Of a stretch of DNA of 64,000 nucleotides, positions 1-64,000 are shown piece after piece. Below the pieces are notes generated by a model that saw nothing but the letters and a program-made list of their open reading frames with translations, searched no databases and had not been told where the DNA came from. This DNA is from a virus. The position numbers and the translations under genes are program-made. Location: positions 1 through 64,000 of the IMG/VR virus record IMGVR_UViG_3300025809_002164; one strand, written 5' to 3'. How positions within the stretch are numbered: the stretch's first letter is position 1; each line of letters starts with the position of its first letter.

Positions 1-126
1 TATTTGCCTTGCTATTCCACCGCCCATAATATTTTGAGTATTACAAGAATGAGCTATGCAAGTTATGTCATTAGGGAAGTCAAGAAGGTTGCCATCTATT
101 AATTCTATGTTTTCAGTCGCTATCAT
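1..126 (-). CDS. Macro-domain protein, N-terminal part (cut by window edge)
   Basis: The 42 codons in the window begin at an ATG at 126 and run off the left edge. The segment IELIDGNLLDFPNDITCIAHS followed by CNTQNIMGGGIARQI matches the start of a macro domain of the ADP-ribose-1''-phosphate phosphatase type: first strand and GDLL-like turn, then the Asn and the glycine-rich loop that bind ADP-ribose. Family members hydrolyse or bind ADP-ribose derivatives. A promoter 6 bases upstream (133-161) implies a leaderless mRNA. The C-terminal half is not visible, so catalytic activity cannot be judged. Confidence 0.75.
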   Translation of the reverse strand, partial: MIATENIELIDGNLLDFPNDITCIAHSCNTQNIMGGGIARQI

Positions 127-132
127 TCCCAC

Positions 133-161
133 ACTATAATATAGTTATGGTTATTTGTAAA
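133..161 (-). promoter_or_regulatory. Sigma70-type promoter for macro-domain gene
   Basis: On the minus strand TTTACA (156-161) is followed after 17 bases by TATAGT (133-138). Six bases separate the -10 box from the ATG at 126, so the start point would fall at or next to the start codon. Confidence 0.65.
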
Positions 162-169
162 GGATTATT

Positions 170-1174
170 TTAAATAGCCCCTGCCATTTGTTGGCGCAAA
201 AGCCTAATGCCTTTGTCTTTACCTTTGACTTCGCATTCCCACTTAGCTTCATTATTTGGCTCAATGGCAATAGTAGGTGGAACATTACCAAGAGAAAAAT
301 ACTCGGCATGAGAACGAGGCTTGTCGGGCTTGCCTTCTGACCAATGAAAAATAGGAGCAAGAAAATTATCGTCTCCCCCTCCTTGGTTTACCCATGTATA
401 AGCACAACGCTCGGCTTGAAATGCAACATTACGATCTTCTGATGGATTGCAAAAATCATGCAAATTGTCATAGCAAACAGGGATATTAGCACCAAATGTC
501 TCAAATAAGTAGTCGCTAAATTTAATGCAATTATCTACATTAAAAAAGCCTCTATCTTCGTTTTCAATAGTCAATCGATTGTAAACACCTCTGTCGCACA
601 TGGAAAGATTACGAAAGAATCTAGTTGAAACTAATTGTAAACTTTCATCCATTTTTGGAGTATAATTAATGTGAATATTCATTGGCGCAGTATGATCTTG
701 TGGTAAGCCAATTTTATCAAAAATAATTGCTTGAAAATTTAGTTCGTTAACGCTTTTATTTACTGCATCTTTATTTAGAGACGCTAACACATTAAACTGA
801 TCGGGGTGAGAACCCATACTGATTCCTAAAGTTTTGGCAATGACACCAATAAACCTTAATTCAGTATCAAGTGTTTTATAGTTTGGTAGATCTGTATAAG
901 CCAATTCCAAAGTTTGATCTGTAAGGAGAGGGAACAAACTGCTTGATAACCTATAATGGCGGATGTCACTACTATGACAATGACGCAAAATGTATTGAGT
1001 AACATACAAATTATGCGCAATTCTTTCAGATAACTCTTTGATGGCTTCATCTCTACCATCTCTTACACATAAGTCCTTAAATCTCTTGCGAGTCATTGTC
1101 TGAAAGGAGTATTTCTTTTTATCTATTTTTTTTAGCTCTTCGCTTATGCAGGTTAGTCCAAGTATTGTTGTCAT
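170..1174 (-). CDS. uvdE: UV damage endonuclease UvdE-like
   Basis: This 334-residue protein belongs to the UvdE (UVDE) TIM-barrel family, which nicks DNA 5' of UV photoproducts and other lesions. The conserved pieces are present in order: HYRLSSSLFP near the N-terminus, GSHPDQFNVL, LTIENEDRG, CYDNLHDFCNP, IFHWSEGKPDKPR and KWECEVKGKDKG. They supply the His, Glu and Asp metal ligands. An in-frame start exists at 1210, but the ATG at 1174 is preferred because a promoter lies at 1182-1210 and its -10 box is 7 bases from that ATG. A degenerate paralogue is encoded at 33600-34688. Confidence 0.9.
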   Translation of the reverse strand: MTTILGLTCISEELKKIDKKKYSFQTMTRKRFKDLCVRDGRDEAIKELSERIAHNLYVTQYILRHCHSSDIRHYRLSSSLFPLLTDQTLELAYTDLPNYKTLDTELRFIGVIAKTLGISMGSHPDQFNVLASLNKDAVNKSVNELNFQAIIFDKIGLPQDHTAPMNIHINYTPKMDESLQLVSTRFFRNLSMCDRGVYNRLTIENEDRGFFNVDNCIKFSDYLFETFGANIPVCYDNLHDFCNPSEDRNVAFQAERCAYTWVNQGGGDDNFLAPIFHWSEGKPDKPRSHAEYFSLGNVPPTIAIEPNNEAKWECEVKGKDKGIRLLRQQMAGAI

Positions 1175-1181
1175 ACATACT

Positions 1182-1210
1182 ACATTACTTGAATTACTTG
1201 AAAATGTCAA
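1182..1210 (-). promoter_or_regulatory. Promoter for uvdE
   Basis: TTGACA (1205-1210) and TAATGT (1182-1187) are 17 bases apart on the minus strand, and 7 bases separate the -10 box from the ATG at 1174. The -35 box lies two bases from the -35 box of a divergent plus-strand promoter. Confidence 0.75.
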
Positions 1211-1227
1211 GCCTTTATGTGTATATA
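1198..1227 (+). promoter_or_regulatory. Divergent promoter for the small membrane gene
   Basis: TTGAAA (1198-1203), an 18-base spacer and TATATA (1222-1227) on the plus strand. The ATG of the next gene starts 6 bases later, so the transcript should be leaderless. Confidence 0.55.
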
Positions 1228-1233
1228 TTTTGC

Positions 1234-1467
1234 ATGGAAATTACAGAAATTATGTTCATATCGTTAGGCTTTATGTTGTCTATTGTAGCTTTTTTCTTGA
1301 AAAAAGAAAGTTCTAAGGTAGAAAAACTTAGCGAAAAACTTAGAGATGTAGAGATTATATTGGCAAAAAATAATGCTCAAGATTCAGAAAGATGGAGTCA
1401 GACAGGCAAGCTCCTTGATGATCGAAAAGATGATATTGCTAAAATTCATGAATTTATAAATAAATAA
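1234..1467 (+). CDS. Membrane-anchored coiled-coil protein
   Basis: A 77-residue protein. Residues about 5-22 (EIMFISLGFMLSIVAFFL) form one membrane segment. The rest is charged and heptad-like (KVEKLSEKLRDVEIILAKN), predicting a cytoplasmic or periplasmic coiled coil. The frame is open further upstream, but the ATG at 1234 sits 6 bases after a -10 box. It is one of few plus-strand genes and is followed by a gene whose ATG overlaps its stop. The layout is like small phage lysis or membrane accessory proteins, but no family is recognised. Confidence 0.65.
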   Translation: MEITEIMFISLGFMLSIVAFFLKKESSKVEKLSEKLRDVEIILAKNNAQDSERWSQTGKLLDDRKDDIAKIHEFINK

Positions 1468-1550
1468 TGGAATTTTATCAAATTTGGGAATTATTTACTT
1501 TTTTATGGATTATGTCGGGCATTGCTATTATATTTTATCCGCACGAATAG
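1467..1550 (+). CDS. 27-residue membrane micropeptide
   Basis: The start overlaps the stop of the preceding gene as TAATG, a typical coupled arrangement. The 27-residue product is almost entirely hydrophobic and aromatic (LFTFLWIMSGIAIIFYP) and should span the membrane once. No family is recognised; the support is the overlap and the hydrophobic composition. Confidence 0.45.
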   Translation: MEFYQIWELFTFLWIMSGIAIIFYPHE

Positions 1551-1574
1551 TGAGTTCTATTGATTAGAATGTTT

Positions 1575-1769
1575 TTACCAATTTTTTATTATATTTGCTA
1601 TTATAAATAAACAAGTCACCATATTTAAAGCGACTATGATTGTTCTTAGGGTCAAGCTAATTTGAGCTTGTTTTAAGGACAAGACAGGTATATTTGGTTG
1701 GTCTTCGTCAGTTTTTCCAATCCTGTGGTCTAAGGTTCTAGACCATATTAACCAAAATTTTTTAATCAT
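1575..1769 (-). CDS. Small membrane protein
   Basis: A 64-residue protein with a C-terminal membrane segment (TIIVALNMVTCLFIIANII) and a soluble N-terminal half. It begins 8 bases after the cupin gene at 1778-2137 and is the last gene of that minus-strand run. It converges on the two plus-strand membrane genes, with 24 bases between the stops. Function unknown. Confidence 0.55.
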   Translation of the reverse strand: MIKKFWLIWSRTLDHRIGKTDEDQPNIPVLSLKQAQISLTLRTIIVALNMVTCLFIIANIIKNW

Positions 1770-1777
1770 TCTTATAT

Positions 1778-2137
1778 TTAACCTCTATTGTAGTCATCTT
1801 CTATTCTGACGATATCATCTTCGCCAAAATAAGTACCCGTCTGTACTTCAATTAAAATCATATCTTCAGACTCGCTAGGATTTGACATTCTATGTTTGTC
1901 TCCAAGAGCAATCAATGCCGTCTCTCCTGTGTGGAAATCCTTGTCTTTGTCGTTTAATGTGACCCTAGCCACTCCTTGAACGATAGTCCATGCTTCTTGC
2001 CTGTGCTTGTGGTATTGATAACTTAATCTTTGTAAGGGTTTGACTACTATTTTTTTAACTTTACAATATTCAGTAGAGTGCAAAATTTCATAATAGCCCC
2101 AAGGTCTGACTGATTCGTCTTTGATATTATTTTTCAT
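1778..2137 (-). CDS. Mannose-phosphate isomerase-type cupin
   Basis: The 119 residues correspond to the C-terminal cupin of bifunctional mannose-1-phosphate guanylyltransferase/mannose-6-phosphate isomerase: RPWGYYEIL, KVKKIVVKP, LSYQYHKHRQEAW, IVQGVARVTLN and HRMSNPSE follow the family pattern, including the metal-binding His residues. Such stand-alone cupins occur in sugar-nucleotide gene clusters. Given the glycan island at 8-24 kb, a role in mannose-derived precursor supply is plausible, but isomerase activity is not proven. The start overlaps the lipoprotein gene upstream by 11 bases. Confidence 0.8.
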   Translation of the reverse strand: MKNNIKDESVRPWGYYEILHSTEYCKVKKIVVKPLQRLSYQYHKHRQEAWTIVQGVARVTLNDKDKDFHTGETALIALGDKHRMSNPSESEDMILIEVQTGTYFGEDDIVRIEDDYNRG

Positions 2138-2498
2138 TATTTTTTAGTTTTAAAGGATAGATCCAACCTGCTCCCATGTGAATTTGAGCCGTATCTGTAG
2201 GTCGTTTGTATTTTATATTCAAAGAGTGAGCTAAAACCTTTATTTCGTGATTGCTCATTCGTGTTCTTTTCCCGTTAATCCAAACCGAGAATGGCAACTC
2301 TCCATTGAGGCTAAATGGGTGAGGGATTGCATTAATTTGAATTTCGGACAATTTTTTAAATGAAGGGGTGAAATTAGGCGGTGGAGTTGGAGGAATTAAG
2401 TTAGGAGGAGGAGGTGGAGGCTTAGCGAATTGTTGAGTTTTAGTTTGACAACTAAATGTCAATACAATAAATATTAATAATAAAAAACTATTCCTCAT
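2127..2498 (-). CDS. Proline-rich lipoprotein
   Basis: Starting at the ATG at 2498 gives MRNSFLLLIFIVLTFSC, a signal peptide with lipobox LTFSC, so the mature protein would be lipidated at Cys17. A proline-rich linker follows (KPPPPPPNLIPPTPPP) and then a folded domain of about 75 residues containing FSVWINGKRTRMSNHEIKVL. An upstream in-frame start at 2600 would bury the signal peptide and is rejected. Pro-rich lipoproteins resemble outer-membrane spanins, but this one is larger and carries a globular domain. Its function is open. Confidence 0.7.
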   Translation of the reverse strand: MRNSFLLLIFIVLTFSCQTKTQQFAKPPPPPPNLIPPTPPPNFTPSFKKLSEIQINAIPHPFSLNGELPFSVWINGKRTRMSNHEIKVLAHSLNIKYKRPTDTAQIHMGAGWIYPLKLKNNEK

Positions 2499-2670
2499 CT
2501 GTATTTGACTCCATTGATGGTTTGTTGTTGATAACAAAATCTTGTATTTTTTTAAAAACTTCGGGTTGGAGTTTTTCAACAAAATATATAACAAGCTCAT
2601 TAACTGAGCAACCTATTAAATCTTGCTCCGTATATGATACTTTAAATTTACCTAATTTTAATTCTTTCAT
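2488..2670 (-). CDS. Small acidic protein, unknown
   Basis: 60 residues, beginning MKELKLGKFKVSYTEQDLIG and ending in an acidic tail (SNTDEE). The stop overlaps the start of the lipoprotein gene, which suggests co-translation. No family is recognised. Confidence 0.5.
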   Translation of the reverse strand: MKELKLGKFKVSYTEQDLIGCSVNELVIYFVEKLQPEVFKKIQDFVINNKPSMESNTDEE

Positions 2671-2769
2671 TATTTTATTTCCACGATATTAATATAATTA
2701 ATATAATATATAGTAATATTGTACCCCAATTGATATTATTCATTTATCTCATGGATAATACACTATTAT
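2671..2769. other. AT-rich spacer
   Basis: About 100 bases of strongly AT-rich sequence with runs such as AATATAATTAATATAATATA lie between two minus-strand genes. No convincing -35/-10 pair or hairpin is seen. Confidence 0.3.
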
Positions 2770-2940
2770 TTATAAATGCGACACTCCTATCTTACTTATC
2801 ATTTCTAGCGAATGTCTAATTTTTAAAGTATAGTCAAATAAGTCTAGGATTTTTTTACAATAAACCTTATCCTCACCTTTTGCATTATAGTAGCGAGTGT
2901 AAACTTCATTTCTGAGTTCGTTTAATTCTTGAATACTCAT
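2770..2940 (-). CDS. 56-residue protein, unknown
   Basis: The ATG overlaps the stop of the RuvB-like gene in an ATGA arrangement, which indicates translational coupling. The protein is helical and charged (SIQELNELRNEVYTRYYN, then KKILDLFDYTLKIRHSLEM). It may be an accessory protein of the ATPase; that is inference from position only. Confidence 0.55.
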   Translation of the reverse strand: MSIQELNELRNEVYTRYYNAKGEDKVYCKKILDLFDYTLKIRHSLEMISKIGVSHL

Positions 2941-3875
2941 AAAGCTTCACAAAGTTTTCTGCCCTCGCCTGTAATTTTCCTCTTGCCATCAATTTCTATT
3001 AAATTTTTATTTAATAAATATAATTCATGATCTCTCTGTAGAGCGGTTTTACTTAGACCGAGCTTGGCGGAAAGTCCTGTTAGTGTTGCTGATCCGAATT
3101 TTTTTAAAGTTTGCAAAATTTGTTTCTCTGTATTACTTAAGCCTAAAGGCAGAATTCCTACATTATCACACAAATCATTAAAGTTGTCAAGACTAAAGTT
3201 ATTGCTTTCGTTAGCCCCACAATATAAAGCTATTTCTTTTGATCTCTTGACTGCACTTCTAGCATTACCTCTGATTGTAGAAGCTATGGAATCGATACAA
3301 CCCAAGCCAAATGAAACATCGGGGGTGCAGATTTTAATAATTTCAGCAAGTTCCGCTTCATTGTAAGGCTCAAAGTCAACACTCGTCAGCCTATCTTTAA
3401 GTGGGGGGAAAATTTTATCTGTTTCTGTAGTCGCAAATATGAATGTTTGCTTGGTGAAGTCAAACTCAAAATTACTCTCGTCCCATGTGAAGGTCTTCTT
3501 GCTTTTTGACTCAGTATTAAAAATAGTCAAAAAAGCCATAGTTAAATCTTTTGGCAAGGCATGGCATTCGTCAAAAAGTATTGTGATTTCTTGATTTGCT
3601 ATTATTGGTAAAAATATTTGATCAAAGAATGCTTGGTTATTTTTAATTGAAGAACAATTAAGCTCAAGGAAGGTTCTTTTACTGCCATCTTCGTTATGTA
3701 GGTTTTTTGAAAAAGCTTTAGCAAATTCTGTCTTACCTAAACCCTTTGCTCCCGCCATGAGAAGGAATGGAGATTGGGATGTCTTCTTGAAGGCATTTAG
3801 ATAGAATGAGAGTTTTTTCTTTACTGAGTGTTGACCTATTAAGTCTGGAAAATATTTATCTGAATTATTTTTCAT
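2937..3875 (-). CDS. RuvB-like branch-migration ATPase
   Basis: 312 residues. The AAA+ core has Walker A GAKGLGKTEFA (about 43-53), Walker B ILFDECHAL (about 98-106), sensor-1 FATTET and an arginine-finger segment PPLKDRLT. The C-terminal winged helix ends LLNKNLIEIDGKRKITGEG, as in the DNA-binding domain of RuvB. RuvB drives Holliday-junction branch migration with RuvA. No RuvA is seen, so the phage enzyme may recruit the host partner or act in replication restart. A clamp-loader role is less likely because of the winged helix. Confidence 0.8.
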   Translation of the reverse strand: MKNNSDKYFPDLIGQHSVKKKLSFYLNAFKKTSQSPFLLMAGAKGLGKTEFAKAFSKNLHNEDGSKRTFLELNCSSIKNNQAFFDQIFLPIIANQEITILFDECHALPKDLTMAFLTIFNTESKSKKTFTWDESNFEFDFTKQTFIFATTETDKIFPPLKDRLTSVDFEPYNEAELAEIIKICTPDVSFGLGCIDSIASTIRGNARSAVKRSKEIALYCGANESNNFSLDNFNDLCDNVGILPLGLSNTEKQILQTLKKFGSATLTGLSAKLGLSKTALQRDHELYLLNKNLIEIDGKRKITGEGRKLCEAL

Positions 3876-3936
3876 ATATATTTAGTTTGTTGTGGTTTAG
3901 ATTTTAATTATGAAGTAAGCTCATATAATGTCAATC

Positions 3937-4173
3937 CTAAAATTCAGTTAATTGATATTCAATTTTATTAAGACTTTCTGAAGCAACCTCTTCTGTGGGT
4001 TCTGTATGCTCAACACCTTCATCGTCATTAGACAAGTCCGAGTCTTCACCCATTAAAAACTCAAGCCATTTCTTTGAGACTTGAACTTTACCTTTTTGCC
4101 CAACCCAATCTCCGAGTTCTGCATAGCTAATTTCGATATATGGTTTATAACCTTTTGGTCTTCCTCTTTTCAT
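3937..4173 (-). CDS. AT-hook-like small protein
   Basis: 78 residues. The N-terminus MKRGRPKGYKP contains the GRP core of an AT-hook, which binds the minor groove of AT-rich DNA. The C-terminal half is very acidic (GEDSDLSNDDEGVEHTEPTEE). It starts 9 bases after a -10 box (4183-4188). A DNA-associated regulatory or nucoid-like role is possible but inferred only from the motif. Confidence 0.55.
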   Translation of the reverse strand: MKRGRPKGYKPYIEISYAELGDWVGQKGKVQVSKKWLEFLMGEDSDLSNDDEGVEHTEPTEEVASESLNKIEYQLTEF

Positions 4174-4182
4174 AATAAATAA

Positions 4183-4211
4183 AGATTAACGACAAAATGC
4201 AAGATTGTCAA
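4183..4211 (-). promoter_or_regulatory. Promoter for AT-hook gene
   Basis: TTGACA (4206-4211), 17-base spacer, TAATCT (4183-4188) on the minus strand. Nine bases separate it from the ATG at 4173, so any leader is 2-3 bases at most. Confidence 0.75.
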
Positions 4212-4233
4212 GCTTTTATCTTGTTGTTGATGA

Positions 4234-4617
4234 TTAATTTAAATTTTCAAAAATCTTTAACCTATAAACCTTAAGCTCTTCAACGAGAGAAGAGGTGATA
4301 GATTTTAAGTCGATGAGGTTTTGAATATTGACTGATCTATGATTGGGAACTTCGAGAGGCTCTTCTTCGTGGAGTCGAATTAAATCTGTAATTGCATCTA
4401 GATTTTTTTTATACATATTAAAAAGAATGACAAAAGATTTGCTCAATTTCTTCTTTACATAATTCTTTTTAGTTTTAGTCGGATTAATATTGTATTTAAT
4501 GAAGTCTTTGTAATACTGCATTACAGATTCATGCTCAATTTCTAGTTTAGAGGCAATATCCACATGGAAATCGTAAGTTTGCCAAGCCAACTCTATAGTT
4601 TCTTCCGCTCTACTCAT
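4234..4617 (-). CDS. Unknown helical protein
   Basis: 127 residues, helical and rich in Lys, Glu and Asn, with no recognised domain. The N-terminus (MSRAEETIELAWQTYDFHVD) is followed by a basic central stretch (PTKTKKNYVKKKLSKS). It lies 12 bases downstream of the 63-residue gene at 4630-4821 and probably shares its transcript. Confidence 0.5.
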   Translation of the reverse strand: MSRAEETIELAWQTYDFHVDIASKLEIEHESVMQYYKDFIKYNINPTKTKKNYVKKKLSKSFVILFNMYKKNLDAITDLIRLHEEEPLEVPNHRSVNIQNLIDLKSITSSLVEELKVYRLKIFENLN

Positions 4618-4629
4618 ATTTTACTGAAA

Positions 4630-4821
4630 TTATAGAAATTTATATAGAATTGATAATTCTTTTAGTCCTACATATTTAGCGAAATATGAGCAGAACTCTG
4701 CAACTTTAGGGATAGACCAAGACTCTTCGTTCATTATTAGTCCAAGCTCTCTATAGTCTCCATCTAGCCATAGTTCGGTCAATTGCAAAAAGCTTGTGTT
4801 AATTTTGTTTGTTGTAATCAT
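4630..4821 (-). CDS. Unknown 63-residue protein
   Basis: A short mixed-charge protein containing LTELWLDGDYRELGLIMNEE. It is divergent from the plus-strand gene at 4856, with 34 bases between the start codons. No family is recognised. Confidence 0.45.
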   Translation of the reverse strand: MITTNKINTSFLQLTELWLDGDYRELGLIMNEESWSIPKVAEFCSYFAKYVGLKELSILYKFL

Positions 4822-4855
4822 TTTTGTTTTGTTTTAGTTATAGTAAAACTTAACT

Positions 4856-5527
4856 ATGTCATTATTTGAAGGTATAGTCAAGGCTTTTCGTGTATTTTTA
4901 TATATCATGCCAAGAAAAAAAATATGCTGGACGTGTATTGCATTATTTATTGCAATTTGGATCTTTATATGGAGCGTTACTTCGTGTCAAGATTCCAAAC
5001 TAGAAGAAATGAAAAGTATTCCCACTATAGAATACTTAACTAATAATCAGAGTGACTTTATAACTCCACTAGACATAGGAAGGTATTTTAATAATAATAA
5101 AACATTTAATTGGATTGATACTAAAGTTCCTACTGATGTGCAAATTACATTGCTAGATTCAAAGTATAGAATAGTTGATTACTATTTTTTTATGAAATTT
5201 AATAATTGGTATAAGAAACTTAAATTTGAAAGCGGTATTATGGCTATAGATCAAAAGGAGAACTTAGATTGTGATAACTTTGCTCTTTTTTATAAGTCAT
5301 TAATGGGAGTTTCTAGCTATAAAAGCTCTTCTGATTTTGAACCTGCGGTTGCGGTCATTGCGGTGAGACAAATTGAGAATTTTGGAGGAATACCTACGGG
5401 GGGGCTACACATGATGAATTTAATATTTACAAATAATGGATGGTTTGTTTTTGAGCCTCAAACAAATAAGTTTATATTGTTGGAGGATTACCCGAACCAA
5501 GCTCATATTCAGTATATCATTATTTGA
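4856..5527 (+). CDS. Membrane-anchored transglutaminase-like protein
   Basis: 223 residues. One membrane segment (about 25-42, CIALFIAIWIFIWSV) precedes an extracytoplasmic domain. The domain contains NLDCDNFALFYKSL, then GGLHMMNLIF, then FVFEPQTNKFI. These Cys, His and Glu/Asp positions match the spacing of a transglutaminase-like cysteine-protease fold. A second in-frame ATG at 4907 (MPRKKICW) would also keep the membrane segment. Substrate unknown; the call rests on the motif pattern only. Confidence 0.55.
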   Translation: MSLFEGIVKAFRVFLYIMPRKKICWTCIALFIAIWIFIWSVTSCQDSKLEEMKSIPTIEYLTNNQSDFITPLDIGRYFNNNKTFNWIDTKVPTDVQITLLDSKYRIVDYYFFMKFNNWYKKLKFESGIMAIDQKENLDCDNFALFYKSLMGVSSYKSSSDFEPAVAVIAVRQIENFGGIPTGGLHMMNLIFTNNGWFVFEPQTNKFILLEDYPNQAHIQYIII

Positions 5528-5530
5528 TAC

Positions 5531-5698
5531 ATGAAAAACAAAATAATGAATTACCTTATTCTTGAAATAATGAAGAATGAGGATTACGAAACGAACCCAA
5601 GTAGGAGAGTTAGGTCTGCTTGGATTTTAGCAAGAAAAAGATACGAAGATATGAGTGAGGAGGAGAAAAAAAATATTATGAATTTTCTTAAAAGATAA
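5531..5698 (+). CDS. 55-residue charged protein
   Basis: It starts 3 bases after the stop of the transglutaminase-like gene on the same strand. It is highly charged and helical (SRRVRSAWILARKRYEDMSE). No family is recognised. The upstream spacing and coding-like composition support it. Confidence 0.45.
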   Translation: MKNKIMNYLILEIMKNEDYETNPSRRVRSAWILARKRYEDMSEEEKKNIMNFLKR

Positions 5699-5734
5699 CC
5701 ATTATTTGGCTAAAGTTTATTAGCTTTTAGCTAT

Positions 5735-6268
5735 TTACAGTGTATAATTAACGATTGATTTATTTTTGAAAAATAATTTAACTTTTTGTATAGCTCTAAA
5801 TTTAGAGACACTATAATCGCTTTGGCTGATTTTTAATTTATTCATAATATCTATAGGCTTAACCCCTTTAAGAACAAGCTTTATTATTGTTGCTTCTTTT
5901 TTATTTACCAATTTAATTATTTGCCGATAAATCATTCGCCTTTCTTTTAAAACTAAGTAATCAAGTGGGGTTTTTTTTGTGCAATGAATAGCTGAATTTA
6001 ATATTAATTCTTCATTTTCTCCAAAAGCAAAAACCTTTTCTCTTTTAACTGATGAGAAGAACGCTTTAATTTGAAATTTTAGTATTGCGAAGCCCCAATT
6101 CTTTATGGATTTATTTGGGTTATAATCATTAGCTTTTTCGTGCAGTATTAATAAAGTTTTTTGAACAAGGTCTTCAGAGTTCCATATCCCTATATTTTTA
6201 GATGTTGCGAAACTAAGTAAGAGCGGTCTGATTAACTTTAATTCTTGATTATACTCTGATTTATTCAT
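5735..6268 (-). CDS. Sigma70-family RNA polymerase factor
   Basis: 177 residues with the two-domain layout of ECF-type sigma factors. The region 2-like segment (about 28-75) has EDLVQKTLLILHEKANDYNP and WGFAILKFQIKAFF. A region 4-like helix-turn-helix (about 120-165) has ATIIKLVLKGVKPIDIMNKL and SVSKFRAIQKVK. It would redirect host RNA polymerase to phage promoters, or act only as an HTH regulator. It ends the operon that starts at the promoter at 7608-7636. A second sigma-like gene is at 26001. Confidence 0.7.
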   Translation of the reverse strand: MNKSEYNQELKLIRPLLLSFATSKNIGIWNSEDLVQKTLLILHEKANDYNPNKSIKNWGFAILKFQIKAFFSSVKREKVFAFGENEELILNSAIHCTKKTPLDYLVLKERRMIYRQIIKLVNKKEATIIKLVLKGVKPIDIMNKLKISQSDYSVSKFRAIQKVKLFFKNKSIVNYTL

Positions 6269-6282
6269 TATAGTTTTATGGA

Positions 6283-6552
6283 TTAATTTACCTGATCTAT
6301 TGTTAGATTTATGTTATTATTTGAGCTCTTGCTGATAGTTATTTGTATTGAGTTTTTATTTTCATTAAATAAAGTTTTATATACTATATCGATCATCTCA
6401 GATAGGTCTGAATCATCTAAAACTAAACCTTCATAATATTCAAAATCTTTGGTATTTTTGTAAATTATATCTAATAGTTCTTGAAGTATTTCAGATTTAT
6501 TTTTCTTAAATGGGTATTTATTTGGCTCTTGCCCGTTAGCAAATCTTATCAT
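6283..6552 (-). CDS. Unknown 89-residue protein
   Basis: Acidic N-terminal and central part (FEYYEGLVLDDSDLSEMIDI) and an Asn-rich C-terminus (KSSNNNINLTIDQVN). It lies between the sigma-like gene and a 76-residue gene in the 7.6-5.7 kb operon. No family is recognised. Confidence 0.45.
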   Translation of the reverse strand: MIRFANGQEPNKYPFKKNKSEILQELLDIIYKNTKDFEYYEGLVLDDSDLSEMIDIVYKTLFNENKNSIQITISKSSNNNINLTIDQVN

Positions 6553-6561
6553 TTTTTTAGT

Positions 6562-6792
6562 CTATGGAATAACAAGCCTTTCGCTATCATTCTCAAGGTC
6601 GAAATTATTCCAGTATTGATGGTCGTATTCGCTATATGTTATGTCATCAAATAAAATTAAGATCGGGGTTTCTGCGTTTGATTCTACTTCGTAGCCTACA
6701 GCTATGCCGTCGGGCACTCTGTTTTTTGAATCTAAGTATGCAAAACACTCATCATAGTCGTGTTCTGAGTATATTATTTGGCTTGATTTCAT
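6562..6792 (-). CDS. Unknown acidic protein (FDDI motif)
   Basis: 76 residues containing PILILFDDITYSEYD. A similar PVFDLVLFDDIYWSPQYD occurs in the gene at 7401-7598, so the two small operon genes may be distant paralogues. The ATG at 6792 overlaps the preceding stop as TAATG. Confidence 0.5.
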   Translation of the reverse strand: MKSSQIIYSEHDYDECFAYLDSKNRVPDGIAVGYEVESNAETPILILFDDITYSEYDHQYWNNFDLENDSERLVIP

Positions 6793-7160
6793 TAGTATTT
6801 AGTTGTCGAGGCTGGAGCTTCTAGGGAGTTATTGTTAGATTTAAGAATATTTTGATCTTGATTTTTATAAAATTCGTCGATCCCTGCATGATAGCCCTCT
6901 TTGTACCCTAGTATATCCTTTTGGTTCATTATCGATATTAAGGCATGACCTTGCCCGTCTTTGAACCCTTTGTCGTATTCAGACCTAGATATTTTTCTAT
7001 AATCTACTAGCATGTCGTTTATTTGGGAATTTTTGATTTCATTTGAGGCTTTATTGATTTTACTTAATCCAATTAAGCTCTCAATTTCAGCCTGTTTCCT
7101 GTCTACATACATAGCTCCAAGTATAATTAATAGTATCCATATTGCTCTTTCTTTGCTCAT
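6792..7160 (-). CDS. Membrane-anchored protein with GFKDG repeats
   Basis: 122 residues. An N-terminal membrane segment (ERAIWILLIILGAMYV) is followed by a helical soluble part. That part contains two related motifs, YDKGFKDGQGHA and LGYKEGYHAGIDEF, the G-[FY]-K-[DE]-G pattern seen in many phage small proteins. Function unknown. Confidence 0.5.
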   Translation of the reverse strand: MSKERAIWILLIILGAMYVDRKQAEIESLIGLSKINKASNEIKNSQINDMLVDYRKISRSEYDKGFKDGQGHALISIMNQKDILGYKEGYHAGIDEFYKNQDQNILKSNNNSLEAPASTTKY

Positions 7161-7165
7161 TATTT

Positions 7166-7411
7166 TTATTGTTTTGCGGTTTTAAGTAATTCACTTCTAT
7201 CTTCCCATTTAACTGAATAAGGGTTTTTCTTTTCTATAGAAATGGTATCTAGATCCCAACCTTTCTTAATCATCATTTGACGATGGAAACTTAAAGCTTG
7301 CTTGGCATTAAGAGCCATATAGTAATGATAGTTGGAGATTACTGAGGGAGTTACTAGATACCTAATTCTATACTCGAAAAATTTAGGATCTACATTCCTC
7401 TTACTTGTCAT
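7166..7411 (-). CDS. Unknown 81-residue protein
   Basis: I chose the ATG at 7411 (MTSKRNVDPKFFEYRI), which overlaps the stop of the upstream gene by 11 bases. The longer in-frame start at 7438 would overlap by 38. The protein is mixed alpha/beta by composition (YRIRYLVTPSVISNYHYYMA). No family is recognised. Confidence 0.5.
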   Translation of the reverse strand: MTSKRNVDPKFFEYRIRYLVTPSVISNYHYYMALNAKQALSFHRQMMIKKGWDLDTISIEKKNPYSVKWEDRSELLKTAKQ

Positions 7412-7598
7412 ATTGAGGTGACCAATATATATCATCAAATAGAACTAAGTCAAACACTGGAGGGGTTAGGGGTTTAGCATCTGTGGAAAGCTTGTCGAAT
7501 CCAATGGGATCCCCTTCTTCTACAGGTAGGTTGTTGATTTTATAAAAAAATTCCTGCTCCTCGCAAGCATAAATGATGTCAGATGATAGTAATTTCAT
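7401..7598 (-). CDS. Unknown 65-residue acidic protein
   Basis: First gene of the operon running down to the sigma-like gene at 5735. It contains PVFDLVLFDDIYWSPQYD, resembling the gene at 6562-6792. A near-consensus promoter lies 9 bases upstream of its ATG. Confidence 0.55.
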   Translation of the reverse strand: MKLLSSDIIYACEEQEFFYKINNLPVEEGDPIGFDKLSTDAKPLTPPVFDLVLFDDIYWSPQYDK

Positions 7599-7607
7599 AT
7601 GTATGAT

Positions 7608-7636
7608 ATAATAACGCTGTTTTATTTGTTTGTCAA
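7608..7636 (-). promoter_or_regulatory. Promoter for the 7.6-5.7 kb operon
   Basis: TTGACA (7631-7636), 17-base spacer and TATTAT (7608-7613) on the minus strand, 9 bases before the ATG at 7598. This is one of the best matches to the sigma70 consensus in the window. Confidence 0.8.
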
Positions 7637-7649
7637 GCTTTTAAATTAA

Positions 7650-8096
7650 TTAATTTCTTCTTAGCCACCAAGACTTTAAGTATTTGATATCTGCACTGCT
7701 GAATCTATTGATGGGTATGTCGAAGTAAGACCCTTTGTCGTTTTTAATTTTAGCACTCTTCTTAATTTTATTAATGGAGATCAACCTGCCATTAAATGAC
7801 TGACCGCCCTTGCTCGTGAATGACCGAATTTTATTGGAGTTATTTGAGGAGTTGGACTTTGAGTTTGAGTTTGACTTTTTAAGGTTATTTTGCGATTGCG
7901 GCCTAGGAGCTCTGTAACTGTTCGTGCTTGGCATCAAATAAGACCCGCTGTTGGTCATGAGGGGTGTTTGTTTTCTTAAATTAGGGCTCTTGAAGGTAAT
8001 GCATCCTGTTGAGGGTGTCGAGTCAAGAATCATGACGACTTTGCCTGAAGTAGTTTGAATAAGTATTAATAGAGGGATTGTAATTATTTTAATCAT
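7650..8096 (-). CDS. Secreted protein with SHD1-like C-terminal domain
   Basis: Starting at the ATG at 8096, chosen because of the promoter at 8106-8135, gives 148 residues. There is a hydrophobic N-terminus (MIKIITIPLLILIQ), a low-complexity Asn/Ser/Lys linker, and a C-terminal segment running from IRSFTSKGGQSFNGRL to IPINRFSSADIKYLKSWW. The last part resembles the SLA1-homology-1-like domain frequent in secreted proteins of Planctomycetes and Verrucomicrobia. The frame is open to 8321, but that region belongs to the plus-strand sulfotransferase. Confidence 0.6.
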   Translation of the reverse strand: MIKIITIPLLILIQTTSGKVVMILDSTPSTGCITFKSPNLRKQTPLMTNSGSYLMPSTNSYRAPRPQSQNNLKKSNSNSKSNSSNNSNKIRSFTSKGGQSFNGRLISINKIKKSAKIKNDKGSYFDIPINRFSSADIKYLKSWWLRRN

Positions 8097-8105
8097 TATG
8101 ACCCT

Positions 8106-8135
8106 ATCATAACAAAACCTATAGCTAAATGTCAA
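8106..8135 (-). promoter_or_regulatory. Promoter for SHD1-like gene
   Basis: TTGACA (8130-8135), 18-base spacer and TATGAT (8106-8111) on the minus strand, 9 bases from the ATG at 8096. The divergent sulfotransferase gene starts at 8157. No equally good plus-strand promoter was found in the gap. Confidence 0.7.
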
Positions 8136-8156
8136 GCTTTTTGTGTAAAATATATA

Positions 8157-8756
8157 ATGATATGCCATAAATATAAGACAATTTTTATTCATATCCCGAA
8201 AACTGGAGGAACTTCCATAGAATGTATGTTTGGGATGGTGAGATACATGGAGGGGAAAGTTGCGGCTTTCTCGGAGAATGTAGAAGGAAAGCATTTCACT
8301 TGCCATAGAGCTATGCAGCAATATGGGGATAATTTTGAAGAATATTACAAGTGGACAGTAGTTAGGAATCCTTGGACTAGAGATTTGTCAATATACAATA
8401 TGATGAAGGGGCAATTAAAGTATAGGCATATGAGCTTTGCTGAATTTCTGAACGAAGTAACAATTAAGGAAGTTAAGGCTGGCGAAAGGAATGTATTTAG
8501 GAATCAGACAGATTATATCTTAAATGATGGAGAAATTAAGGTGGATCAAATCATTCGATACGAAAATTTAAAGTATGGCTGGAATGAGGTTTGTAAGAAG
8601 CTAGGAAAGCCTCATGAAGAGCTGGTTCACTTAAGGAAAGCAAAAAAAAATCAATACTCTCAAGTGTTTAGCGGTGAAAATATTAAATTAATAGCTGAGC
8701 TAAGGAGGGAGGATATTCAACTTTTGGGCTATGAGCCGCCCTACATTATAGATTAA
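8157..8756 (+). CDS. Sulfotransferase (Sulfotransfer_2-like) 1
   Basis: 199 residues. The PAPS-binding 5'-phosphosulfate loop is HIPKTGGTSIE (about 13-23), and the 3'-phosphate site is WTVVRNPWTRDLSIYN. The family transfers sulfate from PAPS to carbohydrate hydroxyls. It is the only sulfotransferase of the island on the plus strand and lacks the C-terminal KHYTEYYDDET block shared by several others (it ends ELRREDIQLLGYEPP). It converges on the next gene with an 11-base overlap of stops. Confidence 0.85.
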   Translation: MICHKYKTIFIHIPKTGGTSIECMFGMVRYMEGKVAAFSENVEGKHFTCHRAMQQYGDNFEEYYKWTVVRNPWTRDLSIYNMMKGQLKYRHMSFAEFLNEVTIKEVKAGERNVFRNQTDYILNDGEIKVDQIIRYENLKYGWNEVCKKLGKPHEELVHLRKAKKNQYSQVFSGENIKLIAELRREDIQLLGYEPPYIID

Positions 8757-9471
8757 GATATTTTTTAAATAAAAACCTTTTACCTGTTGTTATTGTATGA
8801 TGTATGTACCATTGAATTTCGCTTGGTAACTTGAGCTTTAGTTTGTCAAATTCATCGAATGCTGTTTTTTTATTATAATTGGTAGCTTTGGGGTGATCTA
8901 TATGGTGGTTACTATCCCTGATGACTGGTAGACCTAAAATGTAAGAAATGGCGCACAGAACTATGTCCCAACCCCATCCGGTAGTATTACCGACGAAGCA
9001 TTCGTTTATTTTATTATTAAATAAATAATTAATTACTTTTGGGTGAATAAACCAGACAGTCTCATCTCCGTTAGCTATCACTTTTATATTTGGTTCTGGA
9101 GCCTCGACACTTTCTATGGTGGTAATTTTATCGTCGTACCATTCTACATTTTTTACTTTCGGGTAATAAATACCAGCATTATACTTAGACATGTAATGGC
9201 CTGAGTCTTTAATGAGTTGGGGCCAATTGCTGTATGATGTGTCGCCTTGAACATGAAAGAACACACTTTCGCCATCGTGAAGCTCGAGAGCTTTCAGGAA
9301 TTGAGAAGTAAAATAAGCGCTCTCTCCTATGTTGTGCCAGTAAGGTTTGAAGTTGTTTTCGTCGCTATTAATTACATGAACATGATCAATGCATGAATGT
9401 AAGGCTGACTCAATGCTTAATGTCGAGGAGAATTGATTACGCCAATTAAATATGAATGATTGTGTTTTCAT
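8746..9471 (-). CDS. Glycosyltransferase-like protein (GT-A type)
   Basis: 241 residues. The segment FFHVQGDTSYSNWPQLI looks like a nucleotide-sugar/metal-binding turn, and GNTTGWGWDIVLCA resembles the GWGWD/E motif of several GT-A transferases. Its start overlaps the stop of the sulfotransferase at 9468 in an ATGA arrangement. It ends the minus-strand glycan operon. Donor and acceptor are unknown. Confidence 0.6.
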   Translation of the reverse strand: MKTQSFIFNWRNQFSSTLSIESALHSCIDHVHVINSDENNFKPYWHNIGESAYFTSQFLKALELHDGESVFFHVQGDTSYSNWPQLIKDSGHYMSKYNAGIYYPKVKNVEWYDDKITTIESVEAPEPNIKVIANGDETVWFIHPKVINYLFNNKINECFVGNTTGWGWDIVLCAISYILGLPVIRDSNHHIDHPKATNYNKKTAFDEFDKLKLKLPSEIQWYIHHTITTGKRFLFKKYLNL

Positions 9472-9665
9472 AACCCAAATTTATACCCGAAATACTCAAT
9501 GTCTTTTGCGTATTTTTCCGCAACGATCTCCCTTGTTTCATCATCGTAGTATTCGGTGTAGTGTTTGTGGTTGCTTTTGTTTTCGTGTGGAAGTTGCCGC
9601 CTTGACATTTTAGCTTTATCACAAATTGCATTGAAATCTTGCTGGAGATTTTCAAATTTACCAAC
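9468..9665 (-). repeat. Sulfotransferase 3' repeat R1
   Basis: The 3' about 200 bases of this gene form a direct repeat with R2-R5. Positions 9475-9530 are identical over 56 bases to 14822-14877. A 38-base core is also identical at 12814-12851. Confidence 0.85.
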
Positions 9666-10046
9666 GTAATCCACCATCAGGCGGTCGTTATTTAAAATGA
9701 ATTCAGATTGATTTTCAATTGACAGATAAAATTGAAAGAAATTATCCTTATAGTCATTACCTTTACAGTGATTCAAAAATTTTATCCAATTTAAAAATGA
9801 ACTCCCATGACCAAACATTTCGTAATTATTCTTTAGTCTAAAGAAATAATAAGAAAGACTTCTATCCCAGGGATTCCTTACAAATGAAAACTTAAAATAT
9901 GATTTGAGGTGTTTTGCATCATATTCGTGAGCCATTAGATGTTTCTCCTTGCCATATAATTTGGATGCACAAAACAAGCTCTCGATGCTCGTACCTCCAG
10001 TTTTAGGAATGTGTACAAAAATTATTTTTTTATCATGGTTGATCAT
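9468..10046 (-). CDS. Sulfotransferase 2 (with shared C-terminal block)
   Basis: 192 residues. PAPS-binding motifs are VHIPKTGGTSIE and FVRNPWDRSLSYY. The C-terminal 33 residues (HKHYTEYYDDETREIVAEKY, then AKDIEYFGYKFG) are shared with four other island sulfotransferases almost identically at the DNA level. It lies between two glycosyltransferase genes. Confidence 0.9.
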   Translation of the reverse strand: MINHDKKIIFVHIPKTGGTSIESLFCASKLYGKEKHLMAHEYDAKHLKSYFKFSFVRNPWDRSLSYYFFRLKNNYEMFGHGSSFLNWIKFLNHCKGNDYKDNFFQFYLSIENQSEFILNNDRLMVDYVGKFENLQQDFNAICDKAKMSRRQLPHENKSNHKHYTEYYDDETREIVAEKYAKDIEYFGYKFGL

Positions 10047-10047
10047 T

Positions 10048-10809
10048 TTATAAAAACCAACAATTATGCTTGATCATTTTTTCGATTTTTGACTGCTTGC
10101 CAGAACTAATGCTGTTGAAGTGAATTATTTTACAAGTGTTAATTATTTCCTCGTGATGATTATAAAACCATTCTCCGTTAGGATATTCATCTCTATTTAA
10201 TAATTCTATATTTATAACATTCTCATCAACTAGGGATCTTAATATTTTTTGATCACAAATATTAAAATAATCTCTACTCAATAAATAATCTTCATTAAAA
10301 ATTTTTTTTATTATTGGGTATGATTCGTGATGTATTGCGCAAAATCCAGCGCACAAAAGATTTGGTTGTCCTTCTTGAAAAATAAAATCAATTTTATTTG
10401 CGTCGAGTTGAGAAAGTAAATTTTGTTCGAAATTTTGTTTAACTATTATGTCTGTATCAAGTTTAATTAAAGATCGCCCGCTAGATAAAATGTCAAGCGC
10501 AATTTCCCATACTGGCCAATTTAATGCATTAAATTCGGGGGTACTCCAAAAGCTATATTCGGATGTTAGGTTTTGTGTGATATTTAATTTATGGTTTACC
10601 CCTTCGTAATAGTTTACTACATCGCAGTGATCTGACATATATTCTAAAGAATGTTGATCGAGAGCAAAAAATACAATAGGAAAATCTAATCGTTTGCAAC
10701 TCTCTATTAAGTTATGAGCAAGATCAATTCCTCCAAAATTTGAACAGCAATAATTTACTGAATATCTTGGATACTGTTCTATAAATAAATTTATGTTTTT
10801 ATAGATCAT
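10048..10809 (-). CDS. Glycosyltransferase (nucleotide-diphospho-sugar transferase-like)
   Basis: 253 residues. The DXD motif is in LIKLDTDIIVKQNF. A following CAGFCAIHH segment and an acidic NICDQKILRSL match the layout of nucleotide-diphospho-sugar transferase-type GT-A proteins. It transfers an unknown sugar onto a phage or host glycan. It overlaps the next gene upstream by 11 bases. Confidence 0.7.
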   Translation of the reverse strand: MIYKNINLFIEQYPRYSVNYCCSNFGGIDLAHNLIESCKRLDFPIVFFALDQHSLEYMSDHCDVVNYYEGVNHKLNITQNLTSEYSFWSTPEFNALNWPVWEIALDILSSGRSLIKLDTDIIVKQNFEQNLLSQLDANKIDFIFQEGQPNLLCAGFCAIHHESYPIIKKIFNEDYLLSRDYFNICDQKILRSLVDENVINIELLNRDEYPNGEWFYNHHEEIINTCKIIHFNSISSGKQSKIEKMIKHNCWFL

Positions 10810-11509
10810 TCTTGGAGATCACTCTTACTTTTAGATTAGGGTTTACTTTGTTAATAAAGTTTTTATTTAATTTTCTGCCGTGCAATATTTTAATTTTATC
10901 TCTAGCTAGGTTTGCTGGAAAATCAGTGCGTAGGTTATAATTATTCGGTAATGTACAAACATTAGCTTTGTGTTTAAAAACAGATTCCAAAAAAGGAGTC
11001 TGATCATTTCCTGCAAGATTTAAATCTAGTCGATCTCGGTAAAATTTTAACCAATCATCGATAACATTTTGGCAAAGTTCACTGGAATTATAACCCAACA
11101 CTCCAGTGTTGTATGGCAGATAACCTACTAGCTCTTGACCTTTAATTCTTGGCCAATTATAATCCATTGGACCTGTCGCCGCGCAAAAATCGAAATGATC
11201 TAAAATTTTAAAAAGCTCTGAAAAATTGTCAAGTATAATAGTGTCCGTGTCAAGGAAAATAGATTTTTCATATATGCTAAACTTTAAGTGTTTAGGCTTA
11301 TTTAAAAGCATTGCACGCCAGTCACCAAAAGAACTTTCTGTTTTTATTATATTAAGATTGTCAATCGAGACTTTTAGATTTGTAATTAAGGTGACATCTC
11401 CGCTATAAAATTGCCTCAATGAATTATATGATTTTCTAAACTCATCGATGTATTTTCCGGATTCATCGATCACTAGATATACTATACCTTCTTTTGAGAG
11501 TTTTTTCAT
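10799..11509 (-). CDS. Glycosyltransferase (GT8-like)
   Basis: 236 residues. EKSIFLDTDTIILDNF carries the DXD motif. LPYNTGVLGYNSS, GNDQTPFLES and a C-terminal ILHGRKLN (the metal-binding His of GT8) follow in the right order. GT8 enzymes are retaining transferases such as glycogenin and LPS galactosyltransferases. The start overlaps the stop of sulfotransferase 3 (ATGA). Confidence 0.75.
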   Translation of the reverse strand: MKKLSKEGIVYLVIDESGKYIDEFRKSYNSLRQFYSGDVTLITNLKVSIDNLNIIKTESSFGDWRAMLLNKPKHLKFSIYEKSIFLDTDTIILDNFSELFKILDHFDFCAATGPMDYNWPRIKGQELVGYLPYNTGVLGYNSSELCQNVIDDWLKFYRDRLDLNLAGNDQTPFLESVFKHKANVCTLPNNYNLRTDFPANLARDKIKILHGRKLNKNFINKVNPNLKVRVISKNDL

Positions 11510-11700
11510 TTAAATTTATAATCAAAATACTCTATATCTTTGGCATATTTTTTGGCAACAATCTCGCAAGTTTCATCATTGTAGTATTCTGAATAGTGTT
11601 TGTGGGAAGATTTGTTTTCGTGTGGCAAATTGAAATTAGGAATATTTGAAATTGAGCAGATTTTAGATATATCTTCTTGGAGGAATTCTGTTTTTCCAAC
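11506..11700 (-). repeat. Sulfotransferase 3' repeat R2 (diverged)
   Basis: The same C-terminal block as R1, R3, R4 and R5, but with many synonymous and some amino-acid changes. It is the oldest or least-converted copy. Confidence 0.65.
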
Positions 11701-12096
11701 ATAATCTATAACTTGTTGATTATTTTTATAAATCCAGAAATGTTGAGGCTTTAAATGCTGTACCGAATTTATTGCGTCATCATTTAATTTATGCAAAACA
11801 AAATCTTCAAACGATTCTGAAGGTGTTCGCATATACTTGTTGTAGTGAAATGCATTTTTGTGATTGTGTCCTCCCGATTTGAGAAAAAAGAAAGCAGAGA
11901 CTAAACGATCAAAAGGATTTCTTACAAAAGAAAAAGAAAAATAATTTTTGTAGGAATTATCATATGGAAAAGGTTTTTTGAGTTTTGCTTCGCCGTGACC
12001 AAAGTATTCAATTTCTTTCAGATTTAAGTCTCGCAAAGCTTGCCACAATGAACATCCCGCGCATTTTGGAATATGTACGAATATAGCTTTTTTCAT
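11506..12096 (-). CDS. Sulfotransferase 3 (with shared C-terminal block)
   Basis: 196 residues with VHIPKCAGCSLWQAL (PAPS loop, Cys variant) and FVRNPFDRLVSAF. The C-terminus KHYSEYYNDETCEIVAKKYA is a diverged copy of the shared block. The stop and start overlap the neighbouring glycosyltransferase genes on both sides. Confidence 0.85.
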   Translation of the reverse strand: MKKAIFVHIPKCAGCSLWQALRDLNLKEIEYFGHGEAKLKKPFPYDNSYKNYFSFSFVRNPFDRLVSAFFFLKSGGHNHKNAFHYNKYMRTPSESFEDFVLHKLNDDAINSVQHLKPQHFWIYKNNQQVIDYVGKTEFLQEDISKICSISNIPNFNLPHENKSSHKHYSEYYNDETCEIVAKKYAKDIEYFDYKFK

Positions 12097-12791
12097 TAAT
12101 CGACTCTATGTTTAATTGGGTGATATATTCCAGGAGTGTTTCCGATTTCCATTTCCAAATGATCAACAAAAGGCAGATCAATTTCTCCAATTCTAGCTCC
12201 TTCTAGGTTTGCAATTGTTGGTAATCTAAGTTCGGAAATTATATCTTTTTCATACAGGTGCAGCCATTTTGAACTAAAGATAAGATCTAATAAAGATTTT
12301 CTTACAAGAAAAAATCCAAAAGAAATCAAGCCGACTGCGGTTTGATTGTTTTTTAAATTAAAATGATCCACTTCATTCCACCAAACCCAATTGTCTGCAC
12401 TCCAGTTTGAGACTTTCATTCCTTTAGGTTCCCATTTATTGCGAATATTAGGATTCTCAAGAAACATTGTGCTTCCAGCTAAATCTAAATCATTTGGCAG
12501 TTCGGGTATAGGACTCGATATGAATGTATCCCATTCGATCAATGCTACCACATCACCCTTAACATTTTGCTTGTTTTTTTGCCACCAATAAAATAACGGC
12601 TTATCGCCGTTTCTCCAGTTATATCTTTTTCCTTGTGGAGCATCTTCGCCCACAACAATATGTATATCTGTAGAGGGGTTACTTAGAGAAATGTGTTTAA
12701 GATGCGGTGATAGTATACTGTTGGTTGATTGATCAACATAAGTACTAATAATAATAGACTGTCTGCAACAATTATTGGTCACTGTCTTCAT
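12096..12791 (-). CDS. Glycosyltransferase-like protein
   Basis: 231 residues. VALIEWDTFISSPIP has an acidic metal-binding turn preceded by hydrophobic strands, as in GT-A folds. Later segments (FGFFLVRKSLLDLI, LPTIANLEGARIGEIDLPF) look like acceptor-side loops. There is no close family assignment. Gene order is sulfotransferase-glycosyltransferase, as in neighbouring cassettes. Confidence 0.55.
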   Translation of the reverse strand: MKTVTNNCCRQSIIISTYVDQSTNSILSPHLKHISLSNPSTDIHIVVGEDAPQGKRYNWRNGDKPLFYWWQKNKQNVKGDVVALIEWDTFISSPIPELPNDLDLAGSTMFLENPNIRNKWEPKGMKVSNWSADNWVWWNEVDHFNLKNNQTAVGLISFGFFLVRKSLLDLIFSSKWLHLYEKDIISELRLPTIANLEGARIGEIDLPFVDHLEMEIGNTPGIYHPIKHRVD

Positions 12792-12794
12792 ATT

Positions 12795-12990
12795 TTATTC
12801 TCCAAACTCATAACCGAAATACTCAATGTCTTTTGCGTATTTTTCCGCAACAATAGATTTTGTTTCGTCATCGTAGTATTCGGTGTAGTGTTTGTGTTTA
12901 GTTTTGTATGCATGAGGAAGTTGCTCTCTGGCAATCCCTATTTTGTCGCAGGCGGTATCAAAATCTTCTTGAAGGTTTTCAAAACGACCT
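12795..12990 (-). repeat. Sulfotransferase 3' repeat R3
   Basis: Shares 38 identical bases (12814-12851) with R1 and R5, and a second near-identical stretch encoding HYTEYYDDET around 12865-12900. Confidence 0.85.
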
Positions 12991-13391
12991 ATGAAATTGA
13001 TTTGACGTATAGGGTGTAATGTATGCATATAATCAAGACCGTGATAATAATCACCCTTATTAGGGTTATGCTTCGATCTGGATTTTGGCCATTCGGTAAA
13101 CTTTTTTAAAAATGTTTTAAAGTCTACTCCTTTGTAAAAATCTTTTACTCTCTTTACGGGGTACTCATGTTCAGTGTTTGTAAACCACTTGTATTCCGAT
13201 ACGATTTTATCATATGGATTTCTAACAAATGCGAACTTAAAGTAGTTATTATATTTTGCATTTAACTCTTGGTGGGATGTGTGATAATGTTGTTGATGTA
13301 CGAATGATTGTTTTTTTAAAATATGTTCTATACTCGTGCCTCCGCATTTTGGCACATGAATAAATACAGCTTTCAGTTTATTGCTTATCAT
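12795..13391 (-). CDS. Sulfotransferase 4 (with shared C-terminal block)
   Basis: 198 residues, PAPS motifs VHVPKCGGTSIE and FVRNPYDKIVSEY. The C-terminal KHKHYTEYYDDETKSIVAEK is the conserved block. The start overlaps the stop of the GT92-like gene by 14 bases. Confidence 0.9.
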   Translation of the reverse strand: MISNKLKAVFIHVPKCGGTSIEHILKKQSFVHQQHYHTSHQELNAKYNNYFKFAFVRNPYDKIVSEYKWFTNTEHEYPVKRVKDFYKGVDFKTFLKKFTEWPKSRSKHNPNKGDYYHGLDYMHTLHPIRQINFIGRFENLQEDFDTACDKIGIAREQLPHAYKTKHKHYTEYYDDETKSIVAEKYAKDIEYFGYEFGE

Positions 13392-14244
13392 TTTCTATTT
13401 TCCTCAAAAAAGTATCGTCATATATTTCTGGATAAGACGATGATTTTAAATCTTCAAAACTGTATCCGTCATTAATATACCAACCGTTGCTAATCAATTT
13501 GCTCTTAGCTTGTTCATCAGAAATGTACCTAAAGTGGTAACATAAAAACTCCCCATTTTCAATATCTTTGCTTCTTAAGTTTAGGAACCGACCATTCGCT
13601 AGTCTGCCGCCTGTTAAATCACAACCGTTAAAGTTGCACTTAAGTGGGTAAGGCTCATGATCTAATAGATACTTGAATTCGCTTGGTTTGAAAATAGTTT
13701 TATATTCGATTCCATCGTATCTGCATCTAAATTTTTGAACTGCGTGTGGGTGTCGTTTATCATGATCATGTCTATAAACTACCTCTTTTAATACACTTTT
13801 TGGATTTTTGCTTAATTTGGCTCCAGACATAAAAACCCAAGGAACACTAATGGAGTTAACATTCTCTCGAACTGTTCGCAAACGTTGCGCTATCGTTAAA
13901 TCGAATTGTTTTTTAGTCACCATGAATTCGTCTACATCACAATATATTAACCATTCGTAGTTTCCTTTAATCTTAGATCTGAATATTTTGTTTGACGGAG
14001 AATTTTTGTCTAGCTTACATTGTTGGGCGGTATTTGTGTTTTCGTAATTTCTTTTTTGGTAAATAATATTTACATTTTTATATTCTTTATTGCTCGCAAA
14101 ATCATATATAGATTTATCTTCGGAGTCATCATCTATTACATAAATTGAGTCAGCGCCTTGAGATAAATAGTAGTCAACCCATTCTTTGATGTAAAACTCG
14201 TCCCTACATCGAGTTAGTATTGATAAAAATTTTTTATTTTTCAT
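13378..14244 (-). CDS. Glycosyltransferase (GT92/DUF23-like)
   Basis: 288 residues. The start LSILTRCRDEFYIKEWVDYY plus the ADSIYVIDDDSEDKS and LIYCDVDEFMV motifs are typical of GT92/Glyco_tranf_2_4 proteins, whose members transfer galactose to fucose or other core residues. The second DXD (DVDEF) is the predicted metal site. It lies between sulfotransferases 4 and 5. Confidence 0.8.
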   Translation of the reverse strand: MKNKKFLSILTRCRDEFYIKEWVDYYLSQGADSIYVIDDDSEDKSIYDFASNKEYKNVNIIYQKRNYENTNTAQQCKLDKNSPSNKIFRSKIKGNYEWLIYCDVDEFMVTKKQFDLTIAQRLRTVRENVNSISVPWVFMSGAKLSKNPKSVLKEVVYRHDHDKRHPHAVQKFRCRYDGIEYKTIFKPSEFKYLLDHEPYPLKCNFNGCDLTGGRLANGRFLNLRSKDIENGEFLCYHFRYISDEQAKSKLISNGWYINDGYSFEDLKSSSYPEIYDDTFLRKIENDKQ

Positions 14245-14250
14245 ATGTAT

Positions 14251-14445
14251 TTATTCTTTAAATTTGTAACCAAAGTACTCAATGTCTCGTGCATATTTTT
14301 CCGCAACAATTTGCCGTGTTTCGTCGTCGTAGTATTCGGTGTAGTGTTTGTGTTTGGACTTGTTTTTGTGTGGAAGTTGTTGTCGTGAAATACCAATTTT
14401 GTCGCAGATGATGTTGAAGTCTTCTTGGTAATTTTCAAATCTCCC
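14251..14445 (-). repeat. Sulfotransferase 3' repeat R4
   Basis: Homologous to R1, R3 and R5. It also shares the upstream segment encoding CDKIGIxRQQLPHxNKSKHK with R5, so the repeat extends to about 195 bases. Confidence 0.8.
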
Positions 14446-14808
14446 GATAAAATCCATGTCTACGTCATTATTTTGATTTACAAAATATTTTGTCAATGGC
14501 TGACAATATTTCATGACACCTTTGTTTTTTAATTTAACAGAGCTCTTGAAGGAATGTTTAGCAAGTTCGATATCAGGATCTACCAATTTTCCTTGTGTTC
14601 TTCCATGATATACGGAAACTAACCTATCAAATGGATTTCTAGCAAACCCGAATTTGAAATAATCATTATATTGATATGGGTATTTTATTTGATATTTTCT
14701 TAAATAAATGTGATCTACTTTTATATACCCTTGAAAGAGGTATTCTATACTATTACCACCACATTTATTGGGGTGAATGAAAATAAATTTATGTTCATCG
14801 TTTATCAT
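14251..14808 (-). CDS. Sulfotransferase 5 (with shared C-terminal block)
   Basis: 185 residues. The PAPS loop is IHPNKCGGNSIEYLF, a variant with Asn for Pro-adjacent Ile. The second motif is FARNPFDRLVSVY. The C-terminus KHYTEYYDDETRQIVAEKYA is the conserved block. It lies directly beside sulfotransferase 6, so two sulfotransferases are adjacent here without a glycosyltransferase between them. Confidence 0.85.
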   Translation of the reverse strand: MINDEHKFIFIHPNKCGGNSIEYLFQGYIKVDHIYLRKYQIKYPYQYNDYFKFGFARNPFDRLVSVYHGRTQGKLVDPDIELAKHSFKSSVKLKNKGVMKYCQPLTKYFVNQNNDVDMDFIGRFENYQEDFNIICDKIGISRQQLPHKNKSKHKHYTEYYDDETRQIVAEKYARDIEYFGYKFKE

Positions 14809-14811
14809 ATT

Positions 14812-15010
14812 TTAATCTTCTCCAAATTTATACCCGAAATACTCAATGTCTTTTGCGTATTTTTCCGCAACGATCTCACGAGTTTCGTCATCGTAGTATT
14901 CAGTGTAGTGTTTATGTTTGGTTTTGTTCTCATGTGGGAGTTGTTGTTTTGGTATCCCGATTTTGTCGCAGATGATGTTGAAGTCTTCTTCGAGGTTTTC
15001 AAATTTTCCA
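14812..15010 (-). repeat. Sulfotransferase 3' repeat R5
   Basis: Positions 14822-14877 are identical to 9475-9530 in R1 over 56 bases, about 5.3 kb apart and in the same orientation. Confidence 0.85.
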
Positions 15011-15405
15011 ATGAAATTTATTTTATCATTTATGAATTGATGTTGATGCATACAGTGATTACCCATTACTCCATTTTTATTTTTTTTTGCTAGCTGTATT
15101 AGTTCTTTTTTTATGTCGTTACTTAATTTTAAATACTTTTTTAAGTAAAAATATTCAGATACCAAACGGTCAAAAGGATTTCTTACAAAAGCAAAAGAGT
15201 AAAACTTTTTCAAGTTAGGGTAAAGCACTTTCGATTTCTCTATATCGTCTAAAGTGCAATGATTTAATGGATAATGTAATTTTAGATTATGAGGCCAAGT
15301 ATTCCCCCTAAAAATACAACTACCATCTACCAAACTTTCTTCTAAAGTTGTTCCGCCGCATTTGGGGATGTGAATGAAAATAAATTTATGTTTTAATGAA
15401 ATCAT
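14812..15405 (-). CDS. Sulfotransferase 6 (with shared C-terminal block)
   Basis: 197 residues from the ATG at 15405. This start has the AAATATATG context and matches the MISxKHKFIFIHIPKCGG start of its paralogues; the frame is open to 15426. PAPS motifs are IHIPKCGGTTLEESL and FVRNPFDRLVSEYF. The C-terminus KHYTEYYDDETREIVAEKYA is the conserved block. It overlaps the GT31-like gene by 20 bases. Confidence 0.9.
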   Translation of the reverse strand: MISLKHKFIFIHIPKCGGTTLEESLVDGSCIFRGNTWPHNLKLHYPLNHCTLDDIEKSKVLYPNLKKFYSFAFVRNPFDRLVSEYFYLKKYLKLSNDIKKELIQLAKKNKNGVMGNHCMHQHQFINDKINFIGKFENLEEDFNIICDKIGIPKQQLPHENKTKHKHYTEYYDDETREIVAEKYAKDIEYFGYKFGED

Positions 15406-16051
15406 ATATTTTCTCCATAGTTTCAAAATTCACATAATGTGTTGTGATTTTATTTTCTTTAATTATTGCGTTAATGCATACTGACTGATTTTGTTTTGCT
15501 GTTGCTGGATTAGGTGTTGATATAGAATCAGTATGTATTAAATTTATTTCTTGTTCTTTTAAAGCAAGACCAACTGAATAATCCTCCGCTCTTTTTGTTT
15601 TAGATTCGTCGCCATAAAAATGTTTTAAAGACTCCACACACTTTTTCACAGCAGTTCTTGTTAAGGCATATCCAGCTCCACCCTGAGCATAGGGAAATGG
15701 ATTAACTATTTTACCGCCAATATATAATTCATCATCAGGATTATAATTTTTTAGTAAGTTTATCAATTTATCAAATGCAACATATGTGTCATCATCACAT
15801 TTAAACAAAAAATCCCATTCATAATCTAATGATTTTACTAGCATTTTGTATGTTTTTTTTGGTAGCCGATGCCTGTGTTCTCCTTCATCTGGGCTACAGT
15901 TCCATGTTTTACCCATAGCTTCAGATTGAATTTTGTCCCCATAAAAAAAATAATCATGCGGGGATTTTATGTCTTTAATCCATGTAGCAAGACAAGCATC
16001 CGCTCGTTCTTGAGTTGATGAACATGTTAAAATTGTAGTAAGTATTTTCAT
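15386..16051 (-). CDS. Fringe/C1GalT-like glycosyltransferase (GT31)
   Basis: 221 residues. The start KILTTILTCSSTQERADACL with a following TW motif, the DDD-type metal site FLFKCDDDTYVAFDKL, the glycine-rich GGAGYALTRTAVKKC and the RAEDYSVGLAL acid motif follow the GT31 fringe/core-1 galactosyltransferase order. These beta-1,3-transferases are mostly known from eukaryotes. Substrate here unknown. Confidence 0.8.
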   Translation of the reverse strand: MKILTTILTCSSTQERADACLATWIKDIKSPHDYFFYGDKIQSEAMGKTWNCSPDEGEHRHRLPKKTYKMLVKSLDYEWDFLFKCDDDTYVAFDKLINLLKNYNPDDELYIGGKIVNPFPYAQGGAGYALTRTAVKKCVESLKHFYGDESKTKRAEDYSVGLALKEQEINLIHTDSISTPNPATAKQNQSVCINAIIKENKITTHYVNFETMEKIYDFIKT

Positions 16052-16806
16052 ATTCCTAATAAATTTTTAATTAAATCAATTCTCAACTTACTCGCATCAA
16101 GGTTTTTATACTGATCGTATTTTGTTTGCAAGGTACGAATATTATAATGAGACACGTGAACCACTCCGTATTTTTCGTTTTCAATGTATCCTATATTAGA
16201 ACCTGCAAGTATCTTGTTTTCCACAGGATCAATGTATCCACCCAATTCATGTCGATTTCTTGTCATTAAAATGTCGTGTTGATTTCTTAAATCTTCAGCA
16301 GAATCATTGTTTTGTGGCATAAAATTATATTGAAAAAATTCTTGATCGTGGTAGTGATCTGTCTGTTGTTTTAATATATCAATTCTTTGATTGCTAACTT
16401 CCGCAAATGCTTTGCATAAATTTTCAAATTGAGATGGTGTTCCACTTGCAAGAAATGGACAATCATTATCCATCAAATGAAGTTTATCGTTGGGTTCTGT
16501 GATCGGGAAATTCACATTAATTGCATCATAATCAGAAACATAAAATTTTTCATCTGCTTGAGTGGCATATGCTAACCAACGAAACCAACAACTCATTCCG
16601 TAGTCATTTATTTCTTTTTTTGCAATTTCTTTGCAGATTCTACGCATTTCTGTGTTTAATGTTTCAAAATAGGGATGTCTTTTTGCATCTTCTAAATTTA
16701 AAACAATTGGTTCGTAACCTTGACGAGACCAACTTATTTTCCACAAGTCAATAAGTTCGTTTTGGGAAGGGTGGTTGATATTCTGGTAGTATGTGTATAT
16801 TTTCAT
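16048..16806 (-). CDS. Glycosyltransferase-like protein
   Basis: 252 residues. KIYTYYQNINHPSQNELIDL starts a Rossmann-like strand, and KFYVSDYDAINVNFP carries a DYD motif at the usual GT-A metal-binding position. The C-terminus has VVHVSHYNIRT, a possible late His ligand. Overlaps the GT31-like gene (ATGA). Not assigned to a family with confidence. Confidence 0.55.
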   Translation of the reverse strand: MKIYTYYQNINHPSQNELIDLWKISWSRQGYEPIVLNLEDAKRHPYFETLNTEMRRICKEIAKKEINDYGMSCWFRWLAYATQADEKFYVSDYDAINVNFPITEPNDKLHLMDNDCPFLASGTPSQFENLCKAFAEVSNQRIDILKQQTDHYHDQEFFQYNFMPQNNDSAEDLRNQHDILMTRNRHELGGYIDPVENKILAGSNIGYIENEKYGVVHVSHYNIRTLQTKYDQYKNLDASKLRIDLIKNLLGI

Positions 16807-17457
16807 TTAATATTCATATCCTTTTAATTGTATTACATTTTTTTCTTTCTCTGCGACTAGGTCAATTAATTGTTGGTTGTAGATGTCGAGCATGTTGAGT
16901 GAGTTTGCGCTCTTGTTTCCATGTTGAAGGCTTGGAGCTTGAATGCCTACTTGATTGCACAAAAAAACAAATTCATTTTGCAAATTATTAAACTCGGCAA
17001 TATGATCTACTGTAATTTTTCCACTTTCATCGAAGTAATATGAATCTTGTGAGTCGTTGTTTAATATAATGTTTTTTAACACCGATTGATCATCTTTATT
17101 TTGAAATAATTCTTCGCAAAGTTTTCCTTGGTTGAGTTCTGGTTCGCGCCAATTTATTGATTTATCCCTACGCAAATACTTTTCGCCGTAACTTTTAAAA
17201 TACTTAAAAAAACTAAAGTAACGAGCCCATGGATTACGTACAGTTGTAAATTTAAAATAATCGTTCCAATTCCAGTCGTTTTTTGCGAATTGTTTTTTTA
17301 CGCGAATCGCGCCATCATGCTGATAAAATTCTGAATCTAAGTTTGGTTCTCCACAAGCATCTAGGATGCCCAATGGTAGTAAGCTTTCCCGAAAAGACCG
17401 ACTGCCAGTTTTAGGTATGTCAATTATAACGAATTTATGTTTATGAGAAATAAGCAT
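16807..17457 (-). CDS. Sulfotransferase 7
   Basis: 216 residues. The PAPS loop is VIIDIPKTGSRSFRESL and the 3'-phosphate motif is FTTVRNPWARYFSFF. It has the FNNLQNEFVFLCNQVGI segment of the family but not the DNA-identical KHYTEYYDDET block (it ends DIYNQQLIDLVAEKEKNVIQ). It starts 4 bases after sulfotransferase 8. Confidence 0.85.
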   Translation of the reverse strand: MLISHKHKFVIIDIPKTGSRSFRESLLPLGILDACGEPNLDSEFYQHDGAIRVKKQFAKNDWNWNDYFKFTTVRNPWARYFSFFKYFKSYGEKYLRRDKSINWREPELNQGKLCEELFQNKDDQSVLKNIILNNDSQDSYYFDESGKITVDHIAEFNNLQNEFVFLCNQVGIQAPSLQHGNKSANSLNMLDIYNQQLIDLVAEKEKNVIQLKGYEY

Positions 17458-17461
17458 AGAC

Positions 17462-18046
17462 TTAAAACAAGTATTTATAAGTTTCTATATCGCTTTCGTA
17501 TTTTTTAGATACTAATTTTTTGCAGTCATCATTATAATAATCTTGATAAAATTTATGATTCGAGCGGTTGGACTGATTGATCGAGACAATCGGGTATTGT
17601 ATATGCGTGCATACATGATTAAAGTCCTCCTGTAAATTTTCAGTTTTTCCGATAAAATCCATAGGCCTGTCCAGTCTTTTAGTTTGCGGTTGAAAATGCA
17701 ACCATTCGTCAATACAGGTGTGATTGTGACCCCTTGAGTTTATATAATTAACAGGAATGTCATTACATAAATATGTTAGAAACTTGTCAAATCCTCCAAG
17801 GGATTTTAAAAAATTGCCAAATAACTCATCCTCTTTATTTAAGCCTCCATCGATAAGAAAAAAATATGCACTTACAACTCTAGACCATGGATTTCTTGTA
17901 AAACTAAATTTAAAAGAATCGTGAAGCTCTTTTTCAGAATAAGAACTAGGTTTTCGGTGATAACAGTCTTGGGTTGATAGATTTAGCGCCTCTATTATAG
18001 AAATTCCCCCAGCCTTGGGAATGTGGACAAAAATAAGATTTTTCAT
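17462..18046 (-). CDS. Sulfotransferase 8
   Basis: 194 residues. The motifs are VHIPKAGGISIIEAL and FTRNPWSRVVSAYFF. The C-terminus NHKFYQDYYNDDCKKLVSKK is a remote version of the shared block, visible at protein level but not as DNA identity. It overlaps the methyltransferase gene upstream by one base. Confidence 0.85.
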   Translation of the reverse strand: MKNLIFVHIPKAGGISIIEALNLSTQDCYHRKPSSYSEKELHDSFKFSFTRNPWSRVVSAYFFLIDGGLNKEDELFGNFLKSLGGFDKFLTYLCNDIPVNYINSRGHNHTCIDEWLHFQPQTKRLDRPMDFIGKTENLQEDFNHVCTHIQYPIVSINQSNRSNHKFYQDYYNDDCKKLVSKKYESDIETYKYLF

Positions 18047-18606
18047 TAATCTATATGTTTAAGCCAGATACCATCCTCGCTTAATTTATGGTCAGGTATT
18101 AATTCAGTAACGGCTTGTTTAACACCGCATGAATTGTTGTAATCATGCCCACTAATCATACCACCTTTTTTAATTTTAGGTAACCATGCATTTATATCTT
18201 TAACGACTGATTCGTATGAATGATCGGCATCAATAAATACGAAATCCACCGTGCCATCTTCAAACTTATCAGCCATTTCCCACGACATTCCTTTTAAATC
18301 GATAATTATATCAGACACACCATTTTGTTTTTTATTTTCATTATAGATGTCATATAATATAGGAACTTGGCCTCTCAACTTAGGTCTGTCTTCCCATTTA
18401 TAAGTGTTATCCCACAAATCAACAGCGTATATTTTAGCCTCATATTTTAATTTCTTAATTTCTTTAGCTAGAAAAGAGACAGAGTGCCCTTTCCAGACAC
18501 CCACTTCAACTAATATATCATATTTTTTCCTTGCAACTGCTTTGTAAAAATTTTGGTAATTAAACCAACAATCCGTATTTAAATTTTCTTGCACCTTTTT
18601 ATTCAT
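18046..18606 (-). CDS. Class I SAM-dependent methyltransferase
   Basis: 186 residues. The SAM motif LVEVGVWKGHSVSFLA is followed by IYAVDLWDNTYKW, then VDFVFIDADHSYESVVKDI and GGMISGHDYN, the Methyltransf_24 pattern. It likely methylates a sugar or a glycan precursor, judging from its location between sulfotransferase 8 and a GT61-like gene. Confidence 0.8.
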   Translation of the reverse strand: MNKKVQENLNTDCWFNYQNFYKAVARKKYDILVEVGVWKGHSVSFLAKEIKKLKYEAKIYAVDLWDNTYKWEDRPKLRGQVPILYDIYNENKKQNGVSDIIIDLKGMSWEMADKFEDGTVDFVFIDADHSYESVVKDINAWLPKIKKGGMISGHDYNNSCGVKQAVTELIPDHKLSEDGIWLKHID

Positions 18607-18617
18607 TTTTAATTTGC

Positions 18618-19706
18618 TTAATTTTTGTTATGATTAATGTTTTCGAAAGTTAGTGCGGATTTCAAATCATCGATATTTATGAAGGTTTCTTTGTTTGTTG
18701 ATTGCTTTTCATACAATAAGCAATGATAGTCTATTGGTAAATAAGATAAAACATTATGGTAACCTTGAAATGGTGTCTGCACCTGACTAGAATAACCTAC
18801 ATCTCCAGGAATAAATTCTATTAATTTTATGGGTGTATCACCATACAAGTCGCTCCACATTATATTGACTAGGCCTGTGCCGTGTGGCCCAATTACTGTA
18901 TGCGCGCTTCTAAATATATCGAATTGATCTTCTATTGAAACTCTAGTGTTGTCCTCATTAGTTCCGCTGAAAAGTATAAGCTCTCCCTCGATTTGATTGC
19001 CTGACATCCATGATCTAATTGAATTTAAAATTTGATTTTGACATTCGTGATTTAATATTCTACCATGACCAACTCCAACTGATCTGTCGTAATAAATGAC
19101 ATTTTTTCGACTTGGTTTTGCGGTAAGTTTTTCTTTAAACCACTTCATTAAATATTTCATTAAATTTTTGTGCATAATGCAAGGATGCATGTCTGGTGTA
19201 GAAACAATTAATTCGCCTTTAACATTAACTGTTTCGTTTTTTTTGATCCAGAAAATCTGTTCGTAAAAATCTTGATCTATGAATTTGATTAGTTTTTTAT
19301 TGAGCGGATTGTCAAATAATATGAATCGCTTATCAGGAAATTTATTTTTAAGCCATGCTAAATAAGGCAAGCTGTCGTGCATAGTATGACCATAATTTCC
19401 GTTGAACCAAGTGCAAAACGCAACATAATCTCCGCATATAGTCTTGTCGATTTTTTTTGTTTTTGGCTCTGTCCATCCCGAGCGAGGTCCAGTGTTTGAA
19501 ATTGTTTGTCTAAAGCTCCAAGCGCTTTGCAAAGGCATAAAGTGAGCTTCATGGATAACGTAATTACCATTTTTTAATACATCAATTACAGGATAGTCCC
19601 TGTCTGAAAATCTAAAGTCTTGATTCTTGAAGAATCTTTTAGTGCAGACGCTTTCGTGCAAGCCCTGCATTTTTGGGTCGGAGTGATGTATAACCGGCCA
19701 GTTCAT
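18618..19706 (-). CDS. Glycosyltransferase family 61-like (DUF563)
   Basis: 362 residues. The N-terminal segment has TWFNGNYGHTMHDSLPYLAW and the C-terminal segment has VSIEDQFDIFRSAHTVIGP then HGTGLVNIMWS, the hallmark of GT61/DUF563 (EOGT and xylosyltransferase-like). These are GT-B inverting enzymes. A YYDRSVGVGHGR motif lies between. The start overlaps the FkbM methyltransferase stop by 4 bases. Confidence 0.8.
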   Translation of the reverse strand: MNWPVIHHSDPKMQGLHESVCTKRFFKNQDFRFSDRDYPVIDVLKNGNYVIHEAHFMPLQSAWSFRQTISNTGPRSGWTEPKTKKIDKTICGDYVAFCTWFNGNYGHTMHDSLPYLAWLKNKFPDKRFILFDNPLNKKLIKFIDQDFYEQIFWIKKNETVNVKGELIVSTPDMHPCIMHKNLMKYLMKWFKEKLTAKPSRKNVIYYDRSVGVGHGRILNHECQNQILNSIRSWMSGNQIEGELILFSGTNEDNTRVSIEDQFDIFRSAHTVIGPHGTGLVNIMWSDLYGDTPIKLIEFIPGDVGYSSQVQTPFQGYHNVLSYLPIDYHCLLYEKQSTNKETFINIDDLKSALTFENINHNKN

Positions 19707-20350
19707 TTGATATCTTCTCTAGCAAAAAACCAATCATTTGAAGTATTAAATACTACCCTAAAGTTTTCGAGATTATTTTTAATGTCATTTATGCTGGAAT
19801 CATCTTCGTACAAAGGCGGATTGTGGCATTCTACATTAATAAATTTAACTGAATTTAAAATGTCTGAAGCGCCTAATATCATATCTAATTCAGCTCCTTG
19901 GATGTCTGCCCATATCAAGTCTATGCTTGCGATGTTGTTTTGCTGAGTCCAAGCATTAAGGGTTGTAATTTGATGAGTTGTTCTTTCAAAAGTAATCTCA
20001 GGCCTCAAATTTTTATGGTTTGAAGGTATTTTAATGCTACCCGAACTATCCCAGTTGTCCCAATCTCCAGTACCATTAGATGCAAAAAAATCAATCTCTC
20101 CATTAAAATTTCCGACGCATGATTCAATAATATTTATTCTTGAAGATATCTCTAATGGTTTATTCTTAAGTCTTTTCCGAAATTTTTCTAAAGGACGCTT
20201 GTCTGGCTCAAAGCTGTAAATCAAACTAGAAGAGAAATAATTTGCAAACTCAATCGAATGACTGCCGTCGTTGGCGCCAATATCAAGAATTATTGACGGT
20301 TCAAGTTTGAAGTGTTTGATATGCTTAACAATTTTTTCGTGATGTTGCAT
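19703..20350 (-). CDS. FkbM-family methyltransferase
   Basis: 215 residues. The start SIILDIGANDGSHSIEFANY, then YSFEPDKRPLEKFRK, SCVGNFNGEIDFFASNGTG and LIWADIQGAELDMILGA follow the FkbM layout. Members O-methylate sugars and other small hydroxyl groups. The stop overlaps the next gene (ATGA), and the start lies within the 3' end of the gene at 20325. Confidence 0.85.
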   Translation of the reverse strand: MQHHEKIVKHIKHFKLEPSIILDIGANDGSHSIEFANYFSSSLIYSFEPDKRPLEKFRKRLKNKPLEISSRINIIESCVGNFNGEIDFFASNGTGDWDNWDSSGSIKIPSNHKNLRPEITFERTTHQITTLNAWTQQNNIASIDLIWADIQGAELDMILGASDILNSVKFINVECHNPPLYEDDSSINDIKNNLENFRVVFNTSNDWFFAREDIK

Positions 20351-21161
20351 GTTTATGGTTAAATTCTAGTCTTTGTTTTATGTTACACATGAATTGCTCC
20401 CATTCTCGATAACTTTTGTTGCATAAAATTTTTACCTGTTTTATGATTTCTAATATTCTCTCGTTTCTATCTTTGATATTATCGTATGATTCATCTATGT
20501 AGGGATGAAATGTTTGAAAGCCTTCTTGCTTCAGTAATTTTAATGTTTGATAATTTCCTGCAAGAATAAATGGATGCTTCATCCAAAAACATTTGTAGGT
20601 TTTTTCTGTATAACGATTGGAAAGTGTGGTCATTTCTGTTTCTTGGACTAGTGAAAAGCGAGAATGTTTAAAAAAATTAAAGTCAATGCTTTGCCAGCAA
20701 GATTTATTACCTTTTTTGCTTTTATCATAATCAATGATTTTCGGTAAATGAGGAAGTTTTAGGTTGTAATTTTTTTTGACAGAGCCGCAAGACCATAGGT
20801 TTTCTTCCAATAAATCATTAACAAAAAGGTTTGAAAGCATATGCAGTTTGTCTTCTCGCGGAAACCCGCAAAGATATGTAAAATCATACTTATATTTTTT
20901 GTATTTTGGTGGATTTATATCTCTATATAATGTCCAGCAGAAGTTTTTATAAAAAATATTTTTTGAGTTAGATAGCTTTTCATTCATTGTATAAAACACA
21001 CAAGGACGATTATACTTTTTTGAATATTCTGCTGTTAGTTTAGATAGTAATTCTCTTGTATAAAAACAATGATCTTCAAAAGAGCTATCTAGTACGATAA
21101 GGCCGTCTGTAATAATTAAATCGTAAACTATATCGTTCGAATAAATTCGTTCAACATTCAC
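20325..21161 (-). CDS. Probable glycosyltransferase (GT10-like C-terminal half)
   Basis: 278 residues. The C-terminal half has FSLVQETEMTTLSNRYTEKT, KHPFILAGNYQTLKLLKQEG and FQTFHPYIDESYD. This pattern is found in fucosyltransferase-superfamily-like glycosyltransferases of phages and giant viruses, where the TEKT and late acidic motifs bind the nucleotide sugar. The N-terminal half is not recognised. Family level is uncertain. Confidence 0.5.
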   Translation of the reverse strand: MNVERIYSNDIVYDLIITDGLIVLDSSFEDHCFYTRELLSKLTAEYSKKYNRPCVFYTMNEKLSNSKNIFYKNFCWTLYRDINPPKYKKYKYDFTYLCGFPREDKLHMLSNLFVNDLLEENLWSCGSVKKNYNLKLPHLPKIIDYDKSKKGNKSCWQSIDFNFFKHSRFSLVQETEMTTLSNRYTEKTYKCFWMKHPFILAGNYQTLKLLKQEGFQTFHPYIDESYDNIKDRNERILEIIKQVKILCNKSYREWEQFMCNIKQRLEFNHKHATSRKNC

Positions 21162-22173
21162 AATACCTACTCCATAATTTTCTGTCCCAATATGTGCGAT
21201 CTAGAAATTTTTGTTGAATAGTTGGGTCTAGGTCTTCGAATTTTATTTTTAGTTTGTTTGGAGTTGCGTTGCGATGTAAATTTGATTCAATGACATGATC
21301 CTCCACATCTGATTGTTCAATGCCATAAGCTCCATGAAAAACTTTGTTTATAAGGTCATCTACTTTACTTACATCAGAAATGCGAAAATCTTTTAGGTAT
21401 CCTTCGTGCGCTAAAGTTAGATGATGTGGTTCAATAATTGCCGAATCAGGCATGTCCATTAAGCTTCGCAAGAACCAACTGTCTTCTAGTTCATCTGATT
21501 CTATATATTCTTGAAAACTTTTAGAAACAAGACAATCATGATTCGGTTCGTGGGAACTATTATCGCTCTTGATGTAATTAAATATAGACAAAGCTCTATC
21601 GTATGGATTTCTTAATACCGTAAAATTTAAAGCATGCTTTCTTTCCGAAAATAGAAGAACTTTATCAATAAAAATTCTTGCGTCTTTCCAACCGATTGAA
21701 TTATCTGCAGATTTTAATCCTCCCCAAAAAATTGGGTCAACAATAACGCAAAAAGGTATAATATCTCCACTTTCAATAAAATTTAAAAAGTCATCCTCTG
21801 GAATAATGTTCGTTGTTTCATCTGAGCCATTAGGGTATCTGCTATTAATATATTCCATTTGTTTTTCAAGAACAATCTCCCTTTTGTTTTCTATCGAAAA
21901 TTGTTCGAGTTCGGGATAAATGCTAAAAATTCCATTAGGATGACCAGTTAAATCTGTAAGGGTGCAGTATATAATTGTCAACTGGCGATTGTCTTTTAAT
22001 CTAATCAATGCTCTCCTAATTTTTGCAGAAGTCCAATAGAGAGATAAATGATTTCCACTCATTAAATGATACTTTCTGCAAAGCATTTGCGCCCAGCTTA
22101 ATACATATGTTCCTGCATTTTTGGCAATGTGATGAAATACAGGTAAGTATTGTGGTTCTTTAATTATGCTCAT
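21151..22173 (-). CDS. Long sulfotransferase-like protein 9
   Basis: 340 residues, nearly twice the size of the others. FHHIAKNAGTYVLSW is the PAPS loop equivalent, and FTVLRNPYDRALSIFNYI the 3'-phosphate motif. These are about 170 residues apart, with an inserted region between, which suggests a different acceptor domain. It overlaps the 20325 gene by 11 bases. Confidence 0.7.
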   Translation of the reverse strand: MSIIKEPQYLPVFHHIAKNAGTYVLSWAQMLCRKYHLMSGNHLSLYWTSAKIRRALIRLKDNRQLTIIYCTLTDLTGHPNGIFSIYPELEQFSIENKREIVLEKQMEYINSRYPNGSDETTNIIPEDDFLNFIESGDIIPFCVIVDPIFWGGLKSADNSIGWKDARIFIDKVLLFSERKHALNFTVLRNPYDRALSIFNYIKSDNSSHEPNHDCLVSKSFQEYIESDELEDSWFLRSLMDMPDSAIIEPHHLTLAHEGYLKDFRISDVSKVDDLINKVFHGAYGIEQSDVEDHVIESNLHRNATPNKLKIKFEDLDPTIQQKFLDRTYWDRKLWSRYCEC

Positions 22174-23000
22174 TTTTTATGTAATATAATTGTTTGTGGG
22201 TATTGTTCTTTTACACTTTTTATTGAAGTTCCCGTGTCAATGGTTAGTGAAAAATTCGAAATAATCGGCGAATCTATTAACCTATTATCGGGTAGATCTG
22301 GATTGTTGAAGTATTTTCTTCCATGAAGTGTGCCTAGAAAATTATGCATACCAACATCAAAGCTGACGAAATGATTTTTGTTTGAAGCTACTTTATTAAT
22401 AATGGTTTTTCTTGACAAGCCTAAGAAAGCTTTAAGGTTTTCAGATCGTCTGTAAATAGCTACTCCGTTTAAATGCCCAGTCCAAGAATCGAAAGAGGGG
22501 AGTTGATGTTTACCTCTATACATACTTCCAGCGATCATAAATGATGAGTTGTCGCAGTATTCTATGACTTTATCTGCCCAGTAGTTTTTAATGGGAAAGG
22601 TGTCGCATTCGATCATTAAGTAGTCCCTGTAAGGCTCGCCCATTAAAGGGGTCATGCTATTAAAGAATAAATTATTAGGCCCAGAAGAGCCTCCAAGAGC
22701 GGGCATTTCCATGCCTTGTAGCTTTTTAAGCTCTTGAGGAGTTCTGCAGTATAGATCGTCTAGCCCTTTAAGGTTCAAACTTTTAATTATAACTTTATTA
22801 ATGTTTTTACTTTTTTCGTATTTTAATAAATCTGAATAATTAGATAAGTCGCCGTTGTTAAAGAAAATCTTAACGTCAATAGAATGCCCTTGAGACGCTT
22901 CTGATGAGAAATATGAATCGAGGCATTTATGAACCTCTCCAGATCTGTATTCTTTAGATGTGGCGAGAAGAACTAAACATAATTTATTAGAGTAAATCAT
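22170..23000 (-). CDS. Glycosyltransferase-like protein (GT-A type)
   Basis: 276 residues. LCLVLLATSKEYRSGEVHKC starts a GT-A-like N-terminus and DYLMIECDTFPIKNYW holds an acidic metal site. WTGHLNGVAIYRRSENL corresponds to the acceptor-side GxNG(V/A) pattern. It starts inside the end of the lipoprotein gene (ATGA overlap). Donor unknown. Confidence 0.6.
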   Translation of the reverse strand: MIYSNKLCLVLLATSKEYRSGEVHKCLDSYFSSEASQGHSIDVKIFFNNGDLSNYSDLLKYEKSKNINKVIIKSLNLKGLDDLYCRTPQELKKLQGMEMPALGGSSGPNNLFFNSMTPLMGEPYRDYLMIECDTFPIKNYWADKVIEYCDNSSFMIAGSMYRGKHQLPSFDSWTGHLNGVAIYRRSENLKAFLGLSRKTIINKVASNKNHFVSFDVGMHNFLGTLHGRKYFNNPDLPDNRLIDSPIISNFSLTIDTGTSIKSVKEQYPQTIILHKK

Positions 23001-23209
23001 TTGTATCTTTCTTTGTCATATTCTTTTAAATATTCTGGCCAGAAGAAGTAATAAGCCTCGCCGTCATCATTTTCAATTGCCGTTTTCAATTCGTGCTCGT
23101 AAACTTTTAGCCAGTCTCTATTTTGTGGATTTAGGTTAGTGTCATTAACCTGAGGACTCTTGTTATGGACGCAGCCGCTAAGCATCAATAAAAAACAAAA
23201 AAACCTCAC
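22997..23209 (-). CDS. Small lipoprotein
   Basis: 70 residues. MRFFCFLLMLSGC is a lipoprotein signal peptide with lipobox LSGC, so the mature chain starts at Cys13. It is short, acidic and aromatic near the end (GEAYYFFWPEYLKEYDKE). It lies between the APS-kinase fusion and the glycosyltransferase gene. A cell-envelope role is inferred; no family is recognised. Confidence 0.65.
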   Translation of the reverse strand: MRFFCFLLMLSGCVHNKSPQVNDTNLNPQNRDWLKVYEHELKTAIENDDGEAYYFFWPEYLKEYDKERYK

Positions 23210-23229
23210 ACAGTAAGTTACACAAGAAA

Positions 23230-24033
23230 TTATTCAGGTCTTTTACCTAAAGGTTTTCCGTCCTGACCAATTTGGCCATCTCTAATTTTTGTAGCAGAAA
23301 CTTCTTGCAACTCCTTACTTAACTCCAACTGTTCAATATTATAGCCAACTCCCCTGCCGTAAAATACATCCATGATATTTGGCAGTTCAATGACTTTAAT
23401 TTTATTTCCAAATTCTATGCAAGCAGAGTGTATTTCTTTTTTTACTTTTTCAAAATTGTATGGATTGCTATCATTAATTCCGCCAACATCTCTTAATGCT
23501 ATGCAGCATTGACCTGTCCTTTTTACGGCCTCAGCAACAAGGCTCTTGTGCCCGATGTGAAATGGTTGATACCTGCCTATAAGTAAGGCGGTTGGGGCTT
23601 GATTATCCCACTCTTCAGTTTGGCCTAATTTTTCAACAACTTTATCGACCCACTCTTCTGCAGTTCCTTCGATAAGTCTTAAGTCGTAATTCAGGGGTTT
23701 TTCAAACATTTTATTTGTATCTTCGTATCTACCTTCTTGAATTCTATCAACCCATATTGTGAAATCTGCATTAAATGCCTGCCGAGTTTCTTGGGTTGGG
23801 CATACAAAATCTGCAATCACATAACTCCCGCCCATTTTGGCCCAATCGCATAATTTGCCCATTCTGGTGGCGTGAGATAGTCGATCTTGAGGAGAGAACC
23901 CAAGCTCTGAGTATATATCCTGCCTGACCGCGTCAGCATTAAACCAAGCTGCTTTTAGTTTTTTAACTAAAATTTCAGCCAACGTAGTTTTGCCAGATCC
24001 TGGCAGCCCCATAATAAGAATCTTTCTTTTCAT
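23230..24033 (-). CDS. APS kinase-like / NMN adenylyltransferase-like fusion
   Basis: 267 residues, two domains. Residues 1-125 are a P-loop kinase of the APS-kinase type: GLPGSGKTTLAEIL, FNADAVRQDIYSELGFS and GSYVIADFVCPTQETR. Residues about 145-267 are a nucleotidyltransferase: LIGRYQPFHIGHKSLV (HxGH) and VSATKIRDGQ, closer to archaeal-type NMN adenylyltransferase than to ATP sulfurylase. The first domain could make PAPS from APS for the nine sulfotransferases downstream; the second could make APS-like or dinucleotide products. An NAD-salvage role is the main alternative. Confidence 0.8.
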   Translation of the reverse strand: MKRKILIMGLPGSGKTTLAEILVKKLKAAWFNADAVRQDIYSELGFSPQDRLSHATRMGKLCDWAKMGGSYVIADFVCPTQETRQAFNADFTIWVDRIQEGRYEDTNKMFEKPLNYDLRLIEGTAEEWVDKVVEKLGQTEEWDNQAPTALLIGRYQPFHIGHKSLVAEAVKRTGQCCIALRDVGGINDSNPYNFEKVKKEIHSACIEFGNKIKVIELPNIMDVFYGRGVGYNIEQLELSKELQEVSATKIRDGQIGQDGKPLGKRPE

Positions 24034-24047
24034 ATGTAATTTACATA
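24033..24047. repeat. 15-bp palindrome at the start codon
   Basis: TATGTAATTTACATA is a perfect inverted repeat with 7-bp arms around one central base. It overlaps the first base of the start codon of the APS-kinase fusion. It could be an operator or simply the AT-rich start context. Confidence 0.4.
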
Positions 24048-24077
24048 CACATTAAAAAGTTGTTTTTATTATTTTAT

Positions 24078-24146
24078 TTAGTATTTATTCCAGCAGCAAG
24101 CAAGATAAAGAACTGCCAATGTTCCTATTAAGATTAATGTAGTCAT
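24078..24146 (-). CDS. 22-residue membrane micropeptide
   Basis: The ATG at 24146 overlaps the pyrophosphatase stop in an ATGA arrangement. The peptide MTTLILIGTLAVLYLACCWN plus two residues is hydrophobic with two Cys, a single membrane span. The overlap and composition argue that it is translated; no function is known. Confidence 0.5.
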   Translation of the reverse strand: MTTLILIGTLAVLYLACCWNKY

Positions 24147-24685
24147 TTTTGCTGAATATTTAGAAATTGATTGATTGATTCGTTGATAATGTCCCACGCC
24201 GTTTCTTTTTCGTGCCAATCAAAAACCTTAACCTCTTTATTGTTTAAATCTTTATAATGAAGAAAGAAATTTTTTGATATGTCTAAAAATAAAGGGTCGA
24301 TATCTTTTAACGATTTAAGCTTGCGGATGTGGGAGGTAGGTACCCCTAAAACTTTGTAGTCTTTATGCATACCTACAGTAGAACCTTCGTCCTCCATATC
24401 CAGAACGCCTACAACTAAACACTCAACCACAGTACCTCTGTCTATTGGAGCTTGATTGTAAACTAATATATCAAGAGGGTCTCCATCATCAGCATATGTA
24501 GAAGGAATAAACCCATAATTAGCTGGGTACACCATTGCACTAGTCAAGCATCTGTCGTAGCGAAAAAAACCTCTAGAATCATACTCGTACTTAACGCTTG
24601 TACCTTTAGGGATTTCAACTACAGCCTCAACAGTGTATGGAGACTTTTTGTGAGGAGCTATTTCGTATAAACTTTTAATTTGCAT
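24143..24685 (-). CDS. ppa: Soluble inorganic pyrophosphatase (family I)
   Basis: 180 residues. KYEYDSRGFFRYDRCL, YPANYGFIPSTYADDGDPLD and VGVLDMEDEG follow the family I PPase order, including the DGDPLD signature and the metal-binding Asp residues. It hydrolyses PPi and so pulls adenylyl-transfer reactions forward. It precedes the APS-kinase/nucleotidyltransferase fusion, whose second domain releases PPi. This pairing supports a sulfate-activation or NAD module. Confidence 0.9.
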   Translation of the reverse strand: MQIKSLYEIAPHKKSPYTVEAVVEIPKGTSVKYEYDSRGFFRYDRCLTSAMVYPANYGFIPSTYADDGDPLDILVYNQAPIDRGTVVECLVVGVLDMEDEGSTVGMHKDYKVLGVPTSHIRKLKSLKDIDPLFLDISKNFFLHYKDLNNKEVKVFDWHEKETAWDIINESINQFLNIQQK

Positions 24686-24690
24686 AGGTT

Positions 24691-25119
24691 TTAATCTATG
24701 CTTGGTAGAGATTTAGCCTGTTCTGCTATTCTCTCTTCAGAAAAGCCCCAAAATGTAATTTCCCATAATAAGTGGGCCACAATTTCATCATCGGTTAATT
24801 TTGCATGAGATTTTACTTCACAGTCAATTAAGTCTGACCAAGGCTGAAAATCTAAAGCATAAAGTTGATCTTCATCTCCGTCGTAAAGATTGACTGCAAT
24901 ATATTTCTCTTTATCAAGCTCAGCATCTTCAAGGTGCAACTCTAGTTTTGATGAGTCTTTAGTTGGGAGCTTTTTTAATTTATTAAATACATCAAAATAG
25001 GCTAGGTCGATTTCAGTAATTTGAGATTCTGTGTGCGACCCTGATGAGTAGTGGGACTTATGGATTGCGTTAAATACATTTTTATATTTAGCTTTGTTTA
25101 CGAGTGACCTGAAGTTCAT
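24691..25119 (-). CDS. Uncharacterised acidic protein
   Basis: 142 residues. The C-terminal half (YDGDEDQLYALDFQPWSDLI, then LTDDEIVAHLLWEITFWGFS) is conserved-looking and may belong to a small DUF family found in phages and bacteria. It starts 5 bases upstream of the pyrophosphatase gene. Function unknown. Confidence 0.6.
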   Translation of the reverse strand: MNFRSLVNKAKYKNVFNAIHKSHYSSGSHTESQITEIDLAYFDVFNKLKKLPTKDSSKLELHLEDAELDKEKYIAVNLYDGDEDQLYALDFQPWSDLIDCEVKSHAKLTDDEIVAHLLWEITFWGFSEERIAEQAKSLPSID

Positions 25120-25170
25120 TTTTATATTAATATATTATTATAAAATTATTAGCAATAATATTCTACACAA

Positions 25171-25980
25171 TTAATGTAAAGCTATATCAAAATCAACATT
25201 TACGGAGCCATTGTTTCCGTCAGAATCAACTATATTGAACATAATGTCAGATTTAGGTGGGAGTTCAATTGGGAAAAGTAAAGATTCTTCATCTGAATTA
25301 ATGGTTGAAAAAGAAATTATACGCCTAGTTCGAAAAACTTTACCATAATCTCTAGTTCTAATTTGGGTTACAAAATTAATTTGAGCAGATGAAGAGTTTT
25401 GTGCTGAACAATGAAATTTTAAAAGATAACCGGTATAATTATCAGGCACAGTATAAACTCCCATCAGGGTCTGATTGTTTCCGTCATGTATTTCCGCAAA
25501 ACTATCTCCTCCACCCCCTTGACCTATATAAATTTCTCCAGTTAGATCGCTAGATCCATCATTGTAAGCTCTAAATACTCTAGACCATTTGCCAGGCAGA
25601 GGGACCTCAGTTACGCCATCAAGGATGACAGTTTCGGTTTTTTCAAGAAAATTTTCATCCAGCCCCATAACCACTATAGCTTGATCGTCTGAAGGGTCGT
25701 CAGAATTAATTACTAAAGATTCGCCTTGGTTGCTAGGGAAATTATAAAGATCTCCGCCATCCCAAATAGTAATTGGGCTAGATTGAGAAACTTGATTGGA
25801 AATACTGCAAGATCCAAACTTGTGAATACTAGATTTTGCATTATTTAGCAAAATATCAGCCTGACTGATCCCCATGGGAGACCAGTAATTTTCTTTGTTA
25901 TTCCAAGCATAATTAAAATTAACGTTGAAATTTCGAGATGAGGCTATATTGTTGTGGGATTTATAATTAGGTTCGGACAT
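25171..25980 (-). CDS. Probable virion structural protein
   Basis: 269 residues, beta-rich with Gly/Ser/Asn/Asp loops (ITIWDGGDLYNFPSNQGESL, GEIYIGQGGGGDSFAEIHDG, RTRDYGKVFRTRRII). No catalytic motif is seen. Composition and length resemble small tail or head-decoration proteins of marine phages. It lies between a sigma-like gene and unrelated small genes, so its class is inferred only. Confidence 0.5.
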   Translation of the reverse strand: MSEPNYKSHNNIASSRNFNVNFNYAWNNKENYWSPMGISQADILLNNAKSSIHKFGSCSISNQVSQSSPITIWDGGDLYNFPSNQGESLVINSDDPSDDQAIVVMGLDENFLEKTETVILDGVTEVPLPGKWSRVFRAYNDGSSDLTGEIYIGQGGGGDSFAEIHDGNNQTLMGVYTVPDNYTGYLLKFHCSAQNSSSAQINFVTQIRTRDYGKVFRTRRIISFSTINSDEESLLFPIELPPKSDIMFNIVDSDGNNGSVNVDFDIALH

Positions 25981-26000
25981 GATATATTATATATACACAT

Positions 26001-26690
26001 TTAAACCGAACTAATACTCCTTTCTTTTTGCCTTTCAGCCCCAAATAAATATTTAATTGACTCATGACCCTTAGATAGAAGTTTGGATTCGTCCTCAGAG
26101 CTTATTTCTATTTTTATGTAGGATTTAATTTTTTCCACAATGTCCGAACAAACACACTGAACTGCTTGGTGGCTAACCCCTAAAAGCTCTGCCATTTGTG
26201 GGAAGTTTTTACCCATAATTAGTAAATCTAGTACATTTTTCTGATGAGGATTTAAGAAATGACTATAATTTTTTATATATTTAATTATATTTTCAGCTTT
26301 ATCTGATTTATTTAATTTTGATTGAGACTCATCTTCCTCACCTTTAACATCACACATTAGCTCAAACAAGGTTATGGTGGAGCCTTCTGAATTCGTGTGA
26401 GTTGAGTCTTGCTTCTTACTTATGTATTTCTTGTCCCTAGAGGTAGTTCCATCTGACTTCCATTTGATGTGATTACGTGCATAGGTATACATCAATTTAC
26501 CGAAATCTTCCTGACTGTCAATGTCGCTACTTAGTATTTTTTCTTTATCTTTAACTATGGCAAGATTTATTTCTGAAAGTAAATCATCTGAATCTAGGGC
26601 ATGATTAGTATATCTATGTTTACCTATAATTCTAGAGAAATCTTCTTGGTAGGAAATGAGCCATTCGTCGAATTTATTTTTTATACTCAT
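26001..26690 (-). CDS. Sigma70-like factor 2
   Basis: 229 residues. An N-terminal region 2-like segment (ALDSDDLLSEINLAIVKDKE, then FGKLMYTYARNHIKWKS) and a C-terminal HTH (LNPHQKNVLDLLIMGKNFPQ, MAELLGVSHQAVQCVCSDIV) mirror a sigma factor with regions 2 and 4. It may direct late transcription. Its start lies in the end of the HTH protein gene at 26674. Activity on RNA polymerase is unproven. Confidence 0.6.
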   Translation of the reverse strand: MSIKNKFDEWLISYQEDFSRIIGKHRYTNHALDSDDLLSEINLAIVKDKEKILSSDIDSQEDFGKLMYTYARNHIKWKSDGTTSRDKKYISKKQDSTHTNSEGSTITLFELMCDVKGEEDESQSKLNKSDKAENIIKYIKNYSHFLNPHQKNVLDLLIMGKNFPQMAELLGVSHQAVQCVCSDIVEKIKSYIKIEISSEDESKLLSKGHESIKYLFGAERQKERSISSV

Positions 26691-27528
26691 GATTTTTAAT
26701 ACAGTTGTTGATAGTTATTTTTGAAGTTTTTAAGGATTTGCATATTGAGTTAAAAGAATCGCCTTTCTCTATTAGAGCTATTACTTTAGGTGTCATCCTG
26801 TCAATATAAGCCTGCTGGAGTTTTTTCTTTGAGGCCCTAATACCCGTAATCCTTTTAGAGTTATCAGAATCGTTGAATTTGTAATATTGAACTGGAAAAT
26901 CATTGGCCCAATCTACTTCTGGGAATTTTTTAAGAAGCTGCTGGAAATATCTTTGGCTTACTCCTATATATTTTGCAGCTTTTAATCTGCAGTTATTATT
27001 CAGCTTTAGACCTATAAACATTCTCTCCTTGAACGCATCTCTTTCAGCCTTAGGCCAAGGTTTCCATTTCCCTTCCCATCTCATATAATTTTTCTCTTCC
27101 TTTGAGAAGTTTTGGCTAATTTTATTTACATTAAATTTAGGCTGAGTTTTTCTGAGCTTTACCAGCTGAATTTTCTGTTTGTCAGTTCTTAATGAAGTGA
27201 ATCTAAATAACACATTAACCGAATTCGGGAAAGCTGCATTTTTAATGCACTCCCAATCCTTTACTGTTAATCTTAAGCCGTTAATTACTGAATTGGTGTG
27301 AAGCATATTAATGCTTATACCTTTTAACTTGCAGCTCGGGCTTGACTCTTTAGATTTATTTTTTAAAATCCTTCTAGCAAGTTCAGAAGATCTTGATTTA
27401 ACTATAACTTTATAGTCTTGATCTGTTGATCCTGGCGAACTTTCGGTATATTTAATTGACCAATATTGATCGAACTGAAATTTAACATTTTTAACTTTTA
27501 ATTGTATTGGTTTTTTTCTTCTTCCCAT
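26674..27528 (-). CDS. HTH DNA-binding protein with basic N-terminus
   Basis: 284 residues. The basic start MGRRKKPIQLKVKN is AT-hook-like. Two HTH-like segments appear: RLKAAKYIGVSQRYFQQLLK around residue 185 and FNSICKSLKTSKITINNCIK near the C-terminus. It lies in front of the second sigma-like gene, with a leaderless promoter 7 bases upstream, so it is likely co-regulated with it. The exact family is unknown. Confidence 0.6.
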   Translation of the reverse strand: MGRRKKPIQLKVKNVKFQFDQYWSIKYTESSPGSTDQDYKVIVKSRSSELARRILKNKSKESSPSCKLKGISINMLHTNSVINGLRLTVKDWECIKNAAFPNSVNVLFRFTSLRTDKQKIQLVKLRKTQPKFNVNKISQNFSKEEKNYMRWEGKWKPWPKAERDAFKERMFIGLKLNNNCRLKAAKYIGVSQRYFQQLLKKFPEVDWANDFPVQYYKFNDSDNSKRITGIRASKKKLQQAYIDRMTPKVIALIEKGDSFNSICKSLKTSKITINNCIKNHEYKK

Positions 27529-27535
27529 GCATTAC

Positions 27536-27564
27536 ATATTAACATTTACCGCTAATCTTGTCAA
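27536..27564 (-). promoter_or_regulatory. Promoter for the HTH/sigma-like genes
   Basis: TTGACA (27559-27564), 17-base spacer and TAATAT (27536-27541) on the minus strand. Seven bases separate the -10 box from the ATG at 27528, so the mRNA should be leaderless. Confidence 0.8.
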
Positions 27565-27565
27565 G

Positions 27566-27733
27566 CTATTTCCATTTGCAGTAATTAGGATCTTTAAGCC
27601 TTTTTCTTCTCATGTAGTCTCTCTTTTGCTCTTTACGTTTATCTTTGTTTTCTGAATCGTATTTTTCTCTAGCTTTATTTAAGGCTTTTTTCCCACTTTC
27701 AGTTTCTGAGTATTTCTTTTTTTCTTTAGACAT
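27566..27733 (-). CDS. 55-residue basic protein
   Basis: Very Lys/Arg-rich and helical (EKKKYSETESGKKALNKARE, then KDKRKEQKRDYMRRKRL), 22 positively charged residues or more. Likely nucleic-acid binding; no fold is assigned. It lies between the dNMP kinase and the HTH gene. Confidence 0.5.
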   Translation of the reverse strand: MSKEKKKYSETESGKKALNKAREKYDSENKDKRKEQKRDYMRRKRLKDPNYCKWK

Positions 27734-27734
27734 A

Positions 27735-28316
27735 TTATAATAACATCTCTAATTTAGAGCTTTTGGAAATTATATGAGATAGGAATGGCAATACATACTC
27801 ATCTGCGAGATTTATTTCGTTTTCTCCAAAGGTTGGCCAAAATATATTGTAATCGATGGAGGTTTTATATAAATGCAATTGCTTTCTTTCGTCATGGTTC
27901 GCTGGGCCTACACCCTCACGGGAAACGTATGTTAAGTTGCCATTGTTTAATTTGATCCATTCTGCTTCGTTTTTGAATCTTACGTCAGTAATAAAAACAT
28001 AAAACCCTTGGTCAATTTTTTCTGCAACTTGATCTTGGATTGATTTAATCCAGCAATTTTCGTCAAGCCTTCTCCTCAGCTGAGTTCCGTAAGTTACTAA
28101 AAAAGGCCTAATGATTTCTTTCTCGCTTGAATCTTCAGTAAATGCGGAAATTCCTACGTTCTTTTTTAAAAATTCATCTGACTCGTGTTTTAATGCATCA
28201 GCAAAAGCGAACCTGCAAGCTTTCTTACCTTCTCTCTCAAGGATATCTCTACTTCTTTCAAAGAAGGTATCTTTGCCTGACCTAGCGAATCCTGCTACTC
28301 CTATTAGTTTACTCAT
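27735..28316 (-). CDS. Deoxynucleoside monophosphate kinase-like
   Basis: 193 residues. The P-loop is GVAGFARSGKDTFFER. FAFADALKHESDEFL, LVTYGTQLRRRLDENCWIKS and FYVFITDVRFKNEAEWI follow the T4 gp1-type dNMP kinase order. Such kinases raise dNDP pools for phage DNA synthesis. It pairs functionally with NrdB at 62592. Confidence 0.85.
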   Translation of the reverse strand: MSKLIGVAGFARSGKDTFFERSRDILEREGKKACRFAFADALKHESDEFLKKNVGISAFTEDSSEKEIIRPFLVTYGTQLRRRLDENCWIKSIQDQVAEKIDQGFYVFITDVRFKNEAEWIKLNNGNLTYVSREGVGPANHDERKQLHLYKTSIDYNIFWPTFGENEINLADEYVLPFLSHIISKSSKLEMLL

Positions 28317-28337
28317 ATTTATTGTTTTATTTATTGT

Positions 28338-28550
28338 TTAATCTAAATCTTCACCTATATCTATATCGATATCTTGATTTCCTGACTCTATGAGCTCTTG
28401 CATTTTTTCCCTCAAAGCTCCTATCATTGTTATAGTGTTGATGTCGAACTCATCGATGTATCTATATACTAAGTCGTCTAATTCAAAGCGAAATGCATCT
28501 GTCTGTTCGTCATAGTCTTTAGGGCCTCCGTAATTTAAATCTTCATTCAT
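28338..28550 (-). CDS. Acidic 70-residue protein
   Basis: Very acidic (DLNYGGPKDYDEQTDAFRFE, DIDIDIGEDLD). No family is recognised. A consensus-like promoter lies 6 bases upstream of its ATG, so it heads the dNMP kinase operon. Confidence 0.5.
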   Translation of the reverse strand: MNEDLNYGGPKDYDEQTDAFRFELDDLVYRYIDEFDINTITMIGALREKMQELIESGNQDIDIDIGEDLD

Positions 28551-28556
28551 AATGTT

Positions 28557-28585
28557 ATTATAATATATGGTCCACTATAATTCAA
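28557..28585 (-). promoter_or_regulatory. Promoter for the acidic-protein/dNMP kinase operon
   Basis: TTGAAT (28580-28585), 17-base spacer and TATAAT (28557-28562) on the minus strand, 6 bases before the ATG at 28550. The -35 box is inside the end of the gene at 28575. Confidence 0.75.
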
Positions 28586-29474
28586 GCTGCTTTTGGGGAA
28601 ATTTTTTTGCTTCCTTTAGTTTTATATCATTAAAGGATTTGTTGAGGTTTTCTAAAGTCAAATCTTTTAGCTTTAAGGAGTTAAAGTCTCCAGACATTTC
28701 GTAGCCTCTTGTTTTTTCACCTTCCCTTGACCACGGTATAATCTCATCTTTATATTCAATATTTAACAGTTCCGAGTATTTATTTATGTCGTGGAGATAA
28801 TATTCAAAAGATTTACTCAATAGTATTAATAGGTAGCCGCCGTTTTTGATTAAGCTATTAAGTTTATTGTACCTAAAATTAAGGAGAGACTCTCTTTTGA
28901 CCTTGCCTGTAAAATCGCAAACGAGCTCAAGTGGGCATCCAGACAACAAGAAGTCTTCAGAGCTATCAATTCCTCCTTTAGCTGCAAACTTATAGTCAGC
29001 ATCACACCCACATTTCTCAATGTCCAGGGCTCCTATGGCCACTTCTGGGATCCACCCCGTCAATAAATCGTAACAAAAATGAATAGGATGTCTTTTTTGT
29101 AAATTTTTATTGGCTCCAACTGCTTTAACTAAAAAATCAATAGTAGCTTCAGTATGACAATTAAAAAAAACTGATGAAAGTAGTAATGGCATTGTTTTAT
29201 TATCTCCCTCATACCTAAGGAAGTTGCGAAAATTATTTAAAGCTTTCAATCTTAAGACCGTAGACCAAGATTCTTTGAATTTATTATCTATATTGGGGTA
29301 GTCCCAAAAGCCAGGAGACCCCCGAACTAAACTGTTGTCTTTAATAAATAAGTGGGATTTATTATCCCAGCATTCGCGAATCTTCAACAAGTGTTCGTTT
29401 TCTTCGCATAAATTGACTAAATGGTGAGATTCTCCATCTTTAAAGTTTATGTGTGTTAGCTTTTTAATTATCAT
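28575..29474 (-). CDS. Protein adjacent to the methyltransferase; possible nuclease
   Basis: 299 residues, 3 bases after the C5-methyltransferase in the same operon. The segment PLELVCDFTGKVKRE, followed by FRYNKLNSLIKNGGYLLILL, has acidic and Lys residues reminiscent of a PD-(D/E)XK nuclease core, as expected for a restriction partner. The homology is not certain; a methylation accessory or unrelated protein is equally possible. Confidence 0.45.
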   Translation of the reverse strand: MIIKKLTHINFKDGESHHLVNLCEENEHLLKIRECWDNKSHLFIKDNSLVRGSPGFWDYPNIDNKFKESWSTVLRLKALNNFRNFLRYEGDNKTMPLLLSSVFFNCHTEATIDFLVKAVGANKNLQKRHPIHFCYDLLTGWIPEVAIGALDIEKCGCDADYKFAAKGGIDSSEDFLLSGCPLELVCDFTGKVKRESLLNFRYNKLNSLIKNGGYLLILLSKSFEYYLHDINKYSELLNIEYKDEIIPWSREGEKTRGYEMSGDFNSLKLKDLTLENLNKSFNDIKLKEAKKFPQKQLEL

Positions 29475-29477
29475 ATT

Positions 29478-30620
29478 TTAGAAGTCAAATTTAAGCTGTC
29501 TAGAGTTGTCTTCGACATCAACATCATTACTTGGGATTGTAGAAATTATATACTTTGCCATTTTGGGGAGAAATAACTCACCTAAAACTTTCCTGATGAA
29601 GGATTGGTTGTATTCGTACTTAAAAGATCCGTCTTTTTGCAGGCGAGCGAATTGATCTAAGCAACCCTCAGGTAATCCGCACAGCAGCAATACCTCTCTT
29701 ATTGACAGTACTCTAGCATCAGAATAAGTCCCATCAGGATTTTTGTTTCCTGGATGAACATTATTCTGGCTTGAGATTGATCCGTTTGTCATTGTAACTG
29801 TCGGAGCTGGAGAATTCCAGTCCATTCTTTTATATGTAGTCGAGAAACCGTAAATCCTTCTCTTTTTGCCATCCTCAAGTACATAAGGAAAGTGATCCTC
29901 CTTATTGTTAAATGCAGTGTCTCCTGTTGGTGTGTTTTTCATCCAATCTATATGCCTTTCGTTATGCTTTGGAGAAAAGTGCCATTTCACTGAGGAGCAT
30001 TCCCCGCTCTCCAGAGAACATAAATGACTTATCGTTTCACGCACCGTAGTTATTGCTGTTTTTTCTTTTGGATGTCTCCATGAACCTTTCTTTGATATTA
30101 GACATATGGACCTACTTCTCGACTGAGGGCTTCCGCAATGCTTGCCATTCATAGTTTCGTAAATGCATTCAAAATTTTCTGGAAGTCGTGATTTGATAAA
30201 ATCTATTATATTGTACAGCTTTTTCTTGTAAAAAATATAAGTTTTAGCCATTTGAGGAACGTTCTCTATTAGCATATATTTTGGCCTAACTCGATTAAAA
30301 ACGTTCATTGCGTGAACTATGAGTGTGTTTCTTGGGTCTTCTGTGTCTTTTTTTGCGTTAGCTATACTCATTCCTTGGCACGGAGGTGTGGCAATTATAA
30401 TGTCTACCCCTCCATGATTATCGCAAGCTTTAACTAATTTATCTTGAACTCCTTGTTTTGATATATCGCCACATATCACATCCTTATGATCTGGGTAGAA
30501 TTTTTTATAGAAATCAACCCTATCTTGAAGTAATTCATTAGCGACAACTACTTCGTGACCTAAGTCTTTAAGGTAAAATTCGCCGAACCCTACATTTGCA
30601 AAAAGTGATAATATTTTCAT
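29478..30620 (-). CDS. DNA (cytosine-5) methyltransferase
   Basis: 380 residues. Motif I is LSLFANVGFGEFYLKDLG, IV is ATPPCQGMSIANA (catalytic Cys), VI is ENVPQM and VIII is QSRSRSICLIS. The C-terminal motif X region has VLGELFLPKMAKYI. It methylates cytosine in a DNA target that cannot be read from sequence. The gene has a promoter embedded in a perfect palindrome at 30636-30662, suggesting possible self-control. Confidence 0.9.
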   Translation of the reverse strand: MKILSLFANVGFGEFYLKDLGHEVVVANELLQDRVDFYKKFYPDHKDVICGDISKQGVQDKLVKACDNHGGVDIIIATPPCQGMSIANAKKDTEDPRNTLIVHAMNVFNRVRPKYMLIENVPQMAKTYIFYKKKLYNIIDFIKSRLPENFECIYETMNGKHCGSPQSRSRSICLISKKGSWRHPKEKTAITTVRETISHLCSLESGECSSVKWHFSPKHNERHIDWMKNTPTGDTAFNNKEDHFPYVLEDGKKRRIYGFSTTYKRMDWNSPAPTVTMTNGSISSQNNVHPGNKNPDGTYSDARVLSIREVLLLCGLPEGCLDQFARLQKDGSFKYEYNQSFIRKVLGELFLPKMAKYIISTIPSNDVDVEDNSRQLKFDF

Positions 30621-30635
30621 ATATTTATAAATAAG

Positions 30636-30662
30636 AAAGGACGGCTATTATAGCCGTCCTTT
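30636..30662. promoter_or_regulatory. 27-bp perfect palindrome over the -10 box
   Basis: The arms (30636-30648 and 30650-30662) are 13-bp perfect inverses around one central base. The -10 hexamer TATAAT (30647-30652) sits at the middle. It could act as an operator for the methyltransferase gene or as a rho-independent hairpin (11-bp stem and short loop) ending the holin-like gene upstream; the following tract (TTTCTTATTT) is only moderately U-rich. Confidence 0.75.
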
Positions 30663-30675
30663 CCGTAAAAGTCAA
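30647..30675 (-). promoter_or_regulatory. Promoter for the methyltransferase operon
   Basis: TTGACT (30670-30675), 17-base spacer and TATAAT (30647-30652) on the minus strand. The -10 box to ATG distance is 26 bases, so the leader is about 19 bases, longer than at the other promoters. Confidence 0.8.
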
Positions 30676-30689
30676 GATATAAATTATCT

Positions 30690-30929
30690 TTATTTCTTTT
30701 CTGAACCTCTACCTAGCAGAGCCACAATAAGAAGTAGTGTGATTACTCCAGCAAGGCTAGCTCCAGAACCTACGAACCCATTAACAATGGACTGCAGGTT
30801 TCCGATTACGTTAATTGGGGCAGACTCCCCAAACACTACTTGAGCAATTACTAATAGCCCAATGAATGATAGTAAAACGCCGGTAATTCCCCCGGCATAG
30901 GATTTGATTGTTTCTAGTGTATCTTTCAT
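30690..30929 (-). CDS. Small two-span membrane protein, holin-like
   Basis: 79 residues with two hydrophobic helices (GGITGVLLSFIGLLVIAQVV and ASLAGVITLLLIVALLG) and a charged tail (GRGSEKK). This is the layout of class II holins or of phage-encoded pore proteins. It lies between the methyltransferase and the outer-membrane barrel gene. A lysis role is unproven. Confidence 0.5.
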   Translation of the reverse strand: MKDTLETIKSYAGGITGVLLSFIGLLVIAQVVFGESAPINVIGNLQSIVNGFVGSGASLAGVITLLLIVALLGRGSEKK

Positions 30930-30934
30930 AATTT

Positions 30935-31582
30935 TTAGAATTTAAAGGTTAAGGAAGTTCCAAACACGAATTCTCTATCGATATCGTCAGCATCAATGTA
31001 ATCGACTGATAGTGCCGCCAATGACCCACCAAATTGCCTTGAGAGGTTCGCCCCAATACCATAGTAAGTTCTTTCGCTTGAAGAGCTTAAATCGGTACTC
31101 CCTGCGGCAGCATCGACGCCAAGAGATGCTACCCCTAGATCTAATGAATGCCCCAGAGAAACTTCGTAAGTGAACAGCTCGTCATCGATATCTCTAAAAA
31201 TAGAAACAGAAGGATTTAGTAGTACATTTGATGAAGCTCTGATAAAAACTTCAGATAGAGCATTTCCAGGAACATCTTCATAATGACTAAAGCCTCCGTA
31301 AAGAGAAACTAGTCCATCACTGAATGACTTCCCTAGAGATACAGATAAGTTATAGCTGTCGGAGCCTGTGTCAACTGACTGATTGGTGCATGCATGCAAA
31401 AAAGCCTGCAAGCTAAGAACTTCGGAGCTGAGATCAATTTTAGATTGAACTGACTCCTTAGCTTTCTGTTCACCTCTGTAAAAAAAATCAGAAGTATACC
31501 CAATACTGGCAGAGTTGCTCGCAAGAGCGACGTTAGTAATAAGCCCTAAGGCTAGCAATAATGATACGATTTTTGTTTTCAT
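30935..31582 (-). CDS. Outer-membrane beta-barrel protein (TorF-like)
   Basis: 215 residues. A clear signal peptide (MKTKIVSLLLALGLITNVALA) is followed by alternating strands and a C-terminal Phe (TSLTFKF), typical of barrels inserted by the BAM complex. The start ASIGYTSDFFYRGEQKAK resembles the TorF/Gcw_chp porin-like family. Phage-encoded porins are unusual; it could alter host permeability or block superinfection. Beta-barrel assignment rests on composition and pattern. Confidence 0.75.
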   Translation of the reverse strand: MKTKIVSLLLALGLITNVALASNSASIGYTSDFFYRGEQKAKESVQSKIDLSSEVLSLQAFLHACTNQSVDTGSDSYNLSVSLGKSFSDGLVSLYGGFSHYEDVPGNALSEVFIRASSNVLLNPSVSIFRDIDDELFTYEVSLGHSLDLGVASLGVDAAAGSTDLSSSSERTYYGIGANLSRQFGGSLAALSVDYIDADDIDREFVFGTSLTFKF

Positions 31583-31602
31583 TTGTTTTTTGTTGTTAAA
31601 AT

Positions 31603-32235
31603 TTACTTAATTCTTACCTCTTTCCAAGATATTAGTTTTGACTTCACTTGATCTCTGATAAACCGCTGCTTGGAGCTTAATTGGCTATTTCCGCTCTTGA
31701 CTTCAATGAAAGTTATTTCGTCTTCACCGAAAGAGATGTAGTCTATTGGTTGACCTAGAAATGAGCAAGATTCTGGATCAAAATCAAATTGATCTAAAAA
31801 TGGAGCTAAAGTTTCGGCAACATGCCCTAATCTAACTTCCCCGCTCTTCTTTTGTGATAGTATTTTTTTTCTGTTTTGAGTTTCTTCCGATAATTTTAAT
31901 TGCAAATCAGAAATTATAACTGATTGCTCTTTTTCTTTAGACTTAAGGGTGTGGTTTCTCTCCTCTATAGATCTTTGCTCTGTGTCTAGTGATTTTTGAA
32001 GTTTAGATATAGTTTCGTAAAGATTAGCCTCTCTTTCTTTTGAATTTAAGTTAGATGAGTTAAGCTGTTCTGATATATTCTTAAAGTTATGTTCTGATTG
32101 GTTTATTTGAATTTTTAATCTCTCATTGCTTAGAGATAAAGATTCTGCGTTAATTTGTTTTTTTTTAAATAAATAAATAGCATAGATTAAGCATGCCGAA
32201 CATATTAATAATAAAATTACTAATGCTTTTGTCAA
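31603..32235 (-). CDS. Membrane-anchored endonuclease-like protein
   Basis: 210 residues. An N-terminal span (ALVILLLICSACLIYAIYLF), a long coiled coil, then a C-terminal nuclease-like domain: HVAETLAPFLDQFDFD, GQPIDYISFGEDEITFIEVK and SSKQRFIRDQVK. This is the pattern of the predicted endonucleases related to archaeal Holliday-junction resolvase (PF10107-like). It likely cuts branched or foreign DNA at the membrane. Confidence 0.7.
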   Translation of the reverse strand: MTKALVILLLICSACLIYAIYLFKKKQINAESLSLSNERLKIQINQSEHNFKNISEQLNSSNLNSKEREANLYETISKLQKSLDTEQRSIEERNHTLKSKEKEQSVIISDLQLKLSEETQNRKKILSQKKSGEVRLGHVAETLAPFLDQFDFDPESCSFLGQPIDYISFGEDEITFIEVKSGNSQLSSKQRFIRDQVKSKLISWKEVRIK

Positions 32236-32237
32236 AA

Positions 32238-32471
32238 TTATTTTTTAGTAATTGATATTATTCTATCGTGCCTAAAAGATCTAACTTCTTTGCGTCCAAA
32301 ACAATAAGCTTTAAATCCTATGTTAGATCTACCATCTTTTTTGTTTCCAAAGGAATTAAATAAATCAATGCAACCTATTTGATAGGTTTTAATTTTTCCG
32401 TTTAGGTTTTTATATACTAAATAGTACCTTCTATAGCAAGGGTTGAATTTTTGTAAGATGTAATTAATCAT
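32238..32471 (-). CDS. WYL-domain-like small protein
   Basis: 77 residues. YYLVYKNLNGKIKTYQIGCI, followed by IGFKAYCFGRKEVRSFRHDR and IISITKK, matches the beta-barrel core and the terminal FR-DRI pattern of WYL-like ligand-sensing domains. There is no HTH attached. It may be a sensor partner or RNA/DNA-binding fold; low confidence on function. Confidence 0.5.
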   Translation of the reverse strand: MINYILQKFNPCYRRYYLVYKNLNGKIKTYQIGCIDLFNSFGNKKDGRSNIGFKAYCFGRKEVRSFRHDRIISITKK

Positions 32472-32673
32472 CTAAATTGATTCCTTTTGATTCGCAATAC
32501 CTAAGGCTATAACCTTCTTCTTGGTGAAACTTTTGAGAGAAAAGCATCATCAATAATATGACATAAGGCTCAAACGATTTAAAGTCTAATGCATTAAAGC
32601 ATAATAATGCCACAACTATAATTGGGCAGAACTTATTTAAAATATAATTGATAAAATATGTTTCGAATTTCAT
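32464..32673 (-). CDS. Small two-span membrane protein
   Basis: 69 residues from the ATG at 32673, chosen for its position 11 bases after a -10 box. The hydrophobic stretches CPIIVVALLCFNAL and YVILLMMLFSQ give two possible spans. Stop overlaps the WYL-like gene start. Function unknown. Confidence 0.55.
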   Translation of the reverse strand: MKFETYFINYILNKFCPIIVVALLCFNALDFKSFEPYVILLMMLFSQKFHQEEGYSLRYCESKGINLDD

Positions 32674-32684
32674 AATAAGAATAC

Positions 32685-32713
32685 ATCTTATCATTGTACG
32701 GCTAGAAAGTCAA
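32685..32713 (-). promoter_or_regulatory. Promoter for the 32.6 kb operon
   Basis: TTGACT (32708-32713), 17-base spacer and TAAGAT (32685-32690) on the minus strand, 11 bases before the ATG at 32673. Confidence 0.7.
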
Positions 32714-32729
32714 GAACTATTTTAAGAAA

Positions 32730-32939
32730 TTAAGTAATATTTTCTGGATGGGAGGTTTCAACAATGACAACTGAGTCCTTATTTCTGCCTCCGAAGGATT
32801 TTAAGGACGAAACTAGCGAGTCTGCGTGCATTCTAGCTTCAGCAATAGTCCAATAGTCTTTAGGCCAAGCCCTTCTGCCGTTTCGAGTTACTACATAAAA
32901 AATATCTTCCTTGCTTTTTCGTCCGTTTTGTTTAGTCAT
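32730..32939 (-). CDS. Unknown 69-residue protein
   Basis: Contains YVVTRNGRRAWPKDYWTIAE and basic/aromatic surface residues, followed by SVVIVETSHPENIT. No family is recognised. It lies between two small membrane genes. Confidence 0.5.
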   Translation of the reverse strand: MTKQNGRKSKEDIFYVVTRNGRRAWPKDYWTIAEARMHADSLVSSLKSFGGRNKDSVVIVETSHPENIT

Positions 32940-32968
32940 GGTTTATTTTAATAATTATTAATTTAGGG

Positions 32969-33127
32969 TTACTGGTGAGTCCATGTAGATTTGTTTAATT
33001 TAATTTGTTTTAATTTATAATACCAATAAAAAGGTAATGCAGTGGCATAACCTAATGAATATATTATAACTAAAGTTCCTATAAAATTCCAAAAACTTTC
33101 AAAAATAATACTTAAAGATTCAGCCAT
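32969..33127 (-). CDS. 52-residue membrane protein
   Basis: Starts at an ATG at 33127, which overlaps the end of the nuclease-like gene at 33112 by 16 bases. Hydrophobic core FIGTLVIIYSLGYATALPFY, then a basic tail (YKLKQIKLNKSTW). It may span the membrane once. No function known. Confidence 0.5.
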   Translation of the reverse strand: MAESLSIIFESFWNFIGTLVIIYSLGYATALPFYWYYKLKQIKLNKSTWTHQ

Positions 33128-33591
33128 TCTTGTGATCCTTCGACATTAAGTAAGTCTTTAATTTGGATTTGAGTAATAGTTTCTACGGTTCCTGGCCTAC
33201 GAAATAATCTATATTTACAAAACCAAGGCTTGTCTACGTATGGTAGATCCCATCGGACGATCTGACTTGAGGAGAGATAGCTAACTAACTGTTTCCTTGG
33301 AACTAAGATAAACCCTTTAGCTGTTTCAAATGAAATAAATTGAGCTCCTTTATTCACCCAACCTTCCCCGCCTTTGCTATTTTTAAATTCTATATATACC
33401 CATTCTGAATTTTTTTTCCCATTTTTTTTCTTAATGTCAACAGAAATGACTGTAGGCTTTTGATTTATATGACCTTCAAGCTTTGTGTCTATGTTGTTTT
33501 TTCTTTCATTGAATGAAGGATTTAGGACTTTATAGCCTTTCGACTTTGCGATATCTGAAAATTTAGTTTTATATTGGTTAGTATTTTGCAT
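33112..33591 (-). CDS. PD-(D/E)XK-like nuclease candidate
   Basis: 159 residues. TVISVDIKKKNGKKNSEWVY, followed by IEFKNSKGGEGWVNKGAQFI and GFILVPRKQLVSYL, shows Asp, Glu and Lys in an order compatible with a PD-(D/E)XK nuclease fold. The metal-ion motif is not exact. It lies 8 bases downstream of the UvdE paralogue. Possible DNA repair or recombination role. Confidence 0.45.
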   Translation of the reverse strand: MQNTNQYKTKFSDIAKSKGYKVLNPSFNERKNNIDTKLEGHINQKPTVISVDIKKKNGKKNSEWVYIEFKNSKGGEGWVNKGAQFISFETAKGFILVPRKQLVSYLSSSQIVRWDLPYVDKPWFCKYRLFRRPGTVETITQIQIKDLLNVEGSQEWLNL

Positions 33592-33599
33592 TAAAATTT

Positions 33600-34688
33600 T
33601 TATTGAGAGTCATAAAGAGCATTAAAAGCTCTAGACGCATCTTTTGATTTTTTATACTTATTTTTCGTAATAGCCATAATTACTTCTTCCGTGACCTTAT
33701 CTTCGTCTTCTGGCATTGTATATAGAGCAATCGCTTTATCTTTCTTTCTCACATCGCACTCCCATTTAATGTTATAATTAAAGTCAGGAATTGGCTTTGA
33801 TAGGTACTCTAGGGATATATTGGGGTTACTTTGATCTCTTTCGGTCCATAAGTAGACGGGAACTACCCCCATCCACGTTTCATGAAATGCCCCTATGTTT
33901 ACTTCAGCTTCTACTATTTCGCTGCCAGAAAATGAGCCTGGGTTAGCTGAGTCCGCATAATTATTATAACTCAGTATCATCCCGTCGTCAAACTTTTCAT
34001 TAAGATAAACGTGGAAGTATTTAAATAAATTTACACAGTCCCAGAAACCGTCAGTTTCGTTTTGTATAACTATTCTGTTTTGAGTCTCCTTATTAAGCTT
34101 TTTAAAGTTCTTATAAAATAATTTGACAGAATTGACAGCATTTTCGTGAGATCCAGATGTAGGTTCACCAAAAGGTTTAATTATTATAGGATTTGATGCA
34201 TTAGATGGGAATCCTGCAATCTCAAAGAACCAACTATGAAAATTTAACTCGTTAGTTGCTCTAGATAGTGATTTTTCATCTTCCGTAATTAAGCTATTTG
34301 TAGAATCTGGACAAATTGACAGAGTAACATTGTGCTGTCGAGCTAGAAAACCTATTTCTCTTACTTTTGACTCTATGGATTCTTTGTCAGGTAGGTCTGA
34401 GAGAGAAATTTGAAGATCATCACTAAAATCACACAACAAGCTAAATAAAGAACTACTTATCCTGTAGTGATTTATATTTACTTTTGGAATAAATTCAATT
34501 ATGTTCTCAGTTAAACTTAAATTGTGATGTATTCTACTTGCTAGTTCAGTGAGAGCACTTTCCTCTCCTGAGCTTTCCTTAATAGAGTTAAAGCTTTTTT
34601 GAGTTATTCCTGAAAATGTATAAGATCCGCTAGGGTCTTTTTCTTTTAAGAGTTCTGATGTAGTAATTAATCCATAGGAAGTGTTCAT
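33600..34688 (-). CDS. UvdE paralogue with lost active-site residues
   Basis: 362 residues, homologous to the UvdE at 170-1174 along its length. YRISSSLFSLLCD and the final KWECDVRKKDKAI keep the family pattern. The metal-binding positions between them are changed: SHPDQF becomes SICPDST, IENED becomes IQNETD, DNLHD becomes NNYAD, and FHW becomes YLW. It likely retains a TIM-barrel fold without nuclease activity, perhaps as a DNA-binding or protein partner. Confidence 0.8.
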   Translation of the reverse strand: MNTSYGLITTSELLKEKDPSGSYTFSGITQKSFNSIKESSGEESALTELASRIHHNLSLTENIIEFIPKVNINHYRISSSLFSLLCDFSDDLQISLSDLPDKESIESKVREIGFLARQHNVTLSICPDSTNSLITEDEKSLSRATNELNFHSWFFEIAGFPSNASNPIIIKPFGEPTSGSHENAVNSVKLFYKNFKKLNKETQNRIVIQNETDGFWDCVNLFKYFHVYLNEKFDDGMILSYNNYADSANPGSFSGSEIVEAEVNIGAFHETWMGVVPVYLWTERDQSNPNISLEYLSKPIPDFNYNIKWECDVRKKDKAIALYTMPEDEDKVTEEVIMAITKNKYKKSKDASRAFNALYDSQ

Positions 34689-34697
34689 GAATAGTTC

Positions 34698-34988
34698 TTA
34701 CACTAAAGTGTCGGGAATTTCTTTTTTTTCTTCAACTTCAGGTTTCACTTCAACCTTAGATTCTGACTGAGATTCTGAGTCTTGAGATATGTATAAAACG
34801 TAATCTGGCTTCTTATCGTTATCCTTGAATCTATTAGGAAACATGACAACCCTCATCTTCTTCTTAACTCCTAGCTCATCGACTTCGATGCTGCCCGAAA
34901 GATATTTACCTTTAGAGCTATCTTTCGTCCAGAAAGCTCCAATTTCGCGTTTTGACCAATCTGATTTATTGTTTTGTTCTTCTAACAT
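34698..34988 (-). CDS. DUF736-like protein
   Basis: 96 residues. KREIGAFWTKDSSKGKYLSG, followed by KMRVVMFPNRFKDNDKKPDY, matches the DUF736-type pattern of small DNA-associated proteins. The C-terminus is acidic (VEVKPEVEEKKEIP). It lies upstream of the UvdE paralogue on the minus strand. Confidence 0.6.
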   Translation of the reverse strand: MLEEQNNKSDWSKREIGAFWTKDSSKGKYLSGSIEVDELGVKKKMRVVMFPNRFKDNDKKPDYVLYISQDSESQSESKVEVKPEVEEKKEIPDTLV

Positions 34989-35006
34989 AGTGTACGTATT
35001 GTTTGT

Positions 35007-35309
35007 ATGGTTATAATATATGATTCTGTATTAACTGAGCCTCCCAGTTCAATAAGTTGTTTTAGAGATGTAACTCTTTTCGCTAAGTCTTTCCTTAGTT
35101 TTGAGAATTTAATAAAATGTCCAGATGGAACTAGGTCTATTTACTGGAGTTGGGTTAAGAGCTATGGGGCTCATGATTTTATAGACGGATTAATTTTAGA
35201 TGGAGAAGATCAGAGTGGAGTTCATGTTGGTCCAAGTGGACAAATAAAGCTTAAATTATTAAATGAATTTAATTATATTGATTTAATTAATAAATTAAAA
35301 ACTATTTAA
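35007..35309 (+). CDS. Unknown plus-strand protein
   Basis: 100 residues. The central part (SIYWSWVKSYGAHDFIDGLI, then GEDQSGVHVGPSGQIKLKLL) looks coding by residue composition. It converges with an 8-base stop overlap on the minus-strand gene at 35302. The start is uncertain because a TATAAT hexamer overlaps it. No family is recognised. Confidence 0.5.
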   Translation: MVIIYDSVLTEPPSSISCFRDVTLFAKSFLSFENLIKCPDGTRSIYWSWVKSYGAHDFIDGLILDGEDQSGVHVGPSGQIKLKLLNEFNYIDLINKLKTI

Positions 35310-35667
35310 ACTTAGACAACACACTTCCGTCTTTATATAAATCCGTAGGTTCCATGGCTGCAGGTTTAATATTCGGGCGATTTACGGTTGGCGGAGCTGA
35401 CTGTTCTACTTTGGGTTCTGCTTTAGGTTCTGCTTTAGGTTCTGCTTTAGTTTCTGAGTCTGCGCGAAGTTCGGGGAATAGTTTTACTAAAACTTCTATC
35501 TGTGAATCCAGGGAAGAGACTTTCTCTAAAATTGAAGCTAAAGATTTAGAGAAATCTAAAACTTCTCCTGATGGTTGAACTGAAAATAGCTTAATATCTG
35601 CTATTAGCATATTTCTTGAACCTATTAACTTGTAATATAAACCTTGTATGTGTGGTGATGTTTTCAT
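35302..35667 (-). CDS. Protein with KAEP repeats
   Basis: 121 residues. A helical N-terminal part (about 1-68) is followed by a KAEPKAEPKAEPKVE tract made from a tandemly repeated 12-base unit (around 35410-35450), then a Pro-rich tail. Repeats of this kind form flexible linkers. Function unknown. Confidence 0.55.
   Translation of the reverse strand: MKTSPHIQGLYYKLIGSRNMLIADIKLFSVQPSGEVLDFSKSLASILEKVSSLDSQIEVLVKLFPELRADSETKAEPKAEPKAEPKVEQSAPPTVNRPNIKPAAMEPTDLYKDGSVLSKFK
35410..35450. repeat. Tandem 12-base repeat
   Basis: Three to four copies of GGTTCTGCTTTA-like units on the plus strand code for the KAEP repeats of the minus-strand gene. Copy-number slippage is possible. Confidence 0.6.
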
Positions 35668-35681
35668 ATTTTTGTAAAATT

Positions 35682-36218
35682 TTATCTATACTGCTCTTGA
35701 AGGAGCCTCCACCTGTCTGAGTCTATAGGCTTAACTCCGCTATTTATAGCATAAATCATGTCTATAACTTCTTCTAAGCTGTTATAGATGTATTTATGTG
35801 GCAACATTCCGAGAAGCCATAAGGGAGTTTTAGATTTGCCTCCCTCCATACTGATAAAAATTGGCTTTTTCATTCTTATAGCGGTTACGATTTCTTCAGC
35901 ACTACCCCAGCTTGCGACTTCGGGGACTAAGTGTGCAACTATGAAGTCTGACCTGTCGACTAAATTGAGGTCGTATGACCTGACTGTTTTCATTCTTTCA
36001 GATACTCTGTCGTATTGCTTTGTCTTCATCCAAGTTTCCATTTCAATTCTGGAAGCTTCATCTTCTTCTACATCTTTAACAAATGGCTTTTTATAGGGAT
36101 CAAAGCAGGTTATTTTGATTTCAGAAAGCTTTTCAGTAACTTCTTCCCTCCAGTTTCTGCCACTTAAGTATTGCATGTGGCCTACTAGGTAGGTTTTTGT
36201 TTTTGATAGTAAGTTCAT
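35682..36218 (-). CDS. Nucleoside 2-deoxyribosyltransferase-like
   Basis: 178 residues. The start TYLVGHMQYLSGRNWREEV, then LNLVDRSDFIVAHLVPEV and SWGSAEEIVTAIRMKKPIFI match the Rossmann-like layout of 2-deoxyribosyltransferase-like phage proteins. Such enzymes remodel or salvage nucleosides and can act on modified bases. The catalytic Glu is likely in the SAEE segment. Promoter at 36232-36260. Confidence 0.65.
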   Translation of the reverse strand: MNLLSKTKTYLVGHMQYLSGRNWREEVTEKLSEIKITCFDPYKKPFVKDVEEDEASRIEMETWMKTKQYDRVSERMKTVRSYDLNLVDRSDFIVAHLVPEVASWGSAEEIVTAIRMKKPIFISMEGGKSKTPLWLLGMLPHKYIYNSLEEVIDMIYAINSGVKPIDSDRWRLLQEQYR

Positions 36219-36231
36219 TTAGATTGGGCTA

Positions 36232-36260
36232 ATTATACTATTTAAATAGTTGAAAGTCAA
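36232..36260 (-). promoter_or_regulatory. Promoter for the deoxyribosyltransferase-like gene
   Basis: TTGACT (36255-36260), 17-base spacer and TATAAT (36232-36237), 13 bases before the ATG at 36218. A consensus -10 box. The ~100 bases from here to the tmRNA 3' end show no clear terminator hairpin. Confidence 0.8.
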
Positions 36261-36360
36261 GGAAAAAATTAATTATTTAGATTGTTGAAGTTATCGTCCA
36301 CTTAGTTTTTATTTTTGTTCAGTAAATTTTTTTGAGTATATGCAGTTTATAAAAATTTTA

Positions 36361-36782
36361 TGGTGGAGGTGAGGGGAGTCGAACCCCTGTCCTGAGTGCT
36401 TTCATTAAGACACGTCTACAAGTTTATCTAATTTTTTTTATAGTTATGATATTAGAATCTAACTACCTGTTTCAATTATTTGCCCCCGAATAATCAGTGA
36501 ACTACAGTTTATTAACAAGTAAACCTTTTCTGCTTTTACAGATAGATTACCCCTTATTCTTAATATCTGTGTCAAAAGATAAGAGGTGACAGGTGTTTAT
36601 GCTGCCAGAGCAAGCCTTTGATTCTTGAAACCAAGTCGCTTTGCAGCGAATCGATTTTTAAAACCAAAAGCTTTAACACGGTTTTGAGCGCCATGTGAAG
36701 CTTTGCACTTTTGTATCGAAGCCCAGTGCGTCTCCGACTTGCGGTGAAAAAAATTGACATCAGTCGAATCCAGTACACCCCC
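36361..36782 (-). ncRNA. ssrA: Transfer-messenger RNA (tmRNA), one piece
   Basis: The 5' end GGGGGUG (36782-36776) pairs with CACCUCC before the encoded ACCA at 36361. The T arm AGGGG-UUCGACU-CCCCU is present. The 5' pseudoknot (GCACU/AGUGC and GGGCUU/AAGCUU) precedes the tag reading frame. The frame ends in LALAA-stop at 36597; if translation resumes at GGC (36692) or the next GCT, the tag is about 30 residues. It is single-piece, unlike alphaproteobacterial tmRNA. The tag is basic and carries an internal 33-base duplication. It tags proteins from stalled ribosomes. Confidence 0.93.
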
Positions 36783-36809
36783 AACATAAAATTTCAAAGA
36801 ACTTTAAAT

Positions 36810-36838
36810 ATAATACTTCAAGTTAACAATAAAGTCAA
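36810..36838 (-). promoter_or_regulatory. Promoter for tmRNA
   Basis: TTGACT (36833-36838), 17-base spacer and TATTAT (36810-36815) on the minus strand, 27 bases before the mature 5' end. The short 5' extension would be trimmed by host RNase P. Confidence 0.8.
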
Positions 36839-36844
36839 GCAAAT

Positions 36845-38134
36845 TTAAACAGGGTTGCCCCAGACTAATAATTTAGGCCTTTCAGGGAAGAAACTTTTGC
36901 CAAAAATAAATAAACCATCGTCTTTGTCGTCAGCTCCTCCAACTGGAACTGTAAAAGTTAAGTTTACGATTTTGTTATCAGATATAGAAGAAGAGAAGCC
37001 TTCGGATGTTAATATAGCTCCCTTTAAGTAGTAAGCCATATTTGTGGCATCTGGAATTAGTGTTCCTTCGCATTCAGAAATAGACCTACAGTCTTCGAGG
37101 CTTAATATTAAATTATGTTTCTTGCTTGAGCATAGTTGAGCAAACAAATTCTCTTCTTTTAAGTAAGATACTAAAGCTTGAACCTGAACCTCAATTGTTG
37201 CTGGAAAGTTTGGAACTCTTGCGAATTCATATTTTCCTCCTAGCCTCCTAATTTTCGTGTTACCTATTGGCATGTTGATAGTAAAGCCTTGTATATGTGC
37301 TCCCCCATTGGAGTACTCATTTAGGCCGCTCAGCTGCCTACTAAAGAAGCCTCCATCATCTAGGTCTATCTTTATGTCGCCAGGCCTTAGGCCTCCCACT
37401 CCGTCCTGTAGGACTATGTCCTCTAAACCGCTTAGAGTCTCATAAACAAAACTTTCATATGTGTCAGGTAAACTAAAGTTTACATTTGGGGTTCCGCAAT
37501 CTTCTACGGGGTTAATTGCTGGAATAGGAAGGTTGCAGGCTCCATAATATGACCTCATGTTAAAAGCTTCAAAGCTTATTCTGGCCTTAGGTATGGAACC
37601 CAACTCAGCAGTTACTGCGTATTGGCTAAGGAATGCATTACCTATACCTATAGTCCTACGTTTCTCTTCCTCGTAGGATAAGTTTGCATTAATTACATCT
37701 CTGCCTTCTGGGGCAACCCCTATGAAAAAGTTCTGACCCATTCTACCCTTCATTGTTAAATGGTGATACAAGGCTTGAGTTTCGCCATCAGTAATAAAGC
37801 CCATTACTTGCTCGTTATATCCATCAGCTAAAAAATACTCGAAATCTATAGTTACATCTGGAGAATCTACGGCAACCTTGGTTGTCCTTGCTATTCTACC
37901 AAATTCATTCGCGTCTTTAAATTGAAGGTTAAATCCGTAATTAATTGCTTGTACTCTATGTAACTGTCTCACTAGATTGCCCGAACAGTCTGTCCATCTT
38001 ATATTTCTTAAGTCACAGCTCGGGTCGTCGGCAGTATTGTCATTAAAATGATAGCCTGTTGCATTAAAACTAGTATATAGAAACTCGTTTCCGTAATTAA
38101 CTCTATTTCTTTTTTCGTACAGTGGGCTTATCAT
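36845..38134 (-). CDS. Probable virion structural protein
   Basis: 429 residues, beta-rich with no catalytic motif. Parts such as KDANEFGRIARTTKVAVDSP, GNAFLSQYAVTAELGSIPKA and the repeated tail-like pattern suggest a tail tube, sheath or decoration protein. It overlaps the ClpC-like gene by 32 bases. It is followed by the tmRNA promoter. Confidence 0.55.
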   Translation of the reverse strand: MISPLYEKRNRVNYGNEFLYTSFNATGYHFNDNTADDPSCDLRNIRWTDCSGNLVRQLHRVQAINYGFNLQFKDANEFGRIARTTKVAVDSPDVTIDFEYFLADGYNEQVMGFITDGETQALYHHLTMKGRMGQNFFIGVAPEGRDVINANLSYEEEKRRTIGIGNAFLSQYAVTAELGSIPKARISFEAFNMRSYYGACNLPIPAINPVEDCGTPNVNFSLPDTYESFVYETLSGLEDIVLQDGVGGLRPGDIKIDLDDGGFFSRQLSGLNEYSNGGAHIQGFTINMPIGNTKIRRLGGKYEFARVPNFPATIEVQVQALVSYLKEENLFAQLCSSKKHNLILSLEDCRSISECEGTLIPDATNMAYYLKGAILTSEGFSSSISDNKIVNLTFTVPVGGADDKDDGLFIFGKSFFPERPKLLVWGNPV

Positions 38135-40520
38135 AACAAATAAAATCTTGATCTAGGTAATCTATGTTTACACTAGAGCTTTCATTATTGATAATAAATT
38201 TAGCTATAGCCACTTCCACTTCATTTTGCATAATTCGCCTAATAGGTCTGCCACCTAAGTCATAACGTATTGTCTCTTTAAGGATATGTTTTCTAGCTTT
38301 TGAGGTCATGTAACATTTGATTCCTTTTTTTGATAATTTGTTTTTAACTTGAGCTAATTCAATATTAATTATTTTAGTTAAATCTTTTTCGGAAAAGTTA
38401 TTAAATAATACTATGCCATCAAACCTATTAACTAATTCCGGACTTAATTTCCTTTTGGCTTCGTTGAATATGCGGTCTTGATTGGAATCTTTGCTATGTA
38501 GAAAACCAACAGAGCCTTTTTTATCAATTAGATCCGCGCCTAAGTTGCTAGTCAAAATAATAATAGTGTTCTTGAAAGACACCTCGTCTCCAGCATTGTC
38601 TGTAAGTCTACCTTCCTCTAAGATTTGAAGTAGAGATTGGAGTACTACTGGGTGGGCTTTTTCAACCTCATCAAAAAGTAATACTGAATGTGGATTCCTT
38701 TTAACTTTCTCAGTCAGAATGCCACCCTTCTCGTACCCTATGTATCCTGGCGACGAGCCAGACATTTTACTCACCGCAGTTGACTCGCTGAATTCACTCA
38801 TGTCAAAGTAGATTAATTTTGAGTCTGAGCCGAAATAATGTTTAGCTAAAGCTTTAGAGGTTAAGGTCTTCCCTACTCCTGTTTTCCCTAGAAATAGAAA
38901 ACTACCTATTGGTCTATGTGGATCTTTCAATCCGCACTGAGATTTGAACAATGAATTTGAGATTTTTGAAATAGCTTCGCTTTGACCTATGACAGATTTA
39001 TTCATTTTACTTTCCAAGCAGAGAAGTTTTTTAGAAGTAGTTTCATTTAAGGATTCTATTGGTATGTCTAGATTTTTAGAAATAATTTCTCTAATATCTT
39101 TTGAGCTTACAGTAGGTATGGCTCTATCTTCTGCCCATTTCTCCATAAGTTTTTTGTATGAATCAAATACTGAAGATTTAATTGAGTTGCTTATCTCATC
39201 ATTAGTTAAAACTTTTTCCATTTTTTTTGCCATGCTAGGCTTCTTGAACGATCTAATTTTAACTGCGGCTCCTGCCTGATCTATTAAATCTATAGCTTTG
39301 TCTGGAAGCTTTCTGTCATTTATGTACTTAACGGATAAGGCAATAGCCTCATTGATCGCAGAGTCTTCATATATGACAGAGTGGAACAGAGAGTAATCTT
39401 CTTTTAGGTTATCTAATATTTTTTTGCAAGTTTTTTCATCTGGCTCATCAAGTTTGATCATTTTGAACCTTCTTTTTAATGCTGAATCTTTCTCGAACGA
39501 TTTTTTATATTCTTCAAATGTGGTAGCCCCAATACAAGTGACTTGACCTTTAGATATATAAGGTTTGAGTATGTTCGCCGCATCCAAGGAACCTTCTGAG
39601 TTTCCAGCTCCAATTAGAGTGTGAATTTCATCAATAAATAAAATAATATTCTTATCTAGAATGACTGCATCTATGAAAGATTTTAATCTTTCTTCAAATT
39701 GCCCTCTATATTTAGTGCCAGCAATCATTGATGATAAATCAAGGGATATTATTTTTTTATTTAATAAATAATCATTGCACTTAAGGGAGACTATTTTGTT
39801 GGCTAAATTTTCAACCAAAGCTGTTTTACCTACTCCTGCATCGCCCACAATTAAAGCGCAAGATTTAATTTTTCTACACAGAGTTTCCTCTAGTTGAGAT
39901 ATATATTTATCTCCTCCAGATATGAAATCAAAATCTCCAGACCTAGCTTGATAGTTTAAATTTGAACTATAACTCTCTATGGCGTCTTTATCAGCTTCAT
40001 TATAGCTGGGTTGATGGGGAGAGTTGGAGCTAGAGAAGTTCATTCCAGGCATATTAATTTCTGGATTATATATAACATCATAAGTTAAAATCTCTTCCAG
40101 TAGAGCTAGAACTCCGTCTACGTTAATATCGCAAGCTAAGAAATAATCGATAATTGGAGATGTTATGTCTGAAAGCATTGCATACAAGATGTGCTCAACA
40201 CTTACATATGAATGATCTTTTTCTGCCGATAGTTGAGATGCGAACTCAAGACAAAATTGAGTATCTCTCCCTAAGGGTATACTTCCTTTAGACTTCTCGT
40301 TCTCTTGGGAGTTATAGTCTAAAGTTTTTACTACTAGGTCTGTAATTTTACTAAAATCCAACTCAAGCTTTTCCGCGAGAAAGGGTAGTAGAAATGTATC
40401 AACTTTTAGAAAAGATAGTAATATATGGTCTAGAGATACCTCGGTGTTCCCAAATTTTTGAGCAAGCGTTTTGGATAGTTGAAGTATTTCTTGGCACCTA
40501 GGAGTGTAGTTTGATGGCAT
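38103..40520 (-). CDS. clpC: ClpC-like AAA+ ATPase
   Basis: 805 residues. The N-terminal Clp domain starts YTPRCQEILQLSKTLAQKFG. AAA1 has GDAGVGKTALVENL and IILFIDEIHTLIG. AAA2 has LGKTGVGKTLTSKALA and VLLFDEVEKAHPVVLQS. The linker between them lacks a long ClpB M-domain. The loop KKGSVGFLHS carries the VGF tripeptide that docks ClpC/ClpA/ClpX onto ClpP. It could therefore unfold substrates for host ClpP. The LALAA-ending tmRNA tag encoded nearby is a candidate signal. Confidence 0.85.
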   Translation of the reverse strand: MPSNYTPRCQEILQLSKTLAQKFGNTEVSLDHILLSFLKVDTFLLPFLAEKLELDFSKITDLVVKTLDYNSQENEKSKGSIPLGRDTQFCLEFASQLSAEKDHSYVSVEHILYAMLSDITSPIIDYFLACDINVDGVLALLEEILTYDVIYNPEINMPGMNFSSSNSPHQPSYNEADKDAIESYSSNLNYQARSGDFDFISGGDKYISQLEETLCRKIKSCALIVGDAGVGKTALVENLANKIVSLKCNDYLLNKKIISLDLSSMIAGTKYRGQFEERLKSFIDAVILDKNIILFIDEIHTLIGAGNSEGSLDAANILKPYISKGQVTCIGATTFEEYKKSFEKDSALKRRFKMIKLDEPDEKTCKKILDNLKEDYSLFHSVIYEDSAINEAIALSVKYINDRKLPDKAIDLIDQAGAAVKIRSFKKPSMAKKMEKVLTNDEISNSIKSSVFDSYKKLMEKWAEDRAIPTVSSKDIREIISKNLDIPIESLNETTSKKLLCLESKMNKSVIGQSEAISKISNSLFKSQCGLKDPHRPIGSFLFLGKTGVGKTLTSKALAKHYFGSDSKLIYFDMSEFSESTAVSKMSGSSPGYIGYEKGGILTEKVKRNPHSVLLFDEVEKAHPVVLQSLLQILEEGRLTDNAGDEVSFKNTIIILTSNLGADLIDKKGSVGFLHSKDSNQDRIFNEAKRKLSPELVNRFDGIVLFNNFSEKDLTKIINIELAQVKNKLSKKGIKCYMTSKARKHILKETIRYDLGGRPIRRIMQNEVEVAIAKFIINNESSSVNIDYLDQDFICYDKPTVRKKK

Positions 40521-40546
40521 ATTTTGTATGTCTTATATATAATACA

Positions 40547-43108
40547 CTATTTTATATCACCTAGCTTCATGAAAATCTTTTCGTCTATTATTGACATTGA
40601 GTCAACGAATAGAACATCTTCAGCCTTTCTGCCTACGATAACAACTATACTATCTTTAGCTGGAATTTCATTACCTTTGTCTAAGTATTCTGTGCAGGTT
40701 TTTTTTCTCTTAGAGTCAACCATGATTCCGGGGAGGCTGCCAACTTCGTCAGTTAATAAAACTTTTATATATTTATTTCCATTGCTACTAGTTTTTGAGA
40801 AAGAATCTTCTACTACCCCTATAAATTTACATTTGTCACCACTAGCCATTAATTTATAGTGCAGGCAGTCTTTAATTGAGTTGTCTTTATTGTCGAAAGC
40901 ATTCTTAAGTCTGCAAGAATAGCTGTAACCTAGAAGCTTTCTCTCAAAAAACCAGTTTGCAAATTTTTCATATTGCACATTCTGTTCATATATTTTTTTG
41001 TATTTATAATATTTTTCTTTAAATGTATTAAATCTTGACTCTTTCATGAGAGGCTTGCCATCCTCTGCTAGCATTGCATCTGATTTTGCAGCGTGTATTG
41101 ACTCAAGTATGTCGTAGTTGAATTTTTCGCCAAGCTGCATGAAGTTTCTCTTCTCCCTGTCAGTTAGCAAGTTGAATGCTTGAGCTTCTAAGGCAAGCCT
41201 AGGCCTACTTAATGAAGAGTCCTCGCTTAATGCTCCAGCTTGAATAATGGCTGAAAGTATACCTATGTTTAAACCTGCCTGTTTTGCGGATAGGAAAACG
41301 TCATACTTATTAGTGGTCTTAGAACCTCTAAATTCAGCTAAAGCTTTAAGGGATTTATCACTAACACCCTTAATGCTATTTAATCCGAATCTAATATTGT
41401 TCTTATCTATTGTAAAGTCAAAACTAGACTTAATTAAATTAGGTTGAAGTAAATTTATATTAAAATAAGAAAGCTCTCTGCTGATTTTAGATATTTCGTC
41501 TTGCTGATTAGGCTCAAACTCGGACATTTTAAGTAAGCTAAGGAAGAATTCTTTAGGGTGTTGAAACTTTAAGTAGGCAGTCCATGCTGCAAGTGTAGCA
41601 TAAGCTATTGAGTGCGACTTATTGAATGAATAATTTGCACTATCTTCGGCAACTTTCCATAGAATTTCTCCGACTTCTATAGGTAGATTGTTTTCTTTAA
41701 TTTTAGCATCTATCTTTTTTTGCCATTCTGCCATTTTTTCAACCTTTTTCTTTCCAACTATCCTCCTTAGTTGCTCTGACTCGTCAAGACTGAAGCCAAC
41801 TTTAACAGCCATTTTCATCAACTGCTCTTGGTATAGAGGTATACCTCCGGTATAATCAAGTACATCATCAAAGAAAGGATGTATGCTTTGGAAGTTAGAA
41901 GTCTTAACATACTCCGCATAACTATCAGCAAACTCTAAAGCTCCAGGCCTGGCGATAGCTATAACCGCGCTTAATTCTTCTATACTTTTAGGTTTAATTT
42001 TCTGGCAAACTCTAAAATTTGTCTCAGCTTCAATTTGAAATAACCCATGAGGGTTTTCTAAATTTTGTAGAGGTTTATATATTTCCACATCATTTAAATC
42101 TACATTATATATATCAATATCTAAAGTATCACAGACATCATAGATCACACTTAAAGTTCTTAATCCGAGAATATCGAATTTAACCATTAGTTCGGCGACC
42201 CAGTTCATGTCGTAACCAGTAATCAAGTTGCCCTCAGGAGTTCTTTGCATTGGGCAAATTTCAGACATTTCTCTATTTGATATAGCTATGCCGGATGGGT
42301 GTACTCCTGTATTTTTATTTAAGCCTTCTATTTTTTGAGCAATAGAAAAAACTTGAGGGTTGCTGTCGGCCCACTCCTGAAATTTAGAACTATCTGAATA
42401 GCAATCAGATAATGGTGCAACTTTTCCGTATTTCTTGGGCACACAAGAACTCAAATCATTAACCTCTTCCTCTGTAAATCCTCCTACAATTTTGCCGCAC
42501 TCCTTAATGCAAAGTTTACTGCTCAGTGTATTCAATGTTAATATGTTTGCAGTTCTTCCTGGATGTTTTTGCTCAATGTAATGTATTACTGTCTGCCTAT
42601 GCTCATAAGCTATATCGTTATCAACATCAGCTAGTAAGCTTCCATCTAGATATGTAATTCCGTTCTTATTTATTTTTCGAGCTCTACTTTTAGAAACGAA
42701 CCTCGCAAAAAATAACTCGTGCCTTATTGGGTCGACTTTAGTTACATCTATCAAGAAAAGAACCAAGCAGCCTGCAGCCGAACCTCTACCTGGGCCAGTC
42801 GGTATTTTATTCTCATGGCAGAAGTTAAGTATATCCCAATTTAATAATATATAATCTATGAAGCCTAGATCCTTCAAAATTGTAAGCTCTTCCTTTACTC
42901 TTTCGTAATATATTTTTTTATTTTTAAATTTATCTATACCTTTTCTTTTGACACCGTCCATGCATAACTTTCTTAGGAAATCAAAATTAGATACATCTTC
43001 GCTTAGATCTAGATTCTTGTAGTATTTAGGTAATATTTCAAGACTGGGAAGCAATACTCCCGGAGGGGCATACTCTTCGTATTGTGTGAATTGATTGAGA
43101 AAACTCAT
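40547..43108 (-). CDS. dnaE: DNA polymerase III alpha subunit, polymerase part
   Basis: 853 residues from the ATG at 43108, which lies in an ATGA overlap with the exonuclease gene and has GGAGG upstream. The PHP domain is absent; it is encoded separately at 43943. Palm motifs GPGRGSAAGCLV, the Asp pair in ADVDNDIAYEHR and VKFDILGLRTL are present, followed by the fingers HSIAYA region and an OB domain (VVEDSFSKTSSNGNKYIKVL). It synthesises phage DNA. Confidence 0.9.
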   Translation of the reverse strand: MSFLNQFTQYEEYAPPGVLLPSLEILPKYYKNLDLSEDVSNFDFLRKLCMDGVKRKGIDKFKNKKIYYERVKEELTILKDLGFIDYILLNWDILNFCHENKIPTGPGRGSAAGCLVLFLIDVTKVDPIRHELFFARFVSKSRARKINKNGITYLDGSLLADVDNDIAYEHRQTVIHYIEQKHPGRTANILTLNTLSSKLCIKECGKIVGGFTEEEVNDLSSCVPKKYGKVAPLSDCYSDSSKFQEWADSNPQVFSIAQKIEGLNKNTGVHPSGIAISNREMSEICPMQRTPEGNLITGYDMNWVAELMVKFDILGLRTLSVIYDVCDTLDIDIYNVDLNDVEIYKPLQNLENPHGLFQIEAETNFRVCQKIKPKSIEELSAVIAIARPGALEFADSYAEYVKTSNFQSIHPFFDDVLDYTGGIPLYQEQLMKMAVKVGFSLDESEQLRRIVGKKKVEKMAEWQKKIDAKIKENNLPIEVGEILWKVAEDSANYSFNKSHSIAYATLAAWTAYLKFQHPKEFFLSLLKMSEFEPNQQDEISKISRELSYFNINLLQPNLIKSSFDFTIDKNNIRFGLNSIKGVSDKSLKALAEFRGSKTTNKYDVFLSAKQAGLNIGILSAIIQAGALSEDSSLSRPRLALEAQAFNLLTDREKRNFMQLGEKFNYDILESIHAAKSDAMLAEDGKPLMKESRFNTFKEKYYKYKKIYEQNVQYEKFANWFFERKLLGYSYSCRLKNAFDNKDNSIKDCLHYKLMASGDKCKFIGVVEDSFSKTSSNGNKYIKVLLTDEVGSLPGIMVDSKRKKTCTEYLDKGNEIPAKDSIVVIVGRKAEDVLFVDSMSIIDEKIFMKLGDIK

Positions 43109-43746
43109 ACCTCTACCTCCCATATCATTTTTTTAAAAACTTCATAGTTTTGCTCGATGTCATACAATGCATCGTGCAGTCGACTTTCATCTATACTAAT
43201 ATCGTAATCCTTGCATAAGTCCATAAGTTTCTTTTTTGATTTTCTGTCAATCATGTTGCATAATTTATACTGCCAGCTGAAAAAATCTGAATCTGTGCAT
43301 CTTTTGATGTCGTTCTTGATTGCCTTAGCTAAGCATAGGGTATCTATAGATCTATCTATGTATGAATAATCAGGGATCTTTCCTAGGCACCTTCGATATA
43401 TGCCGTGAATATAAATGTCGAACCCGAGTATGTTGTGCCCGACATTGATGTAAGACTTGTCGTATAAGAGTTTTTCAAAATCGTTAAGAGCTGATAAGGG
43501 GTCTCTAGCTTTATCTTTATACTCTTTTTCTGTCCAGCCTGTCATTTTTGCCGCTGTCTTGGACATTTTAAGATCGTCCCAATGCAGCCAGCAATCTTTC
43601 TTTAATGTGATCTCTCCATTCTCTATAGTCATGTAACCTAGTTGCCAAGGTTTATTATCTAGAGAGCCTAAATTTAGACAGCAAGTTTCAAAATCGAAAA
43701 ATAAATACTTTTGATTCTTGTTAAATCTTAATAAGTTTTCCTTCAT
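43105..43746 (-). CDS. dnaQ: DNA polymerase III epsilon-like 3'-5' exonuclease
   Basis: 213 residues. The DEDDh active site is visible: FFDFETCCLN (D, E), VGHNILGFDIY (D) and ESRLHDALYDIEQ (H, D). It proofreads for the polymerase and lies between the two DnaE parts, which hints at a separate-chain holoenzyme. Its stop couples to the DnaE start. Confidence 0.85.
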   Translation of the reverse strand: MKENLLRFNKNQKYLFFDFETCCLNLGSLDNKPWQLGYMTIENGEITLKKDCWLHWDDLKMSKTAAKMTGWTEKEYKDKARDPLSALNDFEKLLYDKSYINVGHNILGFDIYIHGIYRRCLGKIPDYSYIDRSIDTLCLAKAIKNDIKRCTDSDFFSWQYKLCNMIDRKSKKKLMDLCKDYDISIDESRLHDALYDIEQNYEVFKKMIWEVEV

Positions 43747-43919
43747 TTGATTGATTTGCCTTCAAACGTTTTATTTAACTCCAAGAGTAAAGACTTTCTC
43801 TCTAAATTGTTAAGGTTATTATATTGTTTTTTAATCGCCTTCATGAATCTTCGCTGTTCGGCTACCCCCTCTTGAAAATTGATTGCTTTTTTAATTTTTA
43901 GTACAGTTTTTTTGTTCAT
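43743..43919 (-). CDS. Small basic protein between DnaE parts
   Basis: 58 residues, Lys-rich and helical (KTVLKIKKAINFQEGVAEQR, then KAIKKQYNNLNNLERKSLL). The stop overlaps the DnaQ start (ATGA). Its position between the PHP protein and DnaQ suggests a holoenzyme linker, as inference only. Confidence 0.55.
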   Translation of the reverse strand: MNKKTVLKIKKAINFQEGVAEQRRFMKAIKKQYNNLNNLERKSLLLELNKTFEGKSIK

Positions 43920-43942
43920 ATATTTTATGTATTAATTGTTTC

Positions 43943-44683
43943 CTATTTATTATCTTCTAAGTAGCTTTCAAAACTAAAGCTATCGCTTGCAAGGTGGTCG
44001 AAATTTGGGACATCTAATGTCCTCTGCTTGAATTGTCTCGAACAGATACATTTATATGTTTGGTATGCATGAAAGTCTTCTTTGTCCTCATAATAAATGC
44101 TCTTAGCTGTCGAGTAATCATGCCCATTTGATGTGCAATAAGATTTTACTATAGACTGCATTCTTCTGTCAAAGGGTAACCCGTTGTTTTCGATTAAAAA
44201 ATGAGGAGAAAGGAAAGATAGATCTGGTATGCAACTGCAGAAATGCATTGTGTTCATGAACAAAAAAGAATCATAGAATGGGATAGACATGTTGAGGCTA
44301 TCTTCATCCCACAGGGACTTCAAGTGGGAGAAGTCTAGTAACCCGTCGTTTTCACAAAATGAGTGTGAGTATATACTATTAAGTAAGGAGCAGCCTTTGT
44401 CGTTTTTTGCAAAAATTATGACTTTGTGTGTGCATTTTGAGCTAGAATTAAGATCTGTGTGTGATGCTGAAATTCTTAAGCCAAAAATTAACTGAATACC
44501 TAAGTCTTTGGCACACTTTTGGGATTCAAGGAAGCCGATTAGTGAATCCTCTACCATTATAACTTGCTTCAGCTTATTTTTGGATGCGATTCCAAATACA
44601 CTGGCAACTTTAGATCCTTTTTGTTCCGATACTTTGAGTATACTTTTTCCTATAGAGTAATGACTTTTGAATAGAGCTAACAT
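43943..44683 (-). CDS. DnaE PHP-like domain as a separate protein
   Basis: 246 residues. The start LALFKSHYSIGKSILKVSEQ, then SKNKLKQVIMVEDS and LGIQLIFGLRISASH parallel the N-terminal PHP segment of DnaE. The metal-binding His cluster seems incomplete (only HY at the first HxH position), so phosphatase or exonuclease activity may be lost, as in E. coli DnaE. It heads the polymerase operon under the promoter at 44692-44720. Confidence 0.75.
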   Translation of the reverse strand: MLALFKSHYSIGKSILKVSEQKGSKVASVFGIASKNKLKQVIMVEDSLIGFLESQKCAKDLGIQLIFGLRISASHTDLNSSSKCTHKVIIFAKNDKGCSLLNSIYSHSFCENDGLLDFSHLKSLWDEDSLNMSIPFYDSFLFMNTMHFCSCIPDLSFLSPHFLIENNGLPFDRRMQSIVKSYCTSNGHDYSTAKSIYYEDKEDFHAYQTYKCICSRQFKQRTLDVPNFDHLASDSFSFESYLEDNK

Positions 44684-44691
44684 TGTTTAAT

Positions 44692-44720
44692 ATATTAGCA
44701 GAATTAAATTAAAAAGTCAA
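44692..44720 (-). promoter_or_regulatory. Promoter for the polymerase operon
   Basis: TTGACT (44715-44720), 17-base spacer and TAATAT (44692-44697) on the minus strand, 8 bases before the ATG at 44683, so almost leaderless. Confidence 0.8.
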
Positions 44721-44721
44721 G

Positions 44722-45717
44722 CTATATTTGATATTTTTCTATGAAAGATTCTACAGGTTTACCTTCTCCTATGTGCATCTCCAGCTCTGATATTATTTTA
44801 CTCCTTAAGGCTAGCATATCTTTAGGCATATGTTGAGATTGAGACTCCCTTAAGCTTGCAGAGCCAGCTACAATTAAAAGTATTGCGAGAGGGTCAAACA
44901 CAAATATTAATATTAATATGACCATCCTGACTGCAGAGCTTGCTCCTATTTCTGGCCCCCCAAAGTCAGAGATTACCTCTGCTATATATTTAATTGGGCC
45001 TAACTCAGCATTAAGTTGGCTCAGTTGTAAGTTTAGTTTATTCTTTTCTGATTTAATTAATAAATAATCTTCTTCCAATTTTTCTAGTGCTGGAAATATG
45101 TTCAATTCTATATTGGATCGATATCCTTCCATTCTTTCTTGAATTTTAATTTTCTCTGAAGATATTTGAGATCTTTCGCTGACTTGCCCCTCTTGAGCTT
45201 GAGCTATGTTTTTAGAAGAAGAGAATCCACCTTTAGATCTTACCTCAGATATGATTAAATCTAAACTCTTTAATCTTTCATTCATTCTTTGTATGGAAAG
45301 GTAGTCTTCTGCTTTTAATTCTTCCGAGGTTTTTTTCTGAGATTGAAGGGATAGCTTCTTGTTGCTGGCTGATTCTAGCTTGCTGTCAAGCATTTCTATT
45401 TCAGACTCAATTGAATCTGAGCCGGACTCTTGCTCTATGTGTGACTTGCTTAAGAATCCAAAAATACCCATGCTTGTTATTAGGGATAATATTAAAACTG
45501 AAAAAGTTAAGTAAGACCTAATGGTAATTCCGCAAGACTTCCAATTCCTGTGAAGCCAGACAGCAGTAATTAACTTTCCTACCTCTAAAGATCCTCCCAT
45601 GACAACTATAGCCCAAAAAACTCCAGGAAATATCGTGGTAAGGCCTATTATGCTGAAATATGCAGCCACAGCAGCCAAAGTTAAGGCTGAACTCATAACT
45701 AGTAAAGGAAATATCAT
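44722..45717 (-). CDS. Membrane coiled-coil protein
   Basis: 331 residues. Three N-terminal spans (about 1-95, e.g. FPGVFWAIVVMGGSLEVGKL and FSVLILSLITSMGIFGFL), a long coiled coil (about 95-240, with LDSKLESASNKKLSLQSQKK) and a fourth span (AVRMVILILIFVFDPLAILL) followed by a C-terminal tail. Similar four-span coiled-coil proteins are seen in marine phages. It probably acts at the membrane during replication or packaging; not known. Confidence 0.6.
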   Translation of the reverse strand: MIFPLLVMSSALTLAAVAAYFSIIGLTTIFPGVFWAIVVMGGSLEVGKLITAVWLHRNWKSCGITIRSYLTFSVLILSLITSMGIFGFLSKSHIEQESGSDSIESEIEMLDSKLESASNKKLSLQSQKKTSEELKAEDYLSIQRMNERLKSLDLIISEVRSKGGFSSSKNIAQAQEGQVSERSQISSEKIKIQERMEGYRSNIELNIFPALEKLEEDYLLIKSEKNKLNLQLSQLNAELGPIKYIAEVISDFGGPEIGASSAVRMVILILIFVFDPLAILLIVAGSASLRESQSQHMPKDMLALRSKIISELEMHIGEGKPVESFIEKYQI

Positions 45718-45740
45718 AAGTGATATTACACTAAAAAAAT

Positions 45741-46835
45741 TTATCCGAACAAATCTTCGAACTGAGAGGTTTTAGGTTTTGACCAATGAGGGCAACCTGA
45801 ATATTTCATTAGTTCAATTGATTGATCTTTCTTTTTTTTAGACTCAAGAGTATGCTTATCCTCAGTAAAGCACGTTTTTAAAACTTTGCCGGAAGAATCT
45901 TTTAAGGCATAATAAGAAAAAGGTTTCCTGTAGGAGCATATAAATGCAGGTATAGGATCTCCTTTCGAATCTAGTACATTTTGACCTTTACTAATCTTGA
46001 AGCCGTCTTTACCGCAAGCTAAAGGGCCTCCAAATGTACCGTCTGATGGGTAGGGTTGGTTTGCTGCAAAATTAGATAGACCTTTTTCTTCGTCAAAAGT
46101 ATCTATGTAACTTTGTATTTCGGTGAGTTCATGCTCGAGCCCTAAGAGCTCTTCGTCTGTGACCATATCCATAGATACAATTCCGTTTCCTTTGTATCCA
46201 AACATATCCTTGTCTAGTTTAAATTTAAGAAATATAAACTCGCTCTCTCTTGTTTTAAATTCTGGGTACAAATGTTTTACAGCTAAAGAATACATTAAGT
46301 GTTGCAAGTTGTCTGTTATTTCCTTGCCTTTGAATACTTGTTTACTGCTCTTAAAGTCTCTAATCAATGCAAAAGACTCACCTTTATATAGGAATAGTTT
46401 ATCTATGAATCCTTTAATTCTATAAGATAAATTTCCGTTGTTGACCACAATGTCGAAATCTTTTTCAGATATAGACTCATCAGGCTTATCTAAATCTTTA
46501 CCGAAGAAGTCGTAGTGCAATCCATTTATAGTCATCTTATCTATCAATTCTAAATTATCCGAATCGTCTACATTAAGCTTTTTCGCATAGTGCATTATTA
46601 TTTTACTAATCGCGGGACATTTAAACACAGAATTACCTTCAATCATTCTGTCGTAGTTTTTCTTATGCCTAGGTTCTCCCATTAGCTCAAAAATTAAGTG
46701 ACATATCCATCCCCTGCTAGCTCCATCGTTCGATTTATCTGGAAGCTTTAATTTATAATTGCACCAATACTTCCAGGAGCACTGTTGTAATGTTTTTATT
46801 CTACTTGCTGATAGTGCTGATTCGTGCTTATTCAT
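45741..46835 (-). CDS. RecB/Cas4-like exonuclease with Cys cluster
   Basis: 364 residues. LSASRIKTLQQCSWKYWCNY starts the PD-(D/E)XK RecB-family fold with Cys. IKGFIDKLFLYKGESFALIR, then DFKSSKQV, is the D and DxK active site, and QHLMYSLA is the Q-x-x-x-Y motif. Late Cys residues (CSYRKPF, CFTEDK, YSGCPHW) could complete a 4Fe-4S cluster as in Cas4 and AddB. It lies between the primase and a membrane gene, as in phage recombination modules. Confidence 0.8.
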   Translation of the reverse strand: MNKHESALSASRIKTLQQCSWKYWCNYKLKLPDKSNDGASRGWICHLIFELMGEPRHKKNYDRMIEGNSVFKCPAISKIIMHYAKKLNVDDSDNLELIDKMTINGLHYDFFGKDLDKPDESISEKDFDIVVNNGNLSYRIKGFIDKLFLYKGESFALIRDFKSSKQVFKGKEITDNLQHLMYSLAVKHLYPEFKTRESEFIFLKFKLDKDMFGYKGNGIVSMDMVTDEELLGLEHELTEIQSYIDTFDEEKGLSNFAANQPYPSDGTFGGPLACGKDGFKISKGQNVLDSKGDPIPAFICSYRKPFSYYALKDSSGKVLKTCFTEDKHTLESKKKKDQSIELMKYSGCPHWSKPKTSQFEDLFG

Positions 46836-47877
46836 TTATTGATTTTAAGTTTTTAATGAGTGCTTTGGATAGCTTTGAATTTTCTTTGAGCTTATTTGAT
46901 AGTTTAATTATCTTAGGAGTTTGGTCTAGATCTTTGATTAATGATACCTTAGATCTCCAATTTTTAAAGTCTTTCTCGCTCATGTCGCCGAAGTCATTTT
47001 TGTCGGGAAGGCATATTTTTATACTGTCTTTGTCGAAATAATTTAATAGTTTTAAATAATTTTTAATTGCAGCTTCCATTCCTCTGTTTTCTTTTTTCTC
47101 GAAATCATTATTAAAAGAAATGAATACATGCTTGAAGTTTAAATTTAATATAAAGCATAAAAGTTTTGATTGGATATCTAGGCCGAAAGAAACTAATACA
47201 TTATTAAATCCATGCTCGTTGAGGCTTAGGCAGTCACCCACACTTTCGACTATGATTACATAATCTTCTTTTACTGAGTCGAATAGAGGTCCATTTTTTG
47301 TGGGTGTGTGGGCAGGAAAAGCCCAAGAATTCTTTTTTCCTATATGTTTCCACTTAGGTCTTCCTTCCTTGCCTGACATATCTCTACCTGAAAATCCATG
47401 AATTTGACCATATTGATTGTATATTGGAAAGACAAACCTTTGGTACATCTGACCTTTGGTAGCGAGACCTCCTTTGAGTTTTTTTAAAGTCGTATCACTT
47501 ATCCCTCTATTTTGATAGAATTGATAGTGGGGCAATAATTTTGAGAGGGAGGATTCTGGGTAAATTTCCTCCATCTCTATATTCTGAATTGAGTCTTTTG
47601 ATTTCTCGGCGAGAAAGAAAACTTCGTCTTTGTTTATATATTTCGATAACTCTTTGGGGTCGTTTGTGTTTAAAGTTAGGACTAGAAGTTTCTTGAAGGC
47701 CATAAAGCTGGTACCCTTTACATAGTCTTTCCACGCTCCTGTATCTTTATATATTTGTAAGGCTGTAGGGTTATCACCGCTCCTGTAGAGGGCTGCAGAT
47801 TGCCAGTATGAGCCCTTGTCGGTGAGCCTGTACCCTAGCTCTTCTAGGATTGATTTTATTTTGGATGAACCTATCAT
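46828..47877 (-). CDS. DnaG-like primase with Toprim domain
   Basis: 349 residues. The N-terminal part (about 1-90) takes the place of a zinc domain but shows no Cys cluster. The Toprim core is VIIVESVGDCLSLNEHGFNN, followed by FKHVFISFNNDFEKKENRGM; the second acidic motif is ND rather than DxD. It makes RNA primers for the DnaB helicase encoded next to it. Start overlaps the DnaB stop by 4 bases. Confidence 0.75.
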   Translation of the reverse strand: MIGSSKIKSILEELGYRLTDKGSYWQSAALYRSGDNPTALQIYKDTGAWKDYVKGTSFMAFKKLLVLTLNTNDPKELSKYINKDEVFFLAEKSKDSIQNIEMEEIYPESSLSKLLPHYQFYQNRGISDTTLKKLKGGLATKGQMYQRFVFPIYNQYGQIHGFSGRDMSGKEGRPKWKHIGKKNSWAFPAHTPTKNGPLFDSVKEDYVIIVESVGDCLSLNEHGFNNVLVSFGLDIQSKLLCFILNLNFKHVFISFNNDFEKKENRGMEAAIKNYLKLLNYFDKDSIKICLPDKNDFGDMSEKDFKNWRSKVSLIKDLDQTPKIIKLSNKLKENSKLSKALIKNLKSINE

Positions 47878-49382
47878 ATGTTTGGAAGGTTATCTGTTGC
47901 TACCGACATTAATATTTCAGACTGAGCTAATTGACTATCAACTAAGTCTTGAGTGTCTCCAGCTTCAGAGACGTTAAAGTTTTTAATATCTAGGAAGACG
48001 GAATTCCTTACCAAGCTTCCGTCTTCTAGCCTTACTGAATTTAAAGCTCTAAAATACTCCTTACCTAGGTGTCTATGTTTGAAGCATGTTATCTTGTGTG
48101 TTCCAAAATCTGGAGAGTCTTGCATTTCGTCGTCAGACTTCTTCCTGAGACTCAATAGGTGAGAGCTGAACTGTATGATTCTATCAGACAATGATACTAT
48201 ACTTTCGTCTTCAACTATATTCTCTGACCTTCGGTTGCTAGTAATTCCAGAACGATTAGTTTGCACACTAGTCATCATGGCAACCACTGGCTCTCCGTCG
48301 TAAAGTATATCTTTGTGAACTAATTTTTTAAATTTGTCTACCATTTCGCCAACGACTTGCCATTCCGACTTATTTGCTAGATTTTCTGAAGTAGTCTTTA
48401 TGTAATCAAAATTAAATATTAATTGATTCCCTCTCCCTACCTTGCTGTAATAGAATCTTTTTACTAAATTCACCATTTGGTCTACGTTCATTCCTGCAAC
48501 GTTATAGTAGTGAAGATTATACTCTTTAAGTTTAGGCCAGATAGCTCTGACTCTGTCAACTATATCTTTACCCGCCATTCTCCATTGACCTGTCTCTATC
48601 AAGTGGAGCGGAACTCCAGATAGTGAGGAGCATAGCCTGCCCATTAACTCTTCTTTACTCATCTCTCCATTATCAAAATGAAGTATAGGTGTGCCTCCAT
48701 TTAGCTGTGAGGTTTTTAAACAAAAATCAATACAGAACTGAGTTTTGCCTACTCCAGACCTAGCTGTTATCGTTGTTATATTTCCGGGCCTAAGTAGTGA
48801 TCCGTATAGGTCGTGGAGTCTTTTATGTGGACCCTTGAGTCCGAAGTCTTCGACTGGATTATTTCCCCTATCCTCTACTAAGTTCTCCATATTTTCGAAT
48901 AAATCTTCAGGGTTTTCTGAGGAGTTATCATACCTATTCATTACTTCATTATAAATCTGGTCTGTAGACTCTATCAACTCTGAGAAGGATTGACCTTTTG
49001 AGCCGACGACTTTTTCAGCCATTTTCTTGGATACCGCAACGATCTCTCTCTTGGTGCTAAGATATTTAACTTCCTTAGCTACATCTATAAGAGAATCTTC
49101 GCTCGTTTTACTTAACGATAAGGATTGAACATAATCTGCGATATTTATGTTGTCTTGAAATGATATTCCTAAAGCTACTATTCTTTCGGACAGGATAACA
49201 TAGTCTATTTTACTTCCACTATTGATTGCATTTTGTATTATGCAGAAAATTGTTTTATTTACTTGAGACTTTTCAGAGTAAAAATCTTGTTCTCCAACAA
49301 ATGGAGAAATATTAATAAATGAGTCGGGGTGATTAACTAAGCCTGCAAGCAGTTGTCTTTCTAGTGGATAGGAATGCATCAT
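47874..49382 (-). CDS. dnaB: Replicative DNA helicase (DnaB-like)
   Basis: 502 residues. The N-terminal DnaB_N domain (about 1-110) starts SYPLERQLLAGLVNHPDSFI. The RecA-like C-terminal domain has Walker A TITARSGVGKTQFCIDF. Sensor-like segments IFNFDYIKTTSENLA and KITCFKHRH come later. It unwinds the fork and pairs with the primase encoded 4 bases later. It has its own near-leaderless promoter. Confidence 0.85.
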   Translation of the reverse strand: MMHSYPLERQLLAGLVNHPDSFINISPFVGEQDFYSEKSQVNKTIFCIIQNAINSGSKIDYVILSERIVALGISFQDNINIADYVQSLSLSKTSEDSLIDVAKEVKYLSTKREIVAVSKKMAEKVVGSKGQSFSELIESTDQIYNEVMNRYDNSSENPEDLFENMENLVEDRGNNPVEDFGLKGPHKRLHDLYGSLLRPGNITTITARSGVGKTQFCIDFCLKTSQLNGGTPILHFDNGEMSKEELMGRLCSSLSGVPLHLIETGQWRMAGKDIVDRVRAIWPKLKEYNLHYYNVAGMNVDQMVNLVKRFYYSKVGRGNQLIFNFDYIKTTSENLANKSEWQVVGEMVDKFKKLVHKDILYDGEPVVAMMTSVQTNRSGITSNRRSENIVEDESIVSLSDRIIQFSSHLLSLRKKSDDEMQDSPDFGTHKITCFKHRHLGKEYFRALNSVRLEDGSLVRNSVFLDIKNFNVSEAGDTQDLVDSQLAQSEILMSVATDNLPNI

Positions 49383-49390
49383 GTTTATAA

Positions 49391-49418
49391 ATCATAGCAC
49401 AATTAGAATAAAAGTCAA
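49391..49418 (-). promoter_or_regulatory. Promoter for dnaB-primase
   Basis: TTGACT (49413-49418), 16-base spacer and TATGAT (49391-49396) on the minus strand, 8 bases before the ATG at 49382. The -35 box overlaps the end of the gene at 49415. Confidence 0.75.
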
Positions 49419-49678
49419 GAATTATCTCCATTAATATCAAAAGGGGAGTCGGCTCCCTCTATATCCATGAGGTATTTTTCTAAAGCTTTTCTTATACCCA
49501 TTTCAACTATCTGGCTGCCAGCCTTACAGAATACTACGGGACTTCCCTCTTGGTTTACGTATGCTATCAGGTAACCCTTCGATTGATCGAACGAACTTCC
49601 CGTGAATTCAAAAAGTTTCTCAAGAAAGCTTTCTGGTATTTGAAATATTGGAAACTCTTCAGGGTTTTCATCGTGCAT
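49415..49678 (-). CDS. Unknown 87-residue protein
   Basis: Acidic ends around a compact core (FPIFQIPESFLEKLFEFTGS, then GYLIAYVNQEGSPVVFCKAG). It follows the endonuclease gene at 49697 and is the last gene of the RecA-headed operon. No family is recognised. Confidence 0.5.
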   Translation of the reverse strand: MHDENPEEFPIFQIPESFLEKLFEFTGSSFDQSKGYLIAYVNQEGSPVVFCKAGSQIVEMGIRKALEKYLMDIEGADSPFDINGDNS

Positions 49679-49696
49679 AGGTATTATTATACAGCA

Positions 49697-50107
49697 TTAT
49701 AGAGAAATATCAAGGTTTTTAAAAAATTCTTTAGATAATTTGTCCTTTTCGAATATTAAAATTAATTTAATATTATTTAATTCACAAAAGTCATTTTTTT
49801 GATGGTCCCTCTTTAGTTGAGCTAAGTAATTATTCTCATAACCGCCGTGAAAGAATGGAACGTATTTAGTGTGCTGCCCTCCTTGAACTTCTATAGCTAT
49901 TTTTTCATTAGCATTGTATAGATCTAGAGTCATTCTTGTTCCGGCTATAGGAAACTCTTCAAAGACTATATGACGTCTCCAGTAAGGCTCTAGAAAAGTT
50001 TTTACGGATTTCTGGAACTTGCTTCTACTTTTGCCGGTCCAATCAATTGAATACTTATGGGCCCCTATAACCTTCCTGGAAGCCCCTGTTAAAGTTTTAA
50101 ATCTCAA
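49697..50107 (-). CDS. DUF559/Vsr-like endonuclease
   Basis: 136 residues. RMTLDLYNANEKIAIEVQGG, then QHTKYVPF and LKRDHQKNDFCELNNIKLI, form the D-ExQ and conserved RD-x-K order of the Vsr/DUF559 PD-(D/E)XK group. The catalytic Glu is in AIEVQGGQH. It may repair or cut DNA during recombination. The start overlaps the 1017-residue gene (ATGA). Confidence 0.7.
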   Translation of the reverse strand: MRFKTLTGASRKVIGAHKYSIDWTGKSRSKFQKSVKTFLEPYWRRHIVFEEFPIAGTRMTLDLYNANEKIAIEVQGGQHTKYVPFFHGGYENNYLAQLKRDHQKNDFCELNNIKLILIFEKDKLSKEFFKNLDISL

Positions 50108-53100
50108 CCCTCGATTCTTTCTTCAGGCTTATAGTGTTTAAACCTTTCGTGGGTGACCGTGGAGGCTAGTAGGACTGCTGGACTTATGTTTCCCTTAGTC
50201 GACTCCTGGAAGATGTGAGACATCCACGTTTGCTCGTAGGGGTGAGCCCATTTAGTGTCGATGAACATTTTTTTATTTCCTTCCCTGCTAGTAATGTGGG
50301 GCCAATTCGCATAATATATCTCGCCGCTTAAGTATGAGAGCCCGTTAAGGACTTCTATATTTTTTAGGTTAACCCTTGGACTATTAGGGTCGAGCCCGGT
50401 AGTTGGCAGTTTATTATAGTTGGGCCACACCTCGTCCCTGATGGATTGAGGCACGTTATACCAGCTAACTTGAATATTATTATCCATGTAAACTTCCGTG
50501 TAGGATAACTTTAAGAAGTCAAACTTCTCCTTTATCATAATCTGGTGGAGCTTTTTGTATAAGTCAGGGATATATTTTTGAAAACCATTTCTACACACAC
50601 CCTCCTCTGGGTCAGATATGGTCATGTCGTCTTCGAAAAATAAATAAAAATCAGAATCGCTGGAATCAAAATGCTCTGCAGCAAACTGGCGGCCGCCACA
50701 AATTCCAGTATTCTTGTTCATTACAATATGCTCAAAGCCGTAAGCTTCACAAATAGCTTTGTTACCTTCTCGAGCTTCTTGATTTGTTGAGTTATCTATG
50801 ATTACTTTTTGGCATGGATGGGTCAGGAAACCTTCGTGTTTTTGAAGAGATTTAATTGTAGCTTCAATCTGATCTGGAAAATTAAATGTAAGAAAGTATA
50901 AATTAGTTTTAACTTTTGAAATGTCATGAACTAGGGGAGTGAATGTAGGCTTTTCAGAAATGTACTCTTCTAGTTTTATTGATCCAGTCTCGAGATCTTG
51001 TAGGAATTTAACTACAAGGCCATTACTATCAAGGGAGTATCTCTTGTAATTTTCTGGCGAAAGTTTTGCCATAATTGCAAACACACTTTCTTCAGTTCCA
51101 GCCAACCCTTCGTTGATTGATCTATCAAGTAAGCTATAATATTGAGAATTAGCCTCGCCCAAAAAATCTTTGTGTCCGCCAAATAATCCACCCCTGCACA
51201 CATAGTCAACTTTAGTGCCAGCATATCTATTGATAGCATTAAACTCAAAACCGTGAATTTCTTTTTCAGCTTCGTATGGGTAAGACAAAAAGAGGAATGG
51301 GTCTATCGCATCAACTATACCGTCTAGGTTTTTTTTGTCATAGAAATAGTTTTCATAAACAGTTTGGCTGATCCCCGCATCTAGCCAGACAAAGTAATCA
51401 GTGTCAAATGGATTCCATATCTTGGAGTCATTCAAGAAGAACATTTTGGACATGACGATAGGGTTGTAGTATTCATTTTTGCATTGTGGGCTTTCTGGTA
51501 ACCAGCCCGCTTGATTTTGCCATGTTGGATTTGTCCGAATTGATTGCCACTTATCCCAGAACGGGGCGAACATGATATTTTTTATGTCTTCCAGTTCATA
51601 AATACGAACGAAGGTATTTTCTTTTGACCTGCGCTCCCAGACAAAAGATTCTAACGATTTAGGCACCCAGAGTACCATGTTGCATGGAATCTTAAGGAAT
51701 TTATCGAAATGCTCTTTATATCTTGGCCAATCACGTCCAACGCGATTGATGTCCCATAGGCCACTGACTATGGTCATATTTTCGCTTTGACTGATTGTGG
51801 ATAATTTTTCCATTTGGTTATTTTGAGTAGAGAATTTTTGAAAGTCTAAGTTCCCTTTGTTTGAATTGTTTTTTCTAATTATTAATACATTGCCGCCATA
51901 AAAATATTCATGTTTAGATATAGATGATAAGAGCTCTTCTTTGTAATCAACAAAAACATTCGTGCCATCTCCCCCCCCGCCAATATCTTCTATTATATAA
52001 AAACCATCCTGTTTTACTCTATCAAAAAAGTTTTGGAAAGTTTTGAATTGAGCATCAGCAGTATGTAGTCCATCATCTAAAATAATATCAAAACTAACTT
52101 CAGGATAAAAAGATTTAGAAAATAAAGAATCAGCAGAACTACCTAGCTTAGTTTGAATGCGATCCTCATTAATCATGCAATCTGGGGCTACATCAATACC
52201 GTATATTTGACTATTGGGAAAATATTCTTTCCACGCCTTTAGTATAGCTGCTGGAGTATAATGTTCATAATGAGAATAAATACCGCAAAAACTAGAGGGG
52301 ATACTTGGGTCAACTGTGCCAAGCCCTATTTCTAGATAATTAATTGGCTTGTTTCTATATGAAGAAAAAATTGATTGATAAAAATGAGTATATCCAGACT
52401 TGAATTTATCACTACCATGTTTTTCTATAATTGAGCTAAGAGGCAATTCCTCGAGGTAGGTAGTTGGGTTTTCGGATGAATTTAAATGTTTTACCCATAA
52501 GGAATCTACTGCATCTATATCTTGACCGCTCACTTCATATTCGTAATTATGTGCCTCAAGTTTTTGGGTTAAAAGATGTTGCTCTTCCTTATTTAAATTC
52601 ATATATTCTAACCTAATAACCTTCGGCCTATATTTAGTTAAATCAATTTGTTTAAAAATTTCCCAATCATGACCTTCTGCATCACATATTAAAACATCAA
52701 ATTTTGAAATATTGTGTTTGGAGAGTAGGCTTAGGAAGGTAATGCCGTTGACTTCTATATTGTTAGCTAAGTTATCTTTAACATAAATATCTCTTTCGTA
52801 GTCCGTTCCAAACCCATTCTTGAGTGGATATAACGCACTCATTCCTTTATAGCCGGGATGAAGTTCGTTACTGTTTATAACTTCATTACTTACATTAAGC
52901 ATAGTTATTGGGCCATCAACTTCGGTAACCGCACTTTGCTCATAAATGTAATTAGACCTATCAGTAAAGTTGTTTTTTAACTCTTCAAATATTTCTGGTA
53001 TTGGTTCGACCAATAAAGCTGACCATTTATATTTATCTAAAAACCCCCTTGTGTCATCGAAACTAATACCATCATTGGCACCAATTTGAACAACAAAAGG

Positions 53101-53157
53101 ATCAGTATTTAAAGTCCCTAATTTGTGTAAGTATTTTGATATTAAAGGTTCATTCAT
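50104..53157 (-). CDS. Four-domain glycan fusion (FkbM-MTase-HtrL-GT2)
   Basis: 1017 residues. (1) FkbM-like methyltransferase, about 15-205 (VQIGANDGISFDDTRGFL; ICDAEGHDWEIFKQI). (2) A second class I methyltransferase, about 245-420 (YLEIGLGTVDP; DIILDDGLHTADAQF). (3) An HtrL/YibB-like domain, about 455-735 (TIVSGLWDINRVGRDWPRY; DTDYFVWLDAGISQTVYEN). (4) A GT2-like domain, about 780-1010 (NLYFLTFNFPDQIEATIKSL; DFYLFFEDDMTISDP). A frameshift or read-through joining four genes is unlikely because the frame is open throughout. It may build and methylate one glycan. Confidence 0.8.
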   Translation of the reverse strand: MNEPLISKYLHKLGTLNTDPFVVQIGANDGISFDDTRGFLDKYKWSALLVEPIPEIFEELKNNFTDRSNYIYEQSAVTEVDGPITMLNVSNEVINSNELHPGYKGMSALYPLKNGFGTDYERDIYVKDNLANNIEVNGITFLSLLSKHNISKFDVLICDAEGHDWEIFKQIDLTKYRPKVIRLEYMNLNKEEQHLLTQKLEAHNYEYEVSGQDIDAVDSLWVKHLNSSENPTTYLEELPLSSIIEKHGSDKFKSGYTHFYQSIFSSYRNKPINYLEIGLGTVDPSIPSSFCGIYSHYEHYTPAAILKAWKEYFPNSQIYGIDVAPDCMINEDRIQTKLGSSADSLFSKSFYPEVSFDIILDDGLHTADAQFKTFQNFFDRVKQDGFYIIEDIGGGGDGTNVFVDYKEELLSSISKHEYFYGGNVLIIRKNNSNKGNLDFQKFSTQNNQMEKLSTISQSENMTIVSGLWDINRVGRDWPRYKEHFDKFLKIPCNMVLWVPKSLESFVWERRSKENTFVRIYELEDIKNIMFAPFWDKWQSIRTNPTWQNQAGWLPESPQCKNEYYNPIVMSKMFFLNDSKIWNPFDTDYFVWLDAGISQTVYENYFYDKKNLDGIVDAIDPFLFLSYPYEAEKEIHGFEFNAINRYAGTKVDYVCRGGLFGGHKDFLGEANSQYYSLLDRSINEGLAGTEESVFAIMAKLSPENYKRYSLDSNGLVVKFLQDLETGSIKLEEYISEKPTFTPLVHDISKVKTNLYFLTFNFPDQIEATIKSLQKHEGFLTHPCQKVIIDNSTNQEAREGNKAICEAYGFEHIVMNKNTGICGGRQFAAEHFDSSDSDFYLFFEDDMTISDPEEGVCRNGFQKYIPDLYKKLHQIMIKEKFDFLKLSYTEVYMDNNIQVSWYNVPQSIRDEVWPNYNKLPTTGLDPNSPRVNLKNIEVLNGLSYLSGEIYYANWPHITSREGNKKMFIDTKWAHPYEQTWMSHIFQESTKGNISPAVLLASTVTHERFKHYKPEERIEG

Positions 53158-53168
53158 AATTTTAATTA

Positions 53169-53822
53169 TTAAATCTTGATAAAACTACCCCAAACGCATT
53201 GGGAAAATATGTCTTCTCGAAAAGGTTCTAATTGATGATTTTCTACAGAACTAGATATTCCTTCATAAGTAGATTCACAAAAAGACCATATTTTGTTATT
53301 AATGTGAGACTCAAAGTATTCTAGTGAATGGCTGTAGTCATGACACATTATAATGTCGCCAGATTTAATATGAGGACTTAGCATGTTGAATTCATTAACT
53401 TTATTGCCACCGTCACACAAAACAAGAGTTAAACCAGTTGATTGAATATCTTTAACTAAATCCCTGAATAAATGTGCGTTCTCAGAGGAGAATACATCAT
53501 AAAGTCTAAAGTCAACATTGGTATCTTTAATTAAATCATCATGATAATGGTTTTTGCGGACATCATAACTAATTAAATGTGTTTGCAGGTCCAGCTCCTT
53601 GGTACAAAAATCTAAAAATCTGGTTAATCCGCCAGCAGCCGTGCCTATTTCAATGATGGTTTTAGGTTTTTTTTCAGATATTAAATCATATAATGCATAA
53701 AAAGCATTGGGGTGTTGCATGCAGACGATTCCATCAAAACCGCATATACCACCTCCACCTTGGCGGGTGTGTACGGTTTCTTTATTGTATTTTACTTTTT
53801 TTGTAATTTCTGGATTTTTCAT
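53169..53822 (-). CDS. CmcI-like SAM methyltransferase
   Basis: 217 residues. TIIEIGTAAGGLTRFLDFC is the SAM motif; LTLVLCDGGNKVNEFNMLSP and IIMCHDYSHSLEYF are typical of CmcI/cephalosporin-hydroxylase-like O-methyltransferases. It lies between the fusion protein and a glycosyltransferase, so a sugar or lipid acceptor is likely. Confidence 0.75.
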   Translation of the reverse strand: MKNPEITKKVKYNKETVHTRQGGGGICGFDGIVCMQHPNAFYALYDLISEKKPKTIIEIGTAAGGLTRFLDFCTKELDLQTHLISYDVRKNHYHDDLIKDTNVDFRLYDVFSSENAHLFRDLVKDIQSTGLTLVLCDGGNKVNEFNMLSPHIKSGDIIMCHDYSHSLEYFESHINNKIWSFCESTYEGISSSVENHQLEPFREDIFSQCVWGSFIKI

Positions 53823-54733
53823 ATATTTAAAATTTGAATTAAGGAATCTAATCGAGCTTGACCTGAAAAAGATTTAATGTAATTATATGCATTGTGGGAG
53901 ATGTGATTCAAGAATTTTAAATCATCTTTCACTTCTAAGAATTTACTAATATATTTTTCTACATATTTTGATCCACCCATGCACTCTTTACGGTGAAGAC
54001 CTTCACTTTCTATAGATATATAGTGGGTGTTTGGCACAAGATTTGGAAAATACGGGAAGCGGTATTCGGTATGTATCATTGGTAGGCCAACGGACATATA
54101 TTCTATATCTCTGTGGCAAATTTCATAACTTCCTGCAGGAATGGATAGTCCACAATTATACTGGATTATATTAGATAGATAATCTGCTATTTTCATGGGG
54201 GGATGTCGATCATTAACATGTTTGTCGTCATGTAGTAAACTTTCTGAACCCCTGCCTGTAGTACATCTAAAGTATAATTTATTAATTATATTGTCATTCA
54301 ATATTAAACATTTACGCTTGTGATAATAATAATCATAATTAGTTTTCGGACAAAAGTTAAAAACAATAAGCGGGTGTACTTGGAATTTATTGTTTTTGGG
54401 TTTGACTCCCCAATTGGCATAAATATGTGGACCTATTAGTATATCATTAGGATTATTTCTGTTTAATATGATTTTTTTATAGGCATCAGAGGGAGCTTCG
54501 GAAAATGAAATAAGCTTACATGAATCATTTGTCTTGTCTTCGATGAGCATCTCGCAATCCATAATTGCAGCATTATAATCTGAGACATTAATTAAATTAT
54601 TTGATTTTGAAATAGAGCCTAAATGTAAAGTGCAATTCATGGATTCTTTTAAGAAGAAAGCTAGCTTAATTAAAAAAAGATGTGAGCCCCAGACTGGATT
54701 AGGGTTTAGAGTTTCGTTGAAGTAAACATTCAT
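53819..54733 (-). CDS. Glycosyltransferase-like protein
   Basis: 304 residues. LSIPAGSYEICHRDIEYMSV, followed by GLPMIHTEYRFPYFP, is a GT-B style donor-binding segment near the C-terminus (CAP10/exostosin-like). The N-terminal half is not well matched to a family. Stop overlaps the CmcI-like gene start (ATGA); start overlaps the sulfotransferase stop (4 bases). Confidence 0.6.
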   Translation of the reverse strand: MNVYFNETLNPNPVWGSHLFLIKLAFFLKESMNCTLHLGSISKSNNLINVSDYNAAIMDCEMLIEDKTNDSCKLISFSEAPSDAYKKIILNRNNPNDILIGPHIYANWGVKPKNNKFQVHPLIVFNFCPKTNYDYYYHKRKCLILNDNIINKLYFRCTTGRGSESLLHDDKHVNDRHPPMKIADYLSNIIQYNCGLSIPAGSYEICHRDIEYMSVGLPMIHTEYRFPYFPNLVPNTHYISIESEGLHRKECMGGSKYVEKYISKFLEVKDDLKFLNHISHNAYNYIKSFSGQARLDSLIQILNI

Positions 54734-55380
54734 TTGAAATTGGTAGAGTTTATAAAATCATAATCTTCTTTGTAGAAATTAAGAATAGAACTTTTTATTT
54801 TAGGGCTTATTTTCCAATTTAATTTTTCACGAGCATATTCATAAGAACCATTAAAAGGTTTGGTTTCTACGCCTGAATTATGTTTGATGATAGAATTTTT
54901 GATTGATGGATCAATTGATTTAATGGTATCGTAAATTTTTTTAAAATCTCCAAATTTATATATATTTATATTGGGATGTATGAAGTTTATCTGAGGTTTA
55001 ATATGATTATCGTGAGTGTATGGGTTTTTTTTGTATTCAATAAATGATTGAATGATAAATCTATAGAAATCATCTACCGTTTTATTATTGATTTGTGATT
55101 GCCTCATGAAAAATTCACTCACAACTCTAGCAAAAGGGTCTCTTACAATAGTGAAGGAATATGTGATATTTGTGTTAGATAAAAAATTAAATAGATCTGG
55201 ATCTTTGTTATCTCTATGCTGTAAGGAGCAGGGTTTATTTAGCTTATCGCAACCTGGCGATCTTAAATGAAAATGTAATGAATAACCATTGCTTTCGAAA
55301 AAATGTGTTATGCTTTCACCCCCGCATTTAGGAATATGAGAAAAGAATATGTTGATTTTATCTTTAGTGTAAATTGGCAT
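54730..55380 (-). CDS. Sulfotransferase 10
   Basis: 216 residues. PAPS loop FSHIPKCGGESITHFF and 3'-phosphate motif FTIVRDPFARVVSEFF. It is more distant from the island copies and lacks the KHYTEYYDDET block. It lies directly downstream of the GT60-like pair, which shows that the second glycan block also uses sulfate. Confidence 0.85.
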   Translation of the reverse strand: MPIYTKDKINIFFSHIPKCGGESITHFFESNGYSLHFHLRSPGCDKLNKPCSLQHRDNKDPDLFNFLSNTNITYSFTIVRDPFARVVSEFFMRQSQINNKTVDDFYRFIIQSFIEYKKNPYTHDNHIKPQINFIHPNINIYKFGDFKKIYDTIKSIDPSIKNSIIKHNSGVETKPFNGSYEYAREKLNWKISPKIKSSILNFYKEDYDFINSTNFK

Positions 55381-55381
55381 T

Positions 55382-56644
55382 TCATAAGTTTTTTTCTATT
55401 CTTTCTGCCCAGCCACGCTTTTTACTATTGGCCCAGTAAACTACACGAGCTGGCTTTTTATCAGTTAAAAACATTTCTTCGTAATGTATTGGTTTTGAAT
55501 TTTTCATGAATTGATTTAATTGTTCTCCTTCGATTGATTTAGAAAATATACCTTCTCCGTTATCGTCGTCAAATGCAACCAGAATTGATTGATAGTCATC
55601 CTTGGGCATTTCATGACGCTCAAGATTAACTAGGTGGTAAAAAGAAAACATAAAACTATCCTCCCATTCTTTATCGTTTTTATATGGATGCGGGTTGGGG
55701 GGGAAGTAGTTTTCTGCTGTATACTTTTGGAAGGATTTTTTCTTAAAATGTATACCTGCATATTTTTCATAGTCGCGTAGACTTCTTTTATTTCCTAATC
55801 CATATTCACCTAAGTCTATTCCGTTATCTTCTACTCCGATAAGCTGTCTAATTCTAGCTCTTGCAGAATCATTACCTTTCCACCACATATCTTCTCCACG
55901 TTTGCTTTGATCATCCCATACTAGTTTGCCCGCTCTTTCTTCCCTCATTGTTGCGTGCCAAATTATTACTTGGTGTGGGTGAAATAAATCATACCCATGA
56001 GTAAAGCTGCGAACACTTAAATTTAATTCTTCACCCGCAAAAAAAATATCCCTATCGTGCTTGACATCTTTAGCCCACTGATTAGTTCCGAATGCAAAGT
56101 GACCACTTAAGAATCTAGCGGGATAAGGTTTTTTTAAATCTTTCCAATCCCTAACTCCAGTAGGGCGGATAAAGATGGTGTTATGAGGGTAAAAGCATGC
56201 CGCCTCTGAAAGCCAAGGCTCTTGAACTCTTTCGTCGGGGTCATTGAATGGATTGTAGTATGGCAGGTATCCTCCTATAATTGGATTGTGACCTTCGCTC
56301 GTTAAGTCTTCGTGCCACCCAATCAGAGTGCTGTCCCAGTTTTTATTAAACCTGTGATGCGAGTCTAATTGGCAGACAAAGTCTTCATCTGTTAGGAGTT
56401 CTTCGTTGATGATTGCTCTAGCCGTAGCCAATCCTTTAGCTTCCTTATAGGGCATGTCATAAATTTTAAATCTATCATCTTTCCTGTATTCATCTAAATT
56501 ATCAAAGCCATCTTCTTCACAGAACTGCCTGCATATACCAAAGTGTATTCTCTCTGGAAATTCCGCATTTTCTAGAGCACTCTTGATGGTGGGAATCAAT
56601 TCTGGCTCTCTATAAGCTGGAAGGTGGACTAATATGGTTTTCAC
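55382..56644 (-). CDS. Skp1-type GlcNAc-transferase-like (GT60) A
   Basis: 420 residues. HLPAYREPELIPTIKSALEN starts the domain and VCQLDSHHRFNKNWDSTLIG holds the DSH metal site. FLSGHFAFGTNQWAKDV and FAGEELNLSVRSFTHGYD complete the pattern. The GT60 family was described from Dictyostelium Skp1 modification. It is a tandem paralogue of the next gene. Confidence 0.8.
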   Translation of the reverse strand: MKTILVHLPAYREPELIPTIKSALENAEFPERIHFGICRQFCEEDGFDNLDEYRKDDRFKIYDMPYKEAKGLATARAIINEELLTDEDFVCQLDSHHRFNKNWDSTLIGWHEDLTSEGHNPIIGGYLPYYNPFNDPDERVQEPWLSEAACFYPHNTIFIRPTGVRDWKDLKKPYPARFLSGHFAFGTNQWAKDVKHDRDIFFAGEELNLSVRSFTHGYDLFHPHQVIIWHATMREERAGKLVWDDQSKRGEDMWWKGNDSARARIRQLIGVEDNGIDLGEYGLGNKRSLRDYEKYAGIHFKKKSFQKYTAENYFPPNPHPYKNDKEWEDSFMFSFYHLVNLERHEMPKDDYQSILVAFDDDNGEGIFSKSIEGEQLNQFMKNSKPIHYEEMFLTDKKPARVVYWANSKKRGWAERIEKNL

Positions 56645-57907
56645 TTAGTTAGGTATAACTCCCTCTATTATAGGCATCCAGTCTTTAGATTTAGAGTGAG
56701 GCCAAATTAGCCATGATTTAGGTAATTCTGAAGCTTCGAAATTTCTCCACAGTCTGACAAATTCGTCTTTAGGATTATCCTCTAGTAAGTTTTTAACTTC
56801 ATCTTCTGATGCATCTAGCCTTACCATTTCTTTTCCGTTTTTATCCTTAAATGCAATAACCCATACATCATAATCATTTTCAGTAAATGTAGGTTTATGA
56901 ACATCGATACAATACTTAAAGTCAGACACAAAACTTTTTTCGTATTGAGACTTAATGGAAAACGGAACGGGGGGAGGCTTTCTATCTATAGTGAATTGTT
57001 GAATTTTTCTATCTTTGAAACGTATCCCGGAGTATTGCTCGTAATCCTTAAGCGATCTAACTTTTCCGAGCCCATACTTAGGTATATGCTGCCTTCTGAG
57101 GGAATCCATACCGTGAAGCTTTCTGTATCTAGTGAAACTATCTTTGTTTAATTTTTCCCATTTATCTACATCATCCCAATGCCTAGACCTGCCCTCCCTG
57201 GTGTAGTGATGCCAAACCCAGGGTCTGTGGAGATGGAATAGATCATAACCCCAAGTATATGCCCTAGTGCTTAAAGAGCTTTCTTCTCCATGAAAGTATA
57301 ATTTAGGATCGTATGGAACTTCCTCGCAAAACAAACCAAGAGTAAATATAAAATGACCACTAATGAACCTAGCTCTCTCTGGGGAAGAGCCTTCCCAGTT
57401 ATTAATTGTCTCTGGGAAAATAAATATGGGACCTTCCGGCATAAACCTATCGATGTATGTTCTCCATACATCGTCAAGCCTTTTCTCTCCTTTAATGTCT
57501 GGGTCGTATGAGGGTAGGTAGGATGATAGTAGGGGTTTTTTACTTCCTTCTTTTTTAAGCTGGTTTAAAGTTTCTTTAAGCTTTAGATCCCAATCTTTAA
57601 TGAATCTATGGTGTGAGTCTAGCTGAAAATAGTACTCTTCTCCGTCGTATAGTTTTTGTATTTGATGTCGAGCATGGCATACCCCTAAACTATCTTTATA
57701 GTTAGTTTCAATTATTTTAAAGCTTTTTCTTTTTTTGTATTTACTTAAATCATTAATCTTATCTTCAGCTTTGAATTGGTTTGAGATTGCAAAAACTAGA
57801 TTCCTTGGATTCTTTGCATTTTTAAGGCAATTTTCTATCGTTGGAATTAACTCTGCATCCCTATAGCTAGCTATTGATATGAATATTTTATTTTTTTTCA
57901 TTTTCAA
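56645..57907 (-). CDS. Skp1-type GlcNAc-transferase-like (GT60) B
   Basis: 420 residues, the same length as copy A. ISIASYRDAELIPTIENCLK, YFQLDSHHRFIKDWDLKL, FISGHFIFTLGLFCEEV and FHGEESSLSTRAYTWGYDLF match copy A. The two copies have diverged widely, so they likely act on different acceptors. The start overlaps the RecA gene by 20 bases. Confidence 0.8.
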   Translation of the reverse strand: MKMKKNKIFISIASYRDAELIPTIENCLKNAKNPRNLVFAISNQFKAEDKINDLSKYKKRKSFKIIETNYKDSLGVCHARHQIQKLYDGEEYYFQLDSHHRFIKDWDLKLKETLNQLKKEGSKKPLLSSYLPSYDPDIKGEKRLDDVWRTYIDRFMPEGPIFIFPETINNWEGSSPERARFISGHFIFTLGLFCEEVPYDPKLYFHGEESSLSTRAYTWGYDLFHLHRPWVWHHYTREGRSRHWDDVDKWEKLNKDSFTRYRKLHGMDSLRRQHIPKYGLGKVRSLKDYEQYSGIRFKDRKIQQFTIDRKPPPVPFSIKSQYEKSFVSDFKYCIDVHKPTFTENDYDVWVIAFKDKNGKEMVRLDASEDEVKNLLEDNPKDEFVRLWRNFEASELPKSWLIWPHSKSKDWMPIIEGVIPN

Positions 57908-58985
57908 AGATTTTATTTATAGTATAGTAAAAAAAGTCTTTCAATTTTCCATCAGATTCTAGTAGGTTTAATAATTTCAAATCACCTTGAATTTTATCAG
58001 GGCATTCTAATTTTTTTTCTCTTATTTCTTTTAACATTTCTTCATCTATAGATATCCATGCCCCTTTTTTCTCTATGAATCCCCACAGGTATAACATATC
58101 TATTATTTCTTTCTCTCTCCATATCGAATTACCGTTTGTTCTTCCGTATTTAATTGGGTATCTGATTTCTGCTCCGGTTTTTTCGTTTATACTTTTTCTG
58201 AATTTTATTTTACAATAATGACCTATAGGGTTACCCTTGTCTTCAATCCTTGTGGCTGATGGATTCTCCCACATTATGTCACTGGTGTATCTTTCTCCAA
58301 ATTCCAAAATGAAATTTGCATAGTGCTTTATAGCATTACCTCCAGCCTGTTTTGCTTTTGGTCCACCTCTAGATGCATAAGGGTTAGATGAAACCTCGAC
58401 TCTAACCTGAGATGTCAGTATCATCATGTGTCCCATTTTGGTAATAGGCAGGACCATTTTTTTAAGGAAGACGGAAGTTACTAAAGCTCCGCCGGCAACC
58501 TGTTCACTTTCTGAAAATGGCTTATCCATATCGTTCATTCTGCATAATGCATCTACACTATCGACAATAAACATATACCTCTTGCCGTCATCATTATTAA
58601 AAACTAAATCTCGTATAAGTTCGAAAACTTTTTCGAAAATATTGCAATCAAATACGAAGAACTTCTCAGGGTCTAGGTCTAGTCCAGACCTAGCTAGCAT
58701 TTCCTTGCTCAGTCTACCTTCGCTTTTTATTACGACAACCATTCCTTTGTTGCCGAAATGTTTCTGGAAATTTTTAGCTACAGATAAAGCACAGCTTGTC
58801 TTGCCTCCTTCGTTTACTCCTGTGAATCTGTGAGCTCCGGAAGGTAATCCTCCGCCTAAGGCTAAGTCTAAATTCAAGCTTCCACTCGGTATTTTATAGT
58901 CTTCTTCGTTGAAGTGATTGAAGTGGTATTTTTTATTATCCTTATTGTCTAAGAATTTATTTATTTGATCTAATGTTGAACTCAT
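57888..58985 (-). CDS. recA: RecA/UvsX-like recombinase
   Basis: 365 residues. Walker A FTGVNEGGKTSCALSVAKNF has GGKT instead of the usual SSGKT. VVVIKSEGRLSKEM carries the catalytic Glu, and YMFIVDSVDALC is Walker B. MILTSQVRVE and SRGGPKAKQAGGNAIKHYA are the loop regions. It strand-exchanges DNA in recombination-dependent replication. It heads, with a 110-residue gene, the operon containing the second glycan block. Confidence 0.9.
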   Translation of the reverse strand: MSSTLDQINKFLDNKDNKKYHFNHFNEEDYKIPSGSLNLDLALGGGLPSGAHRFTGVNEGGKTSCALSVAKNFQKHFGNKGMVVVIKSEGRLSKEMLARSGLDLDPEKFFVFDCNIFEKVFELIRDLVFNNDDGKRYMFIVDSVDALCRMNDMDKPFSESEQVAGGALVTSVFLKKMVLPITKMGHMMILTSQVRVEVSSNPYASRGGPKAKQAGGNAIKHYANFILEFGERYTSDIMWENPSATRIEDKGNPIGHYCKIKFRKSINEKTGAEIRYPIKYGRTNGNSIWREKEIIDMLYLWGFIEKKGAWISIDEEMLKEIREKKLECPDKIQGDLKLLNLLESDGKLKDFFYYTINKIFENEKK

Positions 58986-59311
58986 AATAAGAAACTTCTG
59001 ATTGTTTTTGGTTTTACTTCTATGAGTATATCATCTCCAGACTTATCTGTCAAGATTATTTTGTCAGGCTTTGGAAGTACATAATGGAACTCTTTGTATT
59101 TTTTATCAAGTAAATATTTTCCGTAATCTGATTTCAAAACAATCAAGGAGTCCCAGTCTTGTTTGAATTGAACCTTTTCCCAGAACTCTATATTAGGGTA
59201 TAGAGCCATTAAGTCCTTGAGCATTTTATATTCCCTACTCCAGAATGGACCCTTGATTGATTTTGGAGGAGTTATTATTCTTAATACTATTTGCTTTTTA
59301 TTTAAAGACAT
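58982..59311 (-). CDS. Unknown protein upstream of RecA
   Basis: 109 residues from the ATG at 59311 (an in-frame TTG at 59314 is one codon earlier). KQIVLRIITPPKSIKGPFWS, then IEFWEKVQFKQDWDSLIVLK. It may be a phage recombination or replication accessory. The stop overlaps the RecA start (ATGA), and a leaderless promoter precedes it. Confidence 0.55.
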   Translation of the reverse strand: MSLNKKQIVLRIITPPKSIKGPFWSREYKMLKDLMALYPNIEFWEKVQFKQDWDSLIVLKSDYGKYLLDKKYKEFHYVLPKPDKIILTDKSGDDILIEVKPKTIRSFLL

Positions 59312-59317
59312 CAAAAT

Positions 59318-59346
59318 ATGCTAGCATACTTTGAGAAATAAGTCAA
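59318..59346 (-). promoter_or_regulatory. Promoter for the RecA-glycan operon
   Basis: TTGACT (59341-59346), 17-base spacer and TAGCAT (59318-59323) on the minus strand, 6 bases before the ATG at 59311. The -35 box overlaps the stop of the virion-like gene at 59343. Confidence 0.75.
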
Positions 59347-60941
59347 GCATTCATTAAAGCTTTCCAGCCGCAAGGTATACTTAGATTATTTTTGTCTAAC
59401 CCTCCGCATTTACAGTCAAATGAAGAGTCGGATCTTAAGTTGTTATCCCAGCAGCTTTGTAGCCAGTATTGGGAGTGAGGATATTGACTTGCAGGCTCAA
59501 CTTTGCAGGTTTCAAGGCAGAGGTCATATGCTGTATTTGGATTCATATCATCACAGTTGTCTCGCAAGTCTGAAGTGTTGTCCGTTCTTCCATAATCTCC
59601 ATACCAAATTTTGATGTTATAATTTAATGGATTAGTTGTGACTGAGTTGACAAAGTCTATCGAGTTGTTTTGGTGATTGACTGACCAAGTGATGGTTTCA
59701 TTTAGGGCGGTCCCTTGGTGGGGTCCTCCGCGTTGAAACCAGACATCTGTTAATTCTGTGGGATGATTCATTATATCTTCATTGCAGATATATTCTATTT
59801 CTATTCTGAACGTACCATCAGACTCTTCGTTGGATTTTACAAAAAAACCTTCCAGGCTCACTTCATAAGGATCTCCTGATTGAACCTCCACTCCTTCATT
59901 GTTATATATTTTAAAATCAAAACCTTTAAATGTTCCGTCTAGATACAATCCTCTACCCCAATTTGGGTCATCTGAAGGCACGTCTATCCATTGAAAGTCT
60001 TGCCCGGAGGTCATTACTTCCTCCTGTATTATGGGCTCGCATTCTTGATATAAGGATATAAAGGGAACATACGCAAGCTCGTCTTGATTGTTGTAAAAAA
60101 CCTCAGGGCCTCCTTGCAAAAGTTGAATGTAAAATTCGTACTCCTCAAAGCTATGAATGTCATGCTCGGTTTCCAACGATGCCTTTTGTTCTTCGTATGT
60201 TGTAGGGTCGGCAGGGATCCAAGGTTTATTAGTAACTCCTTCAGGAAAAGATACAGAAAAATTTGCTTGACTACCCGCTTCAGTATGGCTGCTGCTAAGG
60301 AAAAATATCCCTTCATTGCAGTATCTAGCAATACGGTCACCCTCTTGATTGCGAGCCTTCACTGCTCTTCTGTGGCAAATTTGGCACGAGTTATCAGATG
60401 AAATTCCATAAGTTGAATCCTTGCAGGGCTCTGTAGTATTATCTAAATAGTTATCTACTTCTAGGAATTTATCCCAATCAGGAAAAGAAACTTTTGCTTT
60501 ATGTAAATAAATATTTAAACCTTCCTCTATTCCATCATCAGAGACTATTTGGTCTGATTGAATCGCTGAACCTAATACAACATCGCCACCTTGAGTATTA
60601 ATCTCTATTAGGGATCCCTCTTTACCTATGTACCTGTTAGGGATGGTTATACTATCACTCTTGATGTAAATTCCTTCAAATGGCTGGTCGTGAGGTTCGT
60701 AGCCTATGGTAAGGTCTGGTATATGCAGCGACCCATCTAAGTTTGTGAAGTCGTGATACATTTCTTGATCCTTTATGCCCCCTTCAGCAAAATCTGAGTC
60801 CTTGTCTAACAATAGATTGCAGGCGGCAACCGAATTAAATTTAGGTTTATGGCTAACGCTTATGATATCTTTGTCTTTAGATAAAAAATACCTACCACCC
60901 TCTCCTTCGAGGTCTCTCATATTAGTAAATTCTTCTCTCAT
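59343..60941 (-). CDS. Probable virion/tail protein
   Basis: 532 residues with beta-rich, Gly/Asn/Asp-rich composition and many Cys. The N-terminal part has the segment KVSFPDWDKFLEVDN, and the next gene has a matching VSFPNLERIEAGN segment. The C-terminal part has a Cys-rich block (NTAYDLCLETCKVEP, SFDCKCGGLDKNNLSIPCG) that could form disulfides in the virion. A tail-fibre or adhesin role is plausible but not shown. Confidence 0.5.
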   Translation of the reverse strand: MREEFTNMRDLEGEGGRYFLSKDKDIISVSHKPKFNSVAACNLLLDKDSDFAEGGIKDQEMYHDFTNLDGSLHIPDLTIGYEPHDQPFEGIYIKSDSITIPNRYIGKEGSLIEINTQGGDVVLGSAIQSDQIVSDDGIEEGLNIYLHKAKVSFPDWDKFLEVDNYLDNTTEPCKDSTYGISSDNSCQICHRRAVKARNQEGDRIARYCNEGIFFLSSSHTEAGSQANFSVSFPEGVTNKPWIPADPTTYEEQKASLETEHDIHSFEEYEFYIQLLQGGPEVFYNNQDELAYVPFISLYQECEPIIQEEVMTSGQDFQWIDVPSDDPNWGRGLYLDGTFKGFDFKIYNNEGVEVQSGDPYEVSLEGFFVKSNEESDGTFRIEIEYICNEDIMNHPTELTDVWFQRGGPHQGTALNETITWSVNHQNNSIDFVNSVTTNPLNYNIKIWYGDYGRTDNTSDLRDNCDDMNPNTAYDLCLETCKVEPASQYPHSQYWLQSCWDNNLRSDSSFDCKCGGLDKNNLSIPCGWKALMNA

Positions 60942-60944
60942 TGA

Positions 60945-61718
60945 TTACTTTTTTTGAATTAAATTAGAAAAGTCATCCGTTGAGTATTGGCTTTGATTTG
61001 ACCTCTTGATTACGGAATGAACACAAATTCTAGTTTGATCTGAATGAGCTACATCTTGAGATGAGGCGGAGCTTGATTCTTCCCTGTCGAAGTCTTTTCT
61101 TGCTGGCAGTATGTTTATTTTTCTCTTATAGTCGGACGGGTAGATGTGAACTTTTGTGCCATCGTAATAAAATGCATTGCTTTTATCTTGATGAAATGCT
61201 ACATTTCCAGCTTCTATCCTTTCTAAATTGGGAAAAGAAACACTTCCATTTTTAACATGTATTTCTTTTGCGAAGATTCTAGCATCACATTCCGGGCCAG
61301 GGTTAGTGCTTGGAGTTAAGGCTGACGGCCCTATAGATAAATATGTTGAGTCAGATATGGAAACTTCCTTGTCGTGATTGGGTCCGAAGCATTCAACTTT
61401 CTTATCTTCGGGAATGCTGCTTGGGATGCTTGCATATTCAGCCAAGTGTGGAAATTTTCCATTTTCACCTATTGACCCAAGCTTTCCGAGGAATGGTAAT
61501 TTAGCATGACAATCATATTCAAACTTTGATAGCACTGTTTTTTCTTCAGGGTCGTTTTTTTGGGCGCCTCCTAGTAAGAAAAATTTGTCGTTTTGGTCTG
61601 GACTGTATACTCTTTCCTCTGATTGGGATACGGCATCTCCTACTTTTACCATTGAGCTTTTTTTTGCGGAATACCTAAGAAGGTCTTCATTGCTAATTAC
61701 GTCTATTAAGTCAGCCAT
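60945..61718 (-). CDS. Probable virion/tail protein
   Basis: 257 residues with YLSIGPSALTPSTNPGPECD and FAKEIHVKNGSVSFPNLERI. It shares the VSFP block with the gene at 59343-60941. Repetitive beta pattern and no catalytic motif suggest a structural protein, probably assembled with its neighbours. Confidence 0.5.
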   Translation of the reverse strand: MADLIDVISNEDLLRYSAKKSSMVKVGDAVSQSEERVYSPDQNDKFFLLGGAQKNDPEEKTVLSKFEYDCHAKLPFLGKLGSIGENGKFPHLAEYASIPSSIPEDKKVECFGPNHDKEVSISDSTYLSIGPSALTPSTNPGPECDARIFAKEIHVKNGSVSFPNLERIEAGNVAFHQDKSNAFYYDGTKVHIYPSDYKRKINILPARKDFDREESSSASSQDVAHSDQTRICVHSVIKRSNQSQYSTDDFSNLIQKK

Positions 61719-61723
61719 AAAAT

Positions 61724-62377
61724 TTATTCCTCGTTGCAGGATTTTGGACTCCTTTCGAAAGCCTCATTAGGCAAACCTTCGTCGTCTAAAGAAATTCCCG
61801 GGGAATCTAGCTCCCATTTGGAGCTATTTCCGTGGACTACAACTTCAACATGGCTAATTATATTCTTGCCATTAATTGCCATTACAGGTATATCGCCTTC
61901 ACCGACATAAATGATCGAACTTTCAGCCTTGAAGTCTTCACCTTCAACATCTATGCCGACACTGGGGAAATCTTTACCTATTCCTAACTTTTCGAAATGT
62001 ATAGGTTTGCCGAAGCTTCCATCAAAAAAATCAAACTGATAAGTGCTCCACTTTTTGGAAGACGAGTTAAATTTTAAGCCAAAATTTTCGCCATAATCTG
62101 AGTCATCGAATTTATAATCTAGCTCGGATGATGTATCTGGGCAGTCAGACGTGTCTGTTTCTACTAGCAGCTGCTTCTCTTTTCCAAACTTAATCTTAGC
62201 GAATTGAAGTATCTGATCATGGAAATCATTATCATACATTCCAAGCCACCTGTAATCACTATCGTATATTTTATCCTGTATGGCTACATAATATTCTTCG
62301 TCTGAATTGTAGTCGTCTTTATCTATGAATTCTATTTCTTTATTTATTAAAGATTTATTTAGGCTTAAAGCTTCCAT
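61724..62377 (-). CDS. Probable virion/tail protein
   Basis: 217 residues, acidic, with FEKLGIGKDFPSVGIDVEGE and IPVMAINGKNIISHVEVVVH. Part of a run of beta-rich proteins downstream of NrdB. No enzyme motif is visible. The class is inferred from composition and neighbours. Confidence 0.45.
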   Translation of the reverse strand: MEALSLNKSLINKEIEFIDKDDYNSDEEYYVAIQDKIYDSDYRWLGMYDNDFHDQILQFAKIKFGKEKQLLVETDTSDCPDTSSELDYKFDDSDYGENFGLKFNSSSKKWSTYQFDFFDGSFGKPIHFEKLGIGKDFPSVGIDVEGEDFKAESSIIYVGEGDIPVMAINGKNIISHVEVVVHGNSSKWELDSPGISLDDEGLPNEAFERSPKSCNEE

Positions 62378-62391
62378 AACTTATTTAAAAC

Positions 62392-62556
62392 TTAACTCCT
62401 GTCTAGTTTCCCTATTGTTATGGTTAAATTTTTTAAAATATATTCAGGTAGGATGTTTTTGTTTTTGGTTTCTTTAGTCTTTTTTAAGAGAGAGTCTCCT
62501 TTTTTGACGAAAACATGATCTAGATCGCCGGCAGGCTCTGAGCATTCTTGTGGCAT
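62392..62556 (-). CDS. 54-residue protein
   Basis: Starts at an ATG at 62556, 35 bases after NrdB. It begins MPQECSEPAGDLDHVFVKKG and continues with a Lys-rich stretch (KKTKETKNKNILPEYILKNL). No family is recognised. Confidence 0.45.
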   Translation of the reverse strand: MPQECSEPAGDLDHVFVKKGDSLLKKTKETKNKNILPEYILKNLTITIGKLDRS

Positions 62557-62591
62557 AAAGTATATATACACATAATTTATTTCATAAAGAA

Positions 62592-63605
62592 TTAAAAATC
62601 ATCATCAAGGGAGCCGCTTTGTTGGTATTCTCTAACCCTCCTCTCGAAAAAATTACCCATAGCTTGAACATCAACAACTTCACCTAGCCAAGGGAAAGGA
62701 TTTTTATCGCTAGGAAATCTGTAATCTAAACCAATAGCCTCAAGCCTCCTGTTACCTATGTAGTGCATATAGTCCACAAACATTTCTGCATTTAGACCCA
62801 GTATTCCAGTTGGAAGTACATCATGAGCATAAGCTATTTCAAGCTCGACAGCTTTTTTGATATGCTCTACGAATTCTTCTTGTATTGATTTTGTCCAAAT
62901 AGATGGGTTTTGTTCTATTAATGTGTTTATTAAATATGTACCAAATGCGATATGAGAACTTTCGTCTCTAAGGGTGTATTTAATTTGGTCTGATATACCC
63001 TGAAGCTTGTTCTGTCTACCTAAAGCTAGGAGCATAGCGAATCCGCTAAAGAAAAAAGTTCCTTCACAAACGATCCAATAAGTCAAGAAGTTTCTTAAAA
63101 TTTCTTGCTTGCCCGACTTAGTTTCTGGGTTAAAATCTGACCTACCTAGGTCGTTAGTTATACCCATAAGGAAGTCATCCTTAGCTTTTATGCTTGGTAT
63201 TGTTTCGTAGGCATTAAATACTTCCTCTACATCAAGGTCTAGGCTATCGCAGATATATACTACCGTGAGGTTGTGAAGGCTTTCTTCAAAAGCTTGACGA
63301 AGTATGTACTGCCTGCACTCAGCATCCGTAACATATTTGAAGGCACTAAGCAAAAGATTATTACCAACAAGAGACTCAGATCCAGCAAAAAACCCAAGGC
63401 AGCGCTTAACAAGTAGTTTCTCATCTTCAGAAATTTCATTATTTTTCCATTGTTTTATGTCGTCTTGCATGGAAATCTCGGTAGGCATCCAGTTATTTGC
63501 GCAACTTTTTAAGAAAAGGTCCCATGCAAACTTATGTTTATGTGGTAAAATTCTATTTACCCCTGCAATATTTTTAGTTAAAAGTTCTCCGGTTTTTGTT
63601 TCCAT
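62592..63605 (-). CDS. nrdB: Ribonucleotide reductase class I beta, tyrosine-less
   Basis: 337 residues. Di-metal ligands are visible: E43 (PTEI), E108xxH111 (FEESLHN), E181 (VCEGTFF) and E215xxH218 (DESSHIAF). At the position of the radical tyrosine (seven residues after E108) there is Val115 instead of Tyr. The first ligand is Glu, as in several tyrosine-less subclasses. It would use a metal-based (for example Mn/Fe or Mn2) cofactor rather than a tyrosyl radical. NrdA is not in the window. Confidence 0.85.
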   Translation of the reverse strand: METKTGELLTKNIAGVNRILPHKHKFAWDLFLKSCANNWMPTEISMQDDIKQWKNNEISEDEKLLVKRCLGFFAGSESLVGNNLLLSAFKYVTDAECRQYILRQAFEESLHNLTVVYICDSLDLDVEEVFNAYETIPSIKAKDDFLMGITNDLGRSDFNPETKSGKQEILRNFLTYWIVCEGTFFFSGFAMLLALGRQNKLQGISDQIKYTLRDESSHIAFGTYLINTLIEQNPSIWTKSIQEEFVEHIKKAVELEIAYAHDVLPTGILGLNAEMFVDYMHYIGNRRLEAIGLDYRFPSDKNPFPWLGEVVDVQAMGNFFERRVREYQQSGSLDDDF

Positions 63606-63644
63606 GTTGTATATATCGTTATGATTGAATAATCAGATCACATT

Positions 63645-63673
63645 ATGATAATGCAAAATGCAAAAGAAGTCAA
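63645..63673 (-). promoter_or_regulatory. Promoter for nrdB operon
   Basis: TTGACT (63668-63673), 17-base spacer and TATCAT (63645-63650) on the minus strand, with 39 bases to the ATG at 63605. The longer leader (about 32 bases) is unlike most promoters in this window, so it could hold extra regulation. Confidence 0.7.
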
Positions 63674-63691
63674 GACTTAAATGTAATAACT

Positions 63692-64000
63692 CTAACCTTT
63701 ATAGACCGCACAGACCGAAAGGCCTTGATTGGCAACCACTGTTGTGTATAAGGCTATTTTGCCATCAAAATTCATTCCGACACTTGGAGTGAAGTCAAAA
63801 TTTGCCGCCCCTGAAGTTGGAACTGTGAATTTTATTATTCCTTGCGTATTATTTTTTATAACTATGACTTCATTCATAGAGGCATTGCCAGTTACGCTAG
63901 CTTGAACTCCATAAAGAATTGAGGGGCCAGAAGTGAAATCGCCAGCAGACGTAAGCCTTTTGACGGTAGCCGCAGAATTAACTCCGCTAATGTTAGCATT
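63692..64000 (-). CDS. Small virion-like protein, C-terminal part (cut by window edge)
   Basis: The frame is open from 63692 to the right edge with no start needed inside the window. SAATVKRLTSAGDFTSGPSI, YGVQASVTGNASMNEVIVIK and KIALYTTVVANQGLSVCAVY match the beta-sandwich pattern of small decoration or neck proteins in marine phages. An internal ATG at 63877 is not the real start. The N-terminus lies beyond the window. Confidence 0.6.
   Translation of the reverse strand, partial: NANISGVNSAATVKRLTSAGDFTSGPSILYGVQASVTGNASMNEVIVIKNNTQGIIKFTVPTSGAANFDFTPSVGMNFDGKIALYTTVVANQGLSVCAVYKG

What the first reader, a model, noticed from the sequence alone, without database searches (positions are those of the whole stretch)
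9468..15405. Sulfotransferase 3' direct repeats bracket glycosyltransferase cassettes
Seen directly: five sulfotransferase genes share a 3' block. Between 9475-9530 and 14822-14877 it is identical over 56 bases, including synonymous sites, and a 38-base core also recurs at 12814-12851. The N-terminal parts of the proteins are far less alike, and different glycosyltransferase types (GT8-like, GT92-like, unassigned) sit between the repeats. Inference: the shared ends act as recombination sites that delete, duplicate or swap sulfotransferase-glycosyltransferase cassettes, so related phages would show a different number and order of cassettes. This would be a way to vary glycan structure quickly.
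Basis: partly seen in the sequence, partly recalled or inferred. Interest (0 to 1): 0.85.

Follow-up and report, generated by a model that had tools for sequence, protein, structure and literature searches.

The report
Phage sulfotransferases recombining through shared ends
A group of uncultured marine phages carries rows of sulfate-adding enzyme genes whose last ~100 bases are alike, and comparison of related phages shows that crossovers inside these shared ends delete or add genes and create hybrid enzymes, in a gene island that differs from phage to phage.

Summary
Five PF03567 sulfotransferase (ST) genes share a 3' block; 9475-9530 and 14822-14877 are identical over 56 nt, and a 38-nt core recurs in a third gene. 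Protein conservation alone does not explain it: for ST1/ST5 all 18 scorable codons at the 3' end are identical, against 25 of 51 elsewhere (p=3.5e-5). ST5 is ~79% identical to its ortholog in another phage along the whole gene, yet its 3' end matches ST1 of its own genome. ST1, ST3 and ST5 (partly ST4) are homogenised; ST2 is not. The block recurs in over 60 other viral contigs on STs with unlike bodies. Two contig pairs show the predicted recombinants: genes gained or lost with the crossover inside the block, one making a chimeric ST. The island lies between conserved flanks, but gene number and order differ between relatives. The phage encodes a UvsX-like recombinase. Limits: homogenisation is episodic (6 of 34 multi-copy contigs); junctions are no commoner at ST ends than at other gene ends; the proven units are ST genes, not ST-glycosyltransferase cassettes; no effect on a glycan is shown. 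Best reading: homologous recombination and gene conversion at a conserved 3' module.

The parts
9468..10046 (-). ST1, PF03567 sulfotransferase with the block
   Evidence: Pfam E 9.1e-22
9468..9572 (-). 3' block of ST1 (last 34 codons and stop); 9475-9530 identical to 14822-14877
11506..12096 (-). ST2, sulfotransferase; block present as protein motif (11506-11607) but not homogenised in DNA
12795..13391 (-). ST3, sulfotransferase with homogenised block
12795..12899 (-). 3' block of ST3; 38-nt core shared with ST1 and ST5
14251..14808 (-). ST4, sulfotransferase; block 14251-14355 partly homogenised (with ST3)
14812..15405 (-). ST5, sulfotransferase; ortholog in L009 is 78% identical in protein
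14812..14919 (-). 3' block of ST5 (last 35 codons and stop): three C-terminal helices in the model
8746..9471 (-). gene next to ST1 in the island, no Pfam hit (GTx1)
10048..10809 (-). nucleotide-diphospho-sugar transferase-like gene between ST1 and ST2
   Evidence: PF03407 E 9.5e-06
10799..11509 (-). GT8-like glycosyltransferase (below Pfam cut-off)
   Evidence: PF01501 E 2e-4
12096..12791 (-). unassigned gene between ST2 and ST3 (GTx2)
   Evidence: no Pfam hit
13378..14244 (-). GT2/GT92-like glycosyltransferase; adjacent to an ST3 homolog also in contig 33273_000833
   Evidence: PF13704/PF01697; adjacency
15386..16051 (-). Fringe-like glycosyltransferase upstream of ST5; downstream of the ST5 ortholog in L009
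   Evidence: PF02434 E 9.4e-18
16048..16806 (-). island gene GTx3; 87% identical homolog in contig 23109_003600
16807..18046 (-). two STs without the block (ST6 16807-17457, ST7 17462-18046)
21151..23000 (-). conserved left edge of the island: ST8-like gene and GTx5, shared with G017, G025, G010
23230..24033 (-). APS-kinase-like / cytidylyltransferase-like fusion near the island, a possible step of sulfate donor supply (inference)
   Evidence: PF01583 E 2.3e-12, PF01467
57888..58985 (-). UvsX-like recombinase of the phage, a candidate engine of the recombination
   Evidence: phrog_97 E 1.4e-39

Best explanation
The 3' end of these ST genes encodes a conserved C-terminal helical module of the PAPS-dependent sulfotransferase fold. 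Because protein constraint keeps it alike in paralogs, it is the stretch with enough DNA identity for homologous recombination between ST copies. Crossovers there delete or add the DNA between two copies and leave a gene with one body and another gene's C-terminal module. Non-crossover events (gene conversion) homogenise the block within a genome, as in ST1, ST3 and ST5. Together with ordinary gene gain and loss at gene ends, this makes a hypervariable glycan-modification island between conserved flanks. Shown by sequence: homogenisation, recombinant junctions, a chimeric gene, a variable island. Inferred: that a phage recombinase (the UvsX-like gene) does it, that chimeras are active enzymes, and that the outcome changes a sulfated glycan.
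For: Synonymous sites: the ST1/ST3/ST5 block is far more alike than the rest of the genes. ST5 against its ortholog in L009 is ~79% nt along the gene and 73% in codons 177-186, but ST5 against ST1 is 39-69% in the body and 100% there, so the event postdates the split from that phage. Over 150 nonredundant STs from 69 contigs, within-contig codon identity stands out in the block (z 4.3, none of 1000 permutations; other parts z about 2-2.6), and the nearest neighbour of the block's last 18 codons is in the same contig for 13% of genes against 2% in permutations. Extreme pairs: L039 28 of 29 block codons identical against 6 of 14 in the N-part; L012 27 of 30 against 10 of 20. Recombinants: contigs 42731_011319 and 17731_002846 differ by a 1,346-bp unit, and the ST at the junction has the body of one gene and the 3' end and downstream DNA of another (...IIRFGYKFEKPA in place of ...ESIERFNYKFGE); 17746_004298 and 17730_002981 differ by one 615-bp ST unit with 106 nt of overlap at the block. 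Orphan 3' blocks directly behind other genes at seven places, and two in-frame N-plus-C scars. Same flanks, different island content and order in relatives. Model: block = helices 167-170, 173-182, 184-190, pLDDT about 97. UvsX-like gene present.
Against: Breakpoints are not enriched at ST block ends over other gene ends (54% each). Without the window and two other contigs, the within-genome excess in the block falls to z 2.6-2.8, similar to other parts. Only two contig pairs show repeat-bounded units. All sequences are metagenome contigs. The direction of the two events (loss or gain) is not settled.
Confidence: 0.76

Rival explanations
1. Ordinary paralogs: the C-terminus is conserved by selection on the protein and the DNA similarity follows from that and from codon bias, without recombination.
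For: The block is the native end of the PF03567 domain (matches reach profile position 251-252), and ST2 shows no synonymous excess. In most multi-copy contigs no pair exceeds the 99th percentile of between-contig pairs.
Against: The ST1/ST3/ST5 synonymous tests, the ST5 ortholog comparison, the expectation from contig-specific codon usage (within-contig ratio 1.21-1.26 in the block, 1.10-1.12 elsewhere), and the chimeric junctions.
Confidence: 0.1
2. General phage mosaicism only: genes in the island are gained and lost by illegitimate or end-joining events at gene boundaries, and the block plays no special part.
For: Breakpoints are equally common at other gene ends. A 741-bp gene is present or absent exactly at an ST stop codon without flanking homology.
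Against: Three of four indels with at least 38 nt of flanking repeat are at ST blocks; the chimeric C-terminus and block homogenisation need homologous exchange.
Confidence: 0.12
3. The block is a dedicated site: a folded DNA or RNA element, or the target of a site-specific recombinase, which explains its synonymous conservation across phages.
For: Several codon positions are strongly fixed across 75 blocks (E188 GAG 0.82 against 0.26 pooled; Y189 TAT 0.91 against 0.44), and real blocks fold better than blocks recoded from pooled codons.
Against: Of six candidate base pairs tested, four show no covariation (p 0.32-1.0) and two have low uncorrected p (0.013, 0.001); the consensus is not unusually stable (p 0.078). 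Copies in one genome differ by 20-37%, and no recombinase was found among the island genes scanned.
Confidence: 0.05
4. Assembly artefact: short-read metagenome assemblies joined different cassettes at the repeats.
For: All records are metagenome contigs; the window has a 56-nt exact repeat.
Against: In the chimeric case the parental ends are divergent and the recombinant is in a different virus at 80-87% identity, so it is not a mixture of those reads; the homogenised codons in the window lie inside single genes.
Confidence: 0.04

Closest known systems
T-even phage distal tail fibre / gp38 adhesin swapping by recombination between conserved motifs (Tetart et al. 1998, as cited in PMC3797505)
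   Same: Conserved short stretches let homologous recombination swap variable parts of a surface-interaction gene in a plastic part of a phage genome.
   Different: Here the genes are multi-copy enzymes (sulfotransferases), the constant part is the 3' end, copies recombine within one genome, and arrays change in gene number.
Gene conversion in multigene families for antigenic variation, such as trypanosome VSG genes or Neisseria pilS/pilE (from general knowledge, not tested)
   Same: Conserved ends of paralogs act as homology for conversion tracts, and bodies vary.
   Different: No expression site with silent copies is seen; the five STs are intact and lie in one operon-like row.
phrog_3347 galactose-3-O-sulfotransferase genes in cultured phages (Synechococcus ACG-2014f, Stenotrophomonas DLP_6)
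   Same: Same enzyme family.
   Different: One matching place per record at 23-31% identity; no array was seen.

Membership tests
PF03567 Sulfotransfer_2 | Profile match over curated cut-off | tested here: met
   61-83 bits against cut-off 22 for all five
PF03567 Sulfotransfer_2 | PAPS-binding motifs (IPKTGG loop; RNP...S) kept | tested here: met
   R75 and S83 invariant and K15, N76, P77 nearly invariant in 71 proteins; the assignment of the motifs rests on general knowledge of the fold
PF03567 Sulfotransfer_2 | Sulfotransferase fold | tested here: met
   Model pLDDT 91; the best PDB matches are sulfotransferases with probability up to 0.99, though none has E below 0.001
PF03567 Sulfotransfer_2 | PAPS-dependent sulfate transfer to a glycan | not testable with these tools
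   needs an enzyme assay
Modular shuffling by homologous recombination between conserved motifs (T-even type) | Conserved segment next to variable segment with lower synonymous divergence | tested here: met
Modular shuffling by homologous recombination between conserved motifs (T-even type) | Recombinant genomes with junction inside the conserved segment | tested here: met
   two contig pairs
Modular shuffling by homologous recombination between conserved motifs (T-even type) | Junctions concentrated at the conserved segment | tested here: not met
   54% at ST block ends and 54% at other gene ends
Modular shuffling by homologous recombination between conserved motifs (T-even type) | Swap changes specificity (host range or product) | not testable with these tools
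   no isolate, no glycan data
Site-specific cassette system (integron- or shufflon-like) | Near-identical sites with conserved inverted repeats and a cognate recombinase | tested here: not met
   copies 63-80% alike, weak inverted repeats, no convincing covariation, no recombinase among the island genes scanned

The most novel reading that the evidence does not exclude
The island is a phage diversification locus in which ST 3' ends are kept alike partly because they serve as recombination substrates, so that phage populations continually make new chimeric sulfotransferases and new sulfation patterns on virion or host glycans.
Probability: 0.2. Interest if true: 0.85.

Novelty: new variant of a known kind. 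Interest (0 to 1): 0.6.

Why it matters
Multi-copy sulfotransferase arrays in phages were not found described in the open literature searched, where the role of phage sulfotransferases is called unclear (PMC10580990). The chimeric gene and repeat-bounded gene gain or loss give a concrete, testable route by which phages may vary a sulfated glycan, and extend motif-mediated shuffling from tail fibres to glycan-modifying enzymes.

Tried and rejected
DNA search in cultured phages: no match. Enrichment of mosaic breakpoints at ST ends: not found. Conserved hairpin in the block: suggested by the pooled-codon folding test, but covariation and consensus stability did not support it; site-specific recombination was rejected for the same reasons. 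Bacterial sources: 12 distant homologs in genome contigs, the best 45% in a Halobacteriovorax MAG contig, not pursued. PDB sequence search with ST5 alone gave no sulfotransferase; the profile did. Literature on phage sulfotransferase arrays: none found.

Full report
What was checked. The window is part of a 146,036-base virus record. Island genes run on the minus strand from about 8.7 to 23 kb. Five of the nine PF03567 genes of the record (here ST1-ST5) carry the 3' block. The coordinates of the 56-nt and 38-nt matches are right.

Protein or DNA conservation? The block is the normal C-terminal end of the Pfam domain, so protein conservation was expected. To separate this from DNA homogenisation I compared codons only where two genes have the same amino acid. 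In the N-terminal motifs and the middle, identity is about half, close to the expectation from codon usage. In the last 18 positions ST1 and ST5 have 18 of 18 identical codons; for the whole block ST1/ST3 have 25 of 28 and ST3/ST5 24 of 29. ST2 has no excess and ST4 a partial one. The ST5 ortholog in contig 46170_000519 (L009) is about 79% identical in DNA along the gene and 73% in codons 177-186, whereas ST5 and ST1, otherwise 39-69% identical, are identical there. This dates a conversion-type event after the split of the two phages.

How general is it? The block or its protein motif was found in more than 60 other IMG/VR contigs. Among 150 nonredundant genes from 69 contigs, within-contig codon identity is raised above label permutations in the block (z 4.3), against z of about 2 to 2.6 elsewhere, and the nearest neighbour of the last 18 codons is in the same contig for 13% of genes against 2% expected. 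The effect is episodic: 7 of 130 within-contig pairs, in 6 of 34 multi-copy contigs, exceed the 99th percentile of between-contig pairs; without the window and two other contigs z falls to 2.6-2.8.

Recombinant junctions. Contigs 17731_002846 (L056) and 42731_011319 (L225) share flanks at 80-87%. L225 lacks a 1,346-bp unit present in L056, and the ST at the junction has the body of one L056 gene but the last ~95 nt, stop and downstream DNA of another, changing the C-terminus from ESIERFNYKFGE to IIRFGYKFEKPA. Contigs 17746_004298 and 17730_002981 differ by one 615-bp ST unit with 106 nt of overlap at the block; the single-ST contig has the body of one gene and the tail and downstream DNA of the other. 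Among the indels found between related contigs, three of four distinct events with at least 38 nt of flanking repeat lie at ST blocks. Orphan blocks lie behind a GDP-mannose dehydratase, an RmlD-like gene, a methyltransferase and a papain-like gene, and one alpha/beta-hydrolase-like gene ends in a grafted block. Two short ORFs are N-terminus plus C-terminus scars. Solo 5' ends occur too, at four places, so gene decay is not confined to the 3' end.

Counter-evidence. When all long HSPs between related contigs are considered, they end at ST block ends as often as at other gene ends (54% each), so the island is mosaic in general. In one family a 741-bp gene is present, absent or replaced exactly at an ST stop codon, without flanking homology.

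Island plasticity. The window, G017, G025 and G010 share the flanks (PPase, GTx5 and an ST8-like gene on one side, backbone genes on the other), but the genes between differ in number and order. The best relatives of the window's island genes lie in different contigs: GTx3 87% in 23109_003600, ST6 76% in 24346_011330, ST5 78% in 46170_000519, Fringe-like 68% in 9436_000025, and GT92-ST3 as an adjacent pair in 33273_000833. In L009 the Fringe-like gene is downstream of the ST5 ortholog, in the window upstream of ST5.

Structure and mechanism. The model of ST5 (71-sequence alignment, pLDDT 91) has the block as three C-terminal helices after the last core helix, and the best PDB matches are sulfotransferases. 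A crossover just before or within this module would leave the core intact, which is a reason why chimeras could be functional (inference). The phage encodes a UvsX-like recombinase and an APS-kinase-like fusion gene near the island. No cultured phage has DNA similar to the island stretch 9468-15405, and the known phage homologs of ST5 are single genes at 23-31% identity.

Verdict.

Noticed in passing
window 23230-24033: APS-kinase-like domain fused to a cytidylyltransferase-like domain; 34 contigs carry relatives at 70% identity or more with very different neighbours, so the gene itself moves.
   Followed up: partly
3' blocks of 75 contig STs (window 9468-9572 and others): Position-specific codon preferences across phages (E188 GAG 0.82, Y189 TAT 0.91) that pooled codon usage does not predict; shared ancestry or a DNA-level constraint, not resolved.
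   Followed up: partly
L110:16715-17371: Alpha/beta-hydrolase-like gene whose last ~20 residues are the ST block.
   Followed up: partly
window 8157-8756: A sulfotransferase on the opposite strand at the edge of the island, without the block.
   Followed up: no
window 26674-27528: Weak hit to a sulfatase C-terminal domain (PF16347, E 0.003), below cut-off.
   Followed up: no
window 55382-57907: Two adjacent 420-aa glycosyltransferases of phrog_24687, a possible tandem pair outside the island.
   Followed up: no
virus record 117986-126940 (outside the window): A 2,984-aa open reading frame, not examined.
   Followed up: no
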